NCBI RefSeq assembly: GCF_003287895.1
Contig: NZ_CP030280.1
Coordinates: 164,001-228,000, forward strand
DNA: 64,000 bases
Direction: 5' to 3'
From: Blautia argi
Lineage (GTDB): Bacteria; Bacillota; Clostridia; Lachnospirales; Lachnospiraceae
In this document: piece after piece, positions 1 to 64,000 of the stretch
How the letters are laid out: every line of letters starts with the position of its first letter
Numbering within the stretch: the first letter of the stretch is position 1
Made by a program: the position numbers and the translations under genes
The notes under the pieces: generated by a model
Database searches by the model: none
Told to the model about the DNA's origin: nothing
Seen by the model: the letters and a program-made list of their open reading frames with translations, nothing else

Positions 1-624
1 CATTCAGAAGCATTGTATAAGCCAGATGTAGCAGATTGTGGAAGAGGAATAGAAAAGTGGACATTCACTAATACAGATATAGAAAGTTTATATGCTAAAT
101 TTAAAAAAGAATCGGCAGTCTTAGATGAATTAGTACAGCAACATCATTTATTAAGTAAGCTAAATCCAAGCAGTGTAAATACAGTGAGGATTTTTACGGT
201 TGTTTTGGGGAAAGAAGAGTGCGAGATTATAGGAGCAGCCCTGAGAATAGGAAAAGGAAATACAATTATAGATAATTATTCCGCGGGAGGATTAGTAGGA
301 GCTATTGATGTTAATACAGGGATTGTAATGGAAGATGCTGAAGATGCAATCGGAAAAAGATATTCGATGCACCCTATATCTAAAATAAAAATACAAGGTT
401 TTAAGATTCCTAATTGGAACATGATATTAGAATTTGTAAAGGAATGCGCGATGAATTATTCGCTGAAATATGTGGCATGGGATATAGCTGTTCGCGAGAA
501 TGATTGTGTTTTAATTGAGGCGAATCCAAATGGAATGGCAAATGTTATTCAAATTGCAGGTGCAGGCGGAAGAAAAGCGCAATATAAAGAATTATACAGA
601 AAAATTGAAAAAGCAAGGAGATAG
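1..624 (+). CDS. ATP-grasp domain protein, sugar-transfer associated type (5' partial)
   Basis: The reading frame is open from base 1 (codons begin His-Ser-Glu-Ala), so the N-terminus lies upstream of the window; a TTG at 13 is internal, not a start. The visible 207 residues show the end of an ATP-grasp fold, including an acidic strand followed by LIEANPNG near residue 172, where such enzymes place Mg-ATP ligands. This resembles the ATP-grasp family often found in capsule clusters (ATPgrasp_ST), which forms amide bonds between a carboxylate and an amine. The gene ends 2 bp before the asparagine-synthase-like gene, so the two are probably co-translated. Substrate unknown. Family assignment is from memory of the motif pattern. 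Confidence 0.7.
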   Translation, partial: HSEALYKPDVADCGRGIEKWTFTNTDIESLYAKFKKESAVLDELVQQHHLLSKLNPSSVNTVRIFTVVLGKEECEIIGAALRIGKGNTIIDNYSAGGLVGAIDVNTGIVMEDAEDAIGKRYSMHPISKIKIQGFKIPNWNMILEFVKECAMNYSLKYVAWDIAVRENDCVLIEANPNGMANVIQIAGAGGRKAQYKELYRKIEKARR

Positions 625-626
625 CA

Positions 627-2258
627 ATGGCATATTATAATGTTAGTGAAATGCGAGAAACTTTGAGGGAGTATCCCCAGTTTCAGAAAAGATTATATTG
701 TAAAGGTTTTTTAATTACAAATGAAAAACAGAATGTTAATAGTGAATATCCGTTTTATTCAAATTGGAAAGAGAAGCAGATAAATTCATATTTTTATATG
801 TATACACATGAAGAAACCTATGCATATACATATGAAAAGGGTAATATTATATATTTTATCGTTGGACATGCATATGATCCATATAATATGCTTGTTGATG
901 AAAACGAAATATTAGAGCATTTAGCGATTGCGAAAGAAAAAAGTGATGAGAAATATTGGGAAGAAGAAAGTAAATTAACAGGTGTATTTTGTATAGGATA
1001 TATTATAAAAGATGAAATTGTTTATACAACAGATTGTGCAGGAATGCAGCTTGTGTATCATGGTCTGATTAATAATATGTTGTTTATTACATCTCACGGA
1101 AAGCTTGTGGCAGATTTAAAAGGACTGGAACAGTCGGAATATATCAAACGATTAACTACTAATAAGTACTGGCACTATTGGGGAACCTGGTTGCCAGGAG
1201 ATTTGTCACCGTTTAGTGAGCTAAAAAGAATGGTTCCCAATCATGCCGGGGAATATTCAAATAAAACGAAAAATATAAATGTGTTCAGATTTTATCCTAC
1301 TCAAAAAATTATAGAAACAAGTACAGAAAAAGAATATAAAGAAACTATCTGTGAACTTGGAAGAATTATGTCAAATACTATGAAATGTATTGCAAATAAA
1401 TGGCCGGAGAAGAAAATTTCTATTTCTGTAACAGGCGGTCGGGATAGCATGACAGCATTAGCATGTGCAAACAAAGTATATGACAAGTTTAAGTATTTCA
1501 GTTATATTTCTAATATAGATGAATCAGTAGATGCCTATGCTGCGAAGGAAATCTTGCAGCATTTAGGTTTAGAACATGAACTTTATGAGATTCCGGAAGA
1601 ATGGGCTGGATATAAAGATTTATCAGTATTTAAGAAAGTTATGGAATGTAATAATGGCTGCATTGGGGCTAATAATACAAATGACTTAAAGAAAAGATTA
1701 TATTTTACACAAAATCCACCCTGTGATATAGAGATTAAATCTTGGGTAAATGAAATGGGGAGAGGGTGGTATTATAATAAATATAATAAGAAAAAGTTTC
1801 CTAAATATCCATATGCAAGCTATTGGAGAGCAATGCATAAAGTTTATTTAGGAAAGTATCTAATTACAGAAACAGATAAAGTATTTGCTGAATACTTAGA
1901 AAAATATTATGATAAAGAAACTTTTGATAGAATTTCATGGTTAGAATTATATTTTTGGGAGTTTGCATGGAGTGGCGGAGAAGGGATTTTTTTGACAACT
2001 GAACATAGGGTGTCATATGACATTACAATTCCATTTAATAATAGAAAATATGTTGAGTTGATGCTTACAGTCCCGCTTGAAAAACGTAAAGTAGATGATA
2101 TTCCAATTGATTTAATTACATATATGGAACCAAGAATTGTAGAAACAGGGATAACTGTTCATGATATTTCTCATACAAATTTCAGAGCTTTTGTGGTTCG
2201 AACCTATCTAGAAATTTTCTCCAGAATCAGATTCGGAAAGAAAAAGGAGAAGTTTTAA
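627..2258 (+). CDS. Asparagine-synthase-like ATP pyrophosphatase
   Basis: A 543-residue protein with a PP-loop (SVTGGRDS, residues 267-274) typical of the C-terminal domain of asparagine synthetase and related adenine-nucleotide alpha-hydrolase enzymes, which adenylate a carboxylate before amide formation. The N-terminal 230 residues resemble the glutaminase-like half in outline, but the protein begins Met-Ala-Tyr rather than with the catalytic Met-Cys, so glutamine hydrolysis looks absent. Such proteins occur in lasso-peptide and capsule clusters. Placed directly after an ATP-grasp protein, it may add an amino acid or amine to the polysaccharide or to a precursor; this is inference. Its stop overlaps the next ATG by one base. 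Confidence 0.65.
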   Translation: MAYYNVSEMRETLREYPQFQKRLYCKGFLITNEKQNVNSEYPFYSNWKEKQINSYFYMYTHEETYAYTYEKGNIIYFIVGHAYDPYNMLVDENEILEHLAIAKEKSDEKYWEEESKLTGVFCIGYIIKDEIVYTTDCAGMQLVYHGLINNMLFITSHGKLVADLKGLEQSEYIKRLTTNKYWHYWGTWLPGDLSPFSELKRMVPNHAGEYSNKTKNINVFRFYPTQKIIETSTEKEYKETICELGRIMSNTMKCIANKWPEKKISISVTGGRDSMTALACANKVYDKFKYFSYISNIDESVDAYAAKEILQHLGLEHELYEIPEEWAGYKDLSVFKKVMECNNGCIGANNTNDLKKRLYFTQNPPCDIEIKSWVNEMGRGWYYNKYNKKKFPKYPYASYWRAMHKVYLGKYLITETDKVFAEYLEKYYDKETFDRISWLELYFWEFAWSGGEGIFLTTEHRVSYDITIPFNNRKYVELMLTVPLEKRKVDDIPIDLITYMEPRIVETGITVHDISHTNFRAFVVRTYLEIFSRIRFGKKKEKF

Positions 2259-3628
2259 TGAATTACGGAATCATAACACTGTTACCCGCGTTACTTGTTA
2301 TAGTTGTGGCTATAAAATCAAAAAGAACAACAGAAGCTCTTTTGATGGGTTGCGTATCTTCCTACGCCATAATAGCAATAGCTAACAGAAAAAATCCGGT
2401 TACTTTGATGGTTGACTCATTTTTTTCAATCATTACAGACTATGATACAGTATGGTTACTTATTGTATGTGGATTGTTTGGGAGCTTAATTGCCGTTATA
2501 AATGCTGCTAAAGGGACTCATGCGATTGCGAACTTTTTGGGGAAAATCTGTAAAACGGGAAAAAGTACATTACTTACATCATGGTTGTTGGGAATTATTA
2601 TTTTTGTAGATGACTATATGAATATTATGACGATTAGCGCATGTACAAAGAAATTGTCAGACTTAAGAAAGGTTCCTAGAGAAGCCCTTGCTTATGTGAT
2701 TGATTCTACAGGGGCGCCTATTTGTGTACTGTTGCCATTCTCGACATGGGCTATATTTTTTGCAGGTATTTTTTATGAACAAAAAGAAATTGCAGCATTA
2801 GGATATAATAGTGCGATGTCGACATATATACATACCATTCCATATATGTTTTATGCAATGGTAGCAGTAATAGTAGTCCCTTTTTTTATAATGGGAATTG
2901 TTCCTAAAATAGGAGCAATGAAAAAAGCTTACCAGAGAGTAGAGATAACTGGAAAGGTTTATAGTGAAAATAGTAATAAGTTAAATAAAAGGGAAGAAGA
3001 TGAGTCCAGTGAAGAGGCAAAAATCATAGACTTTTTAATTCCTATTGCAACTATGATTATTGTTCAGTTAACAGTAGGAGATATGTTTATAGCAATCATA
3101 TCCGCAATTTTATCAGCGGCTATTATATACATACCGCGGAAAAAAATTAAACTGAATGAATTTTGTGATCTGTGGATACAGGGGTTTGCAGATTCAGTTT
3201 CAGCATTAGCAATTATTGTTGCAGCTTTATGGATGAGACAGGCATCTGCAGATTTGAATTTGCCTGAATATATAATCGGATTAGTAGAACCGTTTGTTAC
3301 TCCTCATATATATCCAATGATTGCATTTTTGGTTGTAGCGGTATTAGGATTTATCACAGGAAGTAATTGGGGTATTCCAGCAGTTTGTGCACCAATTATT
3401 ATTCCTTTAGGGGCGGCATGTGGAGCTAATTTGCTAAGTGTTATGGCTGCTATTGTGTGTGGCGGAACTTTTTGTAGTCATGCTTGTTTTTATTCAGATG
3501 CAACAGTAATTACGTCAGCTAGCTGTGGGATTGAAAATATGGATCATGTTTATTCACAGCTGCCATATACTATTATTTCTGCTGTTATAGCCAGCATCCT
3601 GTTTTTAGTATCAGGATATCTTTTTTGA
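2258..3628 (+). CDS. NhaC-type Na+/H+ antiporter family transporter
   Basis: A 456-residue, strongly hydrophobic protein with about 11-12 predicted membrane segments. The opening (LLPALLVIVVAIKSKRTTEA), the stretch IIIFVDDYMN near residue 115 and the C-terminal GSNWGIPAVCAPIIIPL are typical of the NhaC superfamily (Na+/H+ or solute antiporters). It starts inside the stop of the previous gene (ATG at 2258 in TAATG), so it is translationally coupled. An antiporter is unusual inside a polysaccharide cluster. It may supply or export a substrate for the two ligase-like genes before it, but the substrate is not readable from sequence. Confidence 0.75.
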   Translation: MNYGIITLLPALLVIVVAIKSKRTTEALLMGCVSSYAIIAIANRKNPVTLMVDSFFSIITDYDTVWLLIVCGLFGSLIAVINAAKGTHAIANFLGKICKTGKSTLLTSWLLGIIIFVDDYMNIMTISACTKKLSDLRKVPREALAYVIDSTGAPICVLLPFSTWAIFFAGIFYEQKEIAALGYNSAMSTYIHTIPYMFYAMVAVIVVPFFIMGIVPKIGAMKKAYQRVEITGKVYSENSNKLNKREEDESSEEAKIIDFLIPIATMIIVQLTVGDMFIAIISAILSAAIIYIPRKKIKLNEFCDLWIQGFADSVSALAIIVAALWMRQASADLNLPEYIIGLVEPFVTPHIYPMIAFLVVAVLGFITGSNWGIPAVCAPIIIPLGAACGANLLSVMAAIVCGGTFCSHACFYSDATVITSASCGIENMDHVYSQLPYTIISAVIASILFLVSGYLF

Positions 3629-3642
3629 TAGGAGAATTATTT

Positions 3643-4770
3643 ATGAAAGTTCTGTTAACAGCAACTGTGCAAAGTCATATTTGCCAGTTCCATAAACCTC
3701 TTGTTGAGGTGCTTCATAGACATGGATATGAGATTCATGTGGCAGCTAGAGATAATTTAGCTGAAAAAAACGGATTGAAGTTAGATTTTGTTGATAAAGT
3801 ATATAATGTGCCATTTGCACGTTCTCCAAAGAGTAAAGATAATTTACGCGCATATAAAGAATTAAAAGGAATTATTGAGAAAGAACATTATGAAATTATA
3901 CATTGTAATACTCCAATGGGAGGGATTGTAACAAGGCTTGCCGCAAAAAAGGCGAGAATAAAAGGAACTAAGGTGTATTATACTGCCCATGGATTTCATT
4001 TTTATAAAGGTGCGCCAAAGAAGAATTGGATTGTGTTTTATCCAATAGAAAGGTTTTTTTCAAGAATTACAGATAAAGTAATTACAATCACACAAGAGGA
4101 CTATAAATTGGCAAGTCAGAAGTTTCATTGTGAAGTGGAACATATTCATGGTGTTGGGGTAGATGGAAAAAGATATCATTCTGTTTCAAATGAAGAAAAA
4201 GGTGAGCTGAAAAAGAAGCTTGGATTTTTAGAAGAAGAAAAGATTATACTTTGTGTAGGAGAACTACTGCCAAATAAAAATCAAAAAATGATTATTTATG
4301 CAATGAAAGATCTTGTAAGTCAGTATCCAAATATAAAACTATTACTTGCGGGAAATGGTCCTGAAAGAGAAAATTTGGAAATGTTAATTTTAGATAATGA
4401 TTTAGAAAAAAGGGTTACTATGTTAGGATATGTGACAAATTTGCAGGAGTATCAACAAATAGCAGATGTGTCTGTCACATGTAGTAAGAGAGAAGGATTA
4501 CCATTAAATGTTGTTGAGGCGATGTTATCAGGAACGCCGGTGGTGGCAACTAAAAACAGAGGACATAGAGAGTTAATCTGTGATGGGAAAAATGGATTTT
4601 TAATTGAAGTGGACGATTATCATTCGTTGAGTAAAAGGATATTAACATTGTTAGCAGATAATAAAGTGTATGAAAGAATTCAAACCAGTGCCCAAAATTA
4701 TGCACAGTCATATACGTTTGATAATGTAAAAAGAGAACTTACGAAAGTGTATGGATTGAAAGATGAGTAA
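3643..4770 (+). CDS. Glycosyltransferase family 4
   Basis: A retaining GT-B transferase of 375 residues. The N-terminal half begins MKVLLTATVQSHI and contains HCNTPMGG and YTAHGFHFYKGAP, as in WcaA/CapM-like capsule enzymes. The C-terminal half has the nucleotide-binding GELLPNKNQ and the EX7E motif (Glu284 and Glu292 in EGLPLNVVEAM). I chose ATG 3643 rather than the first in-frame ATG 3625 because AGGAG lies 8 bp upstream. It probably adds one sugar to the undecaprenyl-linked repeat unit on the cytoplasmic face of the membrane. It overlaps the next gene by 8 bp. Confidence 0.85.
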   Translation: MKVLLTATVQSHICQFHKPLVEVLHRHGYEIHVAARDNLAEKNGLKLDFVDKVYNVPFARSPKSKDNLRAYKELKGIIEKEHYEIIHCNTPMGGIVTRLAAKKARIKGTKVYYTAHGFHFYKGAPKKNWIVFYPIERFFSRITDKVITITQEDYKLASQKFHCEVEHIHGVGVDGKRYHSVSNEEKGELKKKLGFLEEEKIILCVGELLPNKNQKMIIYAMKDLVSQYPNIKLLLAGNGPERENLEMLILDNDLEKRVTMLGYVTNLQEYQQIADVSVTCSKREGLPLNVVEAMLSGTPVVATKNRGHRELICDGKNGFLIEVDDYHSLSKRILTLLADNKVYERIQTSAQNYAQSYTFDNVKRELTKVYGLKDE

Positions 4771-5557
4771 AAAAGTAAGCGTTATAATGGGGATTTATAA
4801 TTGTGCTAATACGTTAGAGGAAGCTTTGGATTGTATTTTGAATCAAAGTTATACGAATTGGGAAGTTGTTATGTGTGATGACTGCTCATCAGATAATACG
4901 GCAGAGATAGCAGAACAATATGTAAAAAAATATCCGGGTAAGTTTATTTTATTAAAAAATCAAGAAAACCATGGATTAAATTATACACTTAATAAGTGTT
5001 TAAAAATTGCAACAGGAGAATATATTGCACGCATGGATGGAGATGATTTGTGTGCAAAAGAACGTTTTGAAAAAGAAATAAATGTATTGGAACAGAATAC
5101 AGAGATTGCAATTGTCAGTACAGATATGCACTTTTTTGACGAGAATGGCATTTGGGGAAAAACATATACCGAAGTATTCCCTACAAAGAAGAGCTTTTTG
5201 AAGGGGACACCATTTTGTCATGCGGCATGTATGGTAAGGAAGAAAGCTTACATAGATGTTGAAGGATATAGCGTGAGTGAGCGGTTGTTGCGAGTAGAAG
5301 ATTATCATCTCTGGATAAAAATGTATGCGAAAGGATATAGAGGAATGAATATACAGGAACCTCTATATTCTATGAGAGATGACAGAGAGGCACAAGGCCG
5401 AAGAAAATTTAAGTATAGATTGAATGAGGCATATGTAAAAGGATATGCAATCAAAGCGTTAAATTTGCAGAAATGGAATTATATTTGGTGTTTTAGACCA
5501 ATTATAATAGGATTGTTACCAGAGAATTTATATCGAATTCTCCATAGAAATAAGTAA
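4763..5557 (+). CDS. Glycosyltransferase family 2
   Basis: A 264-residue GT-A transferase. The N-terminus SVIMGIYNCANTLEEALDCI and CDDCSSDNT form the nucleotide-sugar site, and RMDGDD near residue 90 is the metal-binding DXD. HLWIKMY near residue 185 is the usual acceptor-side ED/W region. It overlaps the preceding GT4 by 8 bp, which implies coupled translation. It is an inverting transferase for the repeat unit; donor and acceptor are unknown. It is shorter than most GT2 genes in this cluster because it lacks the long C-terminal tail. Confidence 0.85.
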   Translation: MSKKVSVIMGIYNCANTLEEALDCILNQSYTNWEVVMCDDCSSDNTAEIAEQYVKKYPGKFILLKNQENHGLNYTLNKCLKIATGEYIARMDGDDLCAKERFEKEINVLEQNTEIAIVSTDMHFFDENGIWGKTYTEVFPTKKSFLKGTPFCHAACMVRKKAYIDVEGYSVSERLLRVEDYHLWIKMYAKGYRGMNIQEPLYSMRDDREAQGRRKFKYRLNEAYVKGYAIKALNLQKWNYIWCFRPIIIGLLPENLYRILHRNK

Positions 5558-5576
5558 CGTAGAGGGATATTAGATT

Positions 5577-6659
5577 ATGTTTGGTGGATATATTTTTATA
5601 TGGCTGATATTTGCAGGAATAGTACTGAAGCAAACAAAACTTTTTAATATTGAATATATAAATGGTATGAAGGTAAAACGTTGGAACTGGATAAGTGCAA
5701 CTATTTTATTTTTTCCAATATTTTGGTTAGCTTGTATGGGACCGGCGATTAATGATATTCCGGAATATCTTCGTGCATATAAAATTATTCCGTTGACAGT
5801 ATCTGATTTGGCAATTTATCTTTCAACCATGGATTCGGGTCAGGGGTTTGCAATTATAGAGTGGCTGATTAAGCTGGTGTTCGGGAATAATCTTACAGCA
5901 TTTCGAGTAATTATAGCCATAATTCATAGCGTTCCGGTTATTTTGATTTTTAAAAAGTATTCCGAGAGTTATTGGGTTACAATGTATTTGTTTGTAGCTT
6001 CGGCAACACATATTGGTTGGATGATGAATGGTCTTAGACAGTTTATCGCCGTAGTAATGATTTTAGCTGTCCTTCCATTAATGATAAAAAAGAAACATAT
6101 CCCAGTTCTTATTGTTGTTTTATTGGCATCAACAATACATATTTCCGCTTTATTTATGATTCCGATAGTTTTTATTGTACAAGGAAGTGCAGGAAACAAA
6201 AAAACAATGGGATTTATTGCTTTGGCCATAGTTGTTATGTTCATTCTAAGTAAAAATCCGGCATTGGCAGATATGTTTTTAGAAGGAACCGAATATGAAG
6301 GCGCTTTGACTGAAATGCAGAGAATGGGTGATGATGGGGTAAATCCAATTCGAGTTTTGGTAAGTGTAGTCCCGGTATTTTTGGCATTTCTACAAAGAAA
6401 GCGTATTGAAAGAGAAGAAAACCGGGTAATACATATTTGTGTAAACATGTCGGTTATTACTGTAGGTTTAAACCTTGTAGCAATGGTTACAAGTGGAATT
6501 TTGATGGGAAGAATGGCAATATATACAAGTTTGTATAGTTTCATTATTATGCCGTATTTGATAAGAAATGCATTTACAAAAGATTCGCAAAAGTTAGTTA
6601 ACATATTAATGATAGTGCTTTATTTTATTTATTATTGTTTTGAGATGGGTGTATTGTAA
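5577..6659 (+). CDS. EpsG-family polysaccharide polymerase (Wzy-like)
   Basis: A 360-residue membrane protein with about 9-10 hydrophobic segments. The phrases IPEYLRAYKI, ATHIGWMMNGLRQFIAVVMI and ASTIHISALFMIPI are characteristic of EpsG/O-antigen polymerases: a periplasm-side loop with an Arg-rich NGLRQ motif, and a His-rich HxSA motif. It would polymerise flipped repeat units outside the membrane. With the flippase at 12.8 kb it defines a Wzx/Wzy-dependent pathway. It starts 19 bp after the GT2 stop. Confidence 0.8.
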   Translation: MFGGYIFIWLIFAGIVLKQTKLFNIEYINGMKVKRWNWISATILFFPIFWLACMGPAINDIPEYLRAYKIIPLTVSDLAIYLSTMDSGQGFAIIEWLIKLVFGNNLTAFRVIIAIIHSVPVILIFKKYSESYWVTMYLFVASATHIGWMMNGLRQFIAVVMILAVLPLMIKKKHIPVLIVVLLASTIHISALFMIPIVFIVQGSAGNKKTMGFIALAIVVMFILSKNPALADMFLEGTEYEGALTEMQRMGDDGVNPIRVLVSVVPVFLAFLQRKRIEREENRVIHICVNMSVITVGLNLVAMVTSGILMGRMAIYTSLYSFIIMPYLIRNAFTKDSQKLVNILMIVLYFIYYCFEMGVL

Positions 6660-6668
6660 GGAGAGAAA

Positions 6669-7379
6669 ATGATTACCAAGATGATTCATTATTGTTGGTT
6701 TGGAGAAAAAGAAAAACCACAGATAGTAGAAAAGTGTATAAATAGCTGGAAAAAATTTTTTCCTGACTTTGAGATTATGGAGTGGAATGAAAAAAATTTC
6801 GATATTCATTATAATAAATATGTGGAAGAAGCATATAAAAGTGGGAAGTTCGCATTTGTTAGCGATGTTGCCAGATTCTATGCATTGGAAAAATTTGGTG
6901 GTATCTATTTTGACACAGATGTAGAAGTGGTAAAAGATTTTGGTGAATTATTAAATGATGAAGCATTTGCGGGATTTGAAACAGACGAATACGTTGCACC
7001 GGGTTTAGTACTTTGGGTAAAAGATAAACATAATGAGTTCATGCAGAAGATGTTGAAATATTATGAAGATTTATCATTTATAAACGAAGATGGCACATAC
7101 AATACGACAACGATATGTATTTATTTCACAGAACTTCTAAAACAGTACGGACTTGTAGGAAATGGAGAGAAGCAGAAGTGCGGAACATTTACCATATATC
7201 CGAAAGAGTATTTTTGTCCTTTTAATGACCAAACGGGAGTTTTGAAGAAGACAGAAAATACATATGCAATTCATTGGTATTCAAAAACATGGATGGAATC
7301 GAAACAGAAAATTAGAAATAAGATTACAAGGATTCTGCATAGATTTTTTGGGACAGATTGCTTTAGGAGATTTAGATAA
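6669..7379 (+). CDS. DXD sugar transferase (capsular polysaccharide synthesis, GT32-like)
   Basis: A 236-residue protein opening IHYCWFGEKEKPQIVEKCI and containing FAFVSDVARFYAL followed by GGIYFDTDVEV (DXD around residue 79). This is the pattern of the Gly_transf_sug/OCH1-like family that occurs widely in Firmicute capsule loci. The role is transfer of a sugar from a nucleotide donor using a divalent metal. It starts 9 bp after the polymerase and its final base overlaps the next ATG (TAATG), so the genes are tightly coupled. Confidence 0.82.
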   Translation: MITKMIHYCWFGEKEKPQIVEKCINSWKKFFPDFEIMEWNEKNFDIHYNKYVEEAYKSGKFAFVSDVARFYALEKFGGIYFDTDVEVVKDFGELLNDEAFAGFETDEYVAPGLVLWVKDKHNEFMQKMLKYYEDLSFINEDGTYNTTTICIYFTELLKQYGLVGNGEKQKCGTFTIYPKEYFCPFNDQTGVLKKTENTYAIHWYSKTWMESKQKIRNKITRILHRFFGTDCFRRFR

Positions 7380-8572
7380 TGAAAACACTATTGATTTTAT
7401 CGCATACAATGGAGTTGGGTGGAGCTGAGAGGAGTTTGTTAGGATTGCTCAATGCAATTGATCCAAAAGAATATTCCATTGATTTATTTTTAATGCGACA
7501 TGAAGGCAGTTTATTAGAGGATATTCCTAAGCATATAAATTTATTACCGGAAATACCGGCTTATACAGTTCTGGCAAGACCATTTAAGGATGTAATTAGA
7601 GAAAAACATTTTGTTTTAGCCGCAGCACGTCTTGTAGGAAAAATAAAAGCAGAACAATATGAAAAGCAAAAAAATATTGTAGATGGTGGTGTGGCATTAG
7701 AATATAGCCATAAATATACAAGCCCCTTTATGCCTAAAATTCAAGAACAAAAAAAATACGATATGGCAATTAGCTTTTTGACACCACACTATTTTGTGGA
7801 TAGAAAAGTAAAAGCAAAAAAGAAGATAGCCTGGATTCACACAGATTATTCAAAAGTTCAGATTGATGCAAAGTCAGAATTAAAAATGTGGTCAGCTTAT
7901 GATTGTATAGTATCCATTTCAGAAGCCGCAGCAAAAAGTTTTACAACAATTTTTCCAAGTTTGAGAGAAAAGGTATTAGTGATAGAAAATATATTACCGA
8001 TACAATTGATAAAAAAACAAATGAATGAGTTTGATGCTTTATCAGAAATGTCCGGGCAGGGGATAAAACTGCTGTCCATAGGAAGATACTGTAATGCAAA
8101 AAACTTTGATAATGTTCCAAATATTTGTTCGCATATTTTACAATTAGGAATTGATGTAACATGGTATATTATAGGGTTTGGCGGTGATGAAACGCTTATT
8201 AGAGCAAAAATTAAAGAAGAACATATGGAAAAGAATGTCATTCTTTTAGGCAAGAAAGAAAATCCATATCCTTATATGAAAGCTTGTGATGTGTATGTGC
8301 AACCAAGTCGATATGAAGGAAAAAGTGTGGCAGTTAGAGAGGCACAGTTATTAGGTAAACCAGTGGTTATTACGAATTATGCAACGGCGGATAGTCAGTT
8401 AGAAGATGGCGTGGACGGTATGATTGTGCCGTTGGAAAATGAGAAGTGTGCGTGTGCGATTGCCGAATTGTTAAAGGACAAATCAAAAATGGAGCAGCTG
8501 TCGCAGGCATGTGCCATAAGAGATTATTCAAATTATAAGGAAATAAAAAAGGTGTATGATTTGTTTGAATAA
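7379..8572 (+). CDS. Glycosyltransferase family 4
   Basis: A 397-residue GT-B transferase. HTMELGGAERSLLGLL at the N-terminus is the glycine-rich acceptor-side loop of many GT4 enzymes. KKIAWIHTDYSK lies mid-protein, and the C-terminal domain carries SIGRYCNAKN and an EX7E motif (Glu313 and Glu321 in EGKSVAVREAQ). It is translationally coupled to the DXD transferase through TAATG. Sugar specificity cannot be read. Confidence 0.85.
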   Translation: MKTLLILSHTMELGGAERSLLGLLNAIDPKEYSIDLFLMRHEGSLLEDIPKHINLLPEIPAYTVLARPFKDVIREKHFVLAAARLVGKIKAEQYEKQKNIVDGGVALEYSHKYTSPFMPKIQEQKKYDMAISFLTPHYFVDRKVKAKKKIAWIHTDYSKVQIDAKSELKMWSAYDCIVSISEAAAKSFTTIFPSLREKVLVIENILPIQLIKKQMNEFDALSEMSGQGIKLLSIGRYCNAKNFDNVPNICSHILQLGIDVTWYIIGFGGDETLIRAKIKEEHMEKNVILLGKKENPYPYMKACDVYVQPSRYEGKSVAVREAQLLGKPVVITNYATADSQLEDGVDGMIVPLENEKCACAIAELLKDKSKMEQLSQACAIRDYSNYKEIKKVYDLFE

Positions 8573-8584
8573 AAGAGGGAAAAA

Positions 8585-9583
8585 ATGTTGAAATTAAGTG
8601 TCATAGTTCCGGTTTATAAGGTGGAAAAATATCTTAGAAGATGTATAGACAGCATATTGGAACAAAATTATAGAGATATTGAATTGATACTTGTAGACGA
8701 CGGTTCACCGGATTGGTGCCCGGAGATGTGTGATCAGTATCAAAAAAAAGATAAAAGAGTAAGAGTAATTCATCAGAAAAATTCAGGAGTAGCAGTTGCA
8801 AGAAATGCCGGAATGAGAATGGCTACAGGAGATTATATTACTTTTGTAGATAGTGATGATTATATTGATAGAGAAATGTATGTATCTATGTTTGAAATTA
8901 TTGAACAATATCAGTGTGATGTTGTGATGTGTGATTGCGTAAAAGAATTTGGAACACACAAAGAATTATATACACATGATATTCGGAGTGGATATTATAA
9001 TGAAAAACAGTTAAAAGAAGAATACTATCCTCACTTATTAATGATGGAAAATGTAGAATATCCTGCAACGATTTCAAATTGGTTATGTGTATTTAAAAAT
9101 AAGAGGGGTGGAAAAGATTTTGCCATTGAATATGAACCGGGAATCCGCTATTCGGAGGACTTATTATTTGGAGCTCGATTGTTAAGACAGGCGGACTCGT
9201 TCTATTATATGAAAGGACAAGCATATTATCATTATTGTATGAACCCGGAATCTGTTACACATAAGTTTGTTCCAGATAAGTGGCAAGATTACCAGAAACT
9301 ACATAGAAAAATAGAAGAATATTTTGAGAATGATAAGACATTTGATTTTCAACATCAAATAGATTTATGCTTATTGTTCTTTTTGTATAATGCTGTAGGT
9401 GATATTTGGAGAGAACAAAGCCTAAATACACATGAAAAACGAAGAATGGTTTTAAATATCTTAAAAGACAACAAAGTGAAGAAAATGTTTAGGAGAATAA
9501 ATATATTTAAGCTACCGATTTCAAATAAATTAAAAGTGATAACATTACTTTATAAATATCAGTTTGTTTGGCTTTTTACTTAA
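8585..9583 (+). CDS. Glycosyltransferase family 2
   Basis: A 332-residue GT2 enzyme with SVIVPVYKVEKYLRRCIDSI at the start, LVDDGSPDWCPEMCD for donor binding, NSGVAVARNAGM and the DXD-type VDSDDYID near residue 90. RYSEDLLFGARLL near residue 200 is the catalytic ED region. This layout is typical of EpsJ/WfgS-like capsule transferases. It lies 12 bp after the GT4 and has a normal GT2 length with a helical tail. Confidence 0.87.
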   Translation: MLKLSVIVPVYKVEKYLRRCIDSILEQNYRDIELILVDDGSPDWCPEMCDQYQKKDKRVRVIHQKNSGVAVARNAGMRMATGDYITFVDSDDYIDREMYVSMFEIIEQYQCDVVMCDCVKEFGTHKELYTHDIRSGYYNEKQLKEEYYPHLLMMENVEYPATISNWLCVFKNKRGGKDFAIEYEPGIRYSEDLLFGARLLRQADSFYYMKGQAYYHYCMNPESVTHKFVPDKWQDYQKLHRKIEEYFENDKTFDFQHQIDLCLLFFLYNAVGDIWREQSLNTHEKRRMVLNILKDNKVKKMFRRINIFKLPISNKLKVITLLYKYQFVWLFT

Positions 9584-9620
9584 AAAGTAATTGAAATTCA
9601 AATAATAGAAAGATTATAAG

Positions 9621-10616
9621 ATGAAGAAAATAACAGTTATAATGCCTGTGTTCAACAAAGAAAAGTACGTAGAAGTGTCAATAAAATCAATTTTAAATCA
9701 AAGTTTACGTGAATTTGAGTTTATCATTATAGATGATGGCTCAGTAGACAAATCAGGGACTATTTGTGATAAATTTGCAGAAAAAGATAATCGAATTAAA
9801 GTGATTCATATTAAGAATAGTGGAGTATCAAATGCAAGAAATATAGGGCTTGATATGGCAGAAGGTCAATATATTACATTTATAGATGCGGATGATAAAA
9901 TCGATATAGAGTATTTGAGAAACTTATATGATTGTATTAGAACATCAAAGGCCGACATAGTAATTAGTGGGTATAAGAAAATATGGGAAGAATCGGATAG
10001 AATAGAGCCTGGAAAGATGAATGTACATGGCTTGGTAAATATGGTGGATATATTACCACGTTTTGCGGAATGGCAAAAGGAATCAGGTATTTTCGGTTAT
10101 TGTTGGGCAAAGATATTTCCCAGAGAATTATGTAAAGATATTTATTTTGATACTTCACTTCGGCTGGCTGAAGATTTTGATTTTTATTTAAAACTCTATA
10201 GAAAAATAAAAACAATTTATTTTGATGATGCTCAGAATTACTTATATCTGCAGGAGGCTGAAAATTCATCTGTGGCAAAAAATGACTATGATATAGACTA
10301 TATGGCTCAGTTGAAAATTAATTTGAGATATAAAGAATTTTTGGAGTATAAAAATGTGTTTTGTGATAGCAATAAAAGGATATTGACTGAAATAATCAGT
10401 AATTATTTTTATTTTTCCTTGTTTTATTGTGATATGTCACAGTTTAAAAATGTTTTTCAAAAATTATATAGCATATATAAAGAGATAAAAATAGAATTTG
10501 TAACGGAAAACATATTCTCTAAATGGTTATTATTTTTATTAAAAAATAATAGAGAAAGAGAAATAAGATATTCGATTAAGTTTTATAGAGCTATAAAAAA
10601 ATGCATTAGAATATAA
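9621..10616 (+). CDS. Glycosyltransferase family 2
   Basis: A 331-residue GT2 enzyme: ITVIMPVFNKEKYVEVSIKS, IIDDGSVDKSGTICDKF, NSGVSNARNIGL, and IDADDKID as the metal site near residue 90. LRLAEDFDFYLKLYR is the ED motif region. It is similar in plan to the genes before and after it, consistent with expansion of GT2 paralogues in this cluster. The C-terminal third is Lys/Ile/Phe-rich and probably associates with the membrane surface. Confidence 0.86.
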   Translation: MKKITVIMPVFNKEKYVEVSIKSILNQSLREFEFIIIDDGSVDKSGTICDKFAEKDNRIKVIHIKNSGVSNARNIGLDMAEGQYITFIDADDKIDIEYLRNLYDCIRTSKADIVISGYKKIWEESDRIEPGKMNVHGLVNMVDILPRFAEWQKESGIFGYCWAKIFPRELCKDIYFDTSLRLAEDFDFYLKLYRKIKTIYFDDAQNYLYLQEAENSSVAKNDYDIDYMAQLKINLRYKEFLEYKNVFCDSNKRILTEIISNYFYFSLFYCDMSQFKNVFQKLYSIYKEIKIEFVTENIFSKWLLFLLKNNREREIRYSIKFYRAIKKCIRI

Positions 10617-10660
10617 TGGTAATTATAGTACCTGTATAAAAGGTTGAAAGGATTTTAATA
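10616..10660 (+). pseudogene. Vestigial N-terminus of a GT2 gene
   Basis: An ATG overlapping the stop of the previous gene reads Met-Val-Ile-Ile-Val-Pro-Val, then a TAA stop, then Lys-Val-Glu-Arg-Ile-Leu. A GT2 N-terminus normally reads VIIVPVYKVEKYL, so the stop sits exactly where Tyr (TAT or TAC) is expected. I read this as a short leftover of a GT2 gene, perhaps the original 5' end before the present start at 10669 was supplied by recombination. The match is short, so chance cannot be excluded. Confidence 0.4.
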
Positions 10661-10668
10661 AAGGATAT

Positions 10669-11595
10669 ATGGAAAGAGAAACAGTATATAATCCTAGCAT
10701 TTCTGTTATTATTCCTGTATATAATACAGGAATTTTAGTATATAGAATGATAAAGTGTTTAGAGCAACAAACATTTCAGAATTTTGAAGTGATTCTTGTT
10801 AATGATGGAAGTACAGATGATTCACAAAATATATGTGAAAAAATAGTCAGAAATAAACCTAATTATTTTTTGTTTGCTCAAAACAATCAAGGGGCATTTG
10901 CAGCCAGAAATTTAGGACTGGAGAAGTCAAAAGGTCAATATATTGCTTTTTTGGATGCGGACGATGTGATTGATAAAAATTATTTAGAGGTTTTATTCAA
11001 ATACTGCAGGCATGCAGAAATTGCAGTTTGTGATATTGCGGTGTATAGAAAGAATATGGAAACTTTCCGATTTACGAGTAGTGACTCAAGGATAACACAA
11101 AGCCAGGCATTGAATAAATTACTTATTAGACAGGAAATAAATTCAGGTCCTTGTGGCAAATTATTTCAACGTAAAATTATCCAGGATATAAAATTTCCTC
11201 CATTAAGAGTATATGAAGATATTTTGTTTGTAATGGAGGCTTTTTGTAAAAGTAAACAGATAGCAATAACGAATGAAACAACATATTATTATATTCAGGA
11301 AGATACAGGTACAATGGGAAATAATCGGAAATCACCATCACTGGATATTGTTACAGCTACAGCAGAGATAATGAAGTTTATTACCAGTAGAAGTGATTTA
11401 GAAGCTAAATGCTTTTATATAACAATTTCTCATTTGTTTCAGTATGCATTACCGCTAACAATTAGCAATCAGTATAAAGAATGTGAGTTTACATGGAAAA
11501 CAAGAAAAACTTTACATAAAATATATGAAACAAATTTTAAAATGCAGTGCAATACCGTGGAAGGAGAAAGTATTATTTTATTTATATGCACATAA
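10669..11595 (+). CDS. Glycosyltransferase family 2 (possibly C-terminally altered)
   Basis: A 308-residue GT2 enzyme with ISVIIPVYNTGILVYRMIKC, LVNDGSTDDSQNICEK, NQGAFAARNLGL and the metal motif LDADDVID near residue 100. RVYEDILFVMEAF is the ED region. It ends VEGESIILFICT without the usual amphipathic tail and is about 20 residues shorter than its neighbours, so a late frameshift or truncation is possible. The start ATG has AAAGG a few bases upstream. Preceded by a vestigial GT2 start. Confidence 0.8.
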   Translation: MERETVYNPSISVIIPVYNTGILVYRMIKCLEQQTFQNFEVILVNDGSTDDSQNICEKIVRNKPNYFLFAQNNQGAFAARNLGLEKSKGQYIAFLDADDVIDKNYLEVLFKYCRHAEIAVCDIAVYRKNMETFRFTSSDSRITQSQALNKLLIRQEINSGPCGKLFQRKIIQDIKFPPLRVYEDILFVMEAFCKSKQIAITNETTYYYIQEDTGTMGNNRKSPSLDIVTATAEIMKFITSRSDLEAKCFYITISHLFQYALPLTISNQYKECEFTWKTRKTLHKIYETNFKMQCNTVEGESIILFICT

Positions 11596-11647
11596 TTGGG
11601 TTTATACAGATGGAAGAATAAAAAAGATAAAAGGGAGATGAAAGATC

Positions 11648-12811
11648 GTGAATAGAATATATATGTATGCCCATGGTGGAAGTGGAAATCATGGATGTGA
11701 AGCAATTGTACGCTCTACTTTGAAAATATTAGAAAATTTGGATGCGGAGAAAGAGTTATTTTCTACCCGACCAGAAGAAGATAAAAAATATGGGATTCAT
11801 AATCTATGTACTGTTATAGCAGAAAAAGAATCCTATTCAAAAAAAAGTCTGGCATTTGCTAAAGCCTATATGAGTTTGAAATTAAAAAATGATTATATGC
11901 CAATGGACAAATTAGATTATAGAAAAGCAATTTCAAAGGTACAAAAAGGTAATATTGCTTTGTCTATTGGAGGTGATAATTATTGTTATGCAGATAATAA
12001 GCGGTATACAATGCTTCAGGATTTGTTTTTGGAACGAGGGGCAAAAACTGTACTATGGGGTTGTTCTGTGGAGCCTGATTTGGTCAGAAAACCGGAAATT
12101 GCCAATGATTTAAAGCGTTATTCGTTGATTACAGCGAGAGAAACTATTTCTTATAATGCTTTAAAGTGTGTAAATCCAAATACCATTTTAGTTTCAGATC
12201 CGGCATTTATGTTAGATAGAAAAGAGGTTATTTTACCTAAAGAATTAGAAAATAAAGAATTTGTAGGAATTAATCTAAGTCCTATGATCGTAGAGAATGA
12301 ATCGAATAATGGTATAACGGTTAAAAATTATGAAAAATTAATAGAATATATTTTGGAACATACCAATTTAAGCATTATGTTAGTACCTCATGTAATTTGG
12401 GAGTTTAATGATGACAGAATTCCTCTGAAAAAACTTTATGAGAGATATAAAGAGTCAAAACGTATAGTTTTATTGGAAGACATGTCCTGCGAAAGAATAA
12501 AAGGTTATATTGCAAAGTGCAGATTTTTTATAGGAGCCAGAACTCATTCTACAATAGCTGCTTATTCTAGTTGTGTTCCGACATTGGTAGTCGGATATTC
12601 GGTGAAAGCGATTGGGATAGCTAGGGATTTGTTTGGAACAGAAGAAAATTATGTTATTCCGGTTCAAAATTTGCAAGGAGAAGAGGAAGTTTTGAATCAT
12701 TTTAAATGGCTTTGTGATAAAGAAAAAGAAATTAGAGAAAATTTAAGAAAGACAATGGAAAACTATAAAATGAGAGCTCTTCGTGCGTATGATGCAGTGA
12801 AAGGTCTTTAA
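11648..12811 (+). CDS. Polysaccharide pyruvyl transferase family protein
   Basis: A 387-residue protein starting at GTG 11648 after GGGAGATGAAAG. MYAHGGSGNHGCEAIVRS is the glycine-rich N-terminal loop of the pyruvyl transferase family (PF04230). GGDNYCYADN and the C-terminal RFFIGARTHSTIAAYSS are the other hallmark motifs. Members transfer pyruvate from phosphoenolpyruvate to a sugar, giving an acidic ketal, although several homologues do other chemistry. Here it would add negative charge to the repeat unit. Only 12 bp separate it from the flippase gene. Confidence 0.85.
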   Translation: MNRIYMYAHGGSGNHGCEAIVRSTLKILENLDAEKELFSTRPEEDKKYGIHNLCTVIAEKESYSKKSLAFAKAYMSLKLKNDYMPMDKLDYRKAISKVQKGNIALSIGGDNYCYADNKRYTMLQDLFLERGAKTVLWGCSVEPDLVRKPEIANDLKRYSLITARETISYNALKCVNPNTILVSDPAFMLDRKEVILPKELENKEFVGINLSPMIVENESNNGITVKNYEKLIEYILEHTNLSIMLVPHVIWEFNDDRIPLKKLYERYKESKRIVLLEDMSCERIKGYIAKCRFFIGARTHSTIAAYSSCVPTLVVGYSVKAIGIARDLFGTEENYVIPVQNLQGEEEVLNHFKWLCDKEKEIRENLRKTMENYKMRALRAYDAVKGL

Positions 12812-12823
12812 TGGGTAAAAGAT

Positions 12824-14356
12824 ATGACGTCAAGAAGTAAGTTTATAGCAAAAAATATTACATTTGGATACATATCCAATATTGTTGCATTAATTCTTAA
12901 TTTTGTTTCCAGAACAGTTTTTATTTATACATTAGGGGATTCTTATTTAGGAATCAGTGGACTTTTCGGCAATGTCCTTGGAATTTTGTCATTTGCAGAA
13001 TTAGGCATTGGAACAGCGATGAATTATGAATTGTATAAGCCCGTTGCAAACCATGATATTGAAAAAATAAAATCTTTAATGAATTTTTATAAGATTGCTT
13101 ATCGAGTTATAGCAACAGTTGTGGCAATAGTTGGGTTAGCAATTTGTCCTTTTTTAAAGTATATTATTCATGATAGCAACGGCGTTTTAAGAGGAAATGA
13201 AATTTATGTATATTACTTAATTTATTTGTTTAATACAGTCATTAGCTATTTTGTTACATACAAATTTAGTCTGGTAAATGCAGAACAAAAAAGTTATATA
13301 TTTACAATAATAAATTCAATTACTAATTTTTTAACAGTAACTTTTCAGATTGTTGTTTTATTACTTTTTAAAAATTTCCTTGTATATTTGTTAACGGCTT
13401 CTATTATAGGAGTTCTTCAAAAGATAGGTATTAGCCTTTATTTGCGTAAGTTATACCCATATCTTTTGGAAAAACCAGTTCAGAAATTAAGAAAAGAGGA
13501 ATTATCTCCGATCAAAAAGAATGTAAAGGCATTGATTATTCATAAGATAGGAGAAATCAGTGTGTATCAAACAGATAATATTATTATTTCAATGTTTGAA
13601 GGAATTAAAACGGTAGGATTAGTTTCAAACTATACATTGCTTATTTCTTCTGTAAAAGGATTTGTTGATATTATTTTTAATTCAGCTATTCCTAGTTTTG
13701 GAAATCTGATGGCGAATAGTGATGATGAAAGAAAATACGAACTTTTTCGTTGTTATAAGTTTTTGGGATTTTGGGTATATGGATTTTGCAGTATTGCGTT
13801 TGCAATTTTGGCATCTCCTTTCATCACTCTTTGGGTTGGGGAAAGTAGAACGATTAGTTATGGAACTGTGTTGCTTTTGATAGCTGATTTTTATTTAGTC
13901 GGACAGAGAATATGTATGAATAATGTAAAAGTTGCAGGAGGTGTTTTCTGGCAGGACAGATATGTGGCATTTTTACAGGCAATTGTTAATGTAGTAATAT
14001 CAATAGTTATGATTAAAAAAATTGGACTGCCAGGTGTATATGTGGGAACCATTGTACAAGGACTTATCAGTACTATTATAAAACCAATCATTGTTTATCG
14101 GGATTTATTTAAAGTAAAACCAAGTTTATATTTTAGACAAGGATTGGGAAACCTGTTAGTGACAATATTGGCAGGAGCGATTACTTATATTATTTCCAAT
14201 ACATGGTTAGCAGAAAGTACCATTTTAAATTTTATGATTCGAATGATTGTTGTTATTGTGATTCCTAATCTGACATTTATGCTTGTGTATTCAAGAACGA
14301 AAGAGTTTGCATATTTGAAAGGTACAATAACGAGAGTAATAAAAAGGAAGGTATAA
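12824..14356 (+). CDS. Wzx-like polysaccharide flippase
   Basis: A 510-residue membrane protein of the MATE-like polysaccharide transport family, with about 12-14 hydrophobic segments. ITFGYISNIVALILNFVSRT at the start, GLFGNVLGILSFAELGIGTA, and YQTDNIIISMFEG mid-protein are typical. It would translocate the undecaprenyl-linked repeat unit across the membrane for polymerisation by the EpsG-type protein. It starts 12 bp after the pyruvyl transferase and ends 2 bp before the next gene. Confidence 0.87.
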   Translation: MTSRSKFIAKNITFGYISNIVALILNFVSRTVFIYTLGDSYLGISGLFGNVLGILSFAELGIGTAMNYELYKPVANHDIEKIKSLMNFYKIAYRVIATVVAIVGLAICPFLKYIIHDSNGVLRGNEIYVYYLIYLFNTVISYFVTYKFSLVNAEQKSYIFTIINSITNFLTVTFQIVVLLLFKNFLVYLLTASIIGVLQKIGISLYLRKLYPYLLEKPVQKLRKEELSPIKKNVKALIIHKIGEISVYQTDNIIISMFEGIKTVGLVSNYTLLISSVKGFVDIIFNSAIPSFGNLMANSDDERKYELFRCYKFLGFWVYGFCSIAFAILASPFITLWVGESRTISYGTVLLLIADFYLVGQRICMNNVKVAGGVFWQDRYVAFLQAIVNVVISIVMIKKIGLPGVYVGTIVQGLISTIIKPIIVYRDLFKVKPSLYFRQGLGNLLVTILAGAITYIISNTWLAESTILNFMIRMIVVIVIPNLTFMLVYSRTKEFAYLKGTITRVIKRKV

Positions 14357-14358
14357 AT

Positions 14359-15327
14359 TTGAAAACAGGAAAACCATTAGTGAGTATTATTACTCCATGT
14401 TATAATGGAGAAAAGGTAATGCATCGTTTGCTGGATAGTATTTTATCACAGACATATAATAATATAGAGTTTATTTTAGTAAATGATGGTTCAACAGACC
14501 GTTCAGAGGAAATATGGTTTGAATACGAAAAGAAATTTAAAAGAAATGGAATAAAAACTATTTATATTTATCAGAGCAATCAAGGACTGGGAGCGGCAAT
14601 TAATGCAGGACTGAAAGTTTTTACCGGAGATTATTTGTGCTGGCCAGATATTGATGATTATTTTGAGGATACTTCAGTAGAAAAAAGAGTAAATTTTTTA
14701 GAAGCCCATAAGGAATATGGAAGTGTCAGTAGCGATGCAAATAAATATATAGAAGACAATTTGTCAGAACCAGTGGGAACAATGGCAAGTTGGATGAAAT
14801 ATAAAGAGGATGAGTGGCAATTTGAATGGATGTTAAAAGGGCAGTCTTTATTCTGTTCTGGCTGCCATATGCTTCGAACAACCAGTTTTTTAGATGTGAA
14901 TCCGGATAGATATATCTATCCGGCGAGAAGGGGACAAAACAACCAAATGTTGCTTCCGATTTATTATAAATATAAACATGGATTTATAGATGAGCCGCTT
15001 TATAATTATATTATATATGAGAAATCAATGTCTACGCCTGATACCACTCGAGAATCAATGTTGGACAGAATTAATGAATATATAGAAATGTTGATGTGGA
15101 CATTTAAACAAATTCCAATGGATGATAAAACAAAGAAGTTTTGTTTTGAGCATTTAAAAAAATTGCAGTGGGAAGACACATCTAAAATTTATGTTAAATA
15201 TGGGAACCCAATTAAGTTTATTAAATTATATTTTGAATTGAAAATATATAGAACAGATATGAAAAGGGAATTTAAAAACATAGTAGTATCAATAAAGCAA
15301 AAGTGGAGAAATAGAAAAATATGCTGA
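14359..15327 (+). CDS. Glycosyltransferase family 2 (first of a tandem pair)
   Basis: A 322-residue GT2 enzyme. I accept the TTG start at 14359 because AAGGAAGG lies about 8 bp upstream and no ATG is available. Motifs are VSIITPCYNGEKVMHRLLDS, LVNDGSTDRSEEIW, NQGLGAAINAGL and WPDIDDYF (DXD near residue 96). RRGQNNQMLLPIYYKYKHGF replaces the usual ED region. It is clearly paralogous to the next gene, which shares CYNGE, GAAMNAAL, DIDDL and YGQNLQLLLP at matching positions. It overlaps that gene by 7 bp. Confidence 0.85.
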   Translation: MKTGKPLVSIITPCYNGEKVMHRLLDSILSQTYNNIEFILVNDGSTDRSEEIWFEYEKKFKRNGIKTIYIYQSNQGLGAAINAGLKVFTGDYLCWPDIDDYFEDTSVEKRVNFLEAHKEYGSVSSDANKYIEDNLSEPVGTMASWMKYKEDEWQFEWMLKGQSLFCSGCHMLRTTSFLDVNPDRYIYPARRGQNNQMLLPIYYKYKHGFIDEPLYNYIIYEKSMSTPDTTRESMLDRINEYIEMLMWTFKQIPMDDKTKKFCFEHLKKLQWEDTSKIYVKYGNPIKFIKLYFELKIYRTDMKREFKNIVVSIKQKWRNRKIC

Positions 15328-16316
15328 ATAAAGACATAGTAAGCTTGATAATTCCCTGCTATAATGGGGAACAGTTTGTGGAAAGATGTATGAGAAATAT
15401 TCTGGAGCAGGATTATGTAAATAATATAGAGATGATTTTGATAAATGATGGTTCTACTGATAAGACAGAAGAAATTATTTTCCAAATGAAAGATATCCTA
15501 GATCAAAAATTATGGAAATTTTGTTACATCTATCAGAAAAATCAAGGAGTAGGAGCAGCAATGAATGCTGCATTAAAAAAGGTTACAGGGGAGTTTTTGA
15601 CCTCATTAGATATAGATGATTTAATGATGCCAAATTCTATTTCGGAAAGGGTTAAATGGTTAAAAAGGAATCCTTCGTATGCATTGGTGAGAACTAATGG
15701 ATATTTTTTATTTCCCGACAAAGTGAAAAAACTTTTTTATCCTGAAGATTATCAAGCTTCACCAGATATATTTCAGGATATTCTAAATGGGAAAATTTAT
15801 AATTGGGCAGGAACATATATGATCCGCACGGAAAAATGGCTGGAAAGATGTCCTTCAAGGGAAATTTACCCATCTAAATATGGTCAGAATTTGCAATTAC
15901 TTTTGCCGGCAGCGTATGGTAATAGAGGAGGGTACATACGTTTTCCACTGATGATGTATTATATACACGGAGAATCCATGACACATCAAAAAGATGAATA
16001 CGGAGAAAAAAGATTGAATAATACATATGGTTTCCAGGATATTTATATGCATGTTATCAAAGAGATATGCAAAGAAAATCAAAAATTAAGTATGTATGAA
16101 AAGATGATAATAGCCACATTTTCTAGGCGGAGAATAGAATTAGCGATTGAATTGAACGATAAAAATTTGTGTAAGCGAGCATATAAAGAATTGCAGGATA
16201 CAAAACTGCAAACAGAACAGGATAGAATTAGAATGTATATGTTTGTATCACCGATAAAAGGGATTTTTTTAAGAATAATACGGAAGCTTAGAGAAAAACA
16301 ACAAGAAATGTTTTAG
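15321..16316 (+). CDS. Glycosyltransferase family 2 (second of a tandem pair)
   Basis: A 331-residue GT2 enzyme, paralogue of the preceding gene. Motifs are VSLIIPCYNGEQFVERCMRN, LINDGSTDKTEEII, NQGVGAAMNAAL, LDIDDLMMP (metal site near residue 97) and KYGQNLQLLLPAAYG. Conserved order and spacing across the two proteins indicate a local gene duplication followed by divergence. The pair could add two successive sugars. It overlaps the upstream gene by 7 bp and sits 8 bp before an acyltransferase. Confidence 0.85.
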   Translation: MLNKDIVSLIIPCYNGEQFVERCMRNILEQDYVNNIEMILINDGSTDKTEEIIFQMKDILDQKLWKFCYIYQKNQGVGAAMNAALKKVTGEFLTSLDIDDLMMPNSISERVKWLKRNPSYALVRTNGYFLFPDKVKKLFYPEDYQASPDIFQDILNGKIYNWAGTYMIRTEKWLERCPSREIYPSKYGQNLQLLLPAAYGNRGGYIRFPLMMYYIHGESMTHQKDEYGEKRLNNTYGFQDIYMHVIKEICKENQKLSMYEKMIIATFSRRRIELAIELNDKNLCKRAYKELQDTKLQTEQDRIRMYMFVSPIKGIFLRIIRKLREKQQEMF

Positions 16317-16324
16317 AAGAGGGA

Positions 16325-17425
16325 ATGAAAATGAAAGAACCTATTATGAAAGTGAAACGTAATTACGGAATAGATATGCTCCGTTTAATAGCAATGTTTT
16401 TTGTTGTAATACTCCATGTATTAGGGCATGGTGGAGCAATGAAAAATGCAACGGGATATAACTATAATGTAAGTAGCCTTTTGTTAATAGTGGCATATTG
16501 TGCAGTAAATTGTTATGCCATTATCAGTGGATATGTTGGTTATAAAGAAGAAGGCAATTATCATTACACAAAATATTTGAAATTTTGGATTCCCGTTTTT
16601 TTCTATAGCGTGGGAATCACAATTATTTTTTATGTTATAAATTCCGGAAGTGTTGGTATTAAAGAGATTATATGGGCTTTTTTTCCTGTTACTACATATG
16701 AATATTGGTATGTGAATGCATATACGGCTTTATTTTTCTTAATACCGTGGATCAATAGATTAATACAAAATATTACTGAAAAAGAATTAAATAGATTGAT
16801 ATTTGTGCTGTTTATGGTTTTTTCTGTGTATCTGACATTTTCTACTTGGTTTGCAGATACATTTACACTCGGGGGGGGATATGATTTTGCCTGGCTTATA
16901 ATCTTATATATTGTAGGTGCATGGATAAAGAAAAATAGAATTAATGAAAAATGGCGTGTATCATCTTGGGGTATTATGATTACTATTTGTATAGCAGTAA
17001 CATGGCTGTGGGAAACATTTGCTCCGGTTGCTAAGCGGCTTTTTGTATCCTATATTAGTGTTACAATTGTTTTAATAGCAGTTGGAATGGTAGCAATATT
17101 TTCAAGACTTCAATTAAGTTCAAAAATGATTTCTATAGTACGTTTCTTTTCACCAGCAGCTTTTGGTGTTTACTTAATACATACACAGACTTGGGTATGG
17201 AGGGGACTTATATCTGATAGATTTTCTTGGATTGCAAATTATAAGACATATAGGATTCCTTTTATTGTAGTAGGATGTGCAGGCGGAATTTTTATAATAT
17301 GCCTTTTAATTGAAAAATTAAGACTTGTCTTGTTTGAAATTCTAAAAATCAATCGATTGATACAAATTTTGGAGAGAAGGTTGGATTCAGTATTGAATAA
17401 ATGCTTTAATAAAATTGGTGGATAA
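16325..17425 (+). CDS. Acyltransferase family 3 membrane protein, contains G8 tract
   Basis: A 366-residue membrane acyltransferase (OafA/AT3 type). YGIDMLRLIAMFFVVILHVL with the conserved Arg and His near residues 22-33 starts the fold, and VNAYTALFFLIPWINRLI and SPAAFGVYLIHTQTW follow; about ten hydrophobic segments. It would O-acylate, probably O-acetylate, a sugar of the polysaccharide. A run of eight G at 16871-16878 encodes part of Thr-Leu-Gly-Gly-Gly-Tyr. GGG glycine codons are otherwise rare in this AT-rich cluster, so a length change here would switch the gene off. In this assembly it is in frame. An upstream ATG at 16325 and an inner one at 16346 are both possible starts. Confidence 0.85.
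   Translation: MKMKEPIMKVKRNYGIDMLRLIAMFFVVILHVLGHGGAMKNATGYNYNVSSLLLIVAYCAVNCYAIISGYVGYKEEGNYHYTKYLKFWIPVFFYSVGITIIFYVINSGSVGIKEIIWAFFPVTTYEYWYVNAYTALFFLIPWINRLIQNITEKELNRLIFVLFMVFSVYLTFSTWFADTFTLGGGYDFAWLIILYIVGAWIKKNRINEKWRVSSWGIMITICIAVTWLWETFAPVAKRLFVSYISVTIVLIAVGMVAIFSRLQLSSKMISIVRFFSPAAFGVYLIHTQTWVWRGLISDRFSWIANYKTYRIPFIVVGCAGGIFIICLLIEKLRLVLFEILKINRLIQILERRLDSVLNKCFNKIGG
16871..16878 (+). repeat. G8 homopolymer inside acyltransferase gene (in-frame state)
   Basis: Eight consecutive G in an AT-rich coding region, spanning two GGG codons and the first two bases of a GGA codon. The gene stays open through it. Such runs are prone to slipped-strand length change. A second acyltransferase gene 2.6 kb downstream carries G9 at 19486-19494 and is out of frame. 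Confidence 0.85.
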
Positions 17426-17512
17426 AGAATGAAATAGTCGGAAGAAATTATTTTATCTAAAAAGTTGAGAAAAAATTATCAGTTACAAATAGAGAACTGG
17501 AGGGAGGTTTAT

Positions 17513-18442
17513 ATGAAGCCGATTTTAACCATACATACAGCAACATACAATCGTGCATATATTTTAGAGAAAGCATACCGTTCTTTACAAAAGCAGACGG
17601 TAATGAATTTTGAATGGTTAATTACAGACGATGGTTCTACTGATGGGACAGAAATATTAGTGGAAGGTTGGATAAAAGAAAACAATCCATTTCATATCAG
17701 ATACATTAAATTAAAACATGAGGGGCTGATTAGAGCTGTAAATCATGCAATTTCTATTGCAAATGGTAAATATTATTTTCGACTAGATTCGGACGATTGC
17801 TTACGTTTTGATGCAGTTGAGAAAATAGTTCAAAGGATAAATGAAATTGATGATAAAGAAGATTTTGTGGCAGTAGGGTTTGTTCGTGTCACAGAAGATG
17901 GGCAACCATTGAAAAAGGTATGGCCGAAAGTGAACGAAAAAGGATTTGTAGATTGCACTAATTTAGAACGGAAAAAGTATGATTTAGATGCAGATATGTG
18001 TGAAGCATATAAGACAGAAATTATGCAAAAGTATAAGTTTCCAGTATGGGAAGGTGAAATGTTTGCACCAGAGCAACTACAATCTGATAAATTAGCGATG
18101 TTGGGATACAAGATTCGCTGGTACAATGAAGGCATCTATATTTGTGAATATCAGGAAGAAGGGCTTACAAAAGGAAATTGGAATCTATTAAGAAAAAATA
18201 AGATGGGATATGCCATGTTGAGTAATATGCAGGTGTTAACTAATCAATGTTTTAAAGAGAAATTTAAAGCAGCAGGACAGCATATAGCTTTATCAATTGT
18301 GGCGGGATACCCATCCTATATTTTAAAGAGTAATAAAAGATGGCTTACTTTGTTAGCATTGCCTTACGGGATATTATTGAGTTTTAGACGGAGAGAGCAG
18401 TTTAAGTGGGATGACCCTGTAAACAAAAGAAACTTATCATAG
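17513..18442 (+). CDS. Glycosyltransferase family 2
   Basis: A 309-residue GT2 enzyme. I start it at ATG 17513, which has GGGAGG 6 bp upstream, rather than at the in-frame ATG 17465. Motifs are LTIHTATYNRAYILEKAYRS, ITDDGSTDGTEILVE, and RLDSDDCLRF (metal site near residue 92). MFAPEQLQSDKLAML and YICEYQEEGLTK place it with the family often annotated as WfeV/EpsE-like capsule transferases. It follows the acyltransferase after 87 bp with no obvious terminator. Confidence 0.84.
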   Translation: MKPILTIHTATYNRAYILEKAYRSLQKQTVMNFEWLITDDGSTDGTEILVEGWIKENNPFHIRYIKLKHEGLIRAVNHAISIANGKYYFRLDSDDCLRFDAVEKIVQRINEIDDKEDFVAVGFVRVTEDGQPLKKVWPKVNEKGFVDCTNLERKKYDLDADMCEAYKTEIMQKYKFPVWEGEMFAPEQLQSDKLAMLGYKIRWYNEGIYICEYQEEGLTKGNWNLLRKNKMGYAMLSNMQVLTNQCFKEKFKAAGQHIALSIVAGYPSYILKSNKRWLTLLALPYGILLSFRRREQFKWDDPVNKRNLS

Positions 18443-18453
18443 ATGATAAGTTT
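18430..18453 (+). repeat. Perfect 11-bp hairpin across the GT2 stop codon
   Basis: AAACTTATCAT and ATGATAAGTTT are separated by 2 bp, giving an 11-bp perfect stem that includes the stop codon at 18440-18442. No T-run follows directly, so it is more likely an mRNA processing or stability element than a strong terminator. The next gene starts 60 bp downstream. Confidence 0.5.
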
Positions 18454-18513
18454 AGCTTTAAGATTTATGAATTGTATAAAATAATCGAAATAAAGTGAAA
18501 AGGTTATAGGACT

Positions 18514-19284
18514 ATGGAAAATAAGAAAAATTCAACTCCTTTGTTATTGACTGGAACGATTGATTCCAGTGTTTATAATAATACAGGAAATATTATTCAA
18601 AATGTAGCAGAGAGATTAAATCAATATGAATCACCTATTGAAAAATATATTAGTTCAACACCTTTTGATATAATCGTGTTTATAGAAAATTCTGGATATG
18701 CATTTGATGAGTTAAAATATAAAAAGTTAGCTAAAATTTATGGTAAAGAGTTTGAGTTTATACCAGGGAAAATTTGCAAAGATGAAATATTAGCACATGG
18801 GAAAAGTTTTGGAGATGCTTATCTTATTGCTGAAGCACTTGAAAAGAGTAGTTTGTTAGCCAATGTGGAATTTTTTTATAAAATATCAGGTAGAATATAT
18901 TTAAAAAATGCAAAAAGTATTTTAAGAACTAAGAATAAATATAGAAATGAATTTATTATGTATCAAGGAAAGAAATGGTGTTTCACTAATATCTTTAAAG
19001 CAAACAAAGAAGATTATTTATCGGTATTAAATGATGTATATTTAGATTGTGATGAAATTTCCGTAAATGACATTGAAATTTCATTTTTTAACAGACTTTG
19101 TACATCGGATATTTCAATGGGTTCATTCTATACATATCCGTATTTTGAAGGGAAAATGGGTGCAACTGGAGAGAATTATAGTGGTCGATTAGTAGAAAGG
19201 ATAATACGTAATATAATGGCCAGACTACATTTTTTTACGAAAGATTCTTTGACTTCAAAATTATTAGCAAAAATAATACATTAG
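18514..19284 (+). CDS. Hypothetical protein, polysaccharide cluster; glycosyltransferase-like pattern
   Basis: A 256-residue soluble protein I do not firmly recognise. It starts with MENKKNSTPLLLTGTIDSSV, has FDIIVFIENSGYAF, the phrase FYKISGRIYLKNA near residue 125 and DVYLDCDEISVNDIEISFFN. The KISGR phrase recurs in uncharacterised capsule-cluster proteins that may be GT-A transferases, but no convincing DXD is visible. Position between a GT2 and an acyltransferase supports a role in sugar transfer or modification. Its base composition matches the rest of the cluster. Confidence 0.5.
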   Translation: MENKKNSTPLLLTGTIDSSVYNNTGNIIQNVAERLNQYESPIEKYISSTPFDIIVFIENSGYAFDELKYKKLAKIYGKEFEFIPGKICKDEILAHGKSFGDAYLIAEALEKSSLLANVEFFYKISGRIYLKNAKSILRTKNKYRNEFIMYQGKKWCFTNIFKANKEDYLSVLNDVYLDCDEISVNDIEISFFNRLCTSDISMGSFYTYPYFEGKMGATGENYSGRLVERIIRNIMARLHFFTKDSLTSKLLAKIIH

Positions 19285-19365
19285 TTTTTCAAAATGAATT
19301 CCATTAATAGAAGATTATAAAAAACAGAATAGATATCTAAAAATAAATTTGAGTGTATGGAGAAA

Positions 19366-20393
19366 ATGAAATTAAATAGAAATGAAACAAAACGCTTACA
19401 AGGAATCGCAATCCTATTTATGCTGGGACTTCACTTATTCAATAGAAGTGATATTGCTGATTTCTATGATGTAAATTTATACTTAGGGGGGGGGTGCCTC
19501 TTTTAACCCACATATCCTACATATTTGATGCCTGTGTTCCTATTTATCTTTTTTGCAGTGGATATGGTCTGTACAGAAGTGAGGAATCAGGCAGCAGCAT
19601 GAAGAAGAGAGTTCAGAGAATTTTGAAATTGTTGATTCGTTTCTGGATTATCATGATTCTTACCTGTTGCGTAGGATATGCTCTTGGAATGAAGGAGAGA
19701 TTTCCGGGAAGCCTTTTGAATTTTATTTTGAATGTATGTCTGATTAAAAACAGCTATGTGGGAGCATTCTGGTTTGTACAGACCTATACTATATTGGCGT
19801 TGTTATCCGGGGGTATCTTTAAATGGATTAGAAAGTATTCCTATTGGATTATCTTGCCAATTTCCTTTGTACTTTATATTAGCGCATTTGGAATGGAATA
19901 TTTAGTTTTGGGACGAATTGACATGGAAGTATTAGGACTTCTGTTAAATGCCCTGATGCTTTTCTTACGTTCACAGTTTTCCTTTGTGGTGGGAATGATT
20001 TTGGCAAAAGAAGATATACTGGAACATTGTAAATTCTTATCAAAAATCAGAAAGAATCCGATATTGCCGTGGCTATTTTTGATACTTATAATTATAGTGA
20101 GAGCAAATTTACGCCATATGATATTTGCACCGTTTTCTGCATTTGCGTTAATTGTGTTGTTTGGAACGTATCATTGGGGAAAAGCCGGAGAAAAAACACT
20201 GTTGTTCTTTGGTAAACATTCCACCAACATGTGGCTGACACACATGCAGTTTTATATGATATTTACGCCCACTTTAGTATTTGCCTCAAGAAATGTGTTT
20301 GTGATTATGTTGACTCTTGTGGGGCTGTCATTGGCAGCGTCTTATGTGGTAGACTGGATTTATACTATACTGCAAAAGAAAATACCAATCTGA
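19366..20393 (+). pseudogene. Membrane acyltransferase, frameshifted at a G9 tract (probable phase-variable OFF state)
   Basis: ATG 19366 opens a frame reading MKLNRNETKRLQGIAILFML, the standard N-terminus of an acyltransferase-3 or fucose-4-O-acetylase-like protein. It runs into nine G at 19486-19494 and stops 9 bp later (TAA at 19504). The rest of the protein continues in the -1 frame from 19494: VPLLTHISYIFDACVPIYLF, the Arg-rich loop, and FGKHSTNMWLTHMQFYMIF near the end. Inserting one G, or deleting two, restores a protein of about 342 residues. Either the gene is in an OFF phase or the base count is wrong in the assembly. It would acylate the polysaccharide, like the paralogous gene at 16325. 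Confidence 0.8.
19486..19494 (+). repeat. G9 homopolymer at acyltransferase frameshift
   Basis: Nine consecutive G located exactly where the two halves of one acyltransferase lie in different frames. Ten G (or seven) would join MKLNRNETK to the downstream frame through Gly codons. This is the expected form of a slipped-strand contingency tract. Confidence 0.85.
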
Positions 20394-20431
20394 TTTTAGG
20401 TGTTAAAACAAATTAAGAGGGAGAATTACGC

Positions 20432-21025
20432 ATGAATGAGTTATGGGCGAATTTTTTGGGATATTTATCGCTATATAGAAGTTATATTATTCCGGTTTTC
20501 GTATTGGGAATTTTCCTCACAGCCATAGTTTGGGTTTTGATGAAAAAACGCAGTACAAAGTATACAGAAAATCCTTTCAGAACTTTATTTTGCAGCTGTG
20601 TTCTTTCTCTTTCTGTTGCAGTAATTATAATTATGACACTTTATGGGCGGACTCAGGGAACAGAGTTCGCCTTTCGCCTTCGCTTGTTTGGTTCGTATAT
20701 AGAAGCCTTTGGCAATAAGAACATAGAGATTCTGCTTCAAATTATTATGAATATCGTGATGTTTGTTCCTGTTGGTCTTTTTTTGCCCTGTTGCTTTCAG
20801 AAGTTTGAGAAAAATCGTTTTGTACTTTTGGGGGCGTTAATTTTATCAGGAACTATTGAACTAATCCAGGGCATAACAAAAATAGGAATGTTTGAGTTTG
20901 ATGATATTCTGGGAAATGTACTGGGGGCAGAGATTGGATTTGGGATTTATTGGATATTGAGCAGAAGTTTCAGGAAGGTAAAATTGGGAAGAAGAGGAAA
21001 CTCAAATGAGAAAAATAAAAGTTGA
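20432..21025 (+). CDS. VanZ-like family membrane protein
   Basis: A 197-residue membrane protein with five hydrophobic segments. The C-terminal half contains NIVMFVPVGLFLPCCF, SGTIELIQGI and FEFDDILGNVLGAEIGFGIY, which together define the VanZ-like family. Function of the family is poorly known; it was named for low-level teicoplanin resistance and other members sit beside cell-envelope genes. It starts 38 bp after the acyltransferase with a GAGGGAGAA ribosome-binding site, and is the last gene of the polysaccharide cluster or the first of the flanking core. Confidence 0.82.
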   Translation: MNELWANFLGYLSLYRSYIIPVFVLGIFLTAIVWVLMKKRSTKYTENPFRTLFCSCVLSLSVAVIIIMTLYGRTQGTEFAFRLRLFGSYIEAFGNKNIEILLQIIMNIVMFVPVGLFLPCCFQKFEKNRFVLLGALILSGTIELIQGITKIGMFEFDDILGNVLGAEIGFGIYWILSRSFRKVKLGRRGNSNEKNKS

Positions 21026-21027
21026 AC

Positions 21028-21143
21028 GAAAATACCGGTATTTTAAAGGGGGATTATATAAGACCGTATGAAATGTTTGCTTCAGAGGTAGACCATGAGA
21101 ATACACAATTTCTCAGATTTTGATGTCCGGTCTTATCATATCT
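21028..21143. other. Intergenic inverted repeats after VanZ gene
   Basis: A perfect palindrome AAAATACCGGTATTTT lies a few bases after the VanZ-like stop. Further on, ATATAAGACCG near 21054 pairs with CGGTCTTAT near 21131. Both could fold in RNA and may end or stabilise the cluster transcript. No gene is evident before the tRNA promoter. Confidence 0.4.
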
Positions 21144-21209
21144 GGAACATGCAAAAACAGAGGAAATTTTACGGATTTCAAAAAAATCAAAAAAAATTTA
21201 AAAAAGGGC

Positions 21210-21238
21210 TTGCATTTTGTGAAAGAATCGTATATAAT
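21210..21238 (+). promoter_or_regulatory. Sigma-70-type promoter for tRNA-Gln
   Basis: TTGCAT at 21210-21215 and TATAAT at 21233-21238 are separated by exactly 17 bp. The tRNA begins 31 bp after the -10 hexamer, and an A-rich stretch precedes the -35. Confidence 0.8.
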
Positions 21239-21269
21239 ACATTTTGTTGTGAGGCACAACACAAAACAA

Positions 21270-21341
21270 TGGGCTATCGCCAAACGGTAAGGCAACGGAC
21301 TCTGACTCCGTCATTTCAAGGTTCGAATCCTTGTAGCCCAG
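21270..21341 (+). tRNA. tRNA-Gln (anticodon CTG)
   Basis: A complete 72-nt cloverleaf. The acceptor arm TGGGCTA pairs with TAGCCCA and is followed by discriminator G. The anticodon stem ACGGA/TCCGT encloses loop CTCTGAC with anticodon CTG, decoding CAG. The T arm is CAAGG-TTCGAAT-CCTTG. CCA is not encoded. A clear promoter precedes it and a hairpin with a T-run follows. Confidence 0.95.
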
Positions 21342-21348
21342 CTTTAAA

Positions 21349-21379
21349 TATCTCAGACAGAATGTCTGGGATATTTTTT
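21349..21379 (+). terminator. Terminator of tRNA-Gln
   Basis: TATCTCAGACA pairs with TGTCTGGGATA (one G-T pair) around a 3-nt loop and is followed by six T at 21374-21379. Confidence 0.85.
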
Positions 21380-21380
21380 A

Positions 21381-21503
21381 TTTCATAGGAAAATACGTCC
21401 TATGAAATAAAACGTTCCACGGGGATTGCACTGCGGCGGAATGGAAATATGTCGCTGATGCAACACGCCGCAGGCGGAGAATCTCGCTTGAAAGATTCTT
21501 TTT
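21381..21503. repeat. Three successive hairpins in one intergenic region
   Basis: Hairpin 1: TTTCATAGGA / TCCTATGAAA (21381-21407), 10 bp perfect. Hairpin 2: CTGCGGCG / CGCCGCAG (21431-21473), 8 bp perfect and unusually GC-rich. Hairpin 3: AGAATCT / AGATTCT followed by five T (21478-21503), terminator-like. Together they could be a small RNA, or a leader of the thioesterase gene that starts 46 bp later. They might also be a dispersed intergenic repeat; only one copy is in this window. Confidence 0.55.
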
Positions 21504-21549
21504 ATACAGAAAAATTGCTTTTTCTTTTAAATTAAAGGAGAATGAGAAA

Positions 21550-22254
21550 ATGAAATATTCTTTTGACAGCAGAGTCCGTTACAGCGAAATCGGGGAGGAC
21601 AGACACCTGACGCTGAATGGCATTATTAATTACTTTCAGGACTGCAGTACCTTTCATTCCGAATCCCTGGGTGTGGGTATGGACTTTCTGAGCAAAAAAA
21701 AACAGGCATGGGTACTGTCTGCCTGGCAGATTGTGGTTGAACGATACCCGGAACTGTGCGAAAATATAAAGGTATCAACCTGGGCTTATGATTTTAAACA
21801 TTTTCTGGGCAGCCGAAATTTTACCATGGAAGATGCTGAGGAGAATTTGCTTGCCTATGCCAATACATACTGGACTTTGCTGGATATGGAGAGCGGTCGT
21901 CCGGTTTCTATTGATGAAAGGCAGATTCAGGCGTACGGGAAAGAAGAAAGACTGAATATGGAGTATGCGCCGAGAAAAATCAAAAAGCCGGATACCTGTA
22001 AGGAATATCCATCCTTTACAGTAAGACCGCATCATCTGGATACCAATCACCATGTAAATAACGGACAGTATATTCTCATGGCACAGGAATATCTTCCACG
22101 GGATTTTAAGGTAAGGCAGATGCGGGCAGAATATAAAAATCAGGCTAAGCTGGGAGATCAGATGATTCCCAGAATGCATGAGGAGCAGGGGATTTATACG
22201 GTTGTACTGGATAGCCCTGCAGGGGATACTTATGCAATCGTTGAGTTAAAATAG
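21550..22254 (+). CDS. Acyl-ACP thioesterase
   Basis: A 234-residue double hot-dog protein of the bacterial FatA/FatB-like family (PF01643). The N-terminal hot dog has SRVRYSEIGEDRHLTLNGII and FHSESLGVG. The C-terminal part has HHLDTNHHVNNGQYI, with the Asn and His expected at the active site. It hydrolyses acyl-ACP to release fatty acids in the cytoplasm. ATG 21550 follows AAAGGAGAATG. Only 11 bp separate it from the CvfB-like gene. Confidence 0.88.
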   Translation: MKYSFDSRVRYSEIGEDRHLTLNGIINYFQDCSTFHSESLGVGMDFLSKKKQAWVLSAWQIVVERYPELCENIKVSTWAYDFKHFLGSRNFTMEDAEENLLAYANTYWTLLDMESGRPVSIDERQIQAYGKEERLNMEYAPRKIKKPDTCKEYPSFTVRPHHLDTNHHVNNGQYILMAQEYLPRDFKVRQMRAEYKNQAKLGDQMIPRMHEEQGIYTVVLDSPAGDTYAIVELK

Positions 22255-22265
22255 AGGAGAAAAGT

Positions 22266-23105
22266 ATGATAAAATTAGGAGTAAAGCAGGAACTGACAGT
22301 TGTAAAAATCGTGGATTTCGGTGTGTATCTGGGAGAGAGCCAGCAGGCAGAGGATAAGGATACAGTACTTTTGCCGGGAAAACAGGTACCGGAGGGCATC
22401 AAAAAGGGAGAAAAGCTTTCCGTATTTATTTACCGGGATTCTTCTGACCGTCTGATTGCCACAGTAAGAGTACCCAAAATTGCTCTGGGACAGATTGGAG
22501 TTTTAAAGGTAGCACAGACCAGCCGCATCGGTGCGTTTCTGGACTGGGGTCTGGAGAAAGATTTGTTTCTTCCCTATAAAGAACAGACGAAAAAGCTGCA
22601 TGAGGGAGAAGAGGTGCTGGTGGCGCTTTACATTGACAAGAGCAGCCGTCTGTGTGCCACAATGAAGGTATACCATTATCTGCAGACAGATTCTCCTTAT
22701 GCACAGGGAGATAACGTAACTGGTGTGGTATATGAAATCAGTGATAATTTCGGTGTGTTTGTAGCTGTGGATTACAAATATTCTGCGCTGATTCCAAAGC
22801 AGGAGGCACAGGGCAATTATAAGGTAGGCGATGAACTGAGTTGCAGAATCACAGCTGTAAGGGAAGACGGAAAGCTAACGCTCAGCGCAAAGCAAAAGGC
22901 GTACATTCAGCTTCATGAAGATGCAGAAAGCGTATACGAAATCATTCAGGAATTTGAAGGAGAGCTGCCCTTTGATGACAAGGCGGCCCCGGAGGTGATT
23001 CAAAGAGAGTTCGGACTGAGCAAAAATGCCTTTAAACGCGCAGTGGGACATCTTTTGAAGGAAAAGAAGATAGAGCTGAAAAACGGAAAAATTTATGCGT
23101 TGTAG
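22266..23105 (+). CDS. cvfB: CvfB-like S1 RNA-binding protein
   Basis: A 279-residue protein with tandem S1-like OB folds and a C-terminal winged helix, the layout of CvfB (conserved virulence factor B/YitL). The first repeat is VVKIVDFGVYLGE, the second GQIGVLKVAQTSRIGAFLDWGLEKDLFLPY, the third VYEISDNFGVFVAVDYKYSA. The winged helix near residues 220-279 contains EFGLSKNAFKRAVGHLLKE. It is a probable RNA-binding regulator. Probably cotranscribed with the thioesterase. Confidence 0.85.
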   Translation: MIKLGVKQELTVVKIVDFGVYLGESQQAEDKDTVLLPGKQVPEGIKKGEKLSVFIYRDSSDRLIATVRVPKIALGQIGVLKVAQTSRIGAFLDWGLEKDLFLPYKEQTKKLHEGEEVLVALYIDKSSRLCATMKVYHYLQTDSPYAQGDNVTGVVYEISDNFGVFVAVDYKYSALIPKQEAQGNYKVGDELSCRITAVREDGKLTLSAKQKAYIQLHEDAESVYEIIQEFEGELPFDDKAAPEVIQREFGLSKNAFKRAVGHLLKEKKIELKNGKIYAL

Positions 23106-23186
23106 GCTTTTCCAAAAGGAAAGAATATGCTATACTGAGAGCGTATTTGAAAATTGCTGATTTTATGTCCAGAAGGAGGAAAATAA

Positions 23187-23777
23187 GTGGACTCGATAGA
23201 TTATTATGACCGGTACGCAGTACCTTATTATGAAGAAACCGTGGATTTTGGCATGGAGGAACAGATTGCCCGTTTTGTTGAGCTTCTGCCGGAAAGTGCT
23301 GATGTCCTTGATTTAGGCTGCGGGTCAGGAAGAGATACAGTAAGTCTGGAGGAAGAAGGCTGTGTTGTGACTGCTATGGACGGCTCTGAAAAAATGTGTG
23401 AACTGGCCAGTATTCATACAGGAAAAGAGGTTCTTCATCTGAGAGTGGAGGATATGGAATTTGATGATGTGTTTGATGGAATCTGGGCATGTGCCATTTT
23501 GGGACATTTTCCGCCCCAGGAGGTAAAACCTGCCATGGAAAAGATTCTGAAAGCATTAAAAGAAGATGGAATTCTGTACTTCTCTGTCCGCAAAGGTGAC
23601 AGAAACGGCAGATACAACGGAAGGTATTTCTACGATTATGACAGAGAGGCACTCAATGACCTTTTGGATTCTTTTTCTAATATAAAAGTTTTAGATATCT
23701 GGAAGACTAGTGATGTAAGGACAGACAAGGATAATCGTTGGTTCAATGTCCTTCTTCGCAAGGAAAAGCAGGATTAA
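23187..23777 (+). CDS. Class I SAM-dependent methyltransferase
   Basis: A 196-residue methyltransferase starting at GTG 23187, with AAGGAGGA 6 bp upstream. Motif I is VLDLGCGSGRDT near residue 40, the acidic SAM-ribose contact is AMDGSEKMCELA, and WACAILGHFP is motif IV. The substrate is not identifiable. Its 3' end precedes dnaE by 16 bp. Confidence 0.82.
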   Translation: MDSIDYYDRYAVPYYEETVDFGMEEQIARFVELLPESADVLDLGCGSGRDTVSLEEEGCVVTAMDGSEKMCELASIHTGKEVLHLRVEDMEFDDVFDGIWACAILGHFPPQEVKPAMEKILKALKEDGILYFSVRKGDRNGRYNGRYFYDYDREALNDLLDSFSNIKVLDIWKTSDVRTDKDNRWFNVLLRKEKQD

Positions 23778-23793
23778 TCAAAGGAGAGATACA

Positions 23794-26700
23794 GTGGAAT
23801 TTGCTCATTTGCATGTACATACGGAATACAGTCTTTTGGACGGTTCCAATAAGATAAATGAATATGTAGCCAGAGTGAAGGAACTGGGAATGAACAGTGC
23901 GGCCATAACAGACCATGGAGTCATGTTTGGCTGCATTGATTTTTATAAGGCAGCAAAAGCCGCAGGCATTAAACCGATTCTGGGCTGTGAGGTGTATGTT
24001 GCGCCGGGTTCCCGCTTTGACAGAGAAACCGGTCATTCAGAAGACCGTTATTACCATTTGGTACTTCTGGCAGAGAACAATCAGGGGTATCAGAATCTGA
24101 TGAAAATTGTTTCAAAAGCATTTATTGATGGATTTTACTACAAGCCCCGTGTGGATTTGGCTCTTTTGGAAGAATATCATGAAGGAATTATTGCGTTAAG
24201 CGCATGTCTTGCAGGAGAAGTTGCAAAAAATATTACCAGAGGGCTGTATGGTGAGGCAAAAAAGGCTGCTCTTCGGTATGAGGAGATTTTTGGAAAGGGT
24301 AATTTCTTTCTGGAAATGCAGGACCACGGAATTCCTCAGCAGCAGACCGTGAATCAGCAGCTTCTTCGTATGCACCAGGAAACAGGCATTGATTTAGTTG
24401 TTACCAATGACGTACATTATACTTATGACACAGACGTGGAGGCACACGATATTCTCCTTTGCGTGCAGACCGGCAAACGGCTTCAGGACGAGGATCGTAT
24501 GCGGTATGAGGGTGGTCAGTATTATGTAAAATCCCCACAGGAAATGGCAGAGCTGTTTCCTTATATTCCAGAAGCCCTTGCAAATACCCAGAAAATTGCA
24601 GACAGGTGTGAGGTAGATATTGAGTTCGGAGTTACAAAGCTGCCGAAATTTGATGTGCCTGCGCCCTATACTTCCTGGGAATATTTAAACAAGCTGTGCT
24701 TTGAAGGGCTGGAGGAACGGTATGAGGGAGATTTGGAACCTCTAAAGGAACGTCTGAACTATGAGCTGGGCGTGATTCAGAAAATGGGATATGTGGATTA
24801 CTTCCTGATTGTCTGGGATTTCATTAAATTTGCCAGAGATCATGACATTATGGTAGGGCCGGGGCGTGGTTCCGCCGCGGGAAGTCTGGTTTCCTATACC
24901 CTGGGAATTACCAAGCTGGATCCCATTAAGTATGATTTGCTCTTTGAACGGTTTTTAAATCCGGAGCGTGTATCCATGCCGGATATTGATGTGGATTTCT
25001 GTTTTGAAAGACGGCAGGAAGTCATTGATTATGTGGTGCGAAAATACGGCAAGGACCGGGTGGTACAGATTGTAACCTTTGGTACTATGGCGGCAAGAGG
25101 TGTAATTCGGGACGTGGGGCGTGTTATGGATTTGCCCTACAGCCAGTGCGACTCTATTGCAAAGATGATACCAAAGGAGCTGAACATTACCATTGACCTG
25201 GCGCTGAAAATGAATCCGGAATTAAAAGAGCTGTATGACACAGATGAAACTGTGAGAAAACTCATTGACATGAGTAGGCGTCTGGAGGGATTGCCAAGGC
25301 ATACTTCCATGCATGCGGCCGGAGTCGTCATCAGTCAGAAATCTGTGGACGAATATGTGCCGCTGTCCAGAGCTTCAGATGGTTCTCTGGTAACTCAGTT
25401 TACCATGACAACGCTGGAGGAGCTGGGACTTCTGAAAATGGACTTCCTGGGGCTTCGCACTCTGACGGTGATTCAGAATGCAGTGAAACTGGCAGAGGAA
25501 ACCAAGGGAATTAAGCTGGATATTGATAAGATTGATTATGATGATAAAAAGGTATACGCCATGTTGGGCGCCGGAAAGACAGATGGTGTATTTCAGGTGG
25601 AAAGCAGCGGTATGACCAGTTTCATGAAAGAATTAAAGCCTCAGAATCTGGAGGACGTGATTGCGGGAATTGCTTTGTACCGTCCGGGTCCCATGGACTT
25701 TATTCCGCAGTATATTAAAGGAAAGAACAATGCCCAGAGTATTACCTATGACTGCCCGGAATTAGAACCGATTTTGAAAGCTACCTATGGCTGTATTGTG
25801 TATCAGGAACAGGTTATGCAGATCGTGCAGACCCTGGGAGGTTATACGCTGGGGCGAAGCGACCTTCTGCGCCGTGCCATGAGTAAAAAGAAGGCTGCGG
25901 TTATGGAAAAGGAACGGCAGAGTTTTGTATACGGAAATGAGGAGGAAGGTGTTCCCGGCTGTATCAGAAACGGGATTTCTGAGGAAATTGGAAATAAAAT
26001 TTACGATGAAATGATAGATTTTGCAAAATACGCTTTTAATAAATCTCATGCAGCCGCTTATGCTGTGGTTTCCTATCAGACAGCATACCTGAAATATTAC
26101 TTTCCGGTAGAATTTATGGCGGCAATTATGACTTCTGTGATTGATAACCCTACAAAGGTGGCAGAATATATATTGTCCAGCCGTAAAATGAATATTGCAA
26201 TTCTGCCCCCGGATATTAATAAAGGAAACAGCGAGTTTTCTGTAGATAACGGTGCAATCCGTTATGGGCTTTCTGCCATTAAGGGAGTAGGACGCTCTGT
26301 GATTGAGTCCATTGTAAAGGAACGCACAGAACATGGAATCTTCAAAAATCTGCAGGATTTTATTGAGCGCATGGCAGGGAAGGAAGTCAACAAAAAGGTT
26401 ATTGAGAACTTTATTAAGGCAGGGGCTTTTGATGAGTTACCGGGAAACAGAAGACAGAAGATGATGGTCTATGCACAGATTCTGGACGCAGTGGCACAGG
26501 AAAAGAAAAACGTCATGGCAGGCCAGATGAGTCTTTTTGACCTGGTTCCTGAGGAGGAAAAGGCTGCCTATGAAATTCACATGCCGAAGGTAGAGGAATA
26601 TCCCAAGGAAGCAAAGCTGGCCTTTGAGAAAGAGGTTCTGGGTATTTATGTAAGCGGCCACCCTTTAGAGGCATATGAGGAAAAGTGGAGAAAAAATATT

Positions 26701-27276
26701 TCCGCAGTGACCGCAGATTTCCAGCCGGACGAAGAAACGGGAAATCCCAGAGTGACAGACGGTGCAAAGGCGATTGTAGGCGGTATGATTACAGCGAAAA
26801 CCATTAAATATACCAAGACGAATAAGGTTATGGCATTTCTCACTCTGGAGGATCTGGTAGGAACCGTAGAGGTTGTGGTATTTCCACGGGATTATGAAAA
26901 GAACGTACAGTTTATGAATGTGGACGACAAGGTATTTATTCAGGGAAGAGTAGCTGCAGAGGATGAGAAGGCCAGCAAGCTTATCTGCGAAAAAATGGTT
27001 TCTTTTGATGAGGTGCCAAGAGAGCTTTGGCTGCAGTTTGCAGACAAGGATGCATTTCTTGCCAGGGAGCAGGAGGTGTATGATGTACTTCGGGATTCTG
27101 ACGGTCAGGATCAGGTAGTTGTGTACATCAAATCTCCAAAAGCGGTAAAACGTCTGGGAAACGCCAGAACTGTGAAAATCAATGAGAATTTATTGAACAG
27201 ACTGTACGAAAAGTATGGGAAAGACAACGTAAAAGTTGTAGAAAAGAGTATTGAAAAACTGGGGAAAATGCATTAA
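23794..27276 (+). CDS. dnaE: DNA polymerase III alpha subunit
   Basis: A 1160-residue replicative polymerase of the DnaE1 length. I start it at GTG 23794, which follows AAAGGAGAG and gives the canonical EFAHLHVHTEYSLLDG PHP start; a longer frame to 23746 overlaps the previous gene. The palm carries GPGRGSAAGSLVSY and the catalytic PDIDVDFCFERR. YRPGPMDFIPQYI, CIVYQEQVMQI and FNKSHAAAYAVVSY follow, then an OB fold near residues 990-1070 (IVGGMITAKTIKYTKTNKVM). The PHP domain retains its histidines. It synthesises DNA at the replication fork. Confidence 0.96.
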   Translation: MEFAHLHVHTEYSLLDGSNKINEYVARVKELGMNSAAITDHGVMFGCIDFYKAAKAAGIKPILGCEVYVAPGSRFDRETGHSEDRYYHLVLLAENNQGYQNLMKIVSKAFIDGFYYKPRVDLALLEEYHEGIIALSACLAGEVAKNITRGLYGEAKKAALRYEEIFGKGNFFLEMQDHGIPQQQTVNQQLLRMHQETGIDLVVTNDVHYTYDTDVEAHDILLCVQTGKRLQDEDRMRYEGGQYYVKSPQEMAELFPYIPEALANTQKIADRCEVDIEFGVTKLPKFDVPAPYTSWEYLNKLCFEGLEERYEGDLEPLKERLNYELGVIQKMGYVDYFLIVWDFIKFARDHDIMVGPGRGSAAGSLVSYTLGITKLDPIKYDLLFERFLNPERVSMPDIDVDFCFERRQEVIDYVVRKYGKDRVVQIVTFGTMAARGVIRDVGRVMDLPYSQCDSIAKMIPKELNITIDLALKMNPELKELYDTDETVRKLIDMSRRLEGLPRHTSMHAAGVVISQKSVDEYVPLSRASDGSLVTQFTMTTLEELGLLKMDFLGLRTLTVIQNAVKLAEETKGIKLDIDKIDYDDKKVYAMLGAGKTDGVFQVESSGMTSFMKELKPQNLEDVIAGIALYRPGPMDFIPQYIKGKNNAQSITYDCPELEPILKATYGCIVYQEQVMQIVQTLGGYTLGRSDLLRRAMSKKKAAVMEKERQSFVYGNEEEGVPGCIRNGISEEIGNKIYDEMIDFAKYAFNKSHAAAYAVVSYQTAYLKYYFPVEFMAAIMTSVIDNPTKVAEYILSSRKMNIAILPPDINKGNSEFSVDNGAIRYGLSAIKGVGRSVIESIVKERTEHGIFKNLQDFIERMAGKEVNKKVIENFIKAGAFDELPGNRRQKMMVYAQILDAVAQEKKNVMAGQMSLFDLVPEEEKAAYEIHMPKVEEYPKEAKLAFEKEVLGIYVSGHPLEAYEEKWRKNISAVTADFQPDEETGNPRVTDGAKAIVGGMITAKTIKYTKTNKVMAFLTLEDLVGTVEVVVFPRDYEKNVQFMNVDDKVFIQGRVAAEDEKASKLICEKMVSFDEVPRELWLQFADKDAFLAREQEVYDVLRDSDGQDQVVVYIKSPKAVKRLGNARTVKINENLLNRLYEKYGKDNVKVVEKSIEKLGKMH

Positions 27277-27339
27277 AATAAGATTCGATTGGATAGATAA
27301 ACGAAAATAAGAAAACTGCCAGCGAGATGGAGGAGAAAG

Positions 27340-28341
27340 ATGACTGCGAATAAAGAGATAAAGACAATAGGTGTTTTAACAAGTGGTGGAGATGCGCCGG
27401 GAATGAATGCCGCAATCCGTGCGGTTGTCAGAAGAGGTTTAAGCCGCGGCATCAAAATGAAGGGAATTTTAAAAGGATACAGCGGTCTGATTAATGAAGA
27501 AATTATTGATATGACAGCTGTAGACGTTTCCGATACCATTCAGAAGGGTGGTACTGTTCTCTATACAGCTCGCTGTTCAGAGATGCGTACAGAGGAAGGT
27601 CAGAAAAGAGCTGCAGAAGTGTGCAAAAAACACGGCATTGACGGGCTTGTAGTTATCGGCGGTGACGGTTCCTTTGCAGGCGCTCAGAAGCTGGCAAATC
27701 TGGGAATCAATGCAGTAGGCGTACCGGGAACCATTGACCTGGATATTGCATGTACAGAATATACCATTGGTTTTGATACTGCTGTTAATACAGCTATGGA
27801 AGCCATTGATAAGGTTCGTGATACCTCTACTTCCCATGAGCGTGTAAGTATTATTGAGGTTATGGGAAGAAATGCAGGATACCTTGCTCTGTGGTGCGGT
27901 ATTGCCAACGGTGCGGAGGATATTCTTCTTCCTGAAAAATACGATTATGACGAACAGAGAATTATCAATAACATTATTGACAATCGTAAAAAAGGCAAAA
28001 AACATCATATTATTATTAATGCAGAGGGTATCGGTCATTCTCAGGCTATGGCAAAACGTATTGAAGCTGCCACAGGTATTGAAACAAGAGCAACGATTCT
28101 GGGACACATGCAGCGTGGTGGAACTCCTACCTGCAAAGACCGTGTGTATGCTTCCATTATGGGTGCAAAGGCTGTAGATATTCTTCTGGAAGGTAAGACA
28201 AAGAGAGTCATCTGCTACAGAGATGGCGAGTACATTGATATGGATATCAATGAAGCTCTGTCTATGAAAAAGAGTATTTCTGAATACCAGTATGAGGTCA
28301 GCTACTCTCTTTCTCATAACTACAGCAAAAACAACGATTAA
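27340..28341 (+). CDS. pfkA: ATP-dependent 6-phosphofructokinase
   Basis: A 333-residue PFK. GVLTSGGDAPGMNAAIRAVV binds nucleotide, GGDGS (residues 107-111) carries the Gly typical of ATP rather than pyrophosphate use, and the catalytic region reads GTIDLDIACTEYTIG. The catalytic Asp133 is kept, but Leu134 replaces the usual Asn of TIDND. ILGHMQRGGTP is the fructose-6-phosphate/ADP motif. It catalyses the committed step of glycolysis. It follows dnaE by 63 bp and is followed by a strong terminator. Confidence 0.94.
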   Translation: MTANKEIKTIGVLTSGGDAPGMNAAIRAVVRRGLSRGIKMKGILKGYSGLINEEIIDMTAVDVSDTIQKGGTVLYTARCSEMRTEEGQKRAAEVCKKHGIDGLVVIGGDGSFAGAQKLANLGINAVGVPGTIDLDIACTEYTIGFDTAVNTAMEAIDKVRDTSTSHERVSIIEVMGRNAGYLALWCGIANGAEDILLPEKYDYDEQRIINNIIDNRKKGKKHHIIINAEGIGHSQAMAKRIEAATGIETRATILGHMQRGGTPTCKDRVYASIMGAKAVDILLEGKTKRVICYRDGEYIDMDINEALSMKKSISEYQYEVSYSLSHNYSKNND

Positions 28342-28362
28342 AAATAAGAAGAAAAGTTATAA

Positions 28363-28399
28363 GGGGCTGGTGCACACCATTTTGTGCGGCAGCCCTTTT
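28363..28399 (+). terminator. Terminator after pfkA
   Basis: GGGCTG (28364-28369) pairs with CAGCCC (28390-28395), with an inner TGCACA/TGTGC stem, and is followed by TTTT. Confidence 0.85.
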
Positions 28400-28421
28400 C
28401 TTTCAGGAAAGGAGGCAATAT

Positions 28422-29234
28422 ATGATTACAAGCAGTTCGAATGCACAGATAAAGAGGGTGCAGCAGTTATTGAAAAAGGCAAAAACCAGACGGGAAGAGG
28501 GGGTTTTTGTTGTAGAAGGGATTAAAATGTTTAAGGAAGCGCCAATAGAGAGAATCCAGAAGGTGTATCTTTCCCAGAGCTTTGCCCAAAAGGAAGCGTG
28601 TACCGCAATTTTGCGGGAAAAGGGGCTTGCAGGAGAACGGGAGCAAAGGGTGGAACTTGTGGAGGATAAGGTATTCAGGGCTTTGTCAGATACGGTTACG
28701 CCTCAGGGGGTGTTGTGTCTGATTCAGATGCAGACCTGTACGCTTAAGGGACTTCTGGAAGGGGAGAAAACCCCGCTTCTTATGATACTGGAGGATTTGC
28801 AGGACCCGGGAAATCTGGGGACGATTATCCGTACAGGAGAGGGGGCAGGAGTGACCGGGGTGATTTTAAGCAGAACCTCTGTAGATGTGTATAACCCAAA
28901 GGTGATTCGTTCCACCATGGGTTCCATATACAGAATGCCGGTACTTTATGTGGATTCTATTATTGAAGAAGTTCTTGGCAAGCTGAAGGAACGGGAAATC
29001 AGAACCTATGCGGCTCATTTAAAAGGAAAAAACACCTATGACAGGGAAGATTATGAAGGGGGAACGGCGTTCTTTATCGGAAATGAGGGGAATGGCCTGA
29101 CAGATGCTCTGACAGGGCAGGCAGATACCCTGATTCGGATTCCCATGGAAGGAAGTGTGGAATCCTTAAATGCAGCCATGGCATCGGGAATTTTGATGTA
29201 TGAAGCCAGCAGACAGCGCAGAAATAAAAATTGA
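28422..29234 (+). CDS. TrmH/SpoU-family RNA 2'-O-methyltransferase
   Basis: A 270-residue SPOUT methyltransferase. The N-terminal substrate-binding domain has NAQIKRVQQLLKKAKTRREE and GVFVVEGIKMF. The knotted SAM domain shows ILEDLQDPGNLGTIIRTGEG (motif 1), FFIGNEGNGLTD (motif 2) and RIPMEGSVESLNAAMASGI (motif 3). It probably modifies a 23S rRNA ribose. ATG 28422 follows GGAAAGGAGG. The annotated function as an rRNA enzyme is by family only. Confidence 0.9.
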   Translation: MITSSSNAQIKRVQQLLKKAKTRREEGVFVVEGIKMFKEAPIERIQKVYLSQSFAQKEACTAILREKGLAGEREQRVELVEDKVFRALSDTVTPQGVLCLIQMQTCTLKGLLEGEKTPLLMILEDLQDPGNLGTIIRTGEGAGVTGVILSRTSVDVYNPKVIRSTMGSIYRMPVLYVDSIIEEVLGKLKEREIRTYAAHLKGKNTYDREDYEGGTAFFIGNEGNGLTDALTGQADTLIRIPMEGSVESLNAAMASGILMYEASRQRRNKN

Positions 29235-29245
29235 ATATAAAATAT

Positions 29246-29283
29246 AAAAAATGGTGAATGTTTTGACACATTTGCCATTTTTT
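29246..29283 (+). terminator. Terminator after RNA methyltransferase gene
   Basis: AAAAATGG near 29247 pairs with CCATTTTT near 29275 around a short loop with a secondary AATG/CATT pair, ending in a T-rich tract. Confidence 0.7.
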
Positions 29284-29330
29284 GTGTCTTCTCCCCCTAA
29301 ATCCTGTAAAATGTTACAAAAAATACCGGG

Positions 29331-29359
29331 TTGACAAACAAATGTAATCTTGTTAGAAT
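29331..29359 (+). promoter_or_regulatory. Promoter of the cell-wall hydrolase gene
   Basis: Consensus -35 TTGACA (29331-29336), 17-bp spacer and TAGAAT (29354-29359), with an extended -10 TG at 29351-29352. The ATG is 72 bp downstream. Confidence 0.8.
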
Positions 29360-29430
29360 AAGTCCGTAACAAAACTTAATAAATCTGTAACAAATAAGAA
29401 ATCACAGACTTATCAGGAGGTTATATTTCA

Positions 29431-30168
29431 ATGAAAGCAAGAGCAAGAAGAATTTTGGCATGTGCAGGTACAGTAGGAGTTATGACAATTATGACAGCAG
29501 TACCTGCTATGGCAGATACTATTGACTGGACAGATAAAGCGGCGGCAGATGTGAATACATATGCCAATATCCGCAAAGGAGCTGACATAAATTCCGAAAG
29601 GGTAGGCATGCTTCCGGCAGGAGCAGTTGTTTCTGTAGTGGGAGAAGAAAACGGTTGGATTCAGGTGGAATCAGGGGAGATCTCAGGATATATCAGAGAA
29701 GATTTGCTGGTATCAGGGGACGAAGCACAGCAGCTTTTTGAAGCTGTATACGGAGATGGGGAGCTGGTAGGCGCACAACCTCTGGAAATACCGGCAGAAC
29801 AGGCAGCGCCTGTTTCAAATACTTCTATTTCTGTATCTGACGGAGATCTGGCGCTTATGGCGGCTATTATTGAATGTGAGGCCGGGGGAGAGTCTTACGA
29901 AGGTAAGGTGGGCGTTGGTGCAGTCATTATGAACCGTATTCGCAGCAGTCAGTTTCCGAATACTTTGTCCGAGGTGATTTATCAGAGTGGGCAGTTTACA
30001 CCGGCAGCTACAGGGAAGCTGGCATCTGTCTTGAGCCGGGGCGCCAGCCAGGCCTGCTATGATGCAGCCAGAGATGTGTTTGCCGGCGCCAATACCATTG
30101 GAGATCGTCTGTTCTTCCATGCAGGAAGCGGCAATGGTCTTACCATAGGTAATCAGACCTTTTATTAA
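29431..30168 (+). CDS. Secreted SleB-type cell wall hydrolase with SH3 domain
   Basis: A 245-residue exported protein. A signal peptide (MKARARRILACAGTVGVMTI, then cleavage near AMA-DT) is followed by a bacterial SH3 domain at residues 40-95 (NTYANIRKGADINSERVG...) and a C-terminal Hydrolase_2/SleB domain. The latter shows LMAAIIECEAGGESYEGKVG, with the catalytic Glu, and VIMNRIRSSQFPNTLSEVIY. SleB enzymes are lytic transglycosylases first known from spore germination; the promoter here looks vegetative, so a role in wall turnover is as likely. Its last 4 bases overlap the convergent XRE gene. Confidence 0.9.
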   Translation: MKARARRILACAGTVGVMTIMTAVPAMADTIDWTDKAAADVNTYANIRKGADINSERVGMLPAGAVVSVVGEENGWIQVESGEISGYIREDLLVSGDEAQQLFEAVYGDGELVGAQPLEIPAEQAAPVSNTSISVSDGDLALMAAIIECEAGGESYEGKVGVGAVIMNRIRSSQFPNTLSEVIYQSGQFTPAATGKLASVLSRGASQACYDAARDVFAGANTIGDRLFFHAGSGNGLTIGNQTFY

Positions 30169-30539
30169 AGGTTAGAGGCTTTTCTTTGCTGTTCCAGACC
30201 CTCCAGCATACGGTCATATTCAATAGCAGCAATCTGTGAAACCACAAATTTACCATGGTCATTTAAGAGGCGGTACTTGCGGATAAGTTCAAATTCTTCT
30301 TCCGTAAGTCCGGCTCTGTTTTTTTTCAGAGTTTCAATATTAATGAAATCCTGATACAGATAATTTGCATCACAGTCTAAAGCCACGATAATACGGCTGA
30401 GCTTTTCCGGGTTCGGATAGGTTCGCTCCAGTTCATATCCGCTGATGGTTTGCTTTGATACGCCGATTTTCTCGGCAAGCTGGGTGCTGGACATTTTCAG
30501 TTCCGCACGTCTGTCTTTAATTCTTTTTCCAAATCCCAT
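30165..30539 (-). CDS. XRE-family transcriptional regulator
   Basis: A 124-residue DNA-binding protein. I start it at ATG 30539 (MGFGKRIKDRRAELKMSSTQ), which has an AGGA site upstream; the longer frame reads non-conserved residues. The helix-turn-helix is LAEKIGVSKQTISGYELER near residues 22-40, and a 60-residue C-terminal part follows. It is divergent from a small ORF at 30692 and convergent, with 4 bp overlap, with the hydrolase gene. It probably represses its own and the divergent promoter. Confidence 0.88.
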   Translation of the reverse strand: MGFGKRIKDRRAELKMSSTQLAEKIGVSKQTISGYELERTYPNPEKLSRIIVALDCDANYLYQDFINIETLKKNRAGLTEEEFELIRKYRLLNDHGKFVVSQIAAIEYDRMLEGLEQQRKASNL

Positions 30540-30569
30540 AATATGTCCTGCTTTCTCGTATTTTCTCCG

Positions 30570-30598
30570 AGTATAGTATGATATTTGTTGTATGTCAA
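30570..30598 (-). promoter_or_regulatory. Promoter of the XRE regulator
   Basis: On the minus strand, TTGACA (30593-30598) and TATACT (30570-30575) are 17 bp apart. It lies back to back with a plus-strand promoter starting at 30608. Confidence 0.8.
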
Positions 30599-30607
30599 TA
30601 AAAACTA

Positions 30608-30636
30608 TTGACAAAAATTGGAAATTCAGATACCAT
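30608..30636 (+). promoter_or_regulatory. Promoter of the divergent small ORF
   Basis: TTGACA (30608-30613), 17-bp spacer, TACCAT (30631-30636). Ten bases separate it from the -35 of the opposing promoter, so one repressor dimer could cover both. Confidence 0.6.
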
Positions 30637-30691
30637 GAGAATCTATTGCATTTATAAAAGGTTTAAAAGCAGGTTTTGGGAGGAGAGAAAG

Positions 30692-30796
30692 TTGGAAGAA
30701 CATTACAGGAAGGAAATTATTCTTCTTTTAAATAAAGTGACATCGGACAGAACTTTAAAAATCATTTATCATTTTCTGACAGGGATATTAGACTAA
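30692..30796 (+). CDS. Small protein divergent from XRE regulator
   Basis: A 34-residue ORF starting at TTG 30692 with GGGAGGAG 6-7 bp upstream. It reads as two predicted helices, KEIILLLNKVTS and RTLKIIYHFLTGIL. Short proteins of this pattern (charged start, then an IY..L helix) are common beside XRE regulators in Clostridia and phages; this is from memory. Function unknown. A longer in-frame reading from 30608 overlaps the promoter and is unlikely. Confidence 0.55.
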   Translation: MEEHYRKEIILLLNKVTSDRTLKIIYHFLTGILD

Positions 30797-30905
30797 AGAG
30801 AACGACCAGTATTCCGCAATTCTTGAGAATCTATTCTGTTTAGAAGTTCACAGATAAATCTATCTGAAGTTTCAAATATTTTACAGAACCAGAGGCAAAA
30901 AAGCG

Positions 30906-30934
30906 TTGTTATTTTCAGAATATTAGGATATAAT
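30906..30934 (+). promoter_or_regulatory. Promoter of the NfeD-SPFH operon
   Basis: TTGTTA (30906-30911), 17-bp spacer, TATAAT (30929-30934). The first gene starts 62 bp downstream with GAGGAGAAGG. Confidence 0.75.
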
Positions 30935-30996
30935 AAGGTAACAAATCAGTAGAAACTTTACTGGTACAGAGAATTTATAGAGGAGAAGGTGAGAAA

Positions 30997-31437
30997 ATGG
31001 CAGGAATACCAATATCTGTTGTGTGGCTGGCAATTCTGGCAGTGCTTCTTGCAATCGAAATTGCAACTTTGGGTCTTACTACCATCTGGTTTGCCGGAGG
31101 TGCGCTGATTGCTTTTCTGATTGCCCTTGCCGGAGGCCCTTTGTGGCTGCAGATTACCCTTTTTCTTGCAGTGTCCGTGGTATTGCTGTTGTTTACAAGA
31201 CCATTGGCGCTTAAGTACATGAATAAAGGGGTGGAAAAGACGAATGTGGACAGTATGCCGGGAAAGAGTGGCATTGTAACCCAGAGCATTGATAATCTGA
31301 AGGCTCAGGGCAAGGTGACGGTAAACGGTATGGAGTGGACCGCAAGGTCAAAGGACGGCAGCCAGATTGAGGAGGGAAGAGTCGTCAGAGTGTATGGTGT
31401 AGAAGGTGTAAAGCTTATTGTAGAGGAGGAAAAGTAA
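30997..31437 (+). CDS. NfeD-family membrane protein
   Basis: A 146-residue protein: two or three membrane helices (VVWLAILAVLLAIEIATLGL, then WFAGGALIAFLIALAGGPLW) followed by an OB-fold domain (GKSGIVTQSIDNLKAQGKVT, then GSQIEEGRVVRVYGVEGVKL). This is the short NfeD1b form that partners a stomatin-like protein. Its stop is 2 bp before the SPFH gene, so the pair is one operon. The role is organisation of membrane microdomains. Confidence 0.88.
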   Translation: MAGIPISVVWLAILAVLLAIEIATLGLTTIWFAGGALIAFLIALAGGPLWLQITLFLAVSVVLLLFTRPLALKYMNKGVEKTNVDSMPGKSGIVTQSIDNLKAQGKVTVNGMEWTARSKDGSQIEEGRVVRVYGVEGVKLIVEEEK

Positions 31438-31438
31438 T

Positions 31439-32488
31439 ATGTTTGGTTTTGTAGTGCTTATTGTTTTTCTTGTGATTGTGTTAATCATTGCAGCTTCCTG
31501 TATCCGGATTGTTCCTCAGGCACATGCGCTGATTATTGAACGCCTGGGAATGTATAAGGATACCTGGGGAACAGGGCTTCATATTAAGATGCCTTTTGTG
31601 GACAGAGTTGCAAAGCGTGTGAATTTAAAAGAGCAGGTTGTGGATTTTGCGCCTCAGCCGGTTATTACAAAGGATAATGTTACCATGCGGATTGATACCG
31701 TGGTATTCTTCCAGATTACAGACCCAAGACTGTTTACCTATGGTGTGGAAAATCCGATTATGGCCATTGAAAATCTGACTGCTACAACGTTGCGTAATAT
31801 TATCGGTGATATGGAACTGGACGCTACTCTGACTTCCAGAGAGATTATCAATACGAAGATGCGGGCGTCCTTAGACGTGGCAACAGACCCATGGGGCATT
31901 AAGGTAAACCGTGTGGAATTAAAGAACATCATTCCTCCGGCAGCGATTCAGGAAGCCATGGAGAAGCAGATGAAGGCAGAGCGTGAACGCCGTGAAGCTA
32001 TCTTAAAGGCAGAGGGTGAAAAGAAATCTACCATTCTTGTGGCAGAAGGTAAAAAAGAATCTGCAATTCTGGACGCAGAGGCTGAAAAACAGGCGGCAAT
32101 CCTGCGGGCAGAGGCTGAAAAAGAGAAGATGATTAAAGAGGCCGAAGGTCAGGCAGCGGCAATTCTTAAGGTGCAGCAGGCCAAGGCAGATGGTATCCGC
32201 TTTATCAAGGAGGCGGGTGCAGATCAGAGTGTACTGACTTTGAAAAGCCTGGAGGCATTTGCACAGGCGGCAGACGGTAAAGCAACAAAGATTATTATTC
32301 CTTCCGATATTCAGGGAATTGCAGGGCTCACCACTTCCCTGGTAGAGATTGCAAAGGAATCCAAAAAATGTATAAGCTTTGAAATTGGTAAGGGGGAACT
32401 GGGCATGAAACAGCAAGCAGGAAGATTCCGGGTGTGCGTTTTGTGCTCAGTTCCTTTTCTTTACTTTATAGGAGAATGCATGGGGTGA
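31439..32488 (+). CDS. SPFH/stomatin-like membrane protein
   Basis: A 349-residue protein with an N-terminal membrane anchor (FVVLIVFLVIVLIIAASCIR), the SPFH domain (VPQAHALIIERLGMYKDTW ... LRNIIGDMELDATLTSREII) and a long Ala/Glu/Lys coiled coil around residues 190-260 with repeated AEGEKKS/AEAEKQA units. The final 35 residues (after KESKK) are Cys/Phe-rich and unlike the family's normal end, so the gene may be extended by a late frameshift. Encoded with NfeD. Confidence 0.88.
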   Translation: MFGFVVLIVFLVIVLIIAASCIRIVPQAHALIIERLGMYKDTWGTGLHIKMPFVDRVAKRVNLKEQVVDFAPQPVITKDNVTMRIDTVVFFQITDPRLFTYGVENPIMAIENLTATTLRNIIGDMELDATLTSREIINTKMRASLDVATDPWGIKVNRVELKNIIPPAAIQEAMEKQMKAERERREAILKAEGEKKSTILVAEGKKESAILDAEAEKQAAILRAEAEKEKMIKEAEGQAAAILKVQQAKADGIRFIKEAGADQSVLTLKSLEAFAQAADGKATKIIIPSDIQGIAGLTTSLVEIAKESKKCISFEIGKGELGMKQQAGRFRVCVLCSVPFLYFIGECMG

Positions 32489-32492
32489 GAAT

Positions 32493-33668
32493 ATGGAAGC
32501 AAAGATAGACCTTACAAAAGAATACGGACTGGTGCTGGAGGGCGGAGGCGCCAAGGGCGCTTATCAGATTGGAGCATGGAAGGCGTTAAAGGAAGCCGGG
32601 GTGAAACTGAAAGGGATTGCAGGAACCAGTGTGGGAGCTTTAAACGGGGCGCTTATCTGTATGAATGATATAGAGGCAGCAGAGCGGCTTTGGAAGAATA
32701 TTTCTTATTCCCAGATTATGTCTGTGGACGATGAGGTGGTGGGAAAGCTTTTCCAGCATCAGAAAATTGACAAACAGGAGCTGCGGGGCATGCTGGATCA
32801 TCTTGCCGGGGGAGGGCTGGACGTTACGCCCTTGAAGCAGTTAATCGCAGATTGCGTGGACGAGGAAAAAATACAGAATTCTCCCATAGATTTGTATGTG
32901 CTTACTTTTAGTATAGACGAATTTTGGGAGCTGGATATATTGATATTAAGGAGGCAGAGCCGGAGCTTATCAAGGATTATCTTCTGGCAAGCGCTTATGT
33001 GTTTCCTATTTTTAAGAATGAAAAGCTTCACGGAAAAACCTATATAGACGGGGGCGCGATTAACAACGTTCCTTTAAGCTCGTTGATTCAGCGGGGATAT
33101 AAGGATATTCTTGTTATCCGGATTTTCGGTATCGGAAGAGAAAAAAAGGTGAAAATTCCGGAGGATACCACAGTTTATACTGTGGCGCCTTCTGTAAATC
33201 TGGGAAATATTCTGGATTTTAACCCGAAAACCAGCAAAAGAAATATGGAACGCGGGTATTTTGACACCATGCGTTTTGATTTACGGATTGGCAGGAAAAA
33301 TATATTATATTGATGAACAGGAAGAAGAGTGCTATTATTTAAAGCAACTGACAGAGTTGGACAGTGAGATTTACGCGTATCTGGCAGAGGAGTTTAAGTT
33401 GGATACAGGGGAAAACAGAAAAATACGGAATCTCACAGAGATTATTTTGCCGGTGATCGCAGACAGACTCAAGCTTTCAAAGGACTGGAGCTACAGAGAA
33501 TTGTATCTGTCCATGTTGGAGGCAGCAGCAAGACTGTGCAGAATTCAAAAATATAAAATTTACACATTGAAAGAACTGCAGGATAAGGTAAAAGAGAAAC
33601 TGCAGAAATTTAAGGGGCAGCAGCCAGCGCCTTTTATGCAGATTTTGTCAAAGGATATACTGCTGTAA
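32493..33668 (+). pseudogene. Patatin-like phospholipase, broken by two frameshifts
   Basis: The N-terminal part (from ATG 32493) has the oxyanion loop LEGGGAKGAYQIG and nucleophile motif GTSVGALNG. It leaves frame near 32934-32942, where an extra AT seems inserted. The catalytic Asp motif TYIDGGAINNVP lies in the +2 frame to about 33280. There a single extra T returns to the first frame for GLAGKIYYIDEQEEE and the C-terminus. The sum of shifts is three, so the ends are in one frame. Intact, it would be a 390-residue cytosolic acyl hydrolase (RssA/YlbK-like). Either decayed, or the assembly has indel errors. Confidence 0.8.
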
Positions 33669-33711
33669 GCGCTGATTGTGATAAAGAGAGATAAACAGGG
33701 AGGAACCGGAT

Positions 33712-34701
33712 ATGGACTTAAAAGGACGCAGCTTTTTGACACTCAAGGATTTTACAAAAGAAGAAATTGAATATTTGGTAAATCTGGCGGCAGAGCTAAA
33801 AAGAAAGAAAAAAGAGGGGATTTTGACAGATACCCTAAGAGGAAAGAATATTGCTCTGATTTTTGAGAAGACCAGCACAAGGACACGCTGTTCTTTTGAA
33901 ACGGCAGCTCATGATTTGGGTATGGGAACGACTTATCTGGATCCCAAAAGCTCCCAGATTGGAAAAAAAGAGAGCATTAAAGATACTGCCAGAGTTCTGG
34001 GGCGAATTTACGATGGAATTGAATACAGAGGCTATGGACAGGAACTGGTGGAAGAACTGGCAAAATATGCAGGAGTTCCGGTGTGGAACGGACTGACTAA
34101 TGAATATCACCCCACACAGATGCTGGCAGACCTTTTAACCATAAAGGAACATCTGGGAAGAGTAGAAGGTGTGAAACTGGTATATATGGGAGATGCCCGC
34201 TATAACATGGGAAATTCCCTTATGGTGCTTTGTGCGAAAATGGGTATGCATTTTGTGGCTTGTGCGCCGAAGAAATATTTCCCAAATGAAGCGCTGGTGC
34301 AGGAATGTAAAAAATTTGCAGAGGAATCCGGCGGAACCATTACACTTACAGAAGATGTAAAAGCAGGAACAAAGGGCGCTGATGTCGTTTACACAGACGT
34401 ATGGGTTTCTATGGGAGAGCCTGACGAGGTGTGGGAAGAGCGCATCCGGGAATTAAGTCCTTATAAGGTGACAAAACAGGTTATGGAAAATGCAGGAGAA
34501 CAGGCGATTTTCCTGCACTGTCTGCCTGCGTTTCATGATTTGGAAACCGTTATCGGAAAAGAAATGGGAGAACGGTTTGGCATTACGGAGATGGAGGTTA
34601 CAGACGAGGTCTTTGAATCTCCCCGGTCTGTGGTTTTTGATGAAGCAGAAAACAGAATGCACACCATAAAAGCTGTGATGGCAGCCACCTTAGGGGCATG
34701 A
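33712..34701 (+). CDS. argF: Ornithine carbamoyltransferase
   Basis: A 329-residue OTCase. The carbamoyl-phosphate loop is [11 protein letters not shown] near residues 51-61, then [27 protein letters not shown], and the ornithine loop [10 protein letters not shown] near residue 268. It makes citrulline from ornithine and carbamoyl phosphate, or the reverse in the deiminase pathway. No other arginine or arc genes are next to it, so the direction is open (argF or arcB). It overlaps birA by 4 bp. Confidence 0.93.
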
Positions 34702-35510
34702 AACATATGACAGCAAAAAGTATGAGGAAGGCTTTGAAAACAAAGTGGATAGAGCAGATTTATCAAAAGGACAGTGTGGATTCCACCCTTACCTGGGCAA
34801 AGGAGGAGGCGGAGTCCTGTCTTTTGGCAAACCGGAACACGGTGCTTTTTCTGGCAGATAAGCAGACCGCAGGAAAGGGGCGTTTCGGAAGAGTGTGGGA
34901 CTCTCCGGCAGGGGAAAATGTCTATATGACACTTCTGCTTTTAAGACCGCCCATAGAGCCTGTAAATGCTGCTTCCCTGACTTTGGTTATGGGGCTTTCC
35001 GTAGCTCAGGCTGTCCGGGAAAGCGCCGGACTTTTGGCTGGAATTAAGTGGCCAAATGATGTGGTGCTTGCAGGAAAGAAAATCTGTGGGATTCTCACAG
35101 AAATGAGAATCGGCAAAGAAAAGCCGGAATATGTCAGCATTGGTGTGGGCATAAATATGAATCAGACAGATTACCCCCCGGAACTTCAGGATAAGGCTAC
35201 CTCTCTGGCGCTTCAAAAGGGAGGCGCGGTTTGCAGAGAAGAGGTAACGGCAAGGGTTCTGGAACGGTTTGAGGAAAATTATAAGTGTTTTTTGAAGACC
35301 CAGGATTTGAGCCTTTTGAAAAATGAGTATGAAAACCTTTTGCTGAATCTGAACCAACAGGTACGGATACTGGAAAAGGACAGCGAGAGTCTGGGGATTG
35401 CCAGAGGAATCACTGCTTCGGGAGAGCTTCTGGTGGAGGACGAAAAAGGGGCAGTACGGCAGATTCTTTCAGGTGAGGTTTCTGTAAGAGGGCTGTACAG
35501 CTATGTATAA
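34698..35510 (+). CDS. birA: Biotin--[acetyl-CoA carboxylase] ligase
   Basis: A 270-residue ligase. [11 protein letters not shown] binds biotin-[20 protein letters not shown] carries the catalytic Lys, and [11 protein letters not shown] and a C-terminal SH3-like cap ([20 protein letters not shown]) follow. No N-terminal helix-turn-helix is present, so it is an enzyme only, not a repressor. The start at 34698 overlaps the OTC stop (ATGA); ATG 34707 is an alternative. Confidence 0.92.
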
Positions 35511-35522
35511 AGGGAGAATAAA

Positions 35523-35859
35523 ATGTACAAGGATAAGGTAGTGCTTTGCGGTGCAAGCGCTTATGAACAGAAATATTATTTTAATGAAGATTTTGCATCT
35601 CTTCCCCAGTCTATACAGGACGAACTGCATATTATGTGTGTTCTGTATACAGAGGAAATCGGAGGTGTCCTGACTCTGGAATTTGATGAAGAGGGAAGTC
35701 TGCAGTTTAAGGTGGAAGCTCTGGAGGCAGACGCCATGTTTGATGAGATTGGAAGTGTGCTGAGAATTAAGGATTTTGCAGCAGAAAAAGAAAGAGCTGC
35801 TGGAATCTCTGGAGCTTTACTACCGGGTGTTCTTCCTGGGAGAGGAGGTTGAAGAATAA
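35523..35859 (+). pseudogene. DUF6145-like conserved protein, frameshifted near the 3' end
   Basis: ATG 35523 opens KVVLCGASAYEQKYYFNEDF, ...LHIMCVLYTEEIGGVLTLEF and [13 protein letters not shown], a small Clostridial family I recall as DUF6145. At about 35772-35778 the frame is lost: the next frame reads [20 protein letters not shown] and stops at 35857-35859, which is the expected conserved ending. Removing one T from TTTT near 35773 restores a protein of about 111 residues. As assembled, a different 109-residue product ends at 35852. Function unknown. Lies between birA and coaX. Confidence 0.72.
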
Positions 35860-35860
35860 A

Positions 35861-36640
35861 GTGCTGTTAGTGATTGATGTAGGAAATACCCATATAACTT
35901 TAGGTGTATTTGAAAAAAAGGAGCTGCTTGGAACCTTTCGTATGACAACAAGACAGAGCCGAACTTCTGATGAATACGGGATTCTGATGTGCAACATGCT
36001 GGAATACCGGGGGATTGCAAAGGAGAAAATCGAAGATGTGATTATCAGCTCTGTGGTGCCGGACGTGATGCATTCCCTTACCAGCAGTGTGATTAAATAC
36101 TTTGACCGGAAACCTCTGAATGTGGGACCGGGCTGCAAGACCGGAATCCGCATTACGGCAGTGAATCCAAAGGAGGTAGGCGCGGACCGGATTGTGGACG
36201 CTGTGGCAGCTTACGAGATGTACGGCGGACCTGTTCTGGTGCTGGATTTCGGTACAGCCACTACTTATGACCTGATTAGCGAGGACGGCAGCTTTGAGGC
36301 GGGAATCACCTCACCGGGAATTGAAATCAGTGCAAAGGCCCTGTGGCAGGACGCAGCAAAGCTTCCTAAAATCGCCATTGAAAAGCCCAAGTCCATTCTG
36401 GCAAGGGAAACCATCAGCAGTATGCAGGCCGGTCTGGTATACGGCTATATCGGACAGGTGGAATATATTGTGAAAAAGGTAAAAGAAGAGGCAGGACTTG
36501 AAAATCTGAAGGTAGTAGCTACTGGCGGACTGGGAAAAATCATTGCAGATGAAACAGACTGCATTGATGTGTATGATTCCCAGTTGACCCTGGAGGGGCT
36601 TCGGATTATTTACGAAAAAACGAAGAGAAGCAGAGGTTGA
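35861..36640 (+). CDS. coaX: Type III pantothenate kinase
   Basis: A 259-residue kinase of the ASKHA fold. It starts [14 protein letters not shown] and has the conserved [13 protein letters not shown] and [12 protein letters not shown] (acidic catalytic and phosphate motifs) and [11 protein letters not shown] prefer GTG 35861 over TTG 35849, because AGGAGG (35843-35848) directly abuts the TTG and cannot serve it. It phosphorylates pantothenate in the first step of CoA synthesis and is not feedback-inhibited as type I enzymes are. Confidence 0.9.
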
Positions 36641-36641
36641 G

Positions 36642-37598
36642 ATGAAGCTTAAGATTGGAAATGTAACCCTTGAGAATAATCTGATACTGGCGCCCATGGC
36701 AGGAGTAACAGACCTGCCATTTCGTTTGCTGTGCAAGGAGCAGGGCGCAGGGCTTATCTGCACGGAAATGGTCAGTGCAAAAGCCATTTATTTTAAAAAT
36801 AAAAATACAGAAAGCCTTATGGAGATTGAGGAGCGGGAAAGACCGGTTTCCCTGCAGCTTTTTGGCTCTGAACCGGATTTGATGGCAGAGATTGCAAAGC
36901 AGATTGAACATAGGAATTTCGACATTCTGGACATTAACATGGGCTGTCCGGTGCCAAAGGTGGTAAATAACGGAGAAGGTTCTGCTCTGATGAAAAATCC
37001 GGCGCTGGTACACGAAATTGTGTATAAGGTGTCCAGAGCCATCGAAAAGCCTGTAACCGTAAAAATCAGAAAAGGCTTTACAGAGGATTCGGTCAACGCA
37101 GTGGAAATTGCAAAAATCGCAGAGGACGCAGGCGCTGCGGCAGTAGCGGTACACGGAAGAACCAGGGAGCAATATTATGCAGGGCAGGCAGACTGGGACA
37201 TTATCCGCAGGGTAAAGGAGGCTGTGTCCATTCCGGTTATGGGAAACGGGGACGTGGATTCTCCCGAAAAGGCAGAAAAGCTGGTACAGGAAACCGGCTG
37301 CGATGGAATTATGATAGGAAGAGCCATACAGGGAAATCCCTGGTTGTTTTCCCGGATTCTGCATTATCAGAATACAGGAGAACTTTTGCCGCCGCCGTCC
37401 ATGGAGGAAGTGAAAAAGACTATGCTGCGTCATGCTAAAATGCAGTTGGAATACAAGGGAGCTTATACAGGAATGCGGGAAATGCGGAAGCATGTGGCAT
37501 GGTATACCTCAGGCATGCCTCATTCTGCATCGGTACGCAGGCAGGTGAACGAGGTGGAAACCTATGAACAGTTGGAAGAATTGGTGAGTCGAATGTAA
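36642..37598 (+). CDS. dus: tRNA-dihydrouridine synthase
   Basis: A 318-residue FMN enzyme of the DusB type. LAPMAGVTDLPFRLLC starts the TIM barrel, ILDINMGCPVPKVVNN carries the catalytic Cys, KPVTVKIRKGF and AAAVAVHGRTREQYYAGQAD bind FMN and tRNA, and GNGDVDSPEKA and MIGRAIQGNPWLF close it. It reduces uridines in the D-loop of tRNA. The start is one base after the coaX stop (TGAGATG). Confidence 0.92.
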   Translation: MKLKIGNVTLENNLILAPMAGVTDLPFRLLCKEQGAGLICTEMVSAKAIYFKNKNTESLMEIEERERPVSLQLFGSEPDLMAEIAKQIEHRNFDILDINMGCPVPKVVNNGEGSALMKNPALVHEIVYKVSRAIEKPVTVKIRKGFTEDSVNAVEIAKIAEDAGAAAVAVHGRTREQYYAGQADWDIIRRVKEAVSIPVMGNGDVDSPEKAEKLVQETGCDGIMIGRAIQGNPWLFSRILHYQNTGELLPPPSMEEVKKTMLRHAKMQLEYKGAYTGMREMRKHVAWYTSGMPHSASVRRQVNEVETYEQLEELVSRM

Positions 37599-37655
37599 AG
37601 AAAGCCGGATTTTGCTGATTTTACCATGTATTTTGGGCAGAAAGGGCTATTTGGC

Positions 37656-37684
37656 TTGACATTCGCATATCTATTATTTATAAT
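37656..37684 (+). promoter_or_regulatory. Consensus promoter of greA
   Basis: TTGACA (37656-37661), 17-bp spacer, TATAAT (37679-37684): a full match to the sigma-70 consensus. The predicted leader is about 85 nt. Confidence 0.88.
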
Positions 37685-37774
37685 ATTATGACTGTTAAGT
37701 AGAGGTATTTATGTGGACAGGGTGCCAAATCCGTGGTTCCATTATGAATATATGAGAAAGGGTGTAGAATTAAA

Positions 37775-38258
37775 ATGGAAGAAAAGAAAACAATACTGAC
37801 GTATGCGGGACTGACAAAGCTGGAAGAAGAATTACATGACTTAAAGGTTGTACGCAGAAAAGAAGTAGCAGAAAAAATTAAAGAAGCAAGAGAACAAGGC
37901 GACTTATCTGAAAATGCAGAATACGATGCAGCAAAAGATGAGCAGAGAGATATTGAGGCCAGAATCGAAGAAATCGAAAAGATTCTGAAAAACGCTGAGG
38001 TTGTAGTAGAAGACGAGGTTGACCTGGATAAAATCAGCGTTGGCTGTAAGGTAAAGGTTTACGATGTAGAAATTTGAAGAGGAAATGGAGTTTAAAATCG
38101 TAGGTTCTACAGAGGCAAATAGCCTGGAAGGTAAAATTTCCAATGAATCACCGGTTGGAAAGGCTCTTATCGGTGCAAGAAAGGGAGAAACCGTTTCCGT
38201 AGAAATGCCTGCAGGTATTATGGAATATAAGGTACTCGAAATCGAAAGAAATATTTAA
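37775..38258 (+). pseudogene. greA: Transcription elongation factor GreA, frameshifted
   Basis: The coiled-coil half is intact: [20 protein letters not shown], with the acidic tip region [17 protein letters not shown]. The frame then ends at TGA 38075-38077. The C-terminal FKBP-like domain continues in the next frame from 38073 as [20 protein letters not shown] to TAA 38256-38258. One extra A in GAAATTT (38069-38075) explains the break; without it the protein has about 160 residues, the family norm. greA is usually kept intact, so an assembly error is a serious alternative. It relieves backtracked RNA polymerase. Confidence 0.82.
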
Positions 38259-38292
38259 AGATACCAAATAAATGTAAGGAGTGTGTGAGAAA

Positions 38293-40248
38293 GTGGCAGA
38301 ACAGCAGAAGAAAGCACAGGAGCAGGATTTGAACCAGTTATTAAAGGTACGCCGTGAGAAGCTGTCCCAGCTTCAGGAGGAAGGAAAAGATCCGTTCCAG
38401 ATTACAAAGTATGATGTAACACATCACAGTATGGAAATTAAGAATGCTTTCGAGGAATTAGAAGGCAAGAGCGTTTCCCTGGCAGGACGTATGATGTCAA
38501 AGCGTGTTATGGGAAAAGCTTCTTTTTGCAGTGTTCAGGATTTACAGGGCGCAATTCAGTCTTATGTAGCAAGAGATAATATCGGGGAAGATTCTTATAA
38601 AGATTTCAAGAAAATGGATATTGGTGACATTGTAGGCATCAAGGGTGAAGTATTCAAGACCAAAACAGGTGAAATCTCCATTCATGCTACAGAAGTGACA
38701 CTGCTTTCCAAGAGCCTGAATCCTCTTCCGGAAAAATTCCATGGTCTGACAAACACAGACCTGCGTTACCGTCAGAGATATGTGGATTTGATTATGAACG
38801 AGGACGTAAAGGAAACCTTTATCAAACGTTCAAAAATCATTGCCAGTGTGAGAAATTATCTGAACAGCCAGGGCTTTTTAGAGGTGGAAACACCAATGCT
38901 GGTTGCCAATGCAGGCGGTGCGGCAGCTCGTCCTTTTGAAACACACTTTAACGCATTGGACGAGGACTTTAAGCTGCGTATTTCTCTGGAATTATACTTA
39001 AAGAGATTAATCGTAGGCGGTATGGAGCGCGTATACGAAATCGGACGTGTGTTCCGTAATGAAGGTCTGGATACCAGACACAATCCTGAATTTACCTTAA
39101 TGGAATTATATCAGGCTTACACAGACTACCACGGCATGATGGATTTGACAGAAAACCTGTACCGTCATGTGGCGCAGGAAGTTCTGGGTACTACAAAAAT
39201 CTCCTATAATGGCGTGGAAATGGATTTAGGAAAACCGTTTGAACGTATCACTATGGTAGATGCGGTTAAGAAATATGCAGGCGTGGACTTTAATGAAATC
39301 CATACCTTAAAAGAAGCAAGAGCTGTGGCAAAAGAACATCATGTGGAATACGAAGAACGCCACAAAAAAGGCGATATTCTGTCCCTGTTCTTTGAAGAGT
39401 TTGCAGAAGAGCATCTGATTCAGCCAACTTTTGTTATGGATCATCCAATTGAGATTTCTCCGCTGACGAAGAAGAAACCGGAGAATCCGGAATATACAGA
39501 GAGATTTGAGTTCTTTATGAACGGCTGGGAAATGGCAAATGCTTACTCAGAGCTTAACGACCCCATTGACCAGAGAGAAAGATTCAAAGCCCAGGAAGAA
39601 CTTCTGGCACAGGGCGATGAGGAAGCAAACACCACAGACGAAGATTTCCTTCATGCGCTGGAAATCGGTATGCCTCCAACAGGCGGTATCGGATTCGGTA
39701 TTGACAGAATGGTTATGCTGCTGACAGATTCTGCGGCAATCCGTGACGTTCTGGCGTTCCCGACAATGAAGAGCATGGGAGCCGCAAAGAATGAAGCTAA
39801 CAATGCTGCACAGTCTGCTCCGGCAAAATCTGTTGCAACATTTACCGCTACATCTGACATGGCAGAAAAGATTGATTTCTCTAATGTAGAAGTAGAACCA
39901 TTATTCGAAGACATGGTTGATTTCGATACATTTAGCAAGTCAGATTTCCGTGCTGTAAAGGTAAAAGAATGTGAAGCAGTTCCAAAATCTAAGAAGCTTT
40001 TGAAGTTCGTATTAGACGATGGAAGTGGCGTAGAACGTGTGATTTTAAGCGGAATTCACGATTATTATGAGCCGGAAGAACTGGTTGGAAAGACATTGCT
40101 TGCAATCACAAACCTTCCACCACGTAAGATGATGGGAATTGATTCTTGCGGTATGATCATCTCCGCTACACACCTTGTAGAAGGAAGAGAAGGATTGAAT
40201 GTTCTGATCCTGGATGATCACATTCCGGCAGGAGCAAAATTGTACTAA
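38293..40248 (+). CDS. lysS: Lysyl-tRNA synthetase (class II) with C-terminal tRNA-binding domain
   Basis: A 651-residue protein; I use GTG 38293, since AAGGAG at 38276-38281 overlaps the first GTG. The anticodon-binding OB fold is near residues 55-145 ([20 protein letters not shown]). Class II motif 2 is [17 protein letters not shown] and motif 3 is [13 protein letters not shown] near residue 465. After a 40-residue Ala/Ser linker there is an extra EMAP-II/MetG-type OB domain (residues 545-651: [37 protein letters not shown]). Standard LysRS ends near residue 500, so this is a fusion. It charges tRNA-Lys. Confidence 0.94.
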
Positions 40249-40269
40249 GTGAGTAAAAATACTTCACAA

Positions 40270-40310
40270 TTTGACAACAAAAATTTTCTTTGACAACAAT
40301 TTGACAACAA
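40270..40310 (+). repeat. Three direct TTTGACAACAA repeats downstream of lysS
   Basis: Identical 11-mers at 40270-40280, 40289-40299 and 40300-40310 (spacings 19 and 11 bp). They lie where core genes give way to element genes. Short directly repeated sites of this kind are typical of integrase arm-type binding at the end of an integrated element; no integrase is in the window. Confidence 0.7.
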
Positions 40311-40387
40311 ATTTGTATTCCAACATGAATCATCATGAAGAATGGTGATTAGTTGTCAGTAATACTACTCCAACAATATAGATTGTT

Positions 40388-40434
40388 GAGGGCACTTTTT
40401 GAAAGAAAAATCTTTCAGAGAGTGCCCTTTTTTT
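40388..40434 (+). terminator. Strong intrinsic terminator
   Basis: GGGCACT (40390-40396) pairs with AGTGCCC (40421-40427), with an inner GAAAGA/TCTTTC stem, followed by seven T. Confidence 0.9.
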
Positions 40435-40487
40435 ATTCATTAACAATGTCCGTTGTGGTTGAGTAAAAGCTGAAAGGAGAAACAGAT

Positions 40488-40724
40488 TTGAAAACAGAAA
40501 ATATGTACTATAACCAACAGAAGCGTTCAGAGGTAAAAGAAGAAGCCCGTCGACTTAGAAGAAAATTTCTTCGTTATCAACAAGCAGAAATCGTATATAG
40601 CCTGTCACATAAAAAGTTGATGGAACTTGCAAATGATGCGGGTGCGATTTACAGAATGGAAGGAATCGTTTTGATAAACAGAGAAATCTTTGATGAATAT
40701 CTTGAACAATTTCATGAAAAATAA
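40488..40724 (+). CDS. Excisionase-like small protein (DUF6462-like)
   Basis: A 78-residue basic protein starting at TTG 40488 with AAGGAGA 8 bp upstream. LRRKFLRYQQAEIVYSLSHK, LMELANDAGAIYRMEGIVLI and FDEYLEQF give the helix-wing-helix order of excisionase (MerR-like) folds. I associate it from memory with DUF6462, common in Lachnospiraceae conjugative elements. The next gene is a paralogue with the same KLS.KAGAVYKVGKKVLI phrase. It may be a directionality factor or a plasmid-type regulator of the parAB genes that follow. Confidence 0.7.
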   Translation: MKTENMYYNQQKRSEVKEEARRLRRKFLRYQQAEIVYSLSHKKLMELANDAGAIYRMEGIVLINREIFDEYLEQFHEK

Positions 40725-40756
40725 GATGACAAATCGGAGAAAGGAATTTAGTTGAG

Positions 40757-41014
40757 ATGCATGGAAAGGTATGGATGTTTTCTAATCTTATTGATGATGA
40801 AGATATAGAATTTATGCAACATGAATTTATAAGTTATAAACAAGCTATGGATTATTACGAGCTTGGATATAAGCCAATCGTAAGATTATCTCACAAGGCA
40901 GGAGCAGTTTATAAGGTTGGAAAAAAAGTTCTAATTAAGCGAAGCACATTTGAAAAATATCTGAGAGAAAATATCAGAAGGGAGAAAGAAGAATGGGAAA
41001 GGTTATTTCAGTAG
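40757..41014 (+). CDS. Excisionase-like small protein (DUF6462-like), paralogue
   Basis: An 85-residue protein homologous to the previous one: EFISYKQAMDYYELGYKPIV, RLSHKAGAVYKVGKKVLIKR and FEKYLRENIRRE. Its last 22 bp overlap the start of parA at 40993, so the two are translated together. The duplication of this helix-turn-helix unit before a partition system is a recurrent layout in mobile elements of this family. Confidence 0.7.
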   Translation: MHGKVWMFSNLIDDEDIEFMQHEFISYKQAMDYYELGYKPIVRLSHKAGAVYKVGKKVLIKRSTFEKYLRENIRREKEEWERLFQ

Positions 41015-41778
41015 CAAACCAGAAAGGCGGAGTTGCAAAAAGTACAACGACTTTAAATCTTGGGGTAGGATTGGCAAGACAAGGAAAAAAAGTGTTATTG
41101 ATCGATGCGGATCCACAGGGAAGTTTGACTGCTAGTCTTGGGTATGTAGAACCGGATGATATTGGAACTACACTTGCAACTATTATGATGAATATTATCA
41201 ATGACGAGGAAATTGCTGAGGACGAAGGCATTTTACATCATGAGGAACAAGTGGATCTCCTACCGGCCAATATTGAGTTATCTGCTCTGGAAGTAACCAT
41301 GAGTAATGTAATGAGCAGAGAACTGATCATGAAGGAATATATTGATACGATGCGATCACGATACGATTATATTTTGATTGATTGTATGCCGAGTTTAGGC
41401 ATGATGACCATCAATGCCTTAGTAGCTTCTGATACGGTTCTGATACCTGTACAAGCTGCATATCTGCCGGTTAAAGGACTTCAACAGTTGATCAGGACTA
41501 TTTCTATGGTAAAGAAGAGATTGAACCGGAAGTTAACGATACATGGAATTCTTTTGACAATGGTGGATTTTCGCACTAATTACGCCAAAGATATTGCTTC
41601 CAGAGTGAGAGAAACTTATGGATCTAAGATTTCTATCTTTGAAAATGTCATTCCACTGTCAGTTAAGGTAGCTGAAGCAAGTGCGGAAGGAAAAAGTATT
41701 TATTGTCATTGTCCAAATGGAAAAGTATCTATGGCTTATGAAAATTTGACGCAGGAGGTTTTGGAAAATGAAAAATAG
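40993..41778 (+). CDS. parA: ParA-family partition ATPase
   Basis: A 261-residue Soj/ParA ATPase. The deviant Walker A is KGGVAKST (residues 11-18), then LIDADPQGSLTASLG (Walker A') and YDYILIDCMPSLGMMTINAL (Walker B). IPVQAAYLPVKGLQQLIRTI and ILLTMVDFRTNYAKDI follow. It segregates element DNA with ParB. It lacks an N-terminal helix-turn-helix, as in type Ib/chromosomal ParA. It overlaps parB by 11 bp. Confidence 0.93.
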   Translation: MGKVISVANQKGGVAKSTTTLNLGVGLARQGKKVLLIDADPQGSLTASLGYVEPDDIGTTLATIMMNIINDEEIAEDEGILHHEEQVDLLPANIELSALEVTMSNVMSRELIMKEYIDTMRSRYDYILIDCMPSLGMMTINALVASDTVLIPVQAAYLPVKGLQQLIRTISMVKKRLNRKLTIHGILLTMVDFRTNYAKDIASRVRETYGSKISIFENVIPLSVKVAEASAEGKSIYCHCPNGKVSMAYENLTQEVLENEK

Positions 41779-42592
41779 AAGCGGAGAAAAAATCAAATTG
41801 ACAAGCATTGATGAATTGCTGGGAGTAGTCAATGAAGAATCTGCAATGGAAATAGAAATAAATAGAATCCATGCATTTAAAGATCATCCTTTCAAAGTAT
41901 TGGATGATGAAAAGATGGCAGATTTGATAGAGAGTGTAAAGGGCAACGGGGTACTGACACCAGTTTTATTAAGATCTGATGGTGAAGATGGATATGAAAT
42001 GATATCCGGTCATCGAAGGATGCATGCGGCAGCTATAGCTGGATTGGAAACTATTCCTGCAATCGTGAGAGAACTGTCAGATGATGATGCAGTGATTGCT
42101 ATGGTAGATGCGAATATTCAGCGAGAAGAGTTACTTCCGAGTGAAAAGGGATTTGCTTATAAGATGAAACTGGATGCGATAAAGAGACAGGGAAAAAGAG
42201 TTGATTTAACTTGTGGTCATAATGGCCACAAGTTGGGTAAGAAATCAAGAGAAGAAACTTATTATGAAGCATTACAGGAAAGTTCCAATGGATGGCACGA
42301 GAATGAAAACAGATATGAGTCATTTGTGAAATATTATCTGGGAATTATTCTGAAAGCATACAGTGAGTTTGAGGGACGTGTAGAGCACCTGAAAAACAGA
42401 AGCCTTTCAAAGCCGGATCGAATAAAGGCAGTGATTGATAATAAGGTAGGGAAAATTACCAAAAAAGAAATCATGGAGTTATGTCCGGATATAAGCAAAG
42501 TAACTGTAGAAAGGACCCTAACGGAACTGGTTAAAAGTGGATATATCGCAAAAGTAGGTGCCGGGCCGGCAACTGGATATGTTCGTATTTAA
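41768..42592 (+). CDS. ParB-Fic chimera: ParB N-terminus joined to a Fic C-terminus
   Basis: A 274-residue hybrid. Residues 28-158 are ParB: INRIHAFKDHPFKVLDDEKM, the CTPase motif YEMISGHRRMHAAAIAG, ANIQREELLPSEKGFAYKMK, and KRQGKRVDLT. Then, at about residue 160, the text becomes the end of a Fic protein: ETYYEALQESSNGWHENENR, FVKYYLGIILKAYSEFEGRV and a winged helix with KITKKEIMELCPDISKVTVE. The ParB helix-turn-helix and dimer domain are missing, and so is the Fic HPFxxGNGR active site. I read it as a deletion fusion of parB with a downstream fic gene. It may no longer work in partition. Confidence 0.8.
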   Translation: MKNRSGEKIKLTSIDELLGVVNEESAMEIEINRIHAFKDHPFKVLDDEKMADLIESVKGNGVLTPVLLRSDGEDGYEMISGHRRMHAAAIAGLETIPAIVRELSDDDAVIAMVDANIQREELLPSEKGFAYKMKLDAIKRQGKRVDLTCGHNGHKLGKKSREETYYEALQESSNGWHENENRYESFVKYYLGIILKAYSEFEGRVEHLKNRSLSKPDRIKAVIDNKVGKITKKEIMELCPDISKVTVERTLTELVKSGYIAKVGAGPATGYVRI

Positions 42593-42884
42593 ATCAGCTG
42601 TCGTGGTCGAATCGCCATAGACAAATCAACAACAACGGTGTATAGTAATAATAGAAATCTGGTCAATTGAATATTCATGTAATCAGGCAGAGCCAACCTC
42701 GAAAAACCTGCGGTTTTCCTCGGTGTGTGGCTTCGCCAAATAAAACTACAAAAAATGTCTCATGTGAGCGAGCTCACAGATCCATTTTTATGTATTTCTG
42801 CTTGGTTCTGCTGATTACATATTGTTTATCATTCCCGCTTGCAAGGGGATGGTAGCCGGAATATGATATCTGTTAGTAACCACA
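42593..42884 (+). other. Intergenic region with a long folded element (42677-42820)
   Basis: No gene is supported here. ATGTAATCAGGCAGAGCCAA (42677-42696) pairs with TTGGTTCTGCTGATTACAT (42802-42820), allowing one G-U pair and one bulge. The enclosed 105 nt hold further hairpins: AAACC/GGTTT near 42705, GGC-ttc-GCC at 42729-42737, and TGTGAGC/GCTCACA (42763-42778) inside AAAAATG/CATTTTT (42751-42789). The closing G-U pair suggests folding as RNA. It may be a structured RNA or an element end. Confidence 0.5.
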
Positions 42885-42934
42885 GAGCTCTCCTAAGCGG
42901 TAGGCCGGAGGTTCAAATCCTCTTAGCGACGCCA
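42885..42934 (+). tRNA. 3' fragment of tRNA-Arg (CCT), probable attachment site
   Basis: The sequence has the anticodon loop CTCCTAA (anticodon CCT), the 3' anticodon stem GCGGT, T arm GGAGG-TTCAAAT-CCTCT, acceptor strand TAGCGAC, discriminator G and CCA. The matching 5' acceptor GTCGCTA and D arm are absent upstream, so the gene is incomplete. Such 3' halves are left at the far end of elements integrated in tRNA genes. The intact copy is not in this window. Confidence 0.75.
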
Positions 42935-42942
42935 GACAATCC

Positions 42943-42989
42943 ACCGAAAACCCAGTATTTATGCGGGTTTTCGGTTTTCTTTATTTTTG
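42943..42989 (+). terminator. Terminator after tRNA-Arg fragment
   Basis: ACCGAAAACCC (42943-42953) pairs with GGGTTTTCGGT (42965-42975), followed by a T-rich tail. This is the form expected of the native tRNA terminator. Confidence 0.85.
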
Positions 42990-43400
42990 AGATATTATTC
43001 GATTTTGGAAAAAGGTTAGAATTTTCTGCTAAGACAAGTTCATTTTTAATCGAGATTTTTAAAACAAGTAGGCAAATGGTTTGCTAAGAAATATTAGCAA
43101 GAAAAACGTGTTTCTGCTAATAAAAATGCCCTTCCAGCTAATTGAATTGAAATTTTTGAAAATCCTTGCTAATTTGCAAGGCAAGTGTTAAGAAGTTTTT
43201 AGAATCATATCGAACCCTAAACCGTTTGCTATTGCGGTCATTGTTCCTACCATATTGCATATTTTCCAAATAATCAAAGTTATCCTATAATCAAGCTGTA
43301 AGGAGGCGTCGTATATGTTTGAAAAGAAATATCATCTATCTCTAACGTCTTTATCTCTACATAAAATAGTATGATTAAGTTAACAACATAAAGCATAAGA
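42990..43400. other. Low-complexity AT-rich gap with GCTAA motifs and a 19-codon ORF
   Basis: No recognisable gene. TGCTAA or its complement recurs at about 43027, 43082, 43093, 43113 and 43169. At 43315-43374 a 19-codon ORF (MFEKKYHLSLTSLSLHKIV) follows a perfect AAGGAGG site, perhaps the cut-off start of a lost gene. I see nothing else in this stretch. Confidence 0.4.
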
Positions 43401-43401
43401 T

Positions 43402-43456
43402 AAAATAGCTATGACATAAAGCACAGTTTACTGTACCCTAATATCATAGCTATTTT
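43402..43456. terminator. Bidirectional terminator
   Basis: AAAATAGCTATGA (43402-43414) pairs perfectly with TCATAGCTATTTT (43444-43456), with an inner ACAG/CTGT hairpin. T-runs are present on both strands; it ends the minus-strand amidohydrolase gene. Confidence 0.85.
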
Positions 43457-43475
43457 AAAATCACTCTATATTATT

Positions 43476-44684
43476 TCATGATTTGTAAACTTCTCCATCT
43501 TTCATAACAAATGAACACTCTGTCATAACAGAAATATCTTCCAATGGATTTTTATCAAATCCAACAATATCTGCCAATTTTCCCGGTTGAATTGTTCCAA
43601 TCTGGTTCTGTAGTTTTAGAAGTTCAGAATTTACCTTTGTTGCAGAAAGTAGTGCACCAGCTGGAGAAAATCCATACCTTGTCATTAACTCAAACTCAAA
43701 ACCCTGATCACCATGATTGTCGAATGCACATCCAGCATCTGAGCCAAATCCAATCTTAACTCCCATATCAATCATTCTTTTAATATGCTTTCCATGATTT
43801 TTTAAACATTCCTCCGCCTTTTCGGCCATCCATTTTGGAAGTGCACCTTTTTTCCCAAATTCAATAATTCGTTCTGCCGCAATTATTGTAGGAATTAAAT
43901 ATACACCATGTTCTACCATCATCTCCATTGCTTCCTCATCTATGAGCATTCCATGTTCAATAGATGTTACGCCTGCCTTGATAGCATTTTTGATTCCTTC
44001 TGCTCCATGTGCATGTGCTGATGAAATTCTTCCCCTTAAATTAGCAATCTCTAATGCCGCCTTCATTTCGTCAAATGTTAATTCTGCTGCACCTGGCTCA
44101 TCTCCGAATGACATAACACCTCCAGTTGCAAAAAGTTTTATTTGATCTGCTCCATACTTTAAATTTAATCTGGCAGCATTTCTTGCCTCATCCGCTCCAT
44201 TCACAACAATTCCCAAAGATGCATTCAAAATTTGGGGACTAAAATGACTATCACCATGTCCACCTATAGAAGTTAGGGCCGGACCCGAAACAAACATTCT
44301 TGGTCCTTTTATGAGTTTATTATCAATAGCCTTCTTAACTGCTATATCAGAAAAATTAACTCCACCTTCATCTCTTATAGTAGTAAATCCAGCCATAAGA
44401 TCCTTTTTAGCCTCTAACATAGCACTGATTGTAACTTCTTCTGGAAGTTTATGATACATAGGATCTATTGTGGGTGAACCATCTAAACATACATGTACAT
44501 GGGCGTCAATTAATCCGGGCATTATAAACTTATCTGTTAAATCAATAACTTCACCTTCATCCTTGCACAAATTTTCTTTGATAACATCTATAATTATATT
44601 ATCCTCTATCACAATACACATATTGTGTTGAACACTTTCATCCTCTGCTGTAAATAGCTGACCACATTTTATTATTTTCTTCAT
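43476..44684 (-). CDS. Amidohydrolase family protein
   Basis: A 402-residue metal-dependent hydrolase of the imidazolonepropionase/prolidase-like group. Metal ligands: HVH (His62 and His64) after MPGLIDA, carboxylated Lys in ADQIKLFATGG, ISSAHAHG, SIEHG and the catalytic Asp in GFGSDAGCA. Homologues hydrolyse Xaa-Pro dipeptides or cyclic imides; the substrate cannot be told. ATG 44684 follows an AGGAGGTAGAG site. A transporter remnant sits immediately upstream on the same strand, so the gene was once the second of an uptake-and-hydrolysis unit. Confidence 0.85.
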   Translation of the reverse strand: MKKIIKCGQLFTAEDESVQHNMCIVIEDNIIIDVIKENLCKDEGEVIDLTDKFIMPGLIDAHVHVCLDGSPTIDPMYHKLPEEVTISAMLEAKKDLMAGFTTIRDEGGVNFSDIAVKKAIDNKLIKGPRMFVSGPALTSIGGHGDSHFSPQILNASLGIVVNGADEARNAARLNLKYGADQIKLFATGGVMSFGDEPGAAELTFDEMKAALEIANLRGRISSAHAHGAEGIKNAIKAGVTSIEHGMLIDEEAMEMMVEHGVYLIPTIIAAERIIEFGKKGALPKWMAEKAEECLKNHGKHIKRMIDMGVKIGFGSDAGCAFDNHGDQGFEFELMTRYGFSPAGALLSATKVNSELLKLQNQIGTIQPGKLADIVGFDKNPLEDISVMTECSFVMKDGEVYKS

Positions 44685-44695
44685 CTCTCTACCTC

Positions 44696-44826
44696 CTAAA
44701 AAATCATAGGTACAATAATACCTGCAAAAACAACTGAAGCAATTGTAACAGTTGTAAAACCACCAACTAGAGCTTTGAAAACGAAATCTAATATTTTCAA
44801 AACTTCAATAAATAAACACAATTATC
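44696..44826 (-). pseudogene. C-terminal remnant of a membrane transporter
   Basis: A short minus-strand reading frame with no start: VLKILDFVFKALVGGFTTVT, then IASVVFAGIIVPMIF and a TAG stop. It reads like the final membrane helix of a permease. The stop is 12 bp before the amidohydrolase ATG, so it was probably cotranscribed. Everything upstream of the helix has been lost. Confidence 0.5.
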
Positions 44827-44898
44827 AATACAATACTCTTCATAAAAAATAAAATAGGATATTTAGTTGATCTGTTCCAATTAACGAAAAAAGGATCC

Positions 44899-45957
44899 TC
44901 ATTTTGATCGTAGCTGGCTGTTTTTCCGATATTGGGCAGGCGTAACACCGTATTGTTTTTTAAAAAAGCTATTAAAATAGGTGTGCCCTGAGAATCCCAG
45001 ATCATCAATGATCTCCGAGATTGTTTTGTCAGTGCAGGAAAGCAGGCGTGCAGCCTCTTTGATCATAAAAAATTTTCGGTATTCAAGCAAACTCATTCCC
45101 ACAGAACGGTTGACGATTTTATTCAGATAACTGTCACTGTAATGAAGGATATCCGAGATTTCCTGACGGCTGATCTTACCGCGGTGGGATTCCAGAAGCC
45201 TTTGGATCTGTATAAATAAATATTCATCTTTACTATTGTCCACGGATATTTTACGTGAAGTATAAAGAGAGTAATCAAGCATTATCCCTAAAATTTTAGA
45301 TATCATACCTTGCGCTGCGGCATAACTTCCGAAAGAAAAATGCTGGTTTTCTTCCGATAATCGGTCAAAGAGATCTTCCAGCGCAGGAGTGATCCTGTCA
45401 ACAGGAACTTTTGGATAAAAATCAAGGTATTGTTTCTCTCGATTGTTTAATGATCTTCGAAAAAAGTCATATATTTTATTTTGTCTTTGGCTGAGGACCC
45501 CTTCCTTGTTAATGGAAAGATCATTTGCCATTAATTTAGAAACAAAATCATCTGAAAGCATTAAAAAGTATAGAGTGGTATTTTGGAAAGGTAATTCACG
45601 ATGACGGACCGAATAATCCAGTAGACAGCACTGTCCTTCGTGATAGAGGTATTTTTGGTCCTCGATCTTTTGTTCTGTACTTCCCCTCATTACAAACATG
45701 ATCTCAAAAAAGTTGTGTTGATGTCGTCGGGAAAAATTTTTAATAGTTTCTGAGAGCACATGCTCATTCTGGTAAAAATAGTGAGGAGCCTCTGCATATG
45801 TCTTAAAGAGATCACTGTCATAGTCAAATACTTCTTTTATCAGCAGATAGGGGGATTTTAGCTCATATAGAGCTGATATGGAACTGTCAGAATAATAAAT
45901 ATCGAATGCATTTTGAGGACCTGGATACATATTTTGATAACTAGTGGTATTGTGCAT
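44899..45957 (-). CDS. AraC-family transcriptional regulator
   Basis: A 352-residue regulator. The N-terminal half contains a cupin-like sensor (FSRRHQHNFFEIMFVMRGST, then GQCCLLDYSVRH). The C-terminal 100 residues hold two helix-turn-helices: KISRQEISDILHYSDSYLNK and KTISEIIDDLGFSGHTYFNS, ending in FFKKQYGVTPAQYRK. It is divergent from the symporter/GH2 operon, 248 bp apart, and most likely activates it in response to a glycoside. Confidence 0.9.
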   Translation of the reverse strand: MHNTTSYQNMYPGPQNAFDIYYSDSSISALYELKSPYLLIKEVFDYDSDLFKTYAEAPHYFYQNEHVLSETIKNFSRRHQHNFFEIMFVMRGSTEQKIEDQKYLYHEGQCCLLDYSVRHRELPFQNTTLYFLMLSDDFVSKLMANDLSINKEGVLSQRQNKIYDFFRRSLNNREKQYLDFYPKVPVDRITPALEDLFDRLSEENQHFSFGSYAAAQGMISKILGIMLDYSLYTSRKISVDNSKDEYLFIQIQRLLESHRGKISRQEISDILHYSDSYLNKIVNRSVGMSLLEYRKFFMIKEAARLLSCTDKTISEIIDDLGFSGHTYFNSFFKKQYGVTPAQYRKNSQLRSK

Positions 45958-46205
45958 GTATTCTGAACTCCCTTCTGGTGGACTGATCGAATTTCCATTC
46001 TTGTGTTAGGCTTATTATACTATAGGATGAGATCTGTATGAAAGTGCTTTGCAGTATTTTGGCGCGTTTTTGATATAAAGTGGTGGTTGTGTCCTGTTTT
46101 TATTATTGGATATTTCGGAGAAAAAAGTAGTATTAAATTAACATTTATCATATGTTTCCGGAAACTATATTTTAACAAATTTTATGAGAAAGGTGGAAAA
46201 GAGGA
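45958..46205. promoter_or_regulatory. Divergent regulatory region with GTTTCCGGAAAC palindrome
   Basis: A perfect 12-bp palindrome GTTTCCGGAAAC lies at 46154-46165, 40 bp before the symporter ATG. A TATAAT -10 on the minus strand is at 46014-46019 for the araC gene, without a good -35. No consensus promoter is seen for the symporter, fitting activation by the AraC protein. Confidence 0.5.
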
Positions 46206-47582
46206 ATGGAAAATACGTCAGAAAAAAAATATTTAACCCTTATCCAGAAGGTGGGATACGGAGTCGGGGATCTTGGATCTAATTATTGTTGGACCTTTGT
46301 GGCATCATTTATTATGATCTACTGTACGAATACTTTAGGAATAAGCTCAGGAGTGATCGGCGTTATCATGATGCTTTCTAAATTTTTGGATGGAGTATCA
46401 GATGTTATAATGGGGAGGATTATCGATCGGACAAAGAGTAAAATGGGAAAGGCGAGATTCTGGTATGCACTCAGCGCTTTCCCGGTAGCTTTTTTTACCT
46501 TTTTGCTGTTTAACGTACCGTCTGGTTTTACAAAGAACACGCAGTATGTGTATATATTTATCGCCTATACACTTATGGGAGTTGTATTTTACACGATGAG
46601 CAATATTGCATACTCATCTTTAACTGCACTCGTAACAAAAAATCAAAAAGAACGTGTCCAATTGGGAAGTTACCGTTTTATTTTTGCGGGATTGGCTGTT
46701 ATTTTGATCGGTACATTTACATCTGACCTGGTAGAGTATTTTGGCGGGGGACAGCACGGATGGACGATCGTGTCATTGATCTATTCATTGATCTGTTTTG
46801 TTTTTCTTTTTATTCCTGTTTTAGCGGTAAAAGAATTATCAGACAGTGAACTGATGGAAAGTGGAAATGAAACGGAAAAAGAGAATAAGATCGGATTTAT
46901 AGAGTCGGTTAAGCTCCTTTTTAAAAATAAATATTTTATTATGCTCCTGGTTTGGTATCTCGTTATGTATCTAGCAAGTGGAGTAACAAGTGGTCTTGGT
47001 ATTTATTATACAACATATAAACTGAACAATGCCGGATTGCTGGGAACATTGAGCATGGTTGGTATGATCCCGGCAATGATCATTCTTCTTTTTGTACCAC
47101 AGCTTACAGAAAAATTTGGCATTCGCAGGGTCTCAATCTGGGGAGCAGTATTTGGAATCGCAGGAGGTATTCTGGCGCTCATCGGCGGGAATACAGAATT
47201 CTGTTTCATAGCAATTGTTATCGGTCTTGTAGGAAAGTCAGCTGGAACTGCACCAATGCGAGGCGGAGTGAATGCTCTTATTGCTGCTGCTGATGACTAT
47301 TCTGCACTGAAGTTCGGAAAACGTGTGACGGGAATGATGTATTCCTGTTCTTCTGTAGGATTGAAAGTGGGTACTGGATTTGGAACAGCAGTGACAGGGA
47401 TTTTACTCGAATTTGCAAAGTTTAATGGAACTACAGAGGCACAGTCGGCTTTTACAGTGAGCGTTATTAATTATGGATATATCCTGGCGGTTGTGATTCC
47501 TTCGGTTGTGACACTGCTTGTGCTGGTTTTCCTGAATGTAGAAAAGGAAAATAAAAGAATGAGAGAATTAGGGAAAAAGTAG
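46206..47582 (+). CDS. GPH-family glycoside:cation symporter (MFS)
   Basis: A 458-residue transporter with 12 predicted membrane segments. VGYGVGDLGSNYCWTFVASF is the GPH family's N-terminal signature (MelB/YicJ type). SDVIMGRIIDRTKSKMGKAR is the loop with the conserved Asp and Arg, and MSNIAYSSLTALVTKNQKER the second signature. It imports a glycoside with Na+ or H+. It lies 10 bp before the GH2 gene and shares its promoter. Confidence 0.9.
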   Translation: MENTSEKKYLTLIQKVGYGVGDLGSNYCWTFVASFIMIYCTNTLGISSGVIGVIMMLSKFLDGVSDVIMGRIIDRTKSKMGKARFWYALSAFPVAFFTFLLFNVPSGFTKNTQYVYIFIAYTLMGVVFYTMSNIAYSSLTALVTKNQKERVQLGSYRFIFAGLAVILIGTFTSDLVEYFGGGQHGWTIVSLIYSLICFVFLFIPVLAVKELSDSELMESGNETEKENKIGFIESVKLLFKNKYFIMLLVWYLVMYLASGVTSGLGIYYTTYKLNNAGLLGTLSMVGMIPAMIILLFVPQLTEKFGIRRVSIWGAVFGIAGGILALIGGNTEFCFIAIVIGLVGKSAGTAPMRGGVNALIAAADDYSALKFGKRVTGMMYSCSSVGLKVGTGFGTAVTGILLEFAKFNGTTEAQSAFTVSVINYGYILAVVIPSVVTLLVLVFLNVEKENKRMRELGKK

Positions 47583-47592
47583 GGAAATCAAA

Positions 47593-49986
47593 ATGAAGAA
47601 AATATTGCTTAATTCAGAGTGGTACTTTAAATATAAAACAATTGGGAATAAGGCGGCAGACATACCTGGGCAAATGATCACTCTTCCGCATGATGCGATG
47701 ATAGGACTGGACTGTTCAGAAGATGGCGATAGAAAAAAAGGATTTTATCCAAATGTACATCTTCTATATTCAAAAGAGATTTATATACAGTCAGAGTGGA
47801 AAGGAGAGTATATCGCTCTTCAGTTCGATGGAATATATAAGAATTCCAGAGTATATGTCAACGGAGTTTATGCCGGGGGGAACAGGTGCGGTTATGACCG
47901 TTTTATAATAGAAGTTCATGCATTACTGAAATATGGAGAGACAAATCTGATCACGGTGGAAGCGGACTCATCATGTGATTCCCGTTGGTATTCAGGAGCA
48001 GGAATATACAGGAACGTTTATCTACTCAGGGGAGGAAAGATTCATTTCTGCCCGGGAAAAGTAAGGTTTAGCACCATATCTGCCAATGAGGAAGAAGCGG
48101 TTCTTGAGACAGAGCTATATATCTGTAATGAAGATATGCTCACTCATGAGGTGGAAGCCGTGGTGGAACTGCGAGACGGAAATGGAAACATCGCGGCTGT
48201 CAGCAAAAGAGCAGTTACATTAAAAGATAGAGAGACGACCCGTGTATCGTGGAGGATTTATGTTGATGATCCGAAATTATGGAGTCCGGATGATCCTCAT
48301 ATTTACAGATGTACGGTAAAGCTGTTGAAAGAAGAAACGATAGAAGAGGTGCAGACAGAAACCGGGATCCGTATGATTTCCCTCAGCAGAAAAAAAGGAT
48401 TTTGTGTCAATGGAAAGACCGTGTGTATGTATGGAGGGTGTATCCACCATGATAATGGAATCCTGGGAAGCGCTGTGTATAAAGAAGCGGAATACAGAAA
48501 AATCCGAATGCTTAAAGAAGCCGGATATAACGCAGTCCGCTGCTCTCATAATCCAATGAGTGAGGAACTCATGTCAGCATGTGACAGATACGGCATGCTG
48601 GTGATGGCGGAACTTACAGATATGTGGAACTACAGAAAATCGGAAAATGATTTCAGTGAGAATTTTGAGACAGACTGGAAGCAGTCCGCAGAAGCACTGG
48701 TAAATCTGTGTTTTAATCATCCGAGTGTTGTTATGTATTCCATCGGAAATGAGATACGTGAACTGGGTCGTCTGGATGGGAAAGTTATTTGCAGAGAGCT
48801 TGCTAATACATTTCGTCTGCTTGACTCCACACGCTTTATTACAGCAGGTATTAATTCCATGTTGACAGTAAAACCAGGTCCGTCAGCTATACCGGAGAAG
48901 AAAAAAGAAGTTGATATCAATACGGTGATCTTTGATTTTATGGATAAGATAAATGAAATGCAGTGTGCGGAACCGGTGATAGAATCAACGAAAGAAACAA
49001 GTGGTATCCTTGATATTGTCGGTTATAATTATGCGGAGGATAAACAGTTACTGGATATGGAGAACTTTACGGATTGGATCTGCGTGGGCAGCGAGACATT
49101 TCCAAAAGATATTGCTAAAAACTGGGAACTTGTAAAAAAATACCCTGCTATTCTGGGAGATTTCTCCTGGACCTCCTGGGATTATCTTGGAGAACCGGGA
49201 ATTGGGCGGAACCGGGGAACCGTTAATCGAAGCGGGGATATTTATGAAGTTTTCCCCTATAAAACAGCAAATTGCGGAGATTTTGATATAACCGGATATC
49301 GCCGTCCCCAGAGTTATTATCGTGAATGTATGATCGGACACAGGACAGATCCTTATCTTGCTGTGTATAATATGAAATGTGAGGCAGAAAAAGCTATAAA
49401 AACCCCTTGGTCCTGGCCAGATGTAGTCTCAAGTTGGAGCTGGAGAGGTCATGAAGGAGAACCGGTTCGTGTAGAAGTGTATGGGGTCGGTGAAGAAGCA
49501 GAATTGATCATAAATGGCAAGAGTGTAGGTCGAAAGCCTGTAAGAAAGGTAACAGAAGGTAAAGATCTTGCAGGAGTTACTGTGTTTGAAACAATCTATC
49601 AACCTGGATATATTGAAGCAATCCTATATGCAGAAGGTAAAGAATTCGGGAAATATCGTGTCGAAACAGCTTCAGATGAATTGGAGCTCCGTATCTGTGA
49701 AGAAAATGGAGAGTGGGGAGACGTCAGGTTCTTTGAAGTGTGCCTTACAGATAGAAACGGTGTATTAAAGACTGACTGTGACAGAAAGATCACAGTGAGT
49801 GTGGAGGGAGAAGGAGTCCTTCAAGGATTTGGAAGTGCACTTATGACCAGTACGGAAAATTTCACACAAGGTGAATATACCACATTTTACGGAAGGGCGC
49901 AGCTGGCAGTGCGGCCTGTCGGAAGAGGAAAGATAATAGTGAAGGCCGAAACAGATGGAACGGAAACTCTGAAAAAAACATTCTGA
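47593..49986 (+). CDS. Glycoside hydrolase family 2 (beta-galactosidase-like)
   Basis: A 797-residue cytosolic enzyme (no signal peptide). The sugar-binding domain begins NSEWYFKYKT and has RWYSGAGIYRNVYLL. A beta-sandwich follows, then the TIM barrel with AVRCSHNPMSEELMSACDRY, acid/base Glu387 in YSIGNEIREL and nucleophile Glu501 in VGSETFPKD. After LGDFSWTSWDYLGEPGIG comes a DUF4982-like domain (GEPVRVEVYGVGEEAELIIN) and a terminal Ig-like domain. This layout is that of beta-galactosidases such as BgaA; beta-glucuronidase is less likely. It acts on the sugar imported by the adjacent symporter. Confidence 0.9.
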   Translation: MKKILLNSEWYFKYKTIGNKAADIPGQMITLPHDAMIGLDCSEDGDRKKGFYPNVHLLYSKEIYIQSEWKGEYIALQFDGIYKNSRVYVNGVYAGGNRCGYDRFIIEVHALLKYGETNLITVEADSSCDSRWYSGAGIYRNVYLLRGGKIHFCPGKVRFSTISANEEEAVLETELYICNEDMLTHEVEAVVELRDGNGNIAAVSKRAVTLKDRETTRVSWRIYVDDPKLWSPDDPHIYRCTVKLLKEETIEEVQTETGIRMISLSRKKGFCVNGKTVCMYGGCIHHDNGILGSAVYKEAEYRKIRMLKEAGYNAVRCSHNPMSEELMSACDRYGMLVMAELTDMWNYRKSENDFSENFETDWKQSAEALVNLCFNHPSVVMYSIGNEIRELGRLDGKVICRELANTFRLLDSTRFITAGINSMLTVKPGPSAIPEKKKEVDINTVIFDFMDKINEMQCAEPVIESTKETSGILDIVGYNYAEDKQLLDMENFTDWICVGSETFPKDIAKNWELVKKYPAILGDFSWTSWDYLGEPGIGRNRGTVNRSGDIYEVFPYKTANCGDFDITGYRRPQSYYRECMIGHRTDPYLAVYNMKCEAEKAIKTPWSWPDVVSSWSWRGHEGEPVRVEVYGVGEEAELIINGKSVGRKPVRKVTEGKDLAGVTVFETIYQPGYIEAILYAEGKEFGKYRVETASDELELRICEENGEWGDVRFFEVCLTDRNGVLKTDCDRKITVSVEGEGVLQGFGSALMTSTENFTQGEYTTFYGRAQLAVRPVGRGKIIVKAETDGTETLKKTF

Positions 49987-50227
49987 GCGGTAGATTTATC
50001 TGGGAGCATTAATAAACATATGAGTTTGAATTTTCCGAAAGGGCTCAAAGAATTTTTCAATATCAGAATAAAGAAACAATAAATGATAAGGGACAAGATC
50101 AGCATCTTGTCTCTTTTATTTGCAAGGGGGATGCGCCAAAATCCCAGCTTGTCCAGGACCTTGGCAAACGCATATGATTCTGGAATGTGCCTTTTGGCAC
50201 ATCATTAACATTCACAATAACAGTGCT
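49987..50227 (+). other. Intergenic gap with terminator after GH2 gene
   Basis: A terminator lies at 50089-50117. The rest contains a small GTGCC/GGCAC hairpin near 50189 and otherwise no coding signal. It is bounded on the right by transposase remnants. Confidence 0.5.
50089..50117 (+). terminator. Terminator of the symporter-GH2 operon
   Basis: GACAAGAT (50092-50099) pairs with ATCTTGTC (50104-50111), followed by TCTTTT. Confidence 0.85.
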
Positions 50228-50461
50228 GGCGGCAGGTGCCACGATAATGCTCGATGTGAAAGCATGTGGGTCAGAATGAAAAGCGAGCTTCTCTATGACC
50301 GCTACAATACGGAAAGCCTGACCACGGATGAACTGAAAGTTCTTATTTGGAGATATTTCATCAGTTACTGGAACAACAGGAGGATCTGCTCTGCCAACGG
50401 TGGGCTTCCTCCTATGATTAAGCGTCAGAGATACTACCAATCTCTGGGCCTGGCTGCATAG
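50220..50461 (+). mobile_element. IS3-family transposase remnant (C-terminal DDE part)
   Basis: The frame reads RCHDNARCESMWVRMKSELL, then TDELKVLIWRYFISYWNNRR and GGLPPMIKRQRYYQSLGLAA. This is the DN...E...R end of an IS3/IS150-type integrase core with the catalytic Glu. Everything upstream of the Asp-Asn is missing, so it is a dead fragment and marks past insertion or deletion at this border. Confidence 0.75.
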
Positions 50462-50675
50462 GAAATGATATCTTTGAGATAAATGTGTCAACCAATATTG
50501 ACAATATCATGTTGGTTCCAGTACCAGACAGCCTTCGCCAACATATTCTGGTTTAACTGCGGTTTCTTTTGTAACGGCACCTTTGATTGCTTTTCCAAGC
50601 ATTCGTTTACACATCGTTAGGTCTTAGAAGATGTGTATGCGGATGCTTTTCTTAACTTTGGGAGGTTATTTGTAA
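50462..50675. other. Gap holding a hairpin and a minus-strand coding-like scrap
   Basis: On the minus strand, 50508-50615 reads KRMLGKAIKGAVTKETAVKP, then EYVGEGCLVLEPT and a TGA. The pattern looks like real protein, possibly from an AIM24-type beta-sandwich family, but the assignment is weak. At 50597-50648, AAGCATTCG pairs with CGGATGCTT, with an inner ACACATC/GATGTGT stem and TTTT after it: a terminator or attenuator just before pnuC. Confidence 0.4.
50597..50650 (+). terminator. Hairpin terminator or attenuator upstream of pnuC-like gene
   Basis: A two-part stem (AAGCATTCG/CGGATGCTT outside, ACACATC/GATGTGT inside) ends in CTTTTCTT, 26 bp before the pnuC-like ATG. I do not recognise a riboswitch aptamer before it. 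Confidence 0.6.
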
Positions 50676-51320
50676 ATGTGTTATGAAGAAAAAAAGAGAA
50701 AGTATTTCACAGGTGTGGAAATCGCACTGTGGACAGGCTCCGTAATATCGATTTTAGTGTCTTTTTTGATTTTTGGAGGAAGCGCTTATATTTCCTTGAT
50801 TGCGTCCTTAATAGGTGTAACCGCTTTGATTTTCATTGCAAAAGGCAACCCATTGGGACAGTTATTAACCGTGATTTTCAGCCTGCTCTACGGTATTATA
50901 TCGTTTTCCTGTTCGTATTACGGCGAGATGCTGACATATTTGGGAATGACAATGCCTATGGCAGTATTTTCGCTGATTTTCTGGCTGAAGAATCCCTACA
51001 ACGGAAACAAGTCAGAAGTAAAAGTGCAGATACTAAAGCCAAAAGAATATATTGTTACGGCAGTCCTTGCGATTACTGTAACAACGGGATTTTACTTTGT
51101 ATTGAAATATTTCAACACGGCGAACTTAATACCGAGTACACTGTCTGTAACAACAAGTTTTATGGCTGTGTTCTTAACATTCAAACGCAGTCCGTTTTAT
51201 GCCGTTTGGTATGCCGCAAACGATGTAATTTTGATTGTTTTGTGGTTATTGGCAGTTGCAGAAAATATATTGCTAACATTTGGGGAAGTATCTGTTGTCA
51301 CCATTGATTTAGGAATGTAA
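50676..51320 (+). CDS. pnuC: PnuC-like nicotinamide riboside transporter, shortened C-terminus
   Basis: A 214-residue membrane protein with about seven segments. ALWTGSVISILVSFLIFGGS, ASLIGVTALIFIAKGNPLGQ, FSLLYGIISFSCSYYGEMLT and FWLKNPYNGN are typical of the Firmicute PnuC family. TANLIPSTLSVTTSFMAVFL and SPFYAVWYAANDVILIVLWL continue the match. It then ends early, without the usual NDIYGF.NW end, so the last segment is missing. It may import nicotinamide riboside, if still functional. ATG 50676 follows GGGAGG. Confidence 0.75.
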   Translation: MCYEEKKRKYFTGVEIALWTGSVISILVSFLIFGGSAYISLIASLIGVTALIFIAKGNPLGQLLTVIFSLLYGIISFSCSYYGEMLTYLGMTMPMAVFSLIFWLKNPYNGNKSEVKVQILKPKEYIVTAVLAITVTTGFYFVLKYFNTANLIPSTLSVTTSFMAVFLTFKRSPFYAVWYAANDVILIVLWLLAVAENILLTFGEVSVVTIDLGM

Positions 51321-51498
51321 AATACAGTAGATCAAAGGAAAAATTCTTTGCAGAATATAATTTGCAAACATATATTAGCTGAAACAATAGAGAAATATAT
51401 TAGCTATAGCTAATAGAAAACGAGATGCTCGTTTGGAACTGATTTCAAAAATAATCGGATCCAGACGGGCTTTTTTTGTCTGACCGAAGAAGGAGGAA
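51321..51498 (+). other. Short gap upstream of the RepA remnant
   Basis: AT-rich. TATTAGCT repeats around 51374 and 51401, an ACGAG-ATG-CTCGT hairpin near 51420, and CAGAC-GTCTG flanking seven T near 51463. No gene seen. Confidence 0.35.
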
Positions 51499-52161
51499 AT
51501 GATGACGGAAGTAAAATCATTTATTCAGGAGGAATGTGAGGAACAGAAAAAAGAAAAACCAAAGATGGTGAAGTTTACAAATCAAACTTCAGTAGAGGAA
51601 GAAGAGACAGAAGAAGTTTACATTTCAAACTTCAAGAAGTCCCAAAAACAAACTTCAAGAAGTCCCGAAAATAAACTTCAAGAAGTTTACATTTCAAACT
51701 CTAATAATACTAATATTAACAATACTAATCTTAGTGAGAATAAATCTAATCCTATCGTATCTGCAGATGGGATAGGATCCGAAGAGGATGAGATGGAAAC
51801 ATTACATGCGTATCAATCTCTGATCAAAGAAAACCTGGAGTATGATGCCCTACTTGTGAGTCATCCTCATGACAAAAATCAGATTGATGAAATAGTGGAT
51901 CTGATTGTAGAGACTGTCATGTGTAGGAGTGATAGAGTATTGATTGCAAGCAACTGGTATTCAGGAGCTTTGGTAAGAGGAAAATTCATGAAGCTGGATT
52001 ATTCGCATGTAGAGTATGTGCTGCATTGTCTGGAAGGAAATACGAGTAAAATCAAGAATATCAAGAAATATTTACTTGCAGCATTGTTCAATGCTCCTTC
52101 AACGATAAGTGGGTATTACCGGGCAGAAGTAAATCATGATATGCCATGGCTGGCAAGATAG
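51499..52161 (+). CDS. Replication initiator remnant (DUF6017-like domain only)
   Basis: A 220-residue protein. The C-terminal 120 residues (YQSLIKENLEYDALLVSHPH, ILIASNWYSGALVRGKFMKL, then IKNIKKYLLAALFNAPSTIS and GYYRAEVNHDMP) match the domain I know as DUF6017, normally the tail of RepA_N replication initiators in conjugative elements. The N-terminal RepA_N domain is absent. Instead there are about 90 charged residues with repeated EVYISN and SRSPENKL/KKSQKQTS units. The normal start site has been replaced by ATG 51499 after AGGAGG. Probably not a working initiator. Confidence 0.68.
   Translation: MMTEVKSFIQEECEEQKKEKPKMVKFTNQTSVEEEETEEVYISNFKKSQKQTSRSPENKLQEVYISNSNNTNINNTNLSENKSNPIVSADGIGSEEDEMETLHAYQSLIKENLEYDALLVSHPHDKNQIDEIVDLIVETVMCRSDRVLIASNWYSGALVRGKFMKLDYSHVEYVLHCLEGNTSKIKNIKKYLLAALFNAPSTISGYYRAEVNHDMPWLAR
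51614..51705 (+). repeat. Imperfect tandem repeat in the RepA remnant
   Basis: GAAGTTTACATTTCAAAC occurs twice (about 51615 and 51682), and AACTTCAAGAAGT occurs three times between. They give the repeated EVYISN and TSRSP phrases. They resemble the species-specific linker of RepA proteins. Confidence 0.6.
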
Positions 52162-52175
52162 CGAGGAGGATGGAT

Positions 52176-52472
52176 ATGGGGATTTTAAAAGTGTCAGGAA
52201 AAGTGTTATTGATTCCATTGTGGTTTATTGTTTCAATCATAGGTGTCGGAGTGAAACTACTAGTACATATGGTGGCAATCGCAAAAAAGATATTGGGATT
52301 TGGAATTGTAGTTTTGTTTATAGGAACAGTGCTCTGTTATCAAGACTGGATACAGGCAGCTTTTTTAGCTTGTATGGGCGGTGTTTTGAAGTTTATTGTA
52401 TTTGCCGGAGAATTTATAGATGCTGTAATGGACTTATTTAGAGAAAGAATATGTGCATTGATTTTAGGTTAA
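52176..52472 (+). CDS. Small membrane protein of conjugative element
   Basis: A 98-residue protein with three hydrophobic stretches: VLLIPLWFIVSIIGVGVKLL, ILGFGIVVLFIGTVLCY and FLACMGGVLKFIVFAGEFID. I use ATG 52176, because AGGAGG at 52164-52169 abuts the first ATG at 52170. It follows the RepA remnant by 14 bp, the usual place for an uncharacterised ICE membrane protein. Function unknown. Confidence 0.55.
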   Translation: MGILKVSGKVLLIPLWFIVSIIGVGVKLLVHMVAIAKKILGFGIVVLFIGTVLCYQDWIQAAFLACMGGVLKFIVFAGEFIDAVMDLFRERICALILG

Positions 52473-52520
52473 AAAAGATGATGATAGTTGAAATAGTCAT
52501 CTTAGTAATTTCAGATGAAA

Positions 52521-52547
52521 AGAGCCTCTCCTTCATGGAAAGGCTCT
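52521..52547 (-). terminator. Terminator of the minus-strand DUF3592-like gene
   Basis: AGAGCCT (52521-52527) pairs with AGGCTCT (52541-52547). On the minus strand the stem is followed by TTTTC, on the plus strand by A-rich sequence. Confidence 0.7.
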
Positions 52548-52599
52548 ATAAGAAAAGTCCAAACTGGGATTTGTCTGATTAGCAATTATCTTTTGCAAT

Positions 52600-53127
52600 T
52601 TATAACTGCATCAAAAAGAATACCAGTACACTCAAGAGTATTGTTACTGTCCCCATTATGATAAACATCATGGAAGTAAATCTTTTTGAAATTGGTCTAT
52701 CAATATAACACTTTTTAGGATTGTTTGGATTATAATAAACTGTCATCTTACTGTTGATAGGCCACAACTGCTCCGCAAGTTGATGCAAATTTGCAATAGC
52801 TCCAGTTTTTACATGTAGCCATCCTTTTTCATCTTCATAGACTTCTGGTTTCATCGGTACAGGTACTCCTGATAGTTGCGTTGTTTTAATTCCTCGAAAT
52901 TTTTTCTTTGCTTTATAACAAGTTCCATTCACAAAGTACTCAACGATTGGGTACACTCTTCCATTTCCAGGAAACCCATATTGTTTAATAATACCGTCTG
53001 TCTTTTTTGTACACAATTTATTTTGTCTTTTTACAATGATATTGAAAGTAACTCCTAGCAGAACTAATATTACACCAAGACCTCCAACTGTCATCAATTC
53101 TAACCATGCAATTTGTATTTCAGACAT
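52600..53127 (-). CDS. DUF3592-like membrane protein
   Basis: A 175-residue protein with one N-terminal and one C-terminal membrane helix (LMTVGGLGVILVLLGVTFNI; MMFIIMGTVTILLSVLVFFL). Between them lies an extracytoplasmic beta domain with GFPGNGRVYPIVEYFVNGTC and KMTVYYNPNNPKKCYI. The PIVEY..NG and YYNP phrases are the DUF3592 signature. Function unknown. It is separated from neighbours by a terminator and lies among element genes. Confidence 0.7.
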   Translation of the reverse strand: MSEIQIAWLELMTVGGLGVILVLLGVTFNIIVKRQNKLCTKKTDGIIKQYGFPGNGRVYPIVEYFVNGTCYKAKKKFRGIKTTQLSGVPVPMKPEVYEDEKGWLHVKTGAIANLHQLAEQLWPINSKMTVYYNPNNPKKCYIDRPISKRFTSMMFIIMGTVTILLSVLVFFLMQL

Positions 53128-53180
53128 AGTTTCATCACCTCAAATTCTTATTTGTCATTTTTTTCAGTATATCATAATTA

Positions 53181-53897
53181 TTATCTCTTCGGCAGATAAA
53201 AAGTTTTTACTTCTACAGAAATTTCTTCAAAGCCCATTTCTACATAATAATCTCGGATGAAAACGGATCGGTAATAATCCTGTAAAGAATAAATATCAAG
53301 AGTTTTAAAATCGACCAAACACAGCGGGATCGGTTCTTTCTTTTCATCTTCATATTTCCAATATTCTAAAGAAGCAGCAACTTTATCAAGGCAACTTTGG
53401 CAGAGATGATCCGTTAGATTTCTTTTGTTCAATTTATAGTTTTCCGGTAACGTGATATCTATCTCAGCCATTCCTCTGGAAACATCTCCATGAGAGGAAT
53501 AGGTGATTTCGCCTGTGTTTCCAAAAAGCATATTTGAACTGGTCTTATTTAATATTTCATTTCCGCTTTCATCATATGCTTTCAGTTGGAAATCTAAGAC
53601 GTGCCAATCATTAAGAGAAATCAGTCCAACCGTATCAAATTTTCGATAATAGTCCATCATACTATAATCAGAGCTTCCACATAAATAGCATGTAGAGATA
53701 TCATTCAGGCTTGATTGCAGATCGTCAAAGGTTATTTCTATCCGTTCTTTTGGGGCGTCTGCTTTCAGGGAATGTGTTAGAAAAATACCGTGATGTTGAT
53801 GGATAGCATAACCGATGAGAAAGGATACAGCTAATAGGATGGTGCACCAGAATAAATCTTTCCTGATATGATAATATTTTTTTCTTTTTTCATGCAT
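53181..53897 (-). CDS. Hypothetical single-pass membrane protein with two CxxC pairs
   Basis: A 238-residue protein I do not recognise. A basic N-terminus is followed by one membrane helix (DLFWCTILLAVSFLIGYAIH); the remainder is probably outside the cell. CYLCGSSD near residue 70 and LCQSCLD near residue 170 form two Cys pairs, which could bind metal or form disulfides. It is encoded on the minus strand next to the DUF3592-like gene and divergent from a ribbon-helix-helix gene. Confidence 0.5.
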   Translation of the reverse strand: MHEKRKKYYHIRKDLFWCTILLAVSFLIGYAIHQHHGIFLTHSLKADAPKERIEITFDDLQSSLNDISTCYLCGSSDYSMMDYYRKFDTVGLISLNDWHVLDFQLKAYDESGNEILNKTSSNMLFGNTGEITYSSHGDVSRGMAEIDITLPENYKLNKRNLTDHLCQSCLDKVAASLEYWKYEDEKKEPIPLCLVDFKTLDIYSLQDYYRSVFIRDYYVEMGFEEISVEVKTFYLPKR

Positions 53898-53926
53898 AAT
53901 CGAATTCCTCCGTGAAAAAATATAGT

Positions 53927-54012
53927 GTACTTAAAATAAGTCCGTTTAAAACATTCTACCATTATTTGTACTTAAAATGAACTTGAAATATGAACTTAAT
54001 ATGTACTTATAG
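53927..54012 (+). repeat. Five G(A/T)ACTT repeats, operator-like
   Basis: Copies at 53927, 53968, 53979, 53992 and 54003 follow G(T/A)ACTT(A/G)AAAT. The last four are spaced 11, 13 and 11 bp, about one helical turn. They end 18 bp before a ribbon-helix-helix gene and probably bind its product. Confidence 0.65.
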
Positions 54013-54029
54013 AGATGGAGAGAATAATC

Positions 54030-54191
54030 ATGGAGAAAGAGAAGCATTTAGGATTACGGATTGATGCTGAAACGCATAAAAAACTGAAAAGCCTGGCAGA
54101 ATTTGAAGGGCGTTCAATCAATGGAGAAGTGTTATATTTAATACGTCAGGCGATCATGGAATTTGAAAATAAGCATGGCGAACTGAAATAA
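54030..54191 (+). CDS. Arc/CopG-type ribbon-helix-helix protein
   Basis: A 53-residue protein: HLGLRIDAETHKKLKSLAEF, then EGRSINGEVLYLIRQAIMEF. This is the strand-helix-helix order of Arc repressors, with the strand residues (GLRID) and the G-S-N turn. Five direct repeats just upstream fit autoregulation. ATG 54030 is preceded by AGAGATGGAGAG. A toxin partner is not evident: the next gene downstream is convergent and encodes an ImmA-type peptidase. Confidence 0.75.
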   Translation: MEKEKHLGLRIDAETHKKLKSLAEFEGRSINGEVLYLIRQAIMEFENKHGELK

Positions 54192-54220
54192 AAGAATCTT
54201 CATATATGGATATAAGAAAA

Positions 54221-54245
54221 GCCCGTTCAGTTGTATGGAACGGGC
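54221..54245. terminator. Bidirectional terminator
   Basis: GCCCGTTC (54221-54228) pairs with GAACGGGC (54238-54245), with T-rich sequence on the plus side and TTTTC on the minus side. It ends the ribbon-helix-helix gene and the convergent ImmA gene. Confidence 0.8.
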
Positions 54246-54250
54246 AAATT

Positions 54251-54766
54251 TTATTTGGCCAGGAAGTTGCTCTGTATTTCCAACGGCATATTGTAGTTCT
54301 GACCACGCTTGATCAGACTGTATAACTTGAAGCTCATGAGTTCCGGACTGGAGTTTAAGCAGCTACAGAGCCCGAAATAGTTCAGGTCTTCGTTCTTTGA
54401 CAGGTCTGCGATTTCTTTATCATCCAGGATAAGATCTGCAGCGAAAAGGTTCGCTTCGTATTCCGTATTATCCCTCATGTTATATAAGACATCATCTTTC
54501 ATTGGCGCCATTTTGAGCTGAGAACGATGCAGAATGATGTGACCGAGTTCGTGGGCGGCAACAATCTTTTTCTCTTCCTCAGAGAGAAAACTGCTTACCA
54601 TAACATAAATGGTTTGGCAGCTCATGAAACAGTATCCTTTTAATTTTTCGTAGCGGTCTGTTTCTCCAACGATCACATTCATTTCTTCCAGTATTTCAAA
54701 AGGATCCCTGGTCTTGAACTTTTTTACAAGTTTTTCTACTTTGTTGTAAATATATGAATTCCCCAA
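54251..54766 (-). CDS. ImmA/IrrE-family metallopeptidase
   Basis: A 171-residue zinc peptidase. AAHELGHIILHRS supplies the HExxH zinc site (residues about 90-94), and NTEYEANLFAADLIL gives the third ligand. I start it at TTG 54766, which has GAGGTG 6 bp upstream; the GTG at 54775 overlaps that site. Such peptidases cleave XRE-type repressors to induce mobile elements. The XRE gene next upstream on the same strand is its likely target. Confidence 0.85.
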   Translation of the reverse strand: MGNSYIYNKVEKLVKKFKTRDPFEILEEMNVIVGETDRYEKLKGYCFMSCQTIYVMVSSFLSEEEKKIVAAHELGHIILHRSQLKMAPMKDDVLYNMRDNTEYEANLFAADLILDDKEIADLSKNEDLNYFGLCSCLNSSPELMSFKLYSLIKRGQNYNMPLEIQSNFLAK

Positions 54767-54857
54767 ATATATCACCTCGTGTATGAATCAAACAGAAGTG
54801 GTAATGTACTTCTGACAATAAAACTATATCCTATAGGCTGTCCCATAATCACCCCAT

Positions 54858-55268
54858 CTATTTGGCATCTAAATATTTCTTTGGTGTAAATTTCTTTGCA
54901 CGTCTCTTGGAATCCAGATATAAAGACTGGATTTCATCCATAAAGGCCGTTTTGTCTTCATCAGAAAGTTCCCCGCCGGCGAACATTGCAGCGGCTTGTT
55001 CTAAGATCTGCTGAGCCTGTTTTGCTCCGCGGTTTCCAAATTGTTCAGATGCTTCTGTGATAAAAGTCTCTTCTTCTGTCATGAGATAGGAGATATCACA
55101 GCTTAAAATGTCTGCAAGTTTCTGGTAAAGATCGTGCTTCTTTGGGTAACGGCCTTCAATTTCCCATCCCCGAACAGTCCGAAGGGAGACACCGACAGCA
55201 TCGGCTAATTGGGTTTGGCTGAGTCCTTTGTTCTTTCTTAAATTTTTCACTTTTTCACCGAATGTCAT
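54858..55268 (-). CDS. XRE-family repressor paired with ImmA
   Basis: A 136-residue repressor. The helix-turn-helix is KGLSQTQLADAVGVSLRTVR near residues 13-32. A helical C-terminal part with FITEASEQFGNRGAKQAQQI and YLDSKRRAKKFTPKKYL follows. It sits upstream of the ImmA peptidase and divergent from the Y-family polymerase. It probably represses both promoters until cleaved by ImmA under stress. Confidence 0.88.
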   Translation of the reverse strand: MTFGEKVKNLRKNKGLSQTQLADAVGVSLRTVRGWEIEGRYPKKHDLYQKLADILSCDISYLMTEEETFITEASEQFGNRGAKQAQQILEQAAAMFAGGELSDEDKTAFMDEIQSLYLDSKRRAKKFTPKKYLDAK

Positions 55269-55358
55269 AAAAATACCTACTTTCTAATTGGCGTTTCAGG
55301 ATCCCTGTGTATGATGCTGAAACGGTATAGGAAATAAATTTCCCATAATCAACAAGTT

Positions 55359-55375
55359 GCCTCTTGACAAGAGGC
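55359..55375. promoter_or_regulatory. Palindromic operator overlapping the polymerase promoter
   Basis: GCCTCTTG-A-CAAGAGGC is a perfect 8+8 palindrome covering the -35 of the plus-strand promoter. It is the best candidate binding site for the divergent XRE repressor. Confidence 0.65.
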
Positions 55376-55392
55376 GAATGATTGCCTATAAT
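55364..55392 (+). promoter_or_regulatory. Promoter of the Y-family polymerase operon
   Basis: TTGACA (55364-55369), 17-bp spacer, TATAAT (55387-55392). The -10 lies in a GCCTATAAT box that is repeated exactly at 55421-55429. Confidence 0.85.
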
Positions 55393-55426
55393 GTGAATCA
55401 CAACAGAACGGCAACTACTTGCCTAT

Positions 55427-55455
55427 AATATAAATGATATTTCCTTTTTTGTCAA
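55427..55455 (-). promoter_or_regulatory. Promoter of the XRE-ImmA operon
   Basis: On the minus strand TTGACA (55450-55455) and TATATT (55427-55432) are 17 bp apart. The -10 overlaps the second GCCTATAAT box. Confidence 0.8.
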
Positions 55456-55573
55456 TGGATTTACTGAAAATTGCCTGTTTTGGCACGATCTCTATCGTGT
55501 GAAAACGAGTTGGGATGAGATCTGATTGCTTATGGGAAAGAGAAAGATAGGCAACTTATGGGAGGTGATTGAT

Positions 55574-56845
55574 TTGAAACAGAAGGAAACATTCCTCTGT
55601 ATTGATCTGAAATCTTTTTATGCTTCTGTTGAGTGTGTGGAAAGAGGACTGGATCCGTTTACTACCAATCTGGTTGTTGCAGATCCGGACCGATCGGTAT
55701 CCACCATTTGCCTTGCCATCACGCCGGCTATGAAAAAGCTGGGGATCCGAAATCGTTGCAGGATCCATGAGATACCGGATCATATCGAATATATTGTAGC
55801 AAAGCCGAGGATGCAGCTCTATATGGAGTATTCGGCAAGGATCTATGGGATTTATTTAAACTATATGGCAAAAGAGGATATCCATGTTTACAGTGTGGAT
55901 GAGTGCTTTATGGATGTCACAAGATACCTTTCCCTGTATCACCTTACAGCGAAGGAAATGGCACAAAAACTGATGGATGCGGTCATGGAAGAAACCGGAA
56001 TTACAGCAACAGCAGGAATCGGAACCAATCTGTATCTTGCAAAGATCGCAATGGATATTGTGGCAAAACATATAGAGGATCATATCGGAATGCTGGATGA
56101 GATCTCTTACCGGGAACAGTTATGGGGACATAAACCATTGAGTGATTTCTGGCGCATTGGTTCCAGAACAGAGAGAAAATTAGCCGGATATGGAATCCAA
56201 ACGATGGGGGATATCGCACTTGCCTCTATTCAATCGGAAGACTGGCTGTATAAAATGTTTGGGATCGATGCAGAACTATTGATCGATCATGCCTGGGGCT
56301 GTGAATCCTGTAAAATGAGTGATATCAAGAATTATCATACAGAAGAGCATAGTCTTTCCAATGGACAGGTATTGATGAGAAATTATACAATTGAAGAAGC
56401 TGCTGTTGTTGTAAGAGAAATGACAGATGTATTGGTTCTGGATCTGGTGGAAAAGGGGCTGGTAACGAATTCTGTAACCTTGTGGATCGCTTACGATCAT
56501 CGTTTTGAGAGGGAGTCATCGAAAGGAACCGTAAGGTTTCCGGATTGTACCAATCGCTCCAGGGAAATAATCGATACAGTAGAAGCACTTTATCGAAAAA
56601 TCGCAGATCCATATACCGGAATCAGACGAATAGAAATTATTGCAAATAAGATAAAGCCGGAAGGATATCAGCAATATACTCTTTTTCAGGATTCCATAAA
56701 AGCAGAAAAGGAAAGACATCTGCAGGAAGCCGTATTACAGGTGAAAAAGCGTTATGGAAAAAATGCGATCATGCGGGGATCCAATCTGTTGGAATGCTCC
56801 ACCTATCGAGAGAGGAACAATCAGGTTGGAGGACATCGTGCATAG
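55574..56845 (+). CDS. Y-family DNA polymerase (UmuC/DinP-like)
   Basis: A 423-residue translesion polymerase. TFLCIDLKSFYASVECVERG has the first catalytic Asp and the steric-gate Tyr/Phe, and IHVYSVDECFMDVTRY the catalytic Asp-Glu. GITATAGIGTNLYLAKIAMD and a helix-hairpin-helix (GHKPLSDFWRIGSRTERKLA) follow, then the little finger. I choose TTG 55574, since GGAGG lies 8 bp upstream; an in-frame ATG at 55526 is weaker. Element-borne copies of this type copy damaged DNA. It is followed by the YolD-like gene after an 11-bp gap. Confidence 0.92.
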   Translation: MKQKETFLCIDLKSFYASVECVERGLDPFTTNLVVADPDRSVSTICLAITPAMKKLGIRNRCRIHEIPDHIEYIVAKPRMQLYMEYSARIYGIYLNYMAKEDIHVYSVDECFMDVTRYLSLYHLTAKEMAQKLMDAVMEETGITATAGIGTNLYLAKIAMDIVAKHIEDHIGMLDEISYREQLWGHKPLSDFWRIGSRTERKLAGYGIQTMGDIALASIQSEDWLYKMFGIDAELLIDHAWGCESCKMSDIKNYHTEEHSLSNGQVLMRNYTIEEAAVVVREMTDVLVLDLVEKGLVTNSVTLWIAYDHRFERESSKGTVRFPDCTNRSREIIDTVEALYRKIADPYTGIRRIEIIANKIKPEGYQQYTLFQDSIKAEKERHLQEAVLQVKKRYGKNAIMRGSNLLECSTYRERNNQVGGHRA

Positions 56846-56856
56846 GAGGTGAAAAT

Positions 56857-57273
56857 ATGCTGGCAGAGGCGTATCAGAAATATTTATATGTTCCAAGACC
56901 GGTTTCCAAGAGATACCCTATGGATGTGCAGCACAGAGCGAAACAATTTGCCCCTTTTGCAGCACTTCGGGGATTTGAAGAGATCGTACGGAAACAGGAA
57001 ATACTTTATGAACAAAGGAAGATGTTATCCGAAGAACAAAAATGCGGATTGGATAGGAAGCTACAGATGGTTTCTGTTGGAATGAAGATACAGGCAACTT
57101 ATTTTAAAGAAAGCCGGGAAATGAAACCGGCAGGCCAGTATCATACGATTTGCGGAACCGTTGAATTTTTTGATCCATCGATTCATTTACGGATTGATGA
57201 TACGATCATTTTGATCCCGGATCTTTGTGAGTTATCCGGAGATATATTTGAAGAATTGGAATTACCTTGTTAA
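56857..57273 (+). CDS. YolD-like protein
   Basis: A 138-residue protein starting at ATG 56857 after AGGAGGTG. HRAKQFAPFAALRGFEEIVR is the YolD signature, and FDPSIHLRIDDTIILIPDLC gives the beta-barrel part. YolD-like proteins are coupled to Y-family polymerases in Firmicute elements (UvrX/YolD) and are thought to be UmuD-like partners. The pairing and spacing here fit. Confidence 0.85.
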   Translation: MLAEAYQKYLYVPRPVSKRYPMDVQHRAKQFAPFAALRGFEEIVRKQEILYEQRKMLSEEQKCGLDRKLQMVSVGMKIQATYFKESREMKPAGQYHTICGTVEFFDPSIHLRIDDTIILIPDLCELSGDIFEELELPC

Positions 57274-57335
57274 ATACAATCGGCAGAAATTCTTAGGATT
57301 CTGGGTGAGTGGGAATCCGGAGAGAATAAGGATGG

Positions 57336-57419
57336 ATGCGCCAGATCAACAAAGCAGGTCTGGGATTTGATGATCATGCTGTTCGTGCAGCTTTGGCACT
57401 TACGGAATGGACAACATGA
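57336..57419 (+). other. Possible gene remnant between YolD and zinc-ribbon genes
   Basis: A 27-codon frame reads MRQINKAGLGFDDHAVRAAL, then ALTEWTT. The composition looks protein-like but the match is too short to name. It has no clean ribosome-binding site. The rest of 57274-57502 shows no gene. Confidence 0.25.
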
Positions 57420-57502
57420 TGCTCATAAGGCGGATTTGATTTCCCTTTGATCCGTTGAGTAATAAAATGGAATTTTTTATTATTGCTTAAAGGAGGAAGC
57501 CT

Positions 57503-57739
57503 ATGGGATCAGATGCTATCAGATGGCATGTACATTGCTCTGTATGCGGAGCATTTATTGAAAAAAGCGCACATTGCGATTCAGAAGTAGAATGTAAGAA
57601 ATGTAGAAGCACTTTGGAGATTTTAGTAAAAGATGATATTGTTTCAGTACGGCCTTTGCACATCAAAGACGAAAAACTGAAAGAAAGAATGCGGGTATAT
57701 TCTCAAAAAGTGATGAATTCCCGAAAGGAAACTAAATAA
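57503..57739 (+). CDS. Zinc-ribbon protein
   Basis: A 78-residue protein with HCSVCGAFIEKSAHCDSEVE followed by CKKC, a four-Cys zinc ribbon near residues 12-34, and then a basic helical tail. ATG 57503 follows AAAGGAGGA. Small zinc-ribbon proteins occur in phage and conjugative elements; the function is unknown. A large terminator hairpin follows. Confidence 0.6.
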   Translation: MGSDAIRWHVHCSVCGAFIEKSAHCDSEVECKKCRSTLEILVKDDIVSVRPLHIKDEKLKERMRVYSQKVMNSRKETK

Positions 57740-57835
57740 AATGATCTGTCAGGATAAGCGGTGGATTTGGCTGGAACCATCAAGGCTGCACCTGATAGCA
57801 AGAGTTTGTCAAGGAGCTGAACCTGACTGGAATCA

Positions 57836-57925
57836 TGAAGAGCCCGGCAAAACATTTGCAGATACAATGCAGGATGATATTTCATTCTGTGTCTGTGGAA
57901 GCATTTGTTTTGCCGGCTTTTTTTG
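57836..57925 (+). terminator. Long terminator hairpin
   Basis: GCCCGGCAAAACA near 57842 pairs with TGTTTTGCCGGC near 57907 around about 50 nt, followed by seven T. The long loop is odd and could be a small RNA end. Confidence 0.75.
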
Positions 57926-57953
57926 TTTTCTCAAAAATTTAAAAAAAAGTTGA

Positions 57954-58183
57954 GTTTTTAACCTGTAAAACAGGGCTTTTTCCTTTCGATATATAGAGGG
58001 CAAAGTTTCGTGTGCAAAAATCAGAGATGATACGGAGTTTTGTATGATATAGCCGAAGGAGGTAATTACATAGGAGCTGCGGGCTCCCGTTCAAAAAAAA
58101 CGGGTGAGTTCGTGGCTAATTGTGATGAGTTTTTTATAGAGTTCATGGATCACCCGTAGCCGTAAGGCAGAAAGGTGGTCCAT
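57954..58183 (+). promoter_or_regulatory. Structured leader of the sigma-like gene
   Basis: After the promoter-like motif (57961-58000), the leader holds three competing pairings. GGAGC (58073) with GCTCC (58083), CCCGT (58086) with ACGGG (58100), and ACGGGTGA (58100-58107) with TCACCCGT (58150-58157). The last two exclude each other, as in an attenuator. An unused GAAGGAGG site lies at 58055. No ATG-started ORF is seen before 58184. Confidence 0.5.
57961..58000 (+). promoter_or_regulatory. Promoter-like motif, copy A (before sigma-like gene)
   Basis: CCTGTAAAA, then TTTTTCCTTTCG and ATATA, over 40 bp. It matches copy B at 58831-58870 at 31 of 40 positions without gaps. Both copies follow an A-rich stretch. 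Probably recognised by the adjacent sigma-like protein. Confidence 0.6.
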
Positions 58184-58804
58184 ATGTTGACATTAAAAGA
58201 ATTAAAGAAAGTAGTAAAAGTGGCAGGTATGACAAAGAGAGTCCCTTCTGAAAAGGCGTTAGAAAAAGAAGAGATTGTAGTAAAGGAAATTCTGAGTGGG
58301 GAATGTGATATTACCGTTTACGCAAATGGGTATGTGTTATACAGGGAAAACGGAAAGAAAACCATCTTTCCACTCCATTCCTGTAAAGATTATCAATACA
58401 TGGATGTGAAGGAAGATCGAAGCATTATGAACGAAGAATTTTTTGACAACGAAAACTGGTACATTCGTCTGTTAATGGAAGCAACGGATCGTATGGAAAT
58501 AAATCAGGCTAAAGTGGCATCAAACCATAGACTCGTTTCGTATAGCGATTATGCGGATGACAGGATCTTACTGCTAGATCCAGCTTCAGATCTTCTCGAC
58601 CAGTATATTGAAAAAGAGGTGGTCCGCGATTTCTTAGGTTGTCTGACTGCCAGACAGAAAGAAATCATCCAGTTATTTTACTTTGAAGAAATGAATCAAG
58701 AGAAGATTGCGGACTATCTTGGAATCAGACAGCAGAGTGTTTGTGAAATGCTGCAAAGAGCACTTTCTGTCATGAAAAAACATGCAGATGCAGAAAAAAA
58801 ATAA
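58184..58804 (+). CDS. Sigma-70 region-4-like regulator
   Basis: A 206-residue protein. I start it at ATG 58184, with AAAGGTGG upstream. The C-terminal 55 residues are a sigma region 4 helix-turn-helix: CLTARQKEIIQLFYFEEMNQ, EKIADYLGIRQQSVCEMLQR. The N-terminal half has a beta-rich segment (GECDITVYANGYVLYRENGK) instead of a clear sigma region 2, so it may be a small alternative sigma factor or a region-4 activator. It sits between two copies of the same promoter-like motif and probably drives its own gene and the adhesin. Confidence 0.72.
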   Translation: MLTLKELKKVVKVAGMTKRVPSEKALEKEEIVVKEILSGECDITVYANGYVLYRENGKKTIFPLHSCKDYQYMDVKEDRSIMNEEFFDNENWYIRLLMEATDRMEINQAKVASNHRLVSYSDYADDRILLLDPASDLLDQYIEKEVVRDFLGCLTARQKEIIQLFYFEEMNQEKIADYLGIRQQSVCEMLQRALSVMKKHADAEKK

Positions 58805-59273
58805 AAAAAATCAAAAAAAATTAAAAAGCACCCTGTAAAATAGGCCATTTTCCTTTCGTTATATGAAGACGTTTCTAAGAAACACTTCATGTACCTTGAA
58901 AAGAGAATAGCCTGCCCGGAGTGATACCTGCCTTGAATGTGCATTGTGCGTGTCCTGACAGAGAAAACGTTTTGGAGATATGGACTCTAAAACAGGAACG
59001 GATCCGGGGAAGAGAACAGGAAAACGCTTAAATCTTAAATAAAAAATAATTGTCTGAATCAAAATGAGGATGACAGTAGAAATCATATAGCGGTGTTTGT
59101 TTGAAAAGGCAGATACCGCCATATATTTGTGCTGTTATCTCAGCAAAGTGCTGACTGTCCCAAATAGCACAAGACTAGGAAAGGAGGGGATTATTTTCAG
59201 GAAAGAATGATGGAAAACGATGAACAAGTATAACGGATAAATAAGATTCAGAAGAAAGGAAGGATTTAAGAAC
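58805..59273 (+). other. Long leader of the Cna-B adhesin gene
   Basis: Contains motif copy B (58831-58870) and then 400 nt of non-coding sequence. AGCGGT near 59081 pairs with ACCGCC near 59115, and CTCAGCA with TGCTGAC near 59136-59155. A GGAAAGGAGGGG site at 59177-59188 is followed by no long ORF. GGAAGGA at 59258-59264 serves the adhesin ATG. Confidence 0.5.
58831..58870 (+). promoter_or_regulatory. Promoter-like motif, copy B (before adhesin gene)
   Basis: CCTGTAAAA, then ATTTTCCTTTCG and TATAT, aligned gap-free with copy A at 57961. It lies 404 bp before the adhesin start. Confidence 0.6.
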
Positions 59274-62200
59274 ATGAAAGTGAAACAAAAAGCAAAGCGG
59301 GTTGTATCCGGATTGCTGACAGCGGTCACTCTTTTATCTACGGTGTTATCACCAATCAACAGTTATGCTGCGGAGCTTCCGAAAGAAAGAAAACTGCCTC
59401 TTTTGGAAGAGGTACAAAGCCAGCTAGATGAAGATGAAATTGTTTTGGCAAAGGATCATCAAGTGGAAGTGGGAACAAGTTTTGACGTGAAAACAGATTT
59501 TACAGGGTTAGAGATCAAGGATTCAGCAAAGGTAAAGATTACTTTTGAGGAAGCAAAGAATGAGCAGGGAGAGGATTTTACAACATCCCACGCAGATACC
59601 TATAAAACTGTTTATTATGTAGAAACGGTCAATCAGGAACATCCGAATTATCAGATCAGCAGAAATGTAGTCGTAAAGGAAATAGAAAAAGAGAGTGAAA
59701 GTCCTTCAGCAGATGCAGAGCAATCCGAAACAAAAGAGACGGAAGAAGATAAGGAGGATTCAGAGAAGCCGTCAGAAATCCCAATAGAGACACCGGATGT
59801 ATCAGAAGGAAATGCTGCTTTTGATGCTTTGGTAGAACAGATGACAGAGCAGGATACCTTTGATGAAGGATCGGGATTAGCATTACATGATGTAATGGAA
59901 CAGGCAGTAGAACAAGGTGTTGATTTTAATGGAATGGAACCAGGTGAGATTACTACAATCAAAGCGATGGCTAGAACTGCAGGTGTAGGATCTCAGCAGG
60001 TAACTATTGAAAAAGGTCCAATATACCGATATGCAGACTACGGGCTTGGAACATATCTTACAGAGCCGTATTATATTTCTTATGGAAGTGTAAGAGCAAC
60101 GGCTTATTGTATCCAGCCGGCAAAACCGGGACCAGAATCCGGCACTTATACAATCACAAAGCTGGCTGACAATCAGGCTCTTGCAAAGGTATGTTATTAC
60201 GGTACCGATGCGGCAGGTGCAGAAAGTTATTTTGCGAACAAGCACAGTGATTTTTCAGCAGGAAAGAGATTTATTCTTGTCCATATGGCGGCGGCTTATG
60301 CTTATGGCAGTAGTGATGCGTTCTATGGAACCAATGCAACAGGACAGGAACTAGCAATGGATATTTACAATTATTGTGTAAAGAAGCCTGAGATACCGGA
60401 TGTGTCTATGTCATTTTCCGATGCCAATGTAAAGGCTTATGTAGAAGGAAATACACAGCGTACAAAGGAAATCACATTCCATGCGGCAGGACAGCAGAGT
60501 GTGACGATCAGCCTTCCATCCGGAGTGCGTTTTCACAACGTAAGTACAGGAAGTACAAGCGCACCGGGAGCAAAGGTAACGATCCAAGGTGGCACAAAGT
60601 TTTACCTTTCTGCACCGCTTACACAGGCAAGTGATACTGCAGAAGTATTTGCTACAACCATGGCAGGCGGCCTGGAAAAAGATTATTCTGCGTATAAGCT
60701 GACAACGAATTCCAGTACCCAGGATCTTGCCTTTATTTTTGGAGAAGGTGTGGAAACAACAAATAAAGTAAGCCTGAATGTTACATGGACAAAGCAGGCG
60801 GAAATTGCGATTGTAAAAAATGATAAAGACACCGGAAACCATCTGGCAGGAGCCATTTATGGTGTTTACCGTGATAAGGAGTGTTCAGATCTGATCACGC
60901 AGATGCCAGCAACAGATAGCAAGGGCGGTTCTAAAGTAACGATTGAAAAAATACAGGATGTTGTGTATGTAAAAGAGATCCAGCCACCGGCAAATTATCA
61001 GGCAGATCCAACTGTTTATCCAGTAGATGTCAATATCGGTAAAACAAGTACAAAGAATGTTCTGAATGAACGTACTTATGCAAAGATCCATCTGATCAAA
61101 GAAGATGCACAAACAGGAGCAAATCCACAAGGAGATGCGACTTTAGAAGGTGCGGTGTATGGCCTCTATGCGAGAGAAAACATTGTACATCCAGATGGAA
61201 CAACAGGAATTGTCCATAAAGCCGGTGATCTTGTATCTACCTTAAAAGTAGATCAGAAGGGAGATGCGGTGGTTAAAGACCTGTATCTTGGAAAATATTT
61301 TGTAAAAGAGATCCAGGCACCGGAAGGATATCTGTTAGACGAGACAGAGCATGATGTGGAATGTTCTTATGAAGGTGGCACAGTTCCAACGATAGAACGT
61401 ACTGTGAAATCAACAGAACTTGTTATGAAACAGCCGTTCCAGATCATAAAAGCTGCGAACAATGGAGAAACGGATGCAGAGCTGTTAAAAGGTGCAGGCT
61501 TCAGCGCTTACTTAAAGAGCAGCCTGGAGAAAAAAGAAAATGGAAGTTATGATTTCTCCCATGCAGAGCCAGTCATCCTTACAGCAGATGGTAAAACGGA
61601 AATGTTCACAGATGAGAAAGGGTATGCGTGCAGTATTCCGCTTCCATACGGAACGTATATTGTACGAGAAACAACCACACCTCATAATTATAAACCGGTA
61701 GAGGATTTTGAGATTACCATCCGTGAAAACAATCCGGATAAACCGCAGGTTTGGAAGGTACTGCTGGATAAAGAGTTTTCTGCAAAGTTAAAGATCATCA
61801 AAAAAGATGATGAAACAAAGAAACCGGTGTTAGTAGCCGGTACAGAATTTAAAATTTATGATCTGGATCATAAGAAATATGTGGAACAGGTAACAACCTA
61901 TCCTACGGTCACAGTCCATAAATCTTTCTTTACGGACAGCCAGGGATACCTGATCTTACCGAAACACTTAGAGATCGGGCACTATCGTATTGAAGAAGTG
62001 ACAGCACCGGATGGATATGTTGTCAACAAAAACTATGTAGAGATCACCGTGGATTCGGATACTGCCTATGAAGTAGATGGAGTAAGTGGAGATGTGATCA
62101 TTGAAGTTTCCTATGAAGATCAGCCGGTAAAGGGAAATCTTATTGTGTATAAGAAAGGTGAGATGCTTTCTGGTTTTGAGAATGACTTTATCTATGAGGA

Positions 62201-64000
62201 ACAGTATCTTTCCGGAGCAGAATTTGAAGTAAGAGCTGCAGAAGATATCTGTACTCCGGATCATCAGAAAGATGCAGATGGAAACCGTATCGTACTTTAT
62301 GCAAAAGATACGCTCGTGGCAACGATCACAACGGGAGAGAGTGGAAAAGCTGTAGCAAAGGATCTTCCTCTTGGAAGATACTATGTAGTGGAAACTAAGG
62401 CACCGGAAGGATTTGTATTAAATCCAGAACCGGTAACGGTTGCATTAACATATCAGGATCAGGAAACACCAGTCGTTGAAGCAGAAGCAATGGTAGGAAA
62501 TGACAGACAGAAGGTATCAATTTCCGTAGAAAAACAGGATATAGAAAACGGGCAGGTATTATCCGGAGCTTTGTTTGGCATCTATAACAAGAAAGATATC
62601 CAGGCAAATGGAAAAGTTCTTGTGAAAGCAGATACCTTATTACAGGAAATGACATCCGATGAGAACGGTATGGCAACATGCACCCTGGATCTTCCATTTG
62701 GAGAATACTATGTAAAAGAATTAAAAGCGCCGGAAGGTTTTGTTTCTTCGGATGAGGTGCTGGAATTTGTTGCAGAGTATCAGGGACAGGAGACAAAGCT
62801 TGTTTTCTTACAGACTGTAAAGAAAAATGAACCAACTACAGCAGAATTCACAAAGTCTGATCTGACTACAGGCGTAGAGCTGGAGGGTGCAAGATTGAAG
62901 GTCATGGATAAAGATGGAAATGTTATCGATGAATGGACATCTGAAAAGGATAAGCCACATGTGATCAAGCGTCTGGTTGTCGGAGAAACCTATACCCTTC
63001 ATGAAGAATTTGCTCCATATGGTTATCTGAAAGCAACGGATGTGACATTTACGGTCAAAGATACTGCCGAAGTACAGAAAGTGGAAATGAAGGATGAAGT
63101 ACCAAAAGGACTTTTGATCATCAACAAAAAGGGAGAATTTTTAGAGAAGATCACCCTTTTGGATAATGTGAAAGGAACGGTAGAACATTTCTTTGAATAT
63201 ATCACAGGAAACTTAAGTGAAGTCACTTTTGAAGTCTATGCTGCAGAAGATATCAAGGCTGCGGATGGTGTAAGCGCAAACCATTATAAGAAAGATGAGC
63301 TGGTAGGCACGATCACAACCGATGAAAAGGGAATCGCAAAAATGGAAGACCTTCCGGTAGGAAAATATTATGTGAAGGAAGTGAAAACGGCACATGGTTT
63401 TGTACTGGATGGAGAGCCTAGATTTGTGGATCTGACCTATCGCGATCAGGATACGCCAGTGGTTACTTTTGATGAAGAATGGCAGAACAACCGCCAGAAG
63501 ATAAAAGTAACTGTCCTTAAAAAAGCAAAGGATACAGACCGTATGCTGGAAGGTGCGATCTTCGGGTTATTTACAAAAGAAGAGATCAAAAGCAGAGATG
63601 GAAAAGTCCTGATGGAAGCCGGAACGCTGATCGAGCAGAAAACAACGGATGAAAATGGACAGATCCTTTTCAAAGCAGATCTTCCAGTAGATGGAACTTA
63701 TATCGTAAAAGAAATCTATGCTCCGGATGGTTTTGTGACATCGAAAGAAGAAAAGGAATTCTCTTTTGAGTATGGAAAACCAGAAGAAGCCGAGGTTTCC
63801 TATGAGTTTGTTTTTGAAAATGAGCCGACAACGGTAGAACTTACGAAAACAGACCTTACCACAGGAAAAGAACTTCCGGGGGCACATCTGAAGGTGACAG
63901 ATGAAGACGGAAATGTAATCGATGAGTGGGTATCTACAGAGAAAGCTCATGTGATCAAAGAGCTGACAGTTGGAAAATCCTATACGATGACAGAGACAAA
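59274..64000 (+). CDS. Giant Cna-B (SpaA-like) surface adhesin, 3' partial
   Basis: The frame from ATG 59274 stays open to the end of the window: at least 1575 codons. A signal peptide (basic KVKQKAKR, then SGLLTAVTLLSTVL, cleaved near SYA-AE) is followed by an acidic, Ser-rich linker around residues 140-200. A domain with TAYCIQPAKPGPESGTYTI (residues 275-295) and AGKRFILVHMAAAYAYG follows; the Cys may belong to a thioester-like adhesin domain. From about residue 505, at least ten Cna-B domains follow, each ending in phrases such as YFVKEIQAPEGY or YYVKELKAPEGF with a conserved Glu. Lys-Asn isopeptide bonds are expected. An LPxTG anchor would lie beyond the window. Typical of conjugative elements. 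Confidence 0.9.
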   Translation, partial: MKVKQKAKRVVSGLLTAVTLLSTVLSPINSYAAELPKERKLPLLEEVQSQLDEDEIVLAKDHQVEVGTSFDVKTDFTGLEIKDSAKVKITFEEAKNEQGEDFTTSHADTYKTVYYVETVNQEHPNYQISRNVVVKEIEKESESPSADAEQSETKETEEDKEDSEKPSEIPIETPDVSEGNAAFDALVEQMTEQDTFDEGSGLALHDVMEQAVEQGVDFNGMEPGEITTIKAMARTAGVGSQQVTIEKGPIYRYADYGLGTYLTEPYYISYGSVRATAYCIQPAKPGPESGTYTITKLADNQALAKVCYYGTDAAGAESYFANKHSDFSAGKRFILVHMAAAYAYGSSDAFYGTNATGQELAMDIYNYCVKKPEIPDVSMSFSDANVKAYVEGNTQRTKEITFHAAGQQSVTISLPSGVRFHNVSTGSTSAPGAKVTIQGGTKFYLSAPLTQASDTAEVFATTMAGGLEKDYSAYKLTTNSSTQDLAFIFGEGVETTNKVSLNVTWTKQAEIAIVKNDKDTGNHLAGAIYGVYRDKECSDLITQMPATDSKGGSKVTIEKIQDVVYVKEIQPPANYQADPTVYPVDVNIGKTSTKNVLNERTYAKIHLIKEDAQTGANPQGDATLEGAVYGLYARENIVHPDGTTGIVHKAGDLVSTLKVDQKGDAVVKDLYLGKYFVKEIQAPEGYLLDETEHDVECSYEGGTVPTIERTVKSTELVMKQPFQIIKAANNGETDAELLKGAGFSAYLKSSLEKKENGSYDFSHAEPVILTADGKTEMFTDEKGYACSIPLPYGTYIVRETTTPHNYKPVEDFEITIRENNPDKPQVWKVLLDKEFSAKLKIIKKDDETKKPVLVAGTEFKIYDLDHKKYVEQVTTYPTVTVHKSFFTDSQGYLILPKHLEIGHYRIEEVTAPDGYVVNKNYVEITVDSDTAYEVDGVSGDVIIEVSYEDQPVKGNLIVYKKGEMLSGFENDFIYEEQYLSGAEFEVRAAEDICTPDHQKDADGNRIVLYAKDTLVATITTGESGKAVAKDLPLGRYYVVETKAPEGFVLNPEPVTVALTYQDQETPVVEAEAMVGNDRQKVSISVEKQDIENGQVLSGALFGIYNKKDIQANGKVLVKADTLLQEMTSDENGMATCTLDLPFGEYYVKELKAPEGFVSSDEVLEFVAEYQGQETKLVFLQTVKKNEPTTAEFTKSDLTTGVELEGARLKVMDKDGNVIDEWTSEKDKPHVIKRLVVGETYTLHEEFAPYGYLKATDVTFTVKDTAEVQKVEMKDEVPKGLLIINKKGEFLEKITLLDNVKGTVEHFFEYITGNLSEVTFEVYAAEDIKAADGVSANHYKKDELVGTITTDEKGIAKMEDLPVGKYYVKEVKTAHGFVLDGEPRFVDLTYRDQDTPVVTFDEEWQNNRQKIKVTVLKKAKDTDRMLEGAIFGLFTKEEIKSRDGKVLMEAGTLIEQKTTDENGQILFKADLPVDGTYIVKEIYAPDGFVTSKEEKEFSFEYGKPEEAEVSYEFVFENEPTTVELTKTDLTTGKELPGAHLKVTDEDGNVIDEWVSTEKAHVIKELTVGKSYTMTET
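62131..64000 (+). repeat. Three-domain super-repeat in the adhesin, period about 1 kb
   Basis: The protein from about 62131 to 63090 (starting KGNLIVYKKGE) recurs from about 63103 (starting KGLLIINKKGE). Matched landmarks are VATITTGE/VGTITTDE, TYQDQETPVV/TYRDQDTPVV, and EPTTAEFTKSDLTTG (62830) against EPTTVELTKTDLTTG (63824). The unit spans about three Cna-B domains. The second copy continues past the window. Confidence 0.8.

Follow-up and report, generated by a model that had tools for sequence, protein, structure and literature searches.

Invertible DNA is the better known route to phase variation in gut commensals, and gut Bacteroides diversify their surfaces by means of DNA invertases. 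Slippage-based phase variation has mostly been studied in pathogens, a gut commensal case being a Bifidobacterium pilus (PMC9187656). The closest systems are described here as far as the available text of the cited reports goes. In the sortase pili of Bifidobacterium breve, an intragenic G tract (G9 to G12) separates two ORFs, which are fused by replication slippage (PMC9187656). Neisseria meningitidis pglI is a phase-variable O-acetyltransferase of surface glycosylation whose repeat length differs between paired isolates (PMC5445459), and oafA of Haemophilus influenzae confers phase-variable lipooligosaccharide acetylation with, according to a review, an effect on antibody production (PMC11868660). 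In Campylobacter, G/C homopolymers make surface genes phase variable (PMC6321876, PMC8355987). Both the mechanism, i.e., switching by poly-G slippage as in Campylobacter and Neisseria, and the use of O-acetyltransferases as phase-variable genes are already known. By contrast, the host group considered here is apparently undescribed in this respect. In the open-licence literature we found no report of slipped-strand mispairing in Blautia; a search combining slipped-strand mispairing with Lachnospiraceae returned a single match, which in its available text deals with AB5 toxins and C. jejuni (PMC6437147), and the available portion of a paper on frame transitions names neither Blautia nor Ruminococcus (PMC3711429). 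A preliminary description of the locus had called such switching little described in Lachnospiraceae, which fits this literature, no such case being among the matches listed.

The locus studied here resembles the B. breve pili in that an intragenic G tract splits two ORFs in a gut commensal (PMC9187656, available text). It differs from them in that mixed tract lengths were found there in a one-colony culture by deep sequencing, whereas here the variation lies between strains and is read from predicted proteins, and in that the former is a Bifidobacterium pilus gene and the latter a predicted polysaccharide acyltransferase of Lachnospiraceae (PMC9187656, available text). With pglI it would share the character of a phase-variable O-acetyltransferase, although pglI acts in Gram-negative protein glycosylation (PMC5445459, available text), and with oafA the ON/OFF acetylation of a surface glycan, although the oafA envelope differs (PMC11868660, available text). 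The window, i.e., the whole 64,000-nucleotide stretch of Blautia argi DNA that was analyzed, contains the following features around the split gene.

13-19284, plus strand: surface-polysaccharide cluster (Pfam and ORFs, with Pfam run on part of the ORFs)
5577-6659, plus strand: EpsG-family protein (Pfam), presumably with a Wzy-like role
11648-12811, plus strand: pyruvyl transferase (Pfam)
12824-14356, plus strand: 510-aa protein without a Pfam match, predicted to be flippase-like
19357-19506, plus strand: 5' part of the acyltransferase gene, including TM1 (ATG at 19357 or 19366, TAA at 19504-19506; 40-residue identity to P0002)
19486-19494, plus strand: G9 tract, proposed switch, coding for a loop between TM1 and TM2 (sequence; length variation among relatives; P0002 model)
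19494-20393, plus strand: 3' part of the acyltransferase gene, PF01757 (299-aa open frame from GTG 19494; P0001, P0002)
20432-21025, plus strand: VanZ-like gene, 3' of the acyltransferase (PF04892)

In addition to the EpsG-family protein, the pyruvyl transferase and the flippase-like protein, the cluster encodes ATP-grasp, GT2/GT4 glycosyltransferase and Caps_synth proteins. The split acyltransferase gene is its last member and is followed by the VanZ-like gene. This context points to acyl transfer onto a surface polysaccharide as the predicted activity. A 256-aa protein at 18514-19284, between a glycosyltransferase and the acyltransferase, belongs to no Pfam family.

Direct reading of the sequence places the G9 tract inside the PF01757 acyltransferase gene. 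The upstream frame enters the tract and terminates 46 codons past ATG 19366, and the downstream frame remains open to its end, the 3' half alone scoring 49 bits for PF01757 and thus passing the gathering threshold of 31. An intact database protein, P0002 (344 aa), also has this domain. The 40 residues preceding the tract are identical to its residues 4-43 (40/40), and of the 298 positions compared in the 3' half all but three agree with it (295/298). As both halves match this intact protein, they constitute one gene. All of the alignment-invariant residues 3' of the tract are retained (60/60), the 3' half has no additional stop codon, and no damage to the gene is apparent outside the tract. 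The division into two frames meeting at the nine G, put forward in the preliminary description, was thereby confirmed, both halves being otherwise intact. The Pfam domain is probably the same as that of pglI; the repeat of oafA is of another type than the poly-G present here.

The tract begins at codon 44 (P0002 numbering), and its length sets the reading frame. The three frames past the tract lead to three different products, all of which occur in nature. We consider it highly probable, from comparison of sequences, that the tract is a poly-G contingency locus, i.e., a translational phase-variation switch in a predicted surface-polysaccharide O-acyltransferase. The G run would gain or lose bases through slippage at replication; one of the three length classes would be read through to yield a membrane acyltransferase of ~344 residues, and in the remaining two translation would stop shortly past the tract (OFF). 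The window copy would be OFF. Ten or seven G had previously been named as the restoring lengths, and the intact copies described below do belong to that length class.

The mere presence of the run is only mildly unexpected. Under an order-3 Markov model of the window, 0.63 runs of at least 9 are expected per Mb, or ~0.04 per window, and the whole genome (3,297,975 bases) has six runs of at least 8, two of which sit 2.6 kb apart in this cluster. G 7-mers number five in the window against 3.54 expected, a count reached by 25 of 100 shuffles. An excess of G runs over chance was dropped as an argument, since neither the 7-mer shuffles nor the Markov expectation shows one. The real evidence is the variation in length between strains.

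To follow this variation, relatives were collected at the DNA and protein levels. No close DNA copy of the gene was found outside the window's own genome in searches of genome contigs, viral contigs and whole genomes, the last comprising 61 relatives (E 1e-3), 397 genomes of the family (1e-40), 20 of the genus (1e-30), 392 of the order (1e-50) and 398 of the phylum (1e-50); four weak matches (L011-L014) and a contig-end match (L016) were left aside. The gene thus seems to be strain-variable and, as close copies were lacking, the frames of the alleles were deduced from predicted proteins instead of allele DNA. When 5.8 billion proteins were searched with the 3' half, 139 relatives were obtained, the best 120 of which were used; with the 5' half as query, the matches listed included 25 free N-terminal fragments. 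The 40 closest proteins comprised 23 of full length (340-354 aa, P0002-P0024), 15 tails without an N-terminus and two cut otherwise (P0036, P0037). The tail P0001 starts at the GTG of the tract, ten tails start at the Met of an MKKR-like motif 3' of it, P0034, P0038 and P0039 start at a Met 18 residues beyond that one, and P0040 starts still later; these labels depend on gene calling, and contig edges may account for a few of them. Separately, P0036 and P0044 lose the frame at a similar site near the C-terminus, before an HSTNMW motif, which represents either a second break-prone site or errors.

Within the window's lineage, the intact frame (P0002) is listed on 18 contigs and a second, broken frame (P0121, P0122 and P0123) on 57, 3 and 1 contigs, these counts being the database's own, in which one strain may be counted repeatedly. 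P0121 and P0122 differ from P0123 in their number of glycines, indicating two broken tract lengths (60 and 1 contigs). The third frame after the tract is that of the window's G9, a further broken length. If the tract consists of G throughout, the lengths in this lineage would be 5, 7, 8 and 9, with one intact class and two broken ones.

These frequencies bear on the possibility that the split is a sequencing or assembly error, with the true tract intact and a homopolymer miscounted. The window comes from a single complete assembly, homopolymers are prone to errors, and the window's own third-frame form was absent among the 25 N-terminal fragments listed; moreover, pseudogenes are tabulated at 2.06% for B. 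argi KCTC 15426 in the available text of that report (PMC8103633). Nevertheless, broken forms occupy 61 listed contigs of the window's lineage (57+3+1) and many in other lineages, beside the 18 intact ones, and their tails are identical or nearly so to those of intact forms. Error is an unlikely source of such frequencies at one site, although it could still alter the exact G count of the window, and we regard it as a very improbable explanation of the locus.

At least three other lineages contain both intact and broken forms whose tails are identical or nearly so. Over 263 aa, the tail P0026 (77 contigs) shows no difference from the full-length proteins P0008 (104 contigs; its name comes from Coprococcus phoceensis) and P0009 (13 contigs), the tail P0034 differs from full-length P0004 at one of 247 residues, and the tail P0031 differs from full-length P0013 at two of 265. 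The N-terminal fragment P0132 and the tail P0034 share a longest contig of 85,821 bases, which would be expected if the two halves lie together on one contig. Near-identical predicted copies in several lineages therefore differ in frame at the tract, as changes in tract length would produce. The variability of the tract in relatives, which the preliminary description had left to such a comparison, was borne out: a fixed tract across related strains was not seen, and proteins of the same and sister lineages imply several lengths.

For each of the 25 N-terminal fragments we also asked whether one DNA could encode its tail and, in a shifted frame, an intact relative, using 29 full-length proteins. 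Thirteen of the 25 were compatible with a shift at the glycine tract, by +1 nt in nine fragments and by -2 nt in four, and with shuffled tails each of these 13 gave 0/87. Most of them fit 17 of the 29 intact relatives, as the region is conserved; the frame shift is thus demonstrated, the exact partner not always. The closest partners, identical upstream, were P0002 for P0121-P0123, P0009 for P0124, P0005 for P0126, P0018 for P0128, P0004 for P0132, and P0013 for both P0138 and P0140. The fits of P0134, P0136 and P0141 were weak and were matched by shuffled controls too (5, 5 and 16 of 87, respectively). The remaining nine of the 25 were unexplained by a tract shift in this test. One of them, P0139, is broken by a 10-nt deletion farther along and not by the tract; the other eight (P0127, P0130, P0133, P0135, P0137, P0143, P0144 and P0145) include some with short tails resembling that of the window and others that are deletion-like, and certain tails could stem from contig edges or gene calling.

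A tree was built from 38 of the 40 closest proteins (23 full-length, 15 tails), omitting P0036, the C-terminus of which is cut, and P0037, which has an odd N-terminus. On this tree the intact/broken label changes 12 times, at least nine of the changes being forced by well-supported branches, and it clusters no more strongly than a shuffled label (shuffled mean 11.9; 316 of 500 as low). The state follows no lineage, and its 12 unclustered changes indicate that it turns over faster than lineages diverge. Such alternation between the two states argues against an ordinary pseudogene, i.e., a one-off frameshift in a gene that is now decaying, as do the complete set of 60 invariant residues, the lack of any further stop in the 3' half and the association of both states with identical or near-identical tails. 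A pseudogene would agree with the fact that two of the three length classes are broken and that broken forms outnumber intact ones in the window's lineage (61 vs 18 listed contigs); on balance we hold it to be less probable still than an assembly error.

The position of the tract was examined on a structural model of P0002 (mean pLDDT 83.3, pTM 0.86). It maps near the 5' end of the gene, to a loop between helices 8-25 and 48-76 that is predicted with low confidence (mean pLDDT 53 for residues 31-40 and 67 for residues 41-50). Among relatives this loop varies in both sequence and length, and added glycines would therefore probably be tolerated. The best fold matches in the PDB were weak, none reaching 0.001: 8jkv (E 0.010), whose title says no more than 'membrane proteins', and the human transmembrane acetyltransferase HGSNAT (E 0.014-0.042). 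No PDB sequence matched at E 0.01.

From its sequence, the broken gene would give a short peptide from its N-terminus and, beyond that, no more than a TM1-less protein. The latter could arise from an internal start, the G run serving as the ribosome-binding site for GTG 19494; alternatively, the full protein could be made by productive frameshifting without a change in DNA, through transcriptional slippage or ribosomal frameshifting, with the tract tuning the dose. RNA polymerase can slip on long G runs, and the open GTG start does overlap the end of the tract. Against an internal start, the TM1-less product would be missing 14 alignment-invariant residues, including H26; against frameshifting, a full single frame occurs in nature (P0002) with other tract lengths, which means that the length varies in the DNA. 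Frameshifting and phase variation are compatible with each other. Taken as the explanation of the locus, frameshifting or an internal start appears to us the least probable of those considered, and a phase-variation switch remains our preferred reading.

A second tract lies in a neighboring gene of the same Pfam family, 2.6 kb upstream of the split gene. Its G8 is additional to what the preliminary description had covered.

16325-17425, plus strand: second PF01757 acyltransferase, 366 aa, intact here (ORF, Pfam)
16871-16878, plus strand: G8 tract at codons 183-185 of the second acyltransferase, candidate switch (sequence; P0147 and P0245 broken there)

In the window the G8 is in frame. P0147, from the same lineage (2 contigs), has one difference in the 181 residues downstream of the G8 and joins a different upstream frame to the same downstream frame, indicating that its tract differs in length. 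In a sister lineage, P0245 exits the frame directly past the glycines and P0146 reads through, with one difference between them in the preceding 181 residues. These predicted proteins show the second acyltransferase repeating the pattern of the first, and such pairing of acyltransferase tracts is new within the literature covered. The second tract may switch independently of the first, which would allow up to four decoration states.

To place these tracts in a wider context, G/C runs were surveyed in the genus. Runs of at least 9 totaled 43, in 15 of the 20 genus genomes, and three of them belong to the window's genome. Whole phasomes have been described in Campylobacter (PMC6321876, PMC8355987, available text), whereas the picture here consists of 0 to 7 such runs per genome in 20 genomes, from sequence only. 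In ~70 Mb, 43 runs are not above the Markov expectation of 0.6-0.9 per Mb. Frames were inspected around all 43 runs and around three runs of 8 in the window's genome, and Pfam was applied to 30 open frames at or beside tracts, including L045, L004 and L005 of the window's genome; 21 of the 30 matched.

The gene survey covers the 40 runs of the other genomes, and the runs reported here are in or just before recognizable genes. A PF01757 acyltransferase (L035) has an in-frame G10 (L035:1501-1510) shortly past its apparent first membrane helix, hexapeptide acetyltransferases lie at two runs (L059, L066), and in two genomes a run (G10, G9) stands directly upstream of CpsB/CapC capsule genes (L026, L028). 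AraC-type or response regulators are found at L022, L025, L027, L029, L031 and L062, and by likeness at L054 and L057; among the AraC-family regulators, L025 and L057 (C9 and C11) are both frame-shifted, and L031 and L054 (C11 and C11) are both in frame. Solute-binding lipoprotein genes of three genus members (L024 by Pfam, L047 and L061 by likeness) carry G10, G9 and G10, respectively, shortly past the lipobox, and the frame changes at the run in all three. Two seemingly orthologous sets thus differ in run length, L025/L057 (9, 11) and L024/L047/L061 (10, 9, 10). Other runs are at non-surface genes, i.e., a short-chain dehydrogenase (L051), an alpha/beta hydrolase (L058), a GGDEF protein (L063), an Hsp70-like gene (L030), a phosphodiesterase (L053) and an FrhB-like protein (L060), which counts against a pure surface-gene reading, and many are intergenic or within unknown frames. 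Twenty control positions, hand-picked at round coordinates in six genomes, gave one polysaccharide gene (Bac_transf), no acyltransferase or AraC gene and five positions without a Pfam match; this control is too small and insufficiently random to allow a claim of enrichment.

Three loci of the window's own genome deserve separate mention. At L045 (C1:2158226-2158234, minus strand), a G9 terminates 13 nt upstream of the ATG of a GT4 glycosyltransferase. The run lies near the expected ribosome-binding site, overlaps an inverted repeat and could tune translation. The G8 of L005 (C1:377236) falls in the overlap of two short frames, of 61 and 68 residues, which may represent a small split gene or stem from an error in the assembly. 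We rejected the view that each G8 in this genome acts as a switch: in L004 (C1:249512), a BTAD-type regulator with a G8 that was judged by eye against its relatives L091 and L093, the frame is still correct when it reaches the run, and the break comes farther 3'.

We tentatively entertain a genus-wide poly-G phasome in Blautia, while leaning slightly against it: a few runs per genome would switch various genes independently, their targets being capsule acylation (two acyltransferases here, in four combinations), capsule operon leaders, glycosyltransferases, lipoprotein transporters and AraC-type regulators. As the number of runs is not above the Markov expectation, this is a lead and not a result.

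With regard to the acyltransferase locus itself, the differences in frame between near-identical copies point to slippage as their cause. Switching would then take place within one clone, so that single cells would differ in acylation; the group transferred to the polysaccharide of this cluster would be an O-acyl, probably acetyl, group, and the benefit may be bet-hedging against phages or immunity. If true, switching of an acyltransferase in so abundant a Lachnospiraceae genus would give a strain several surface chemistries, which matters for resistance to phages, for recognition by the immune system and for the tracking of strains, and a phasome, if true, would be a means of surface diversity without DNA invertases. 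Some of the 'pseudogenes' at G runs in such genomes and in metagenome assemblies may be switches.
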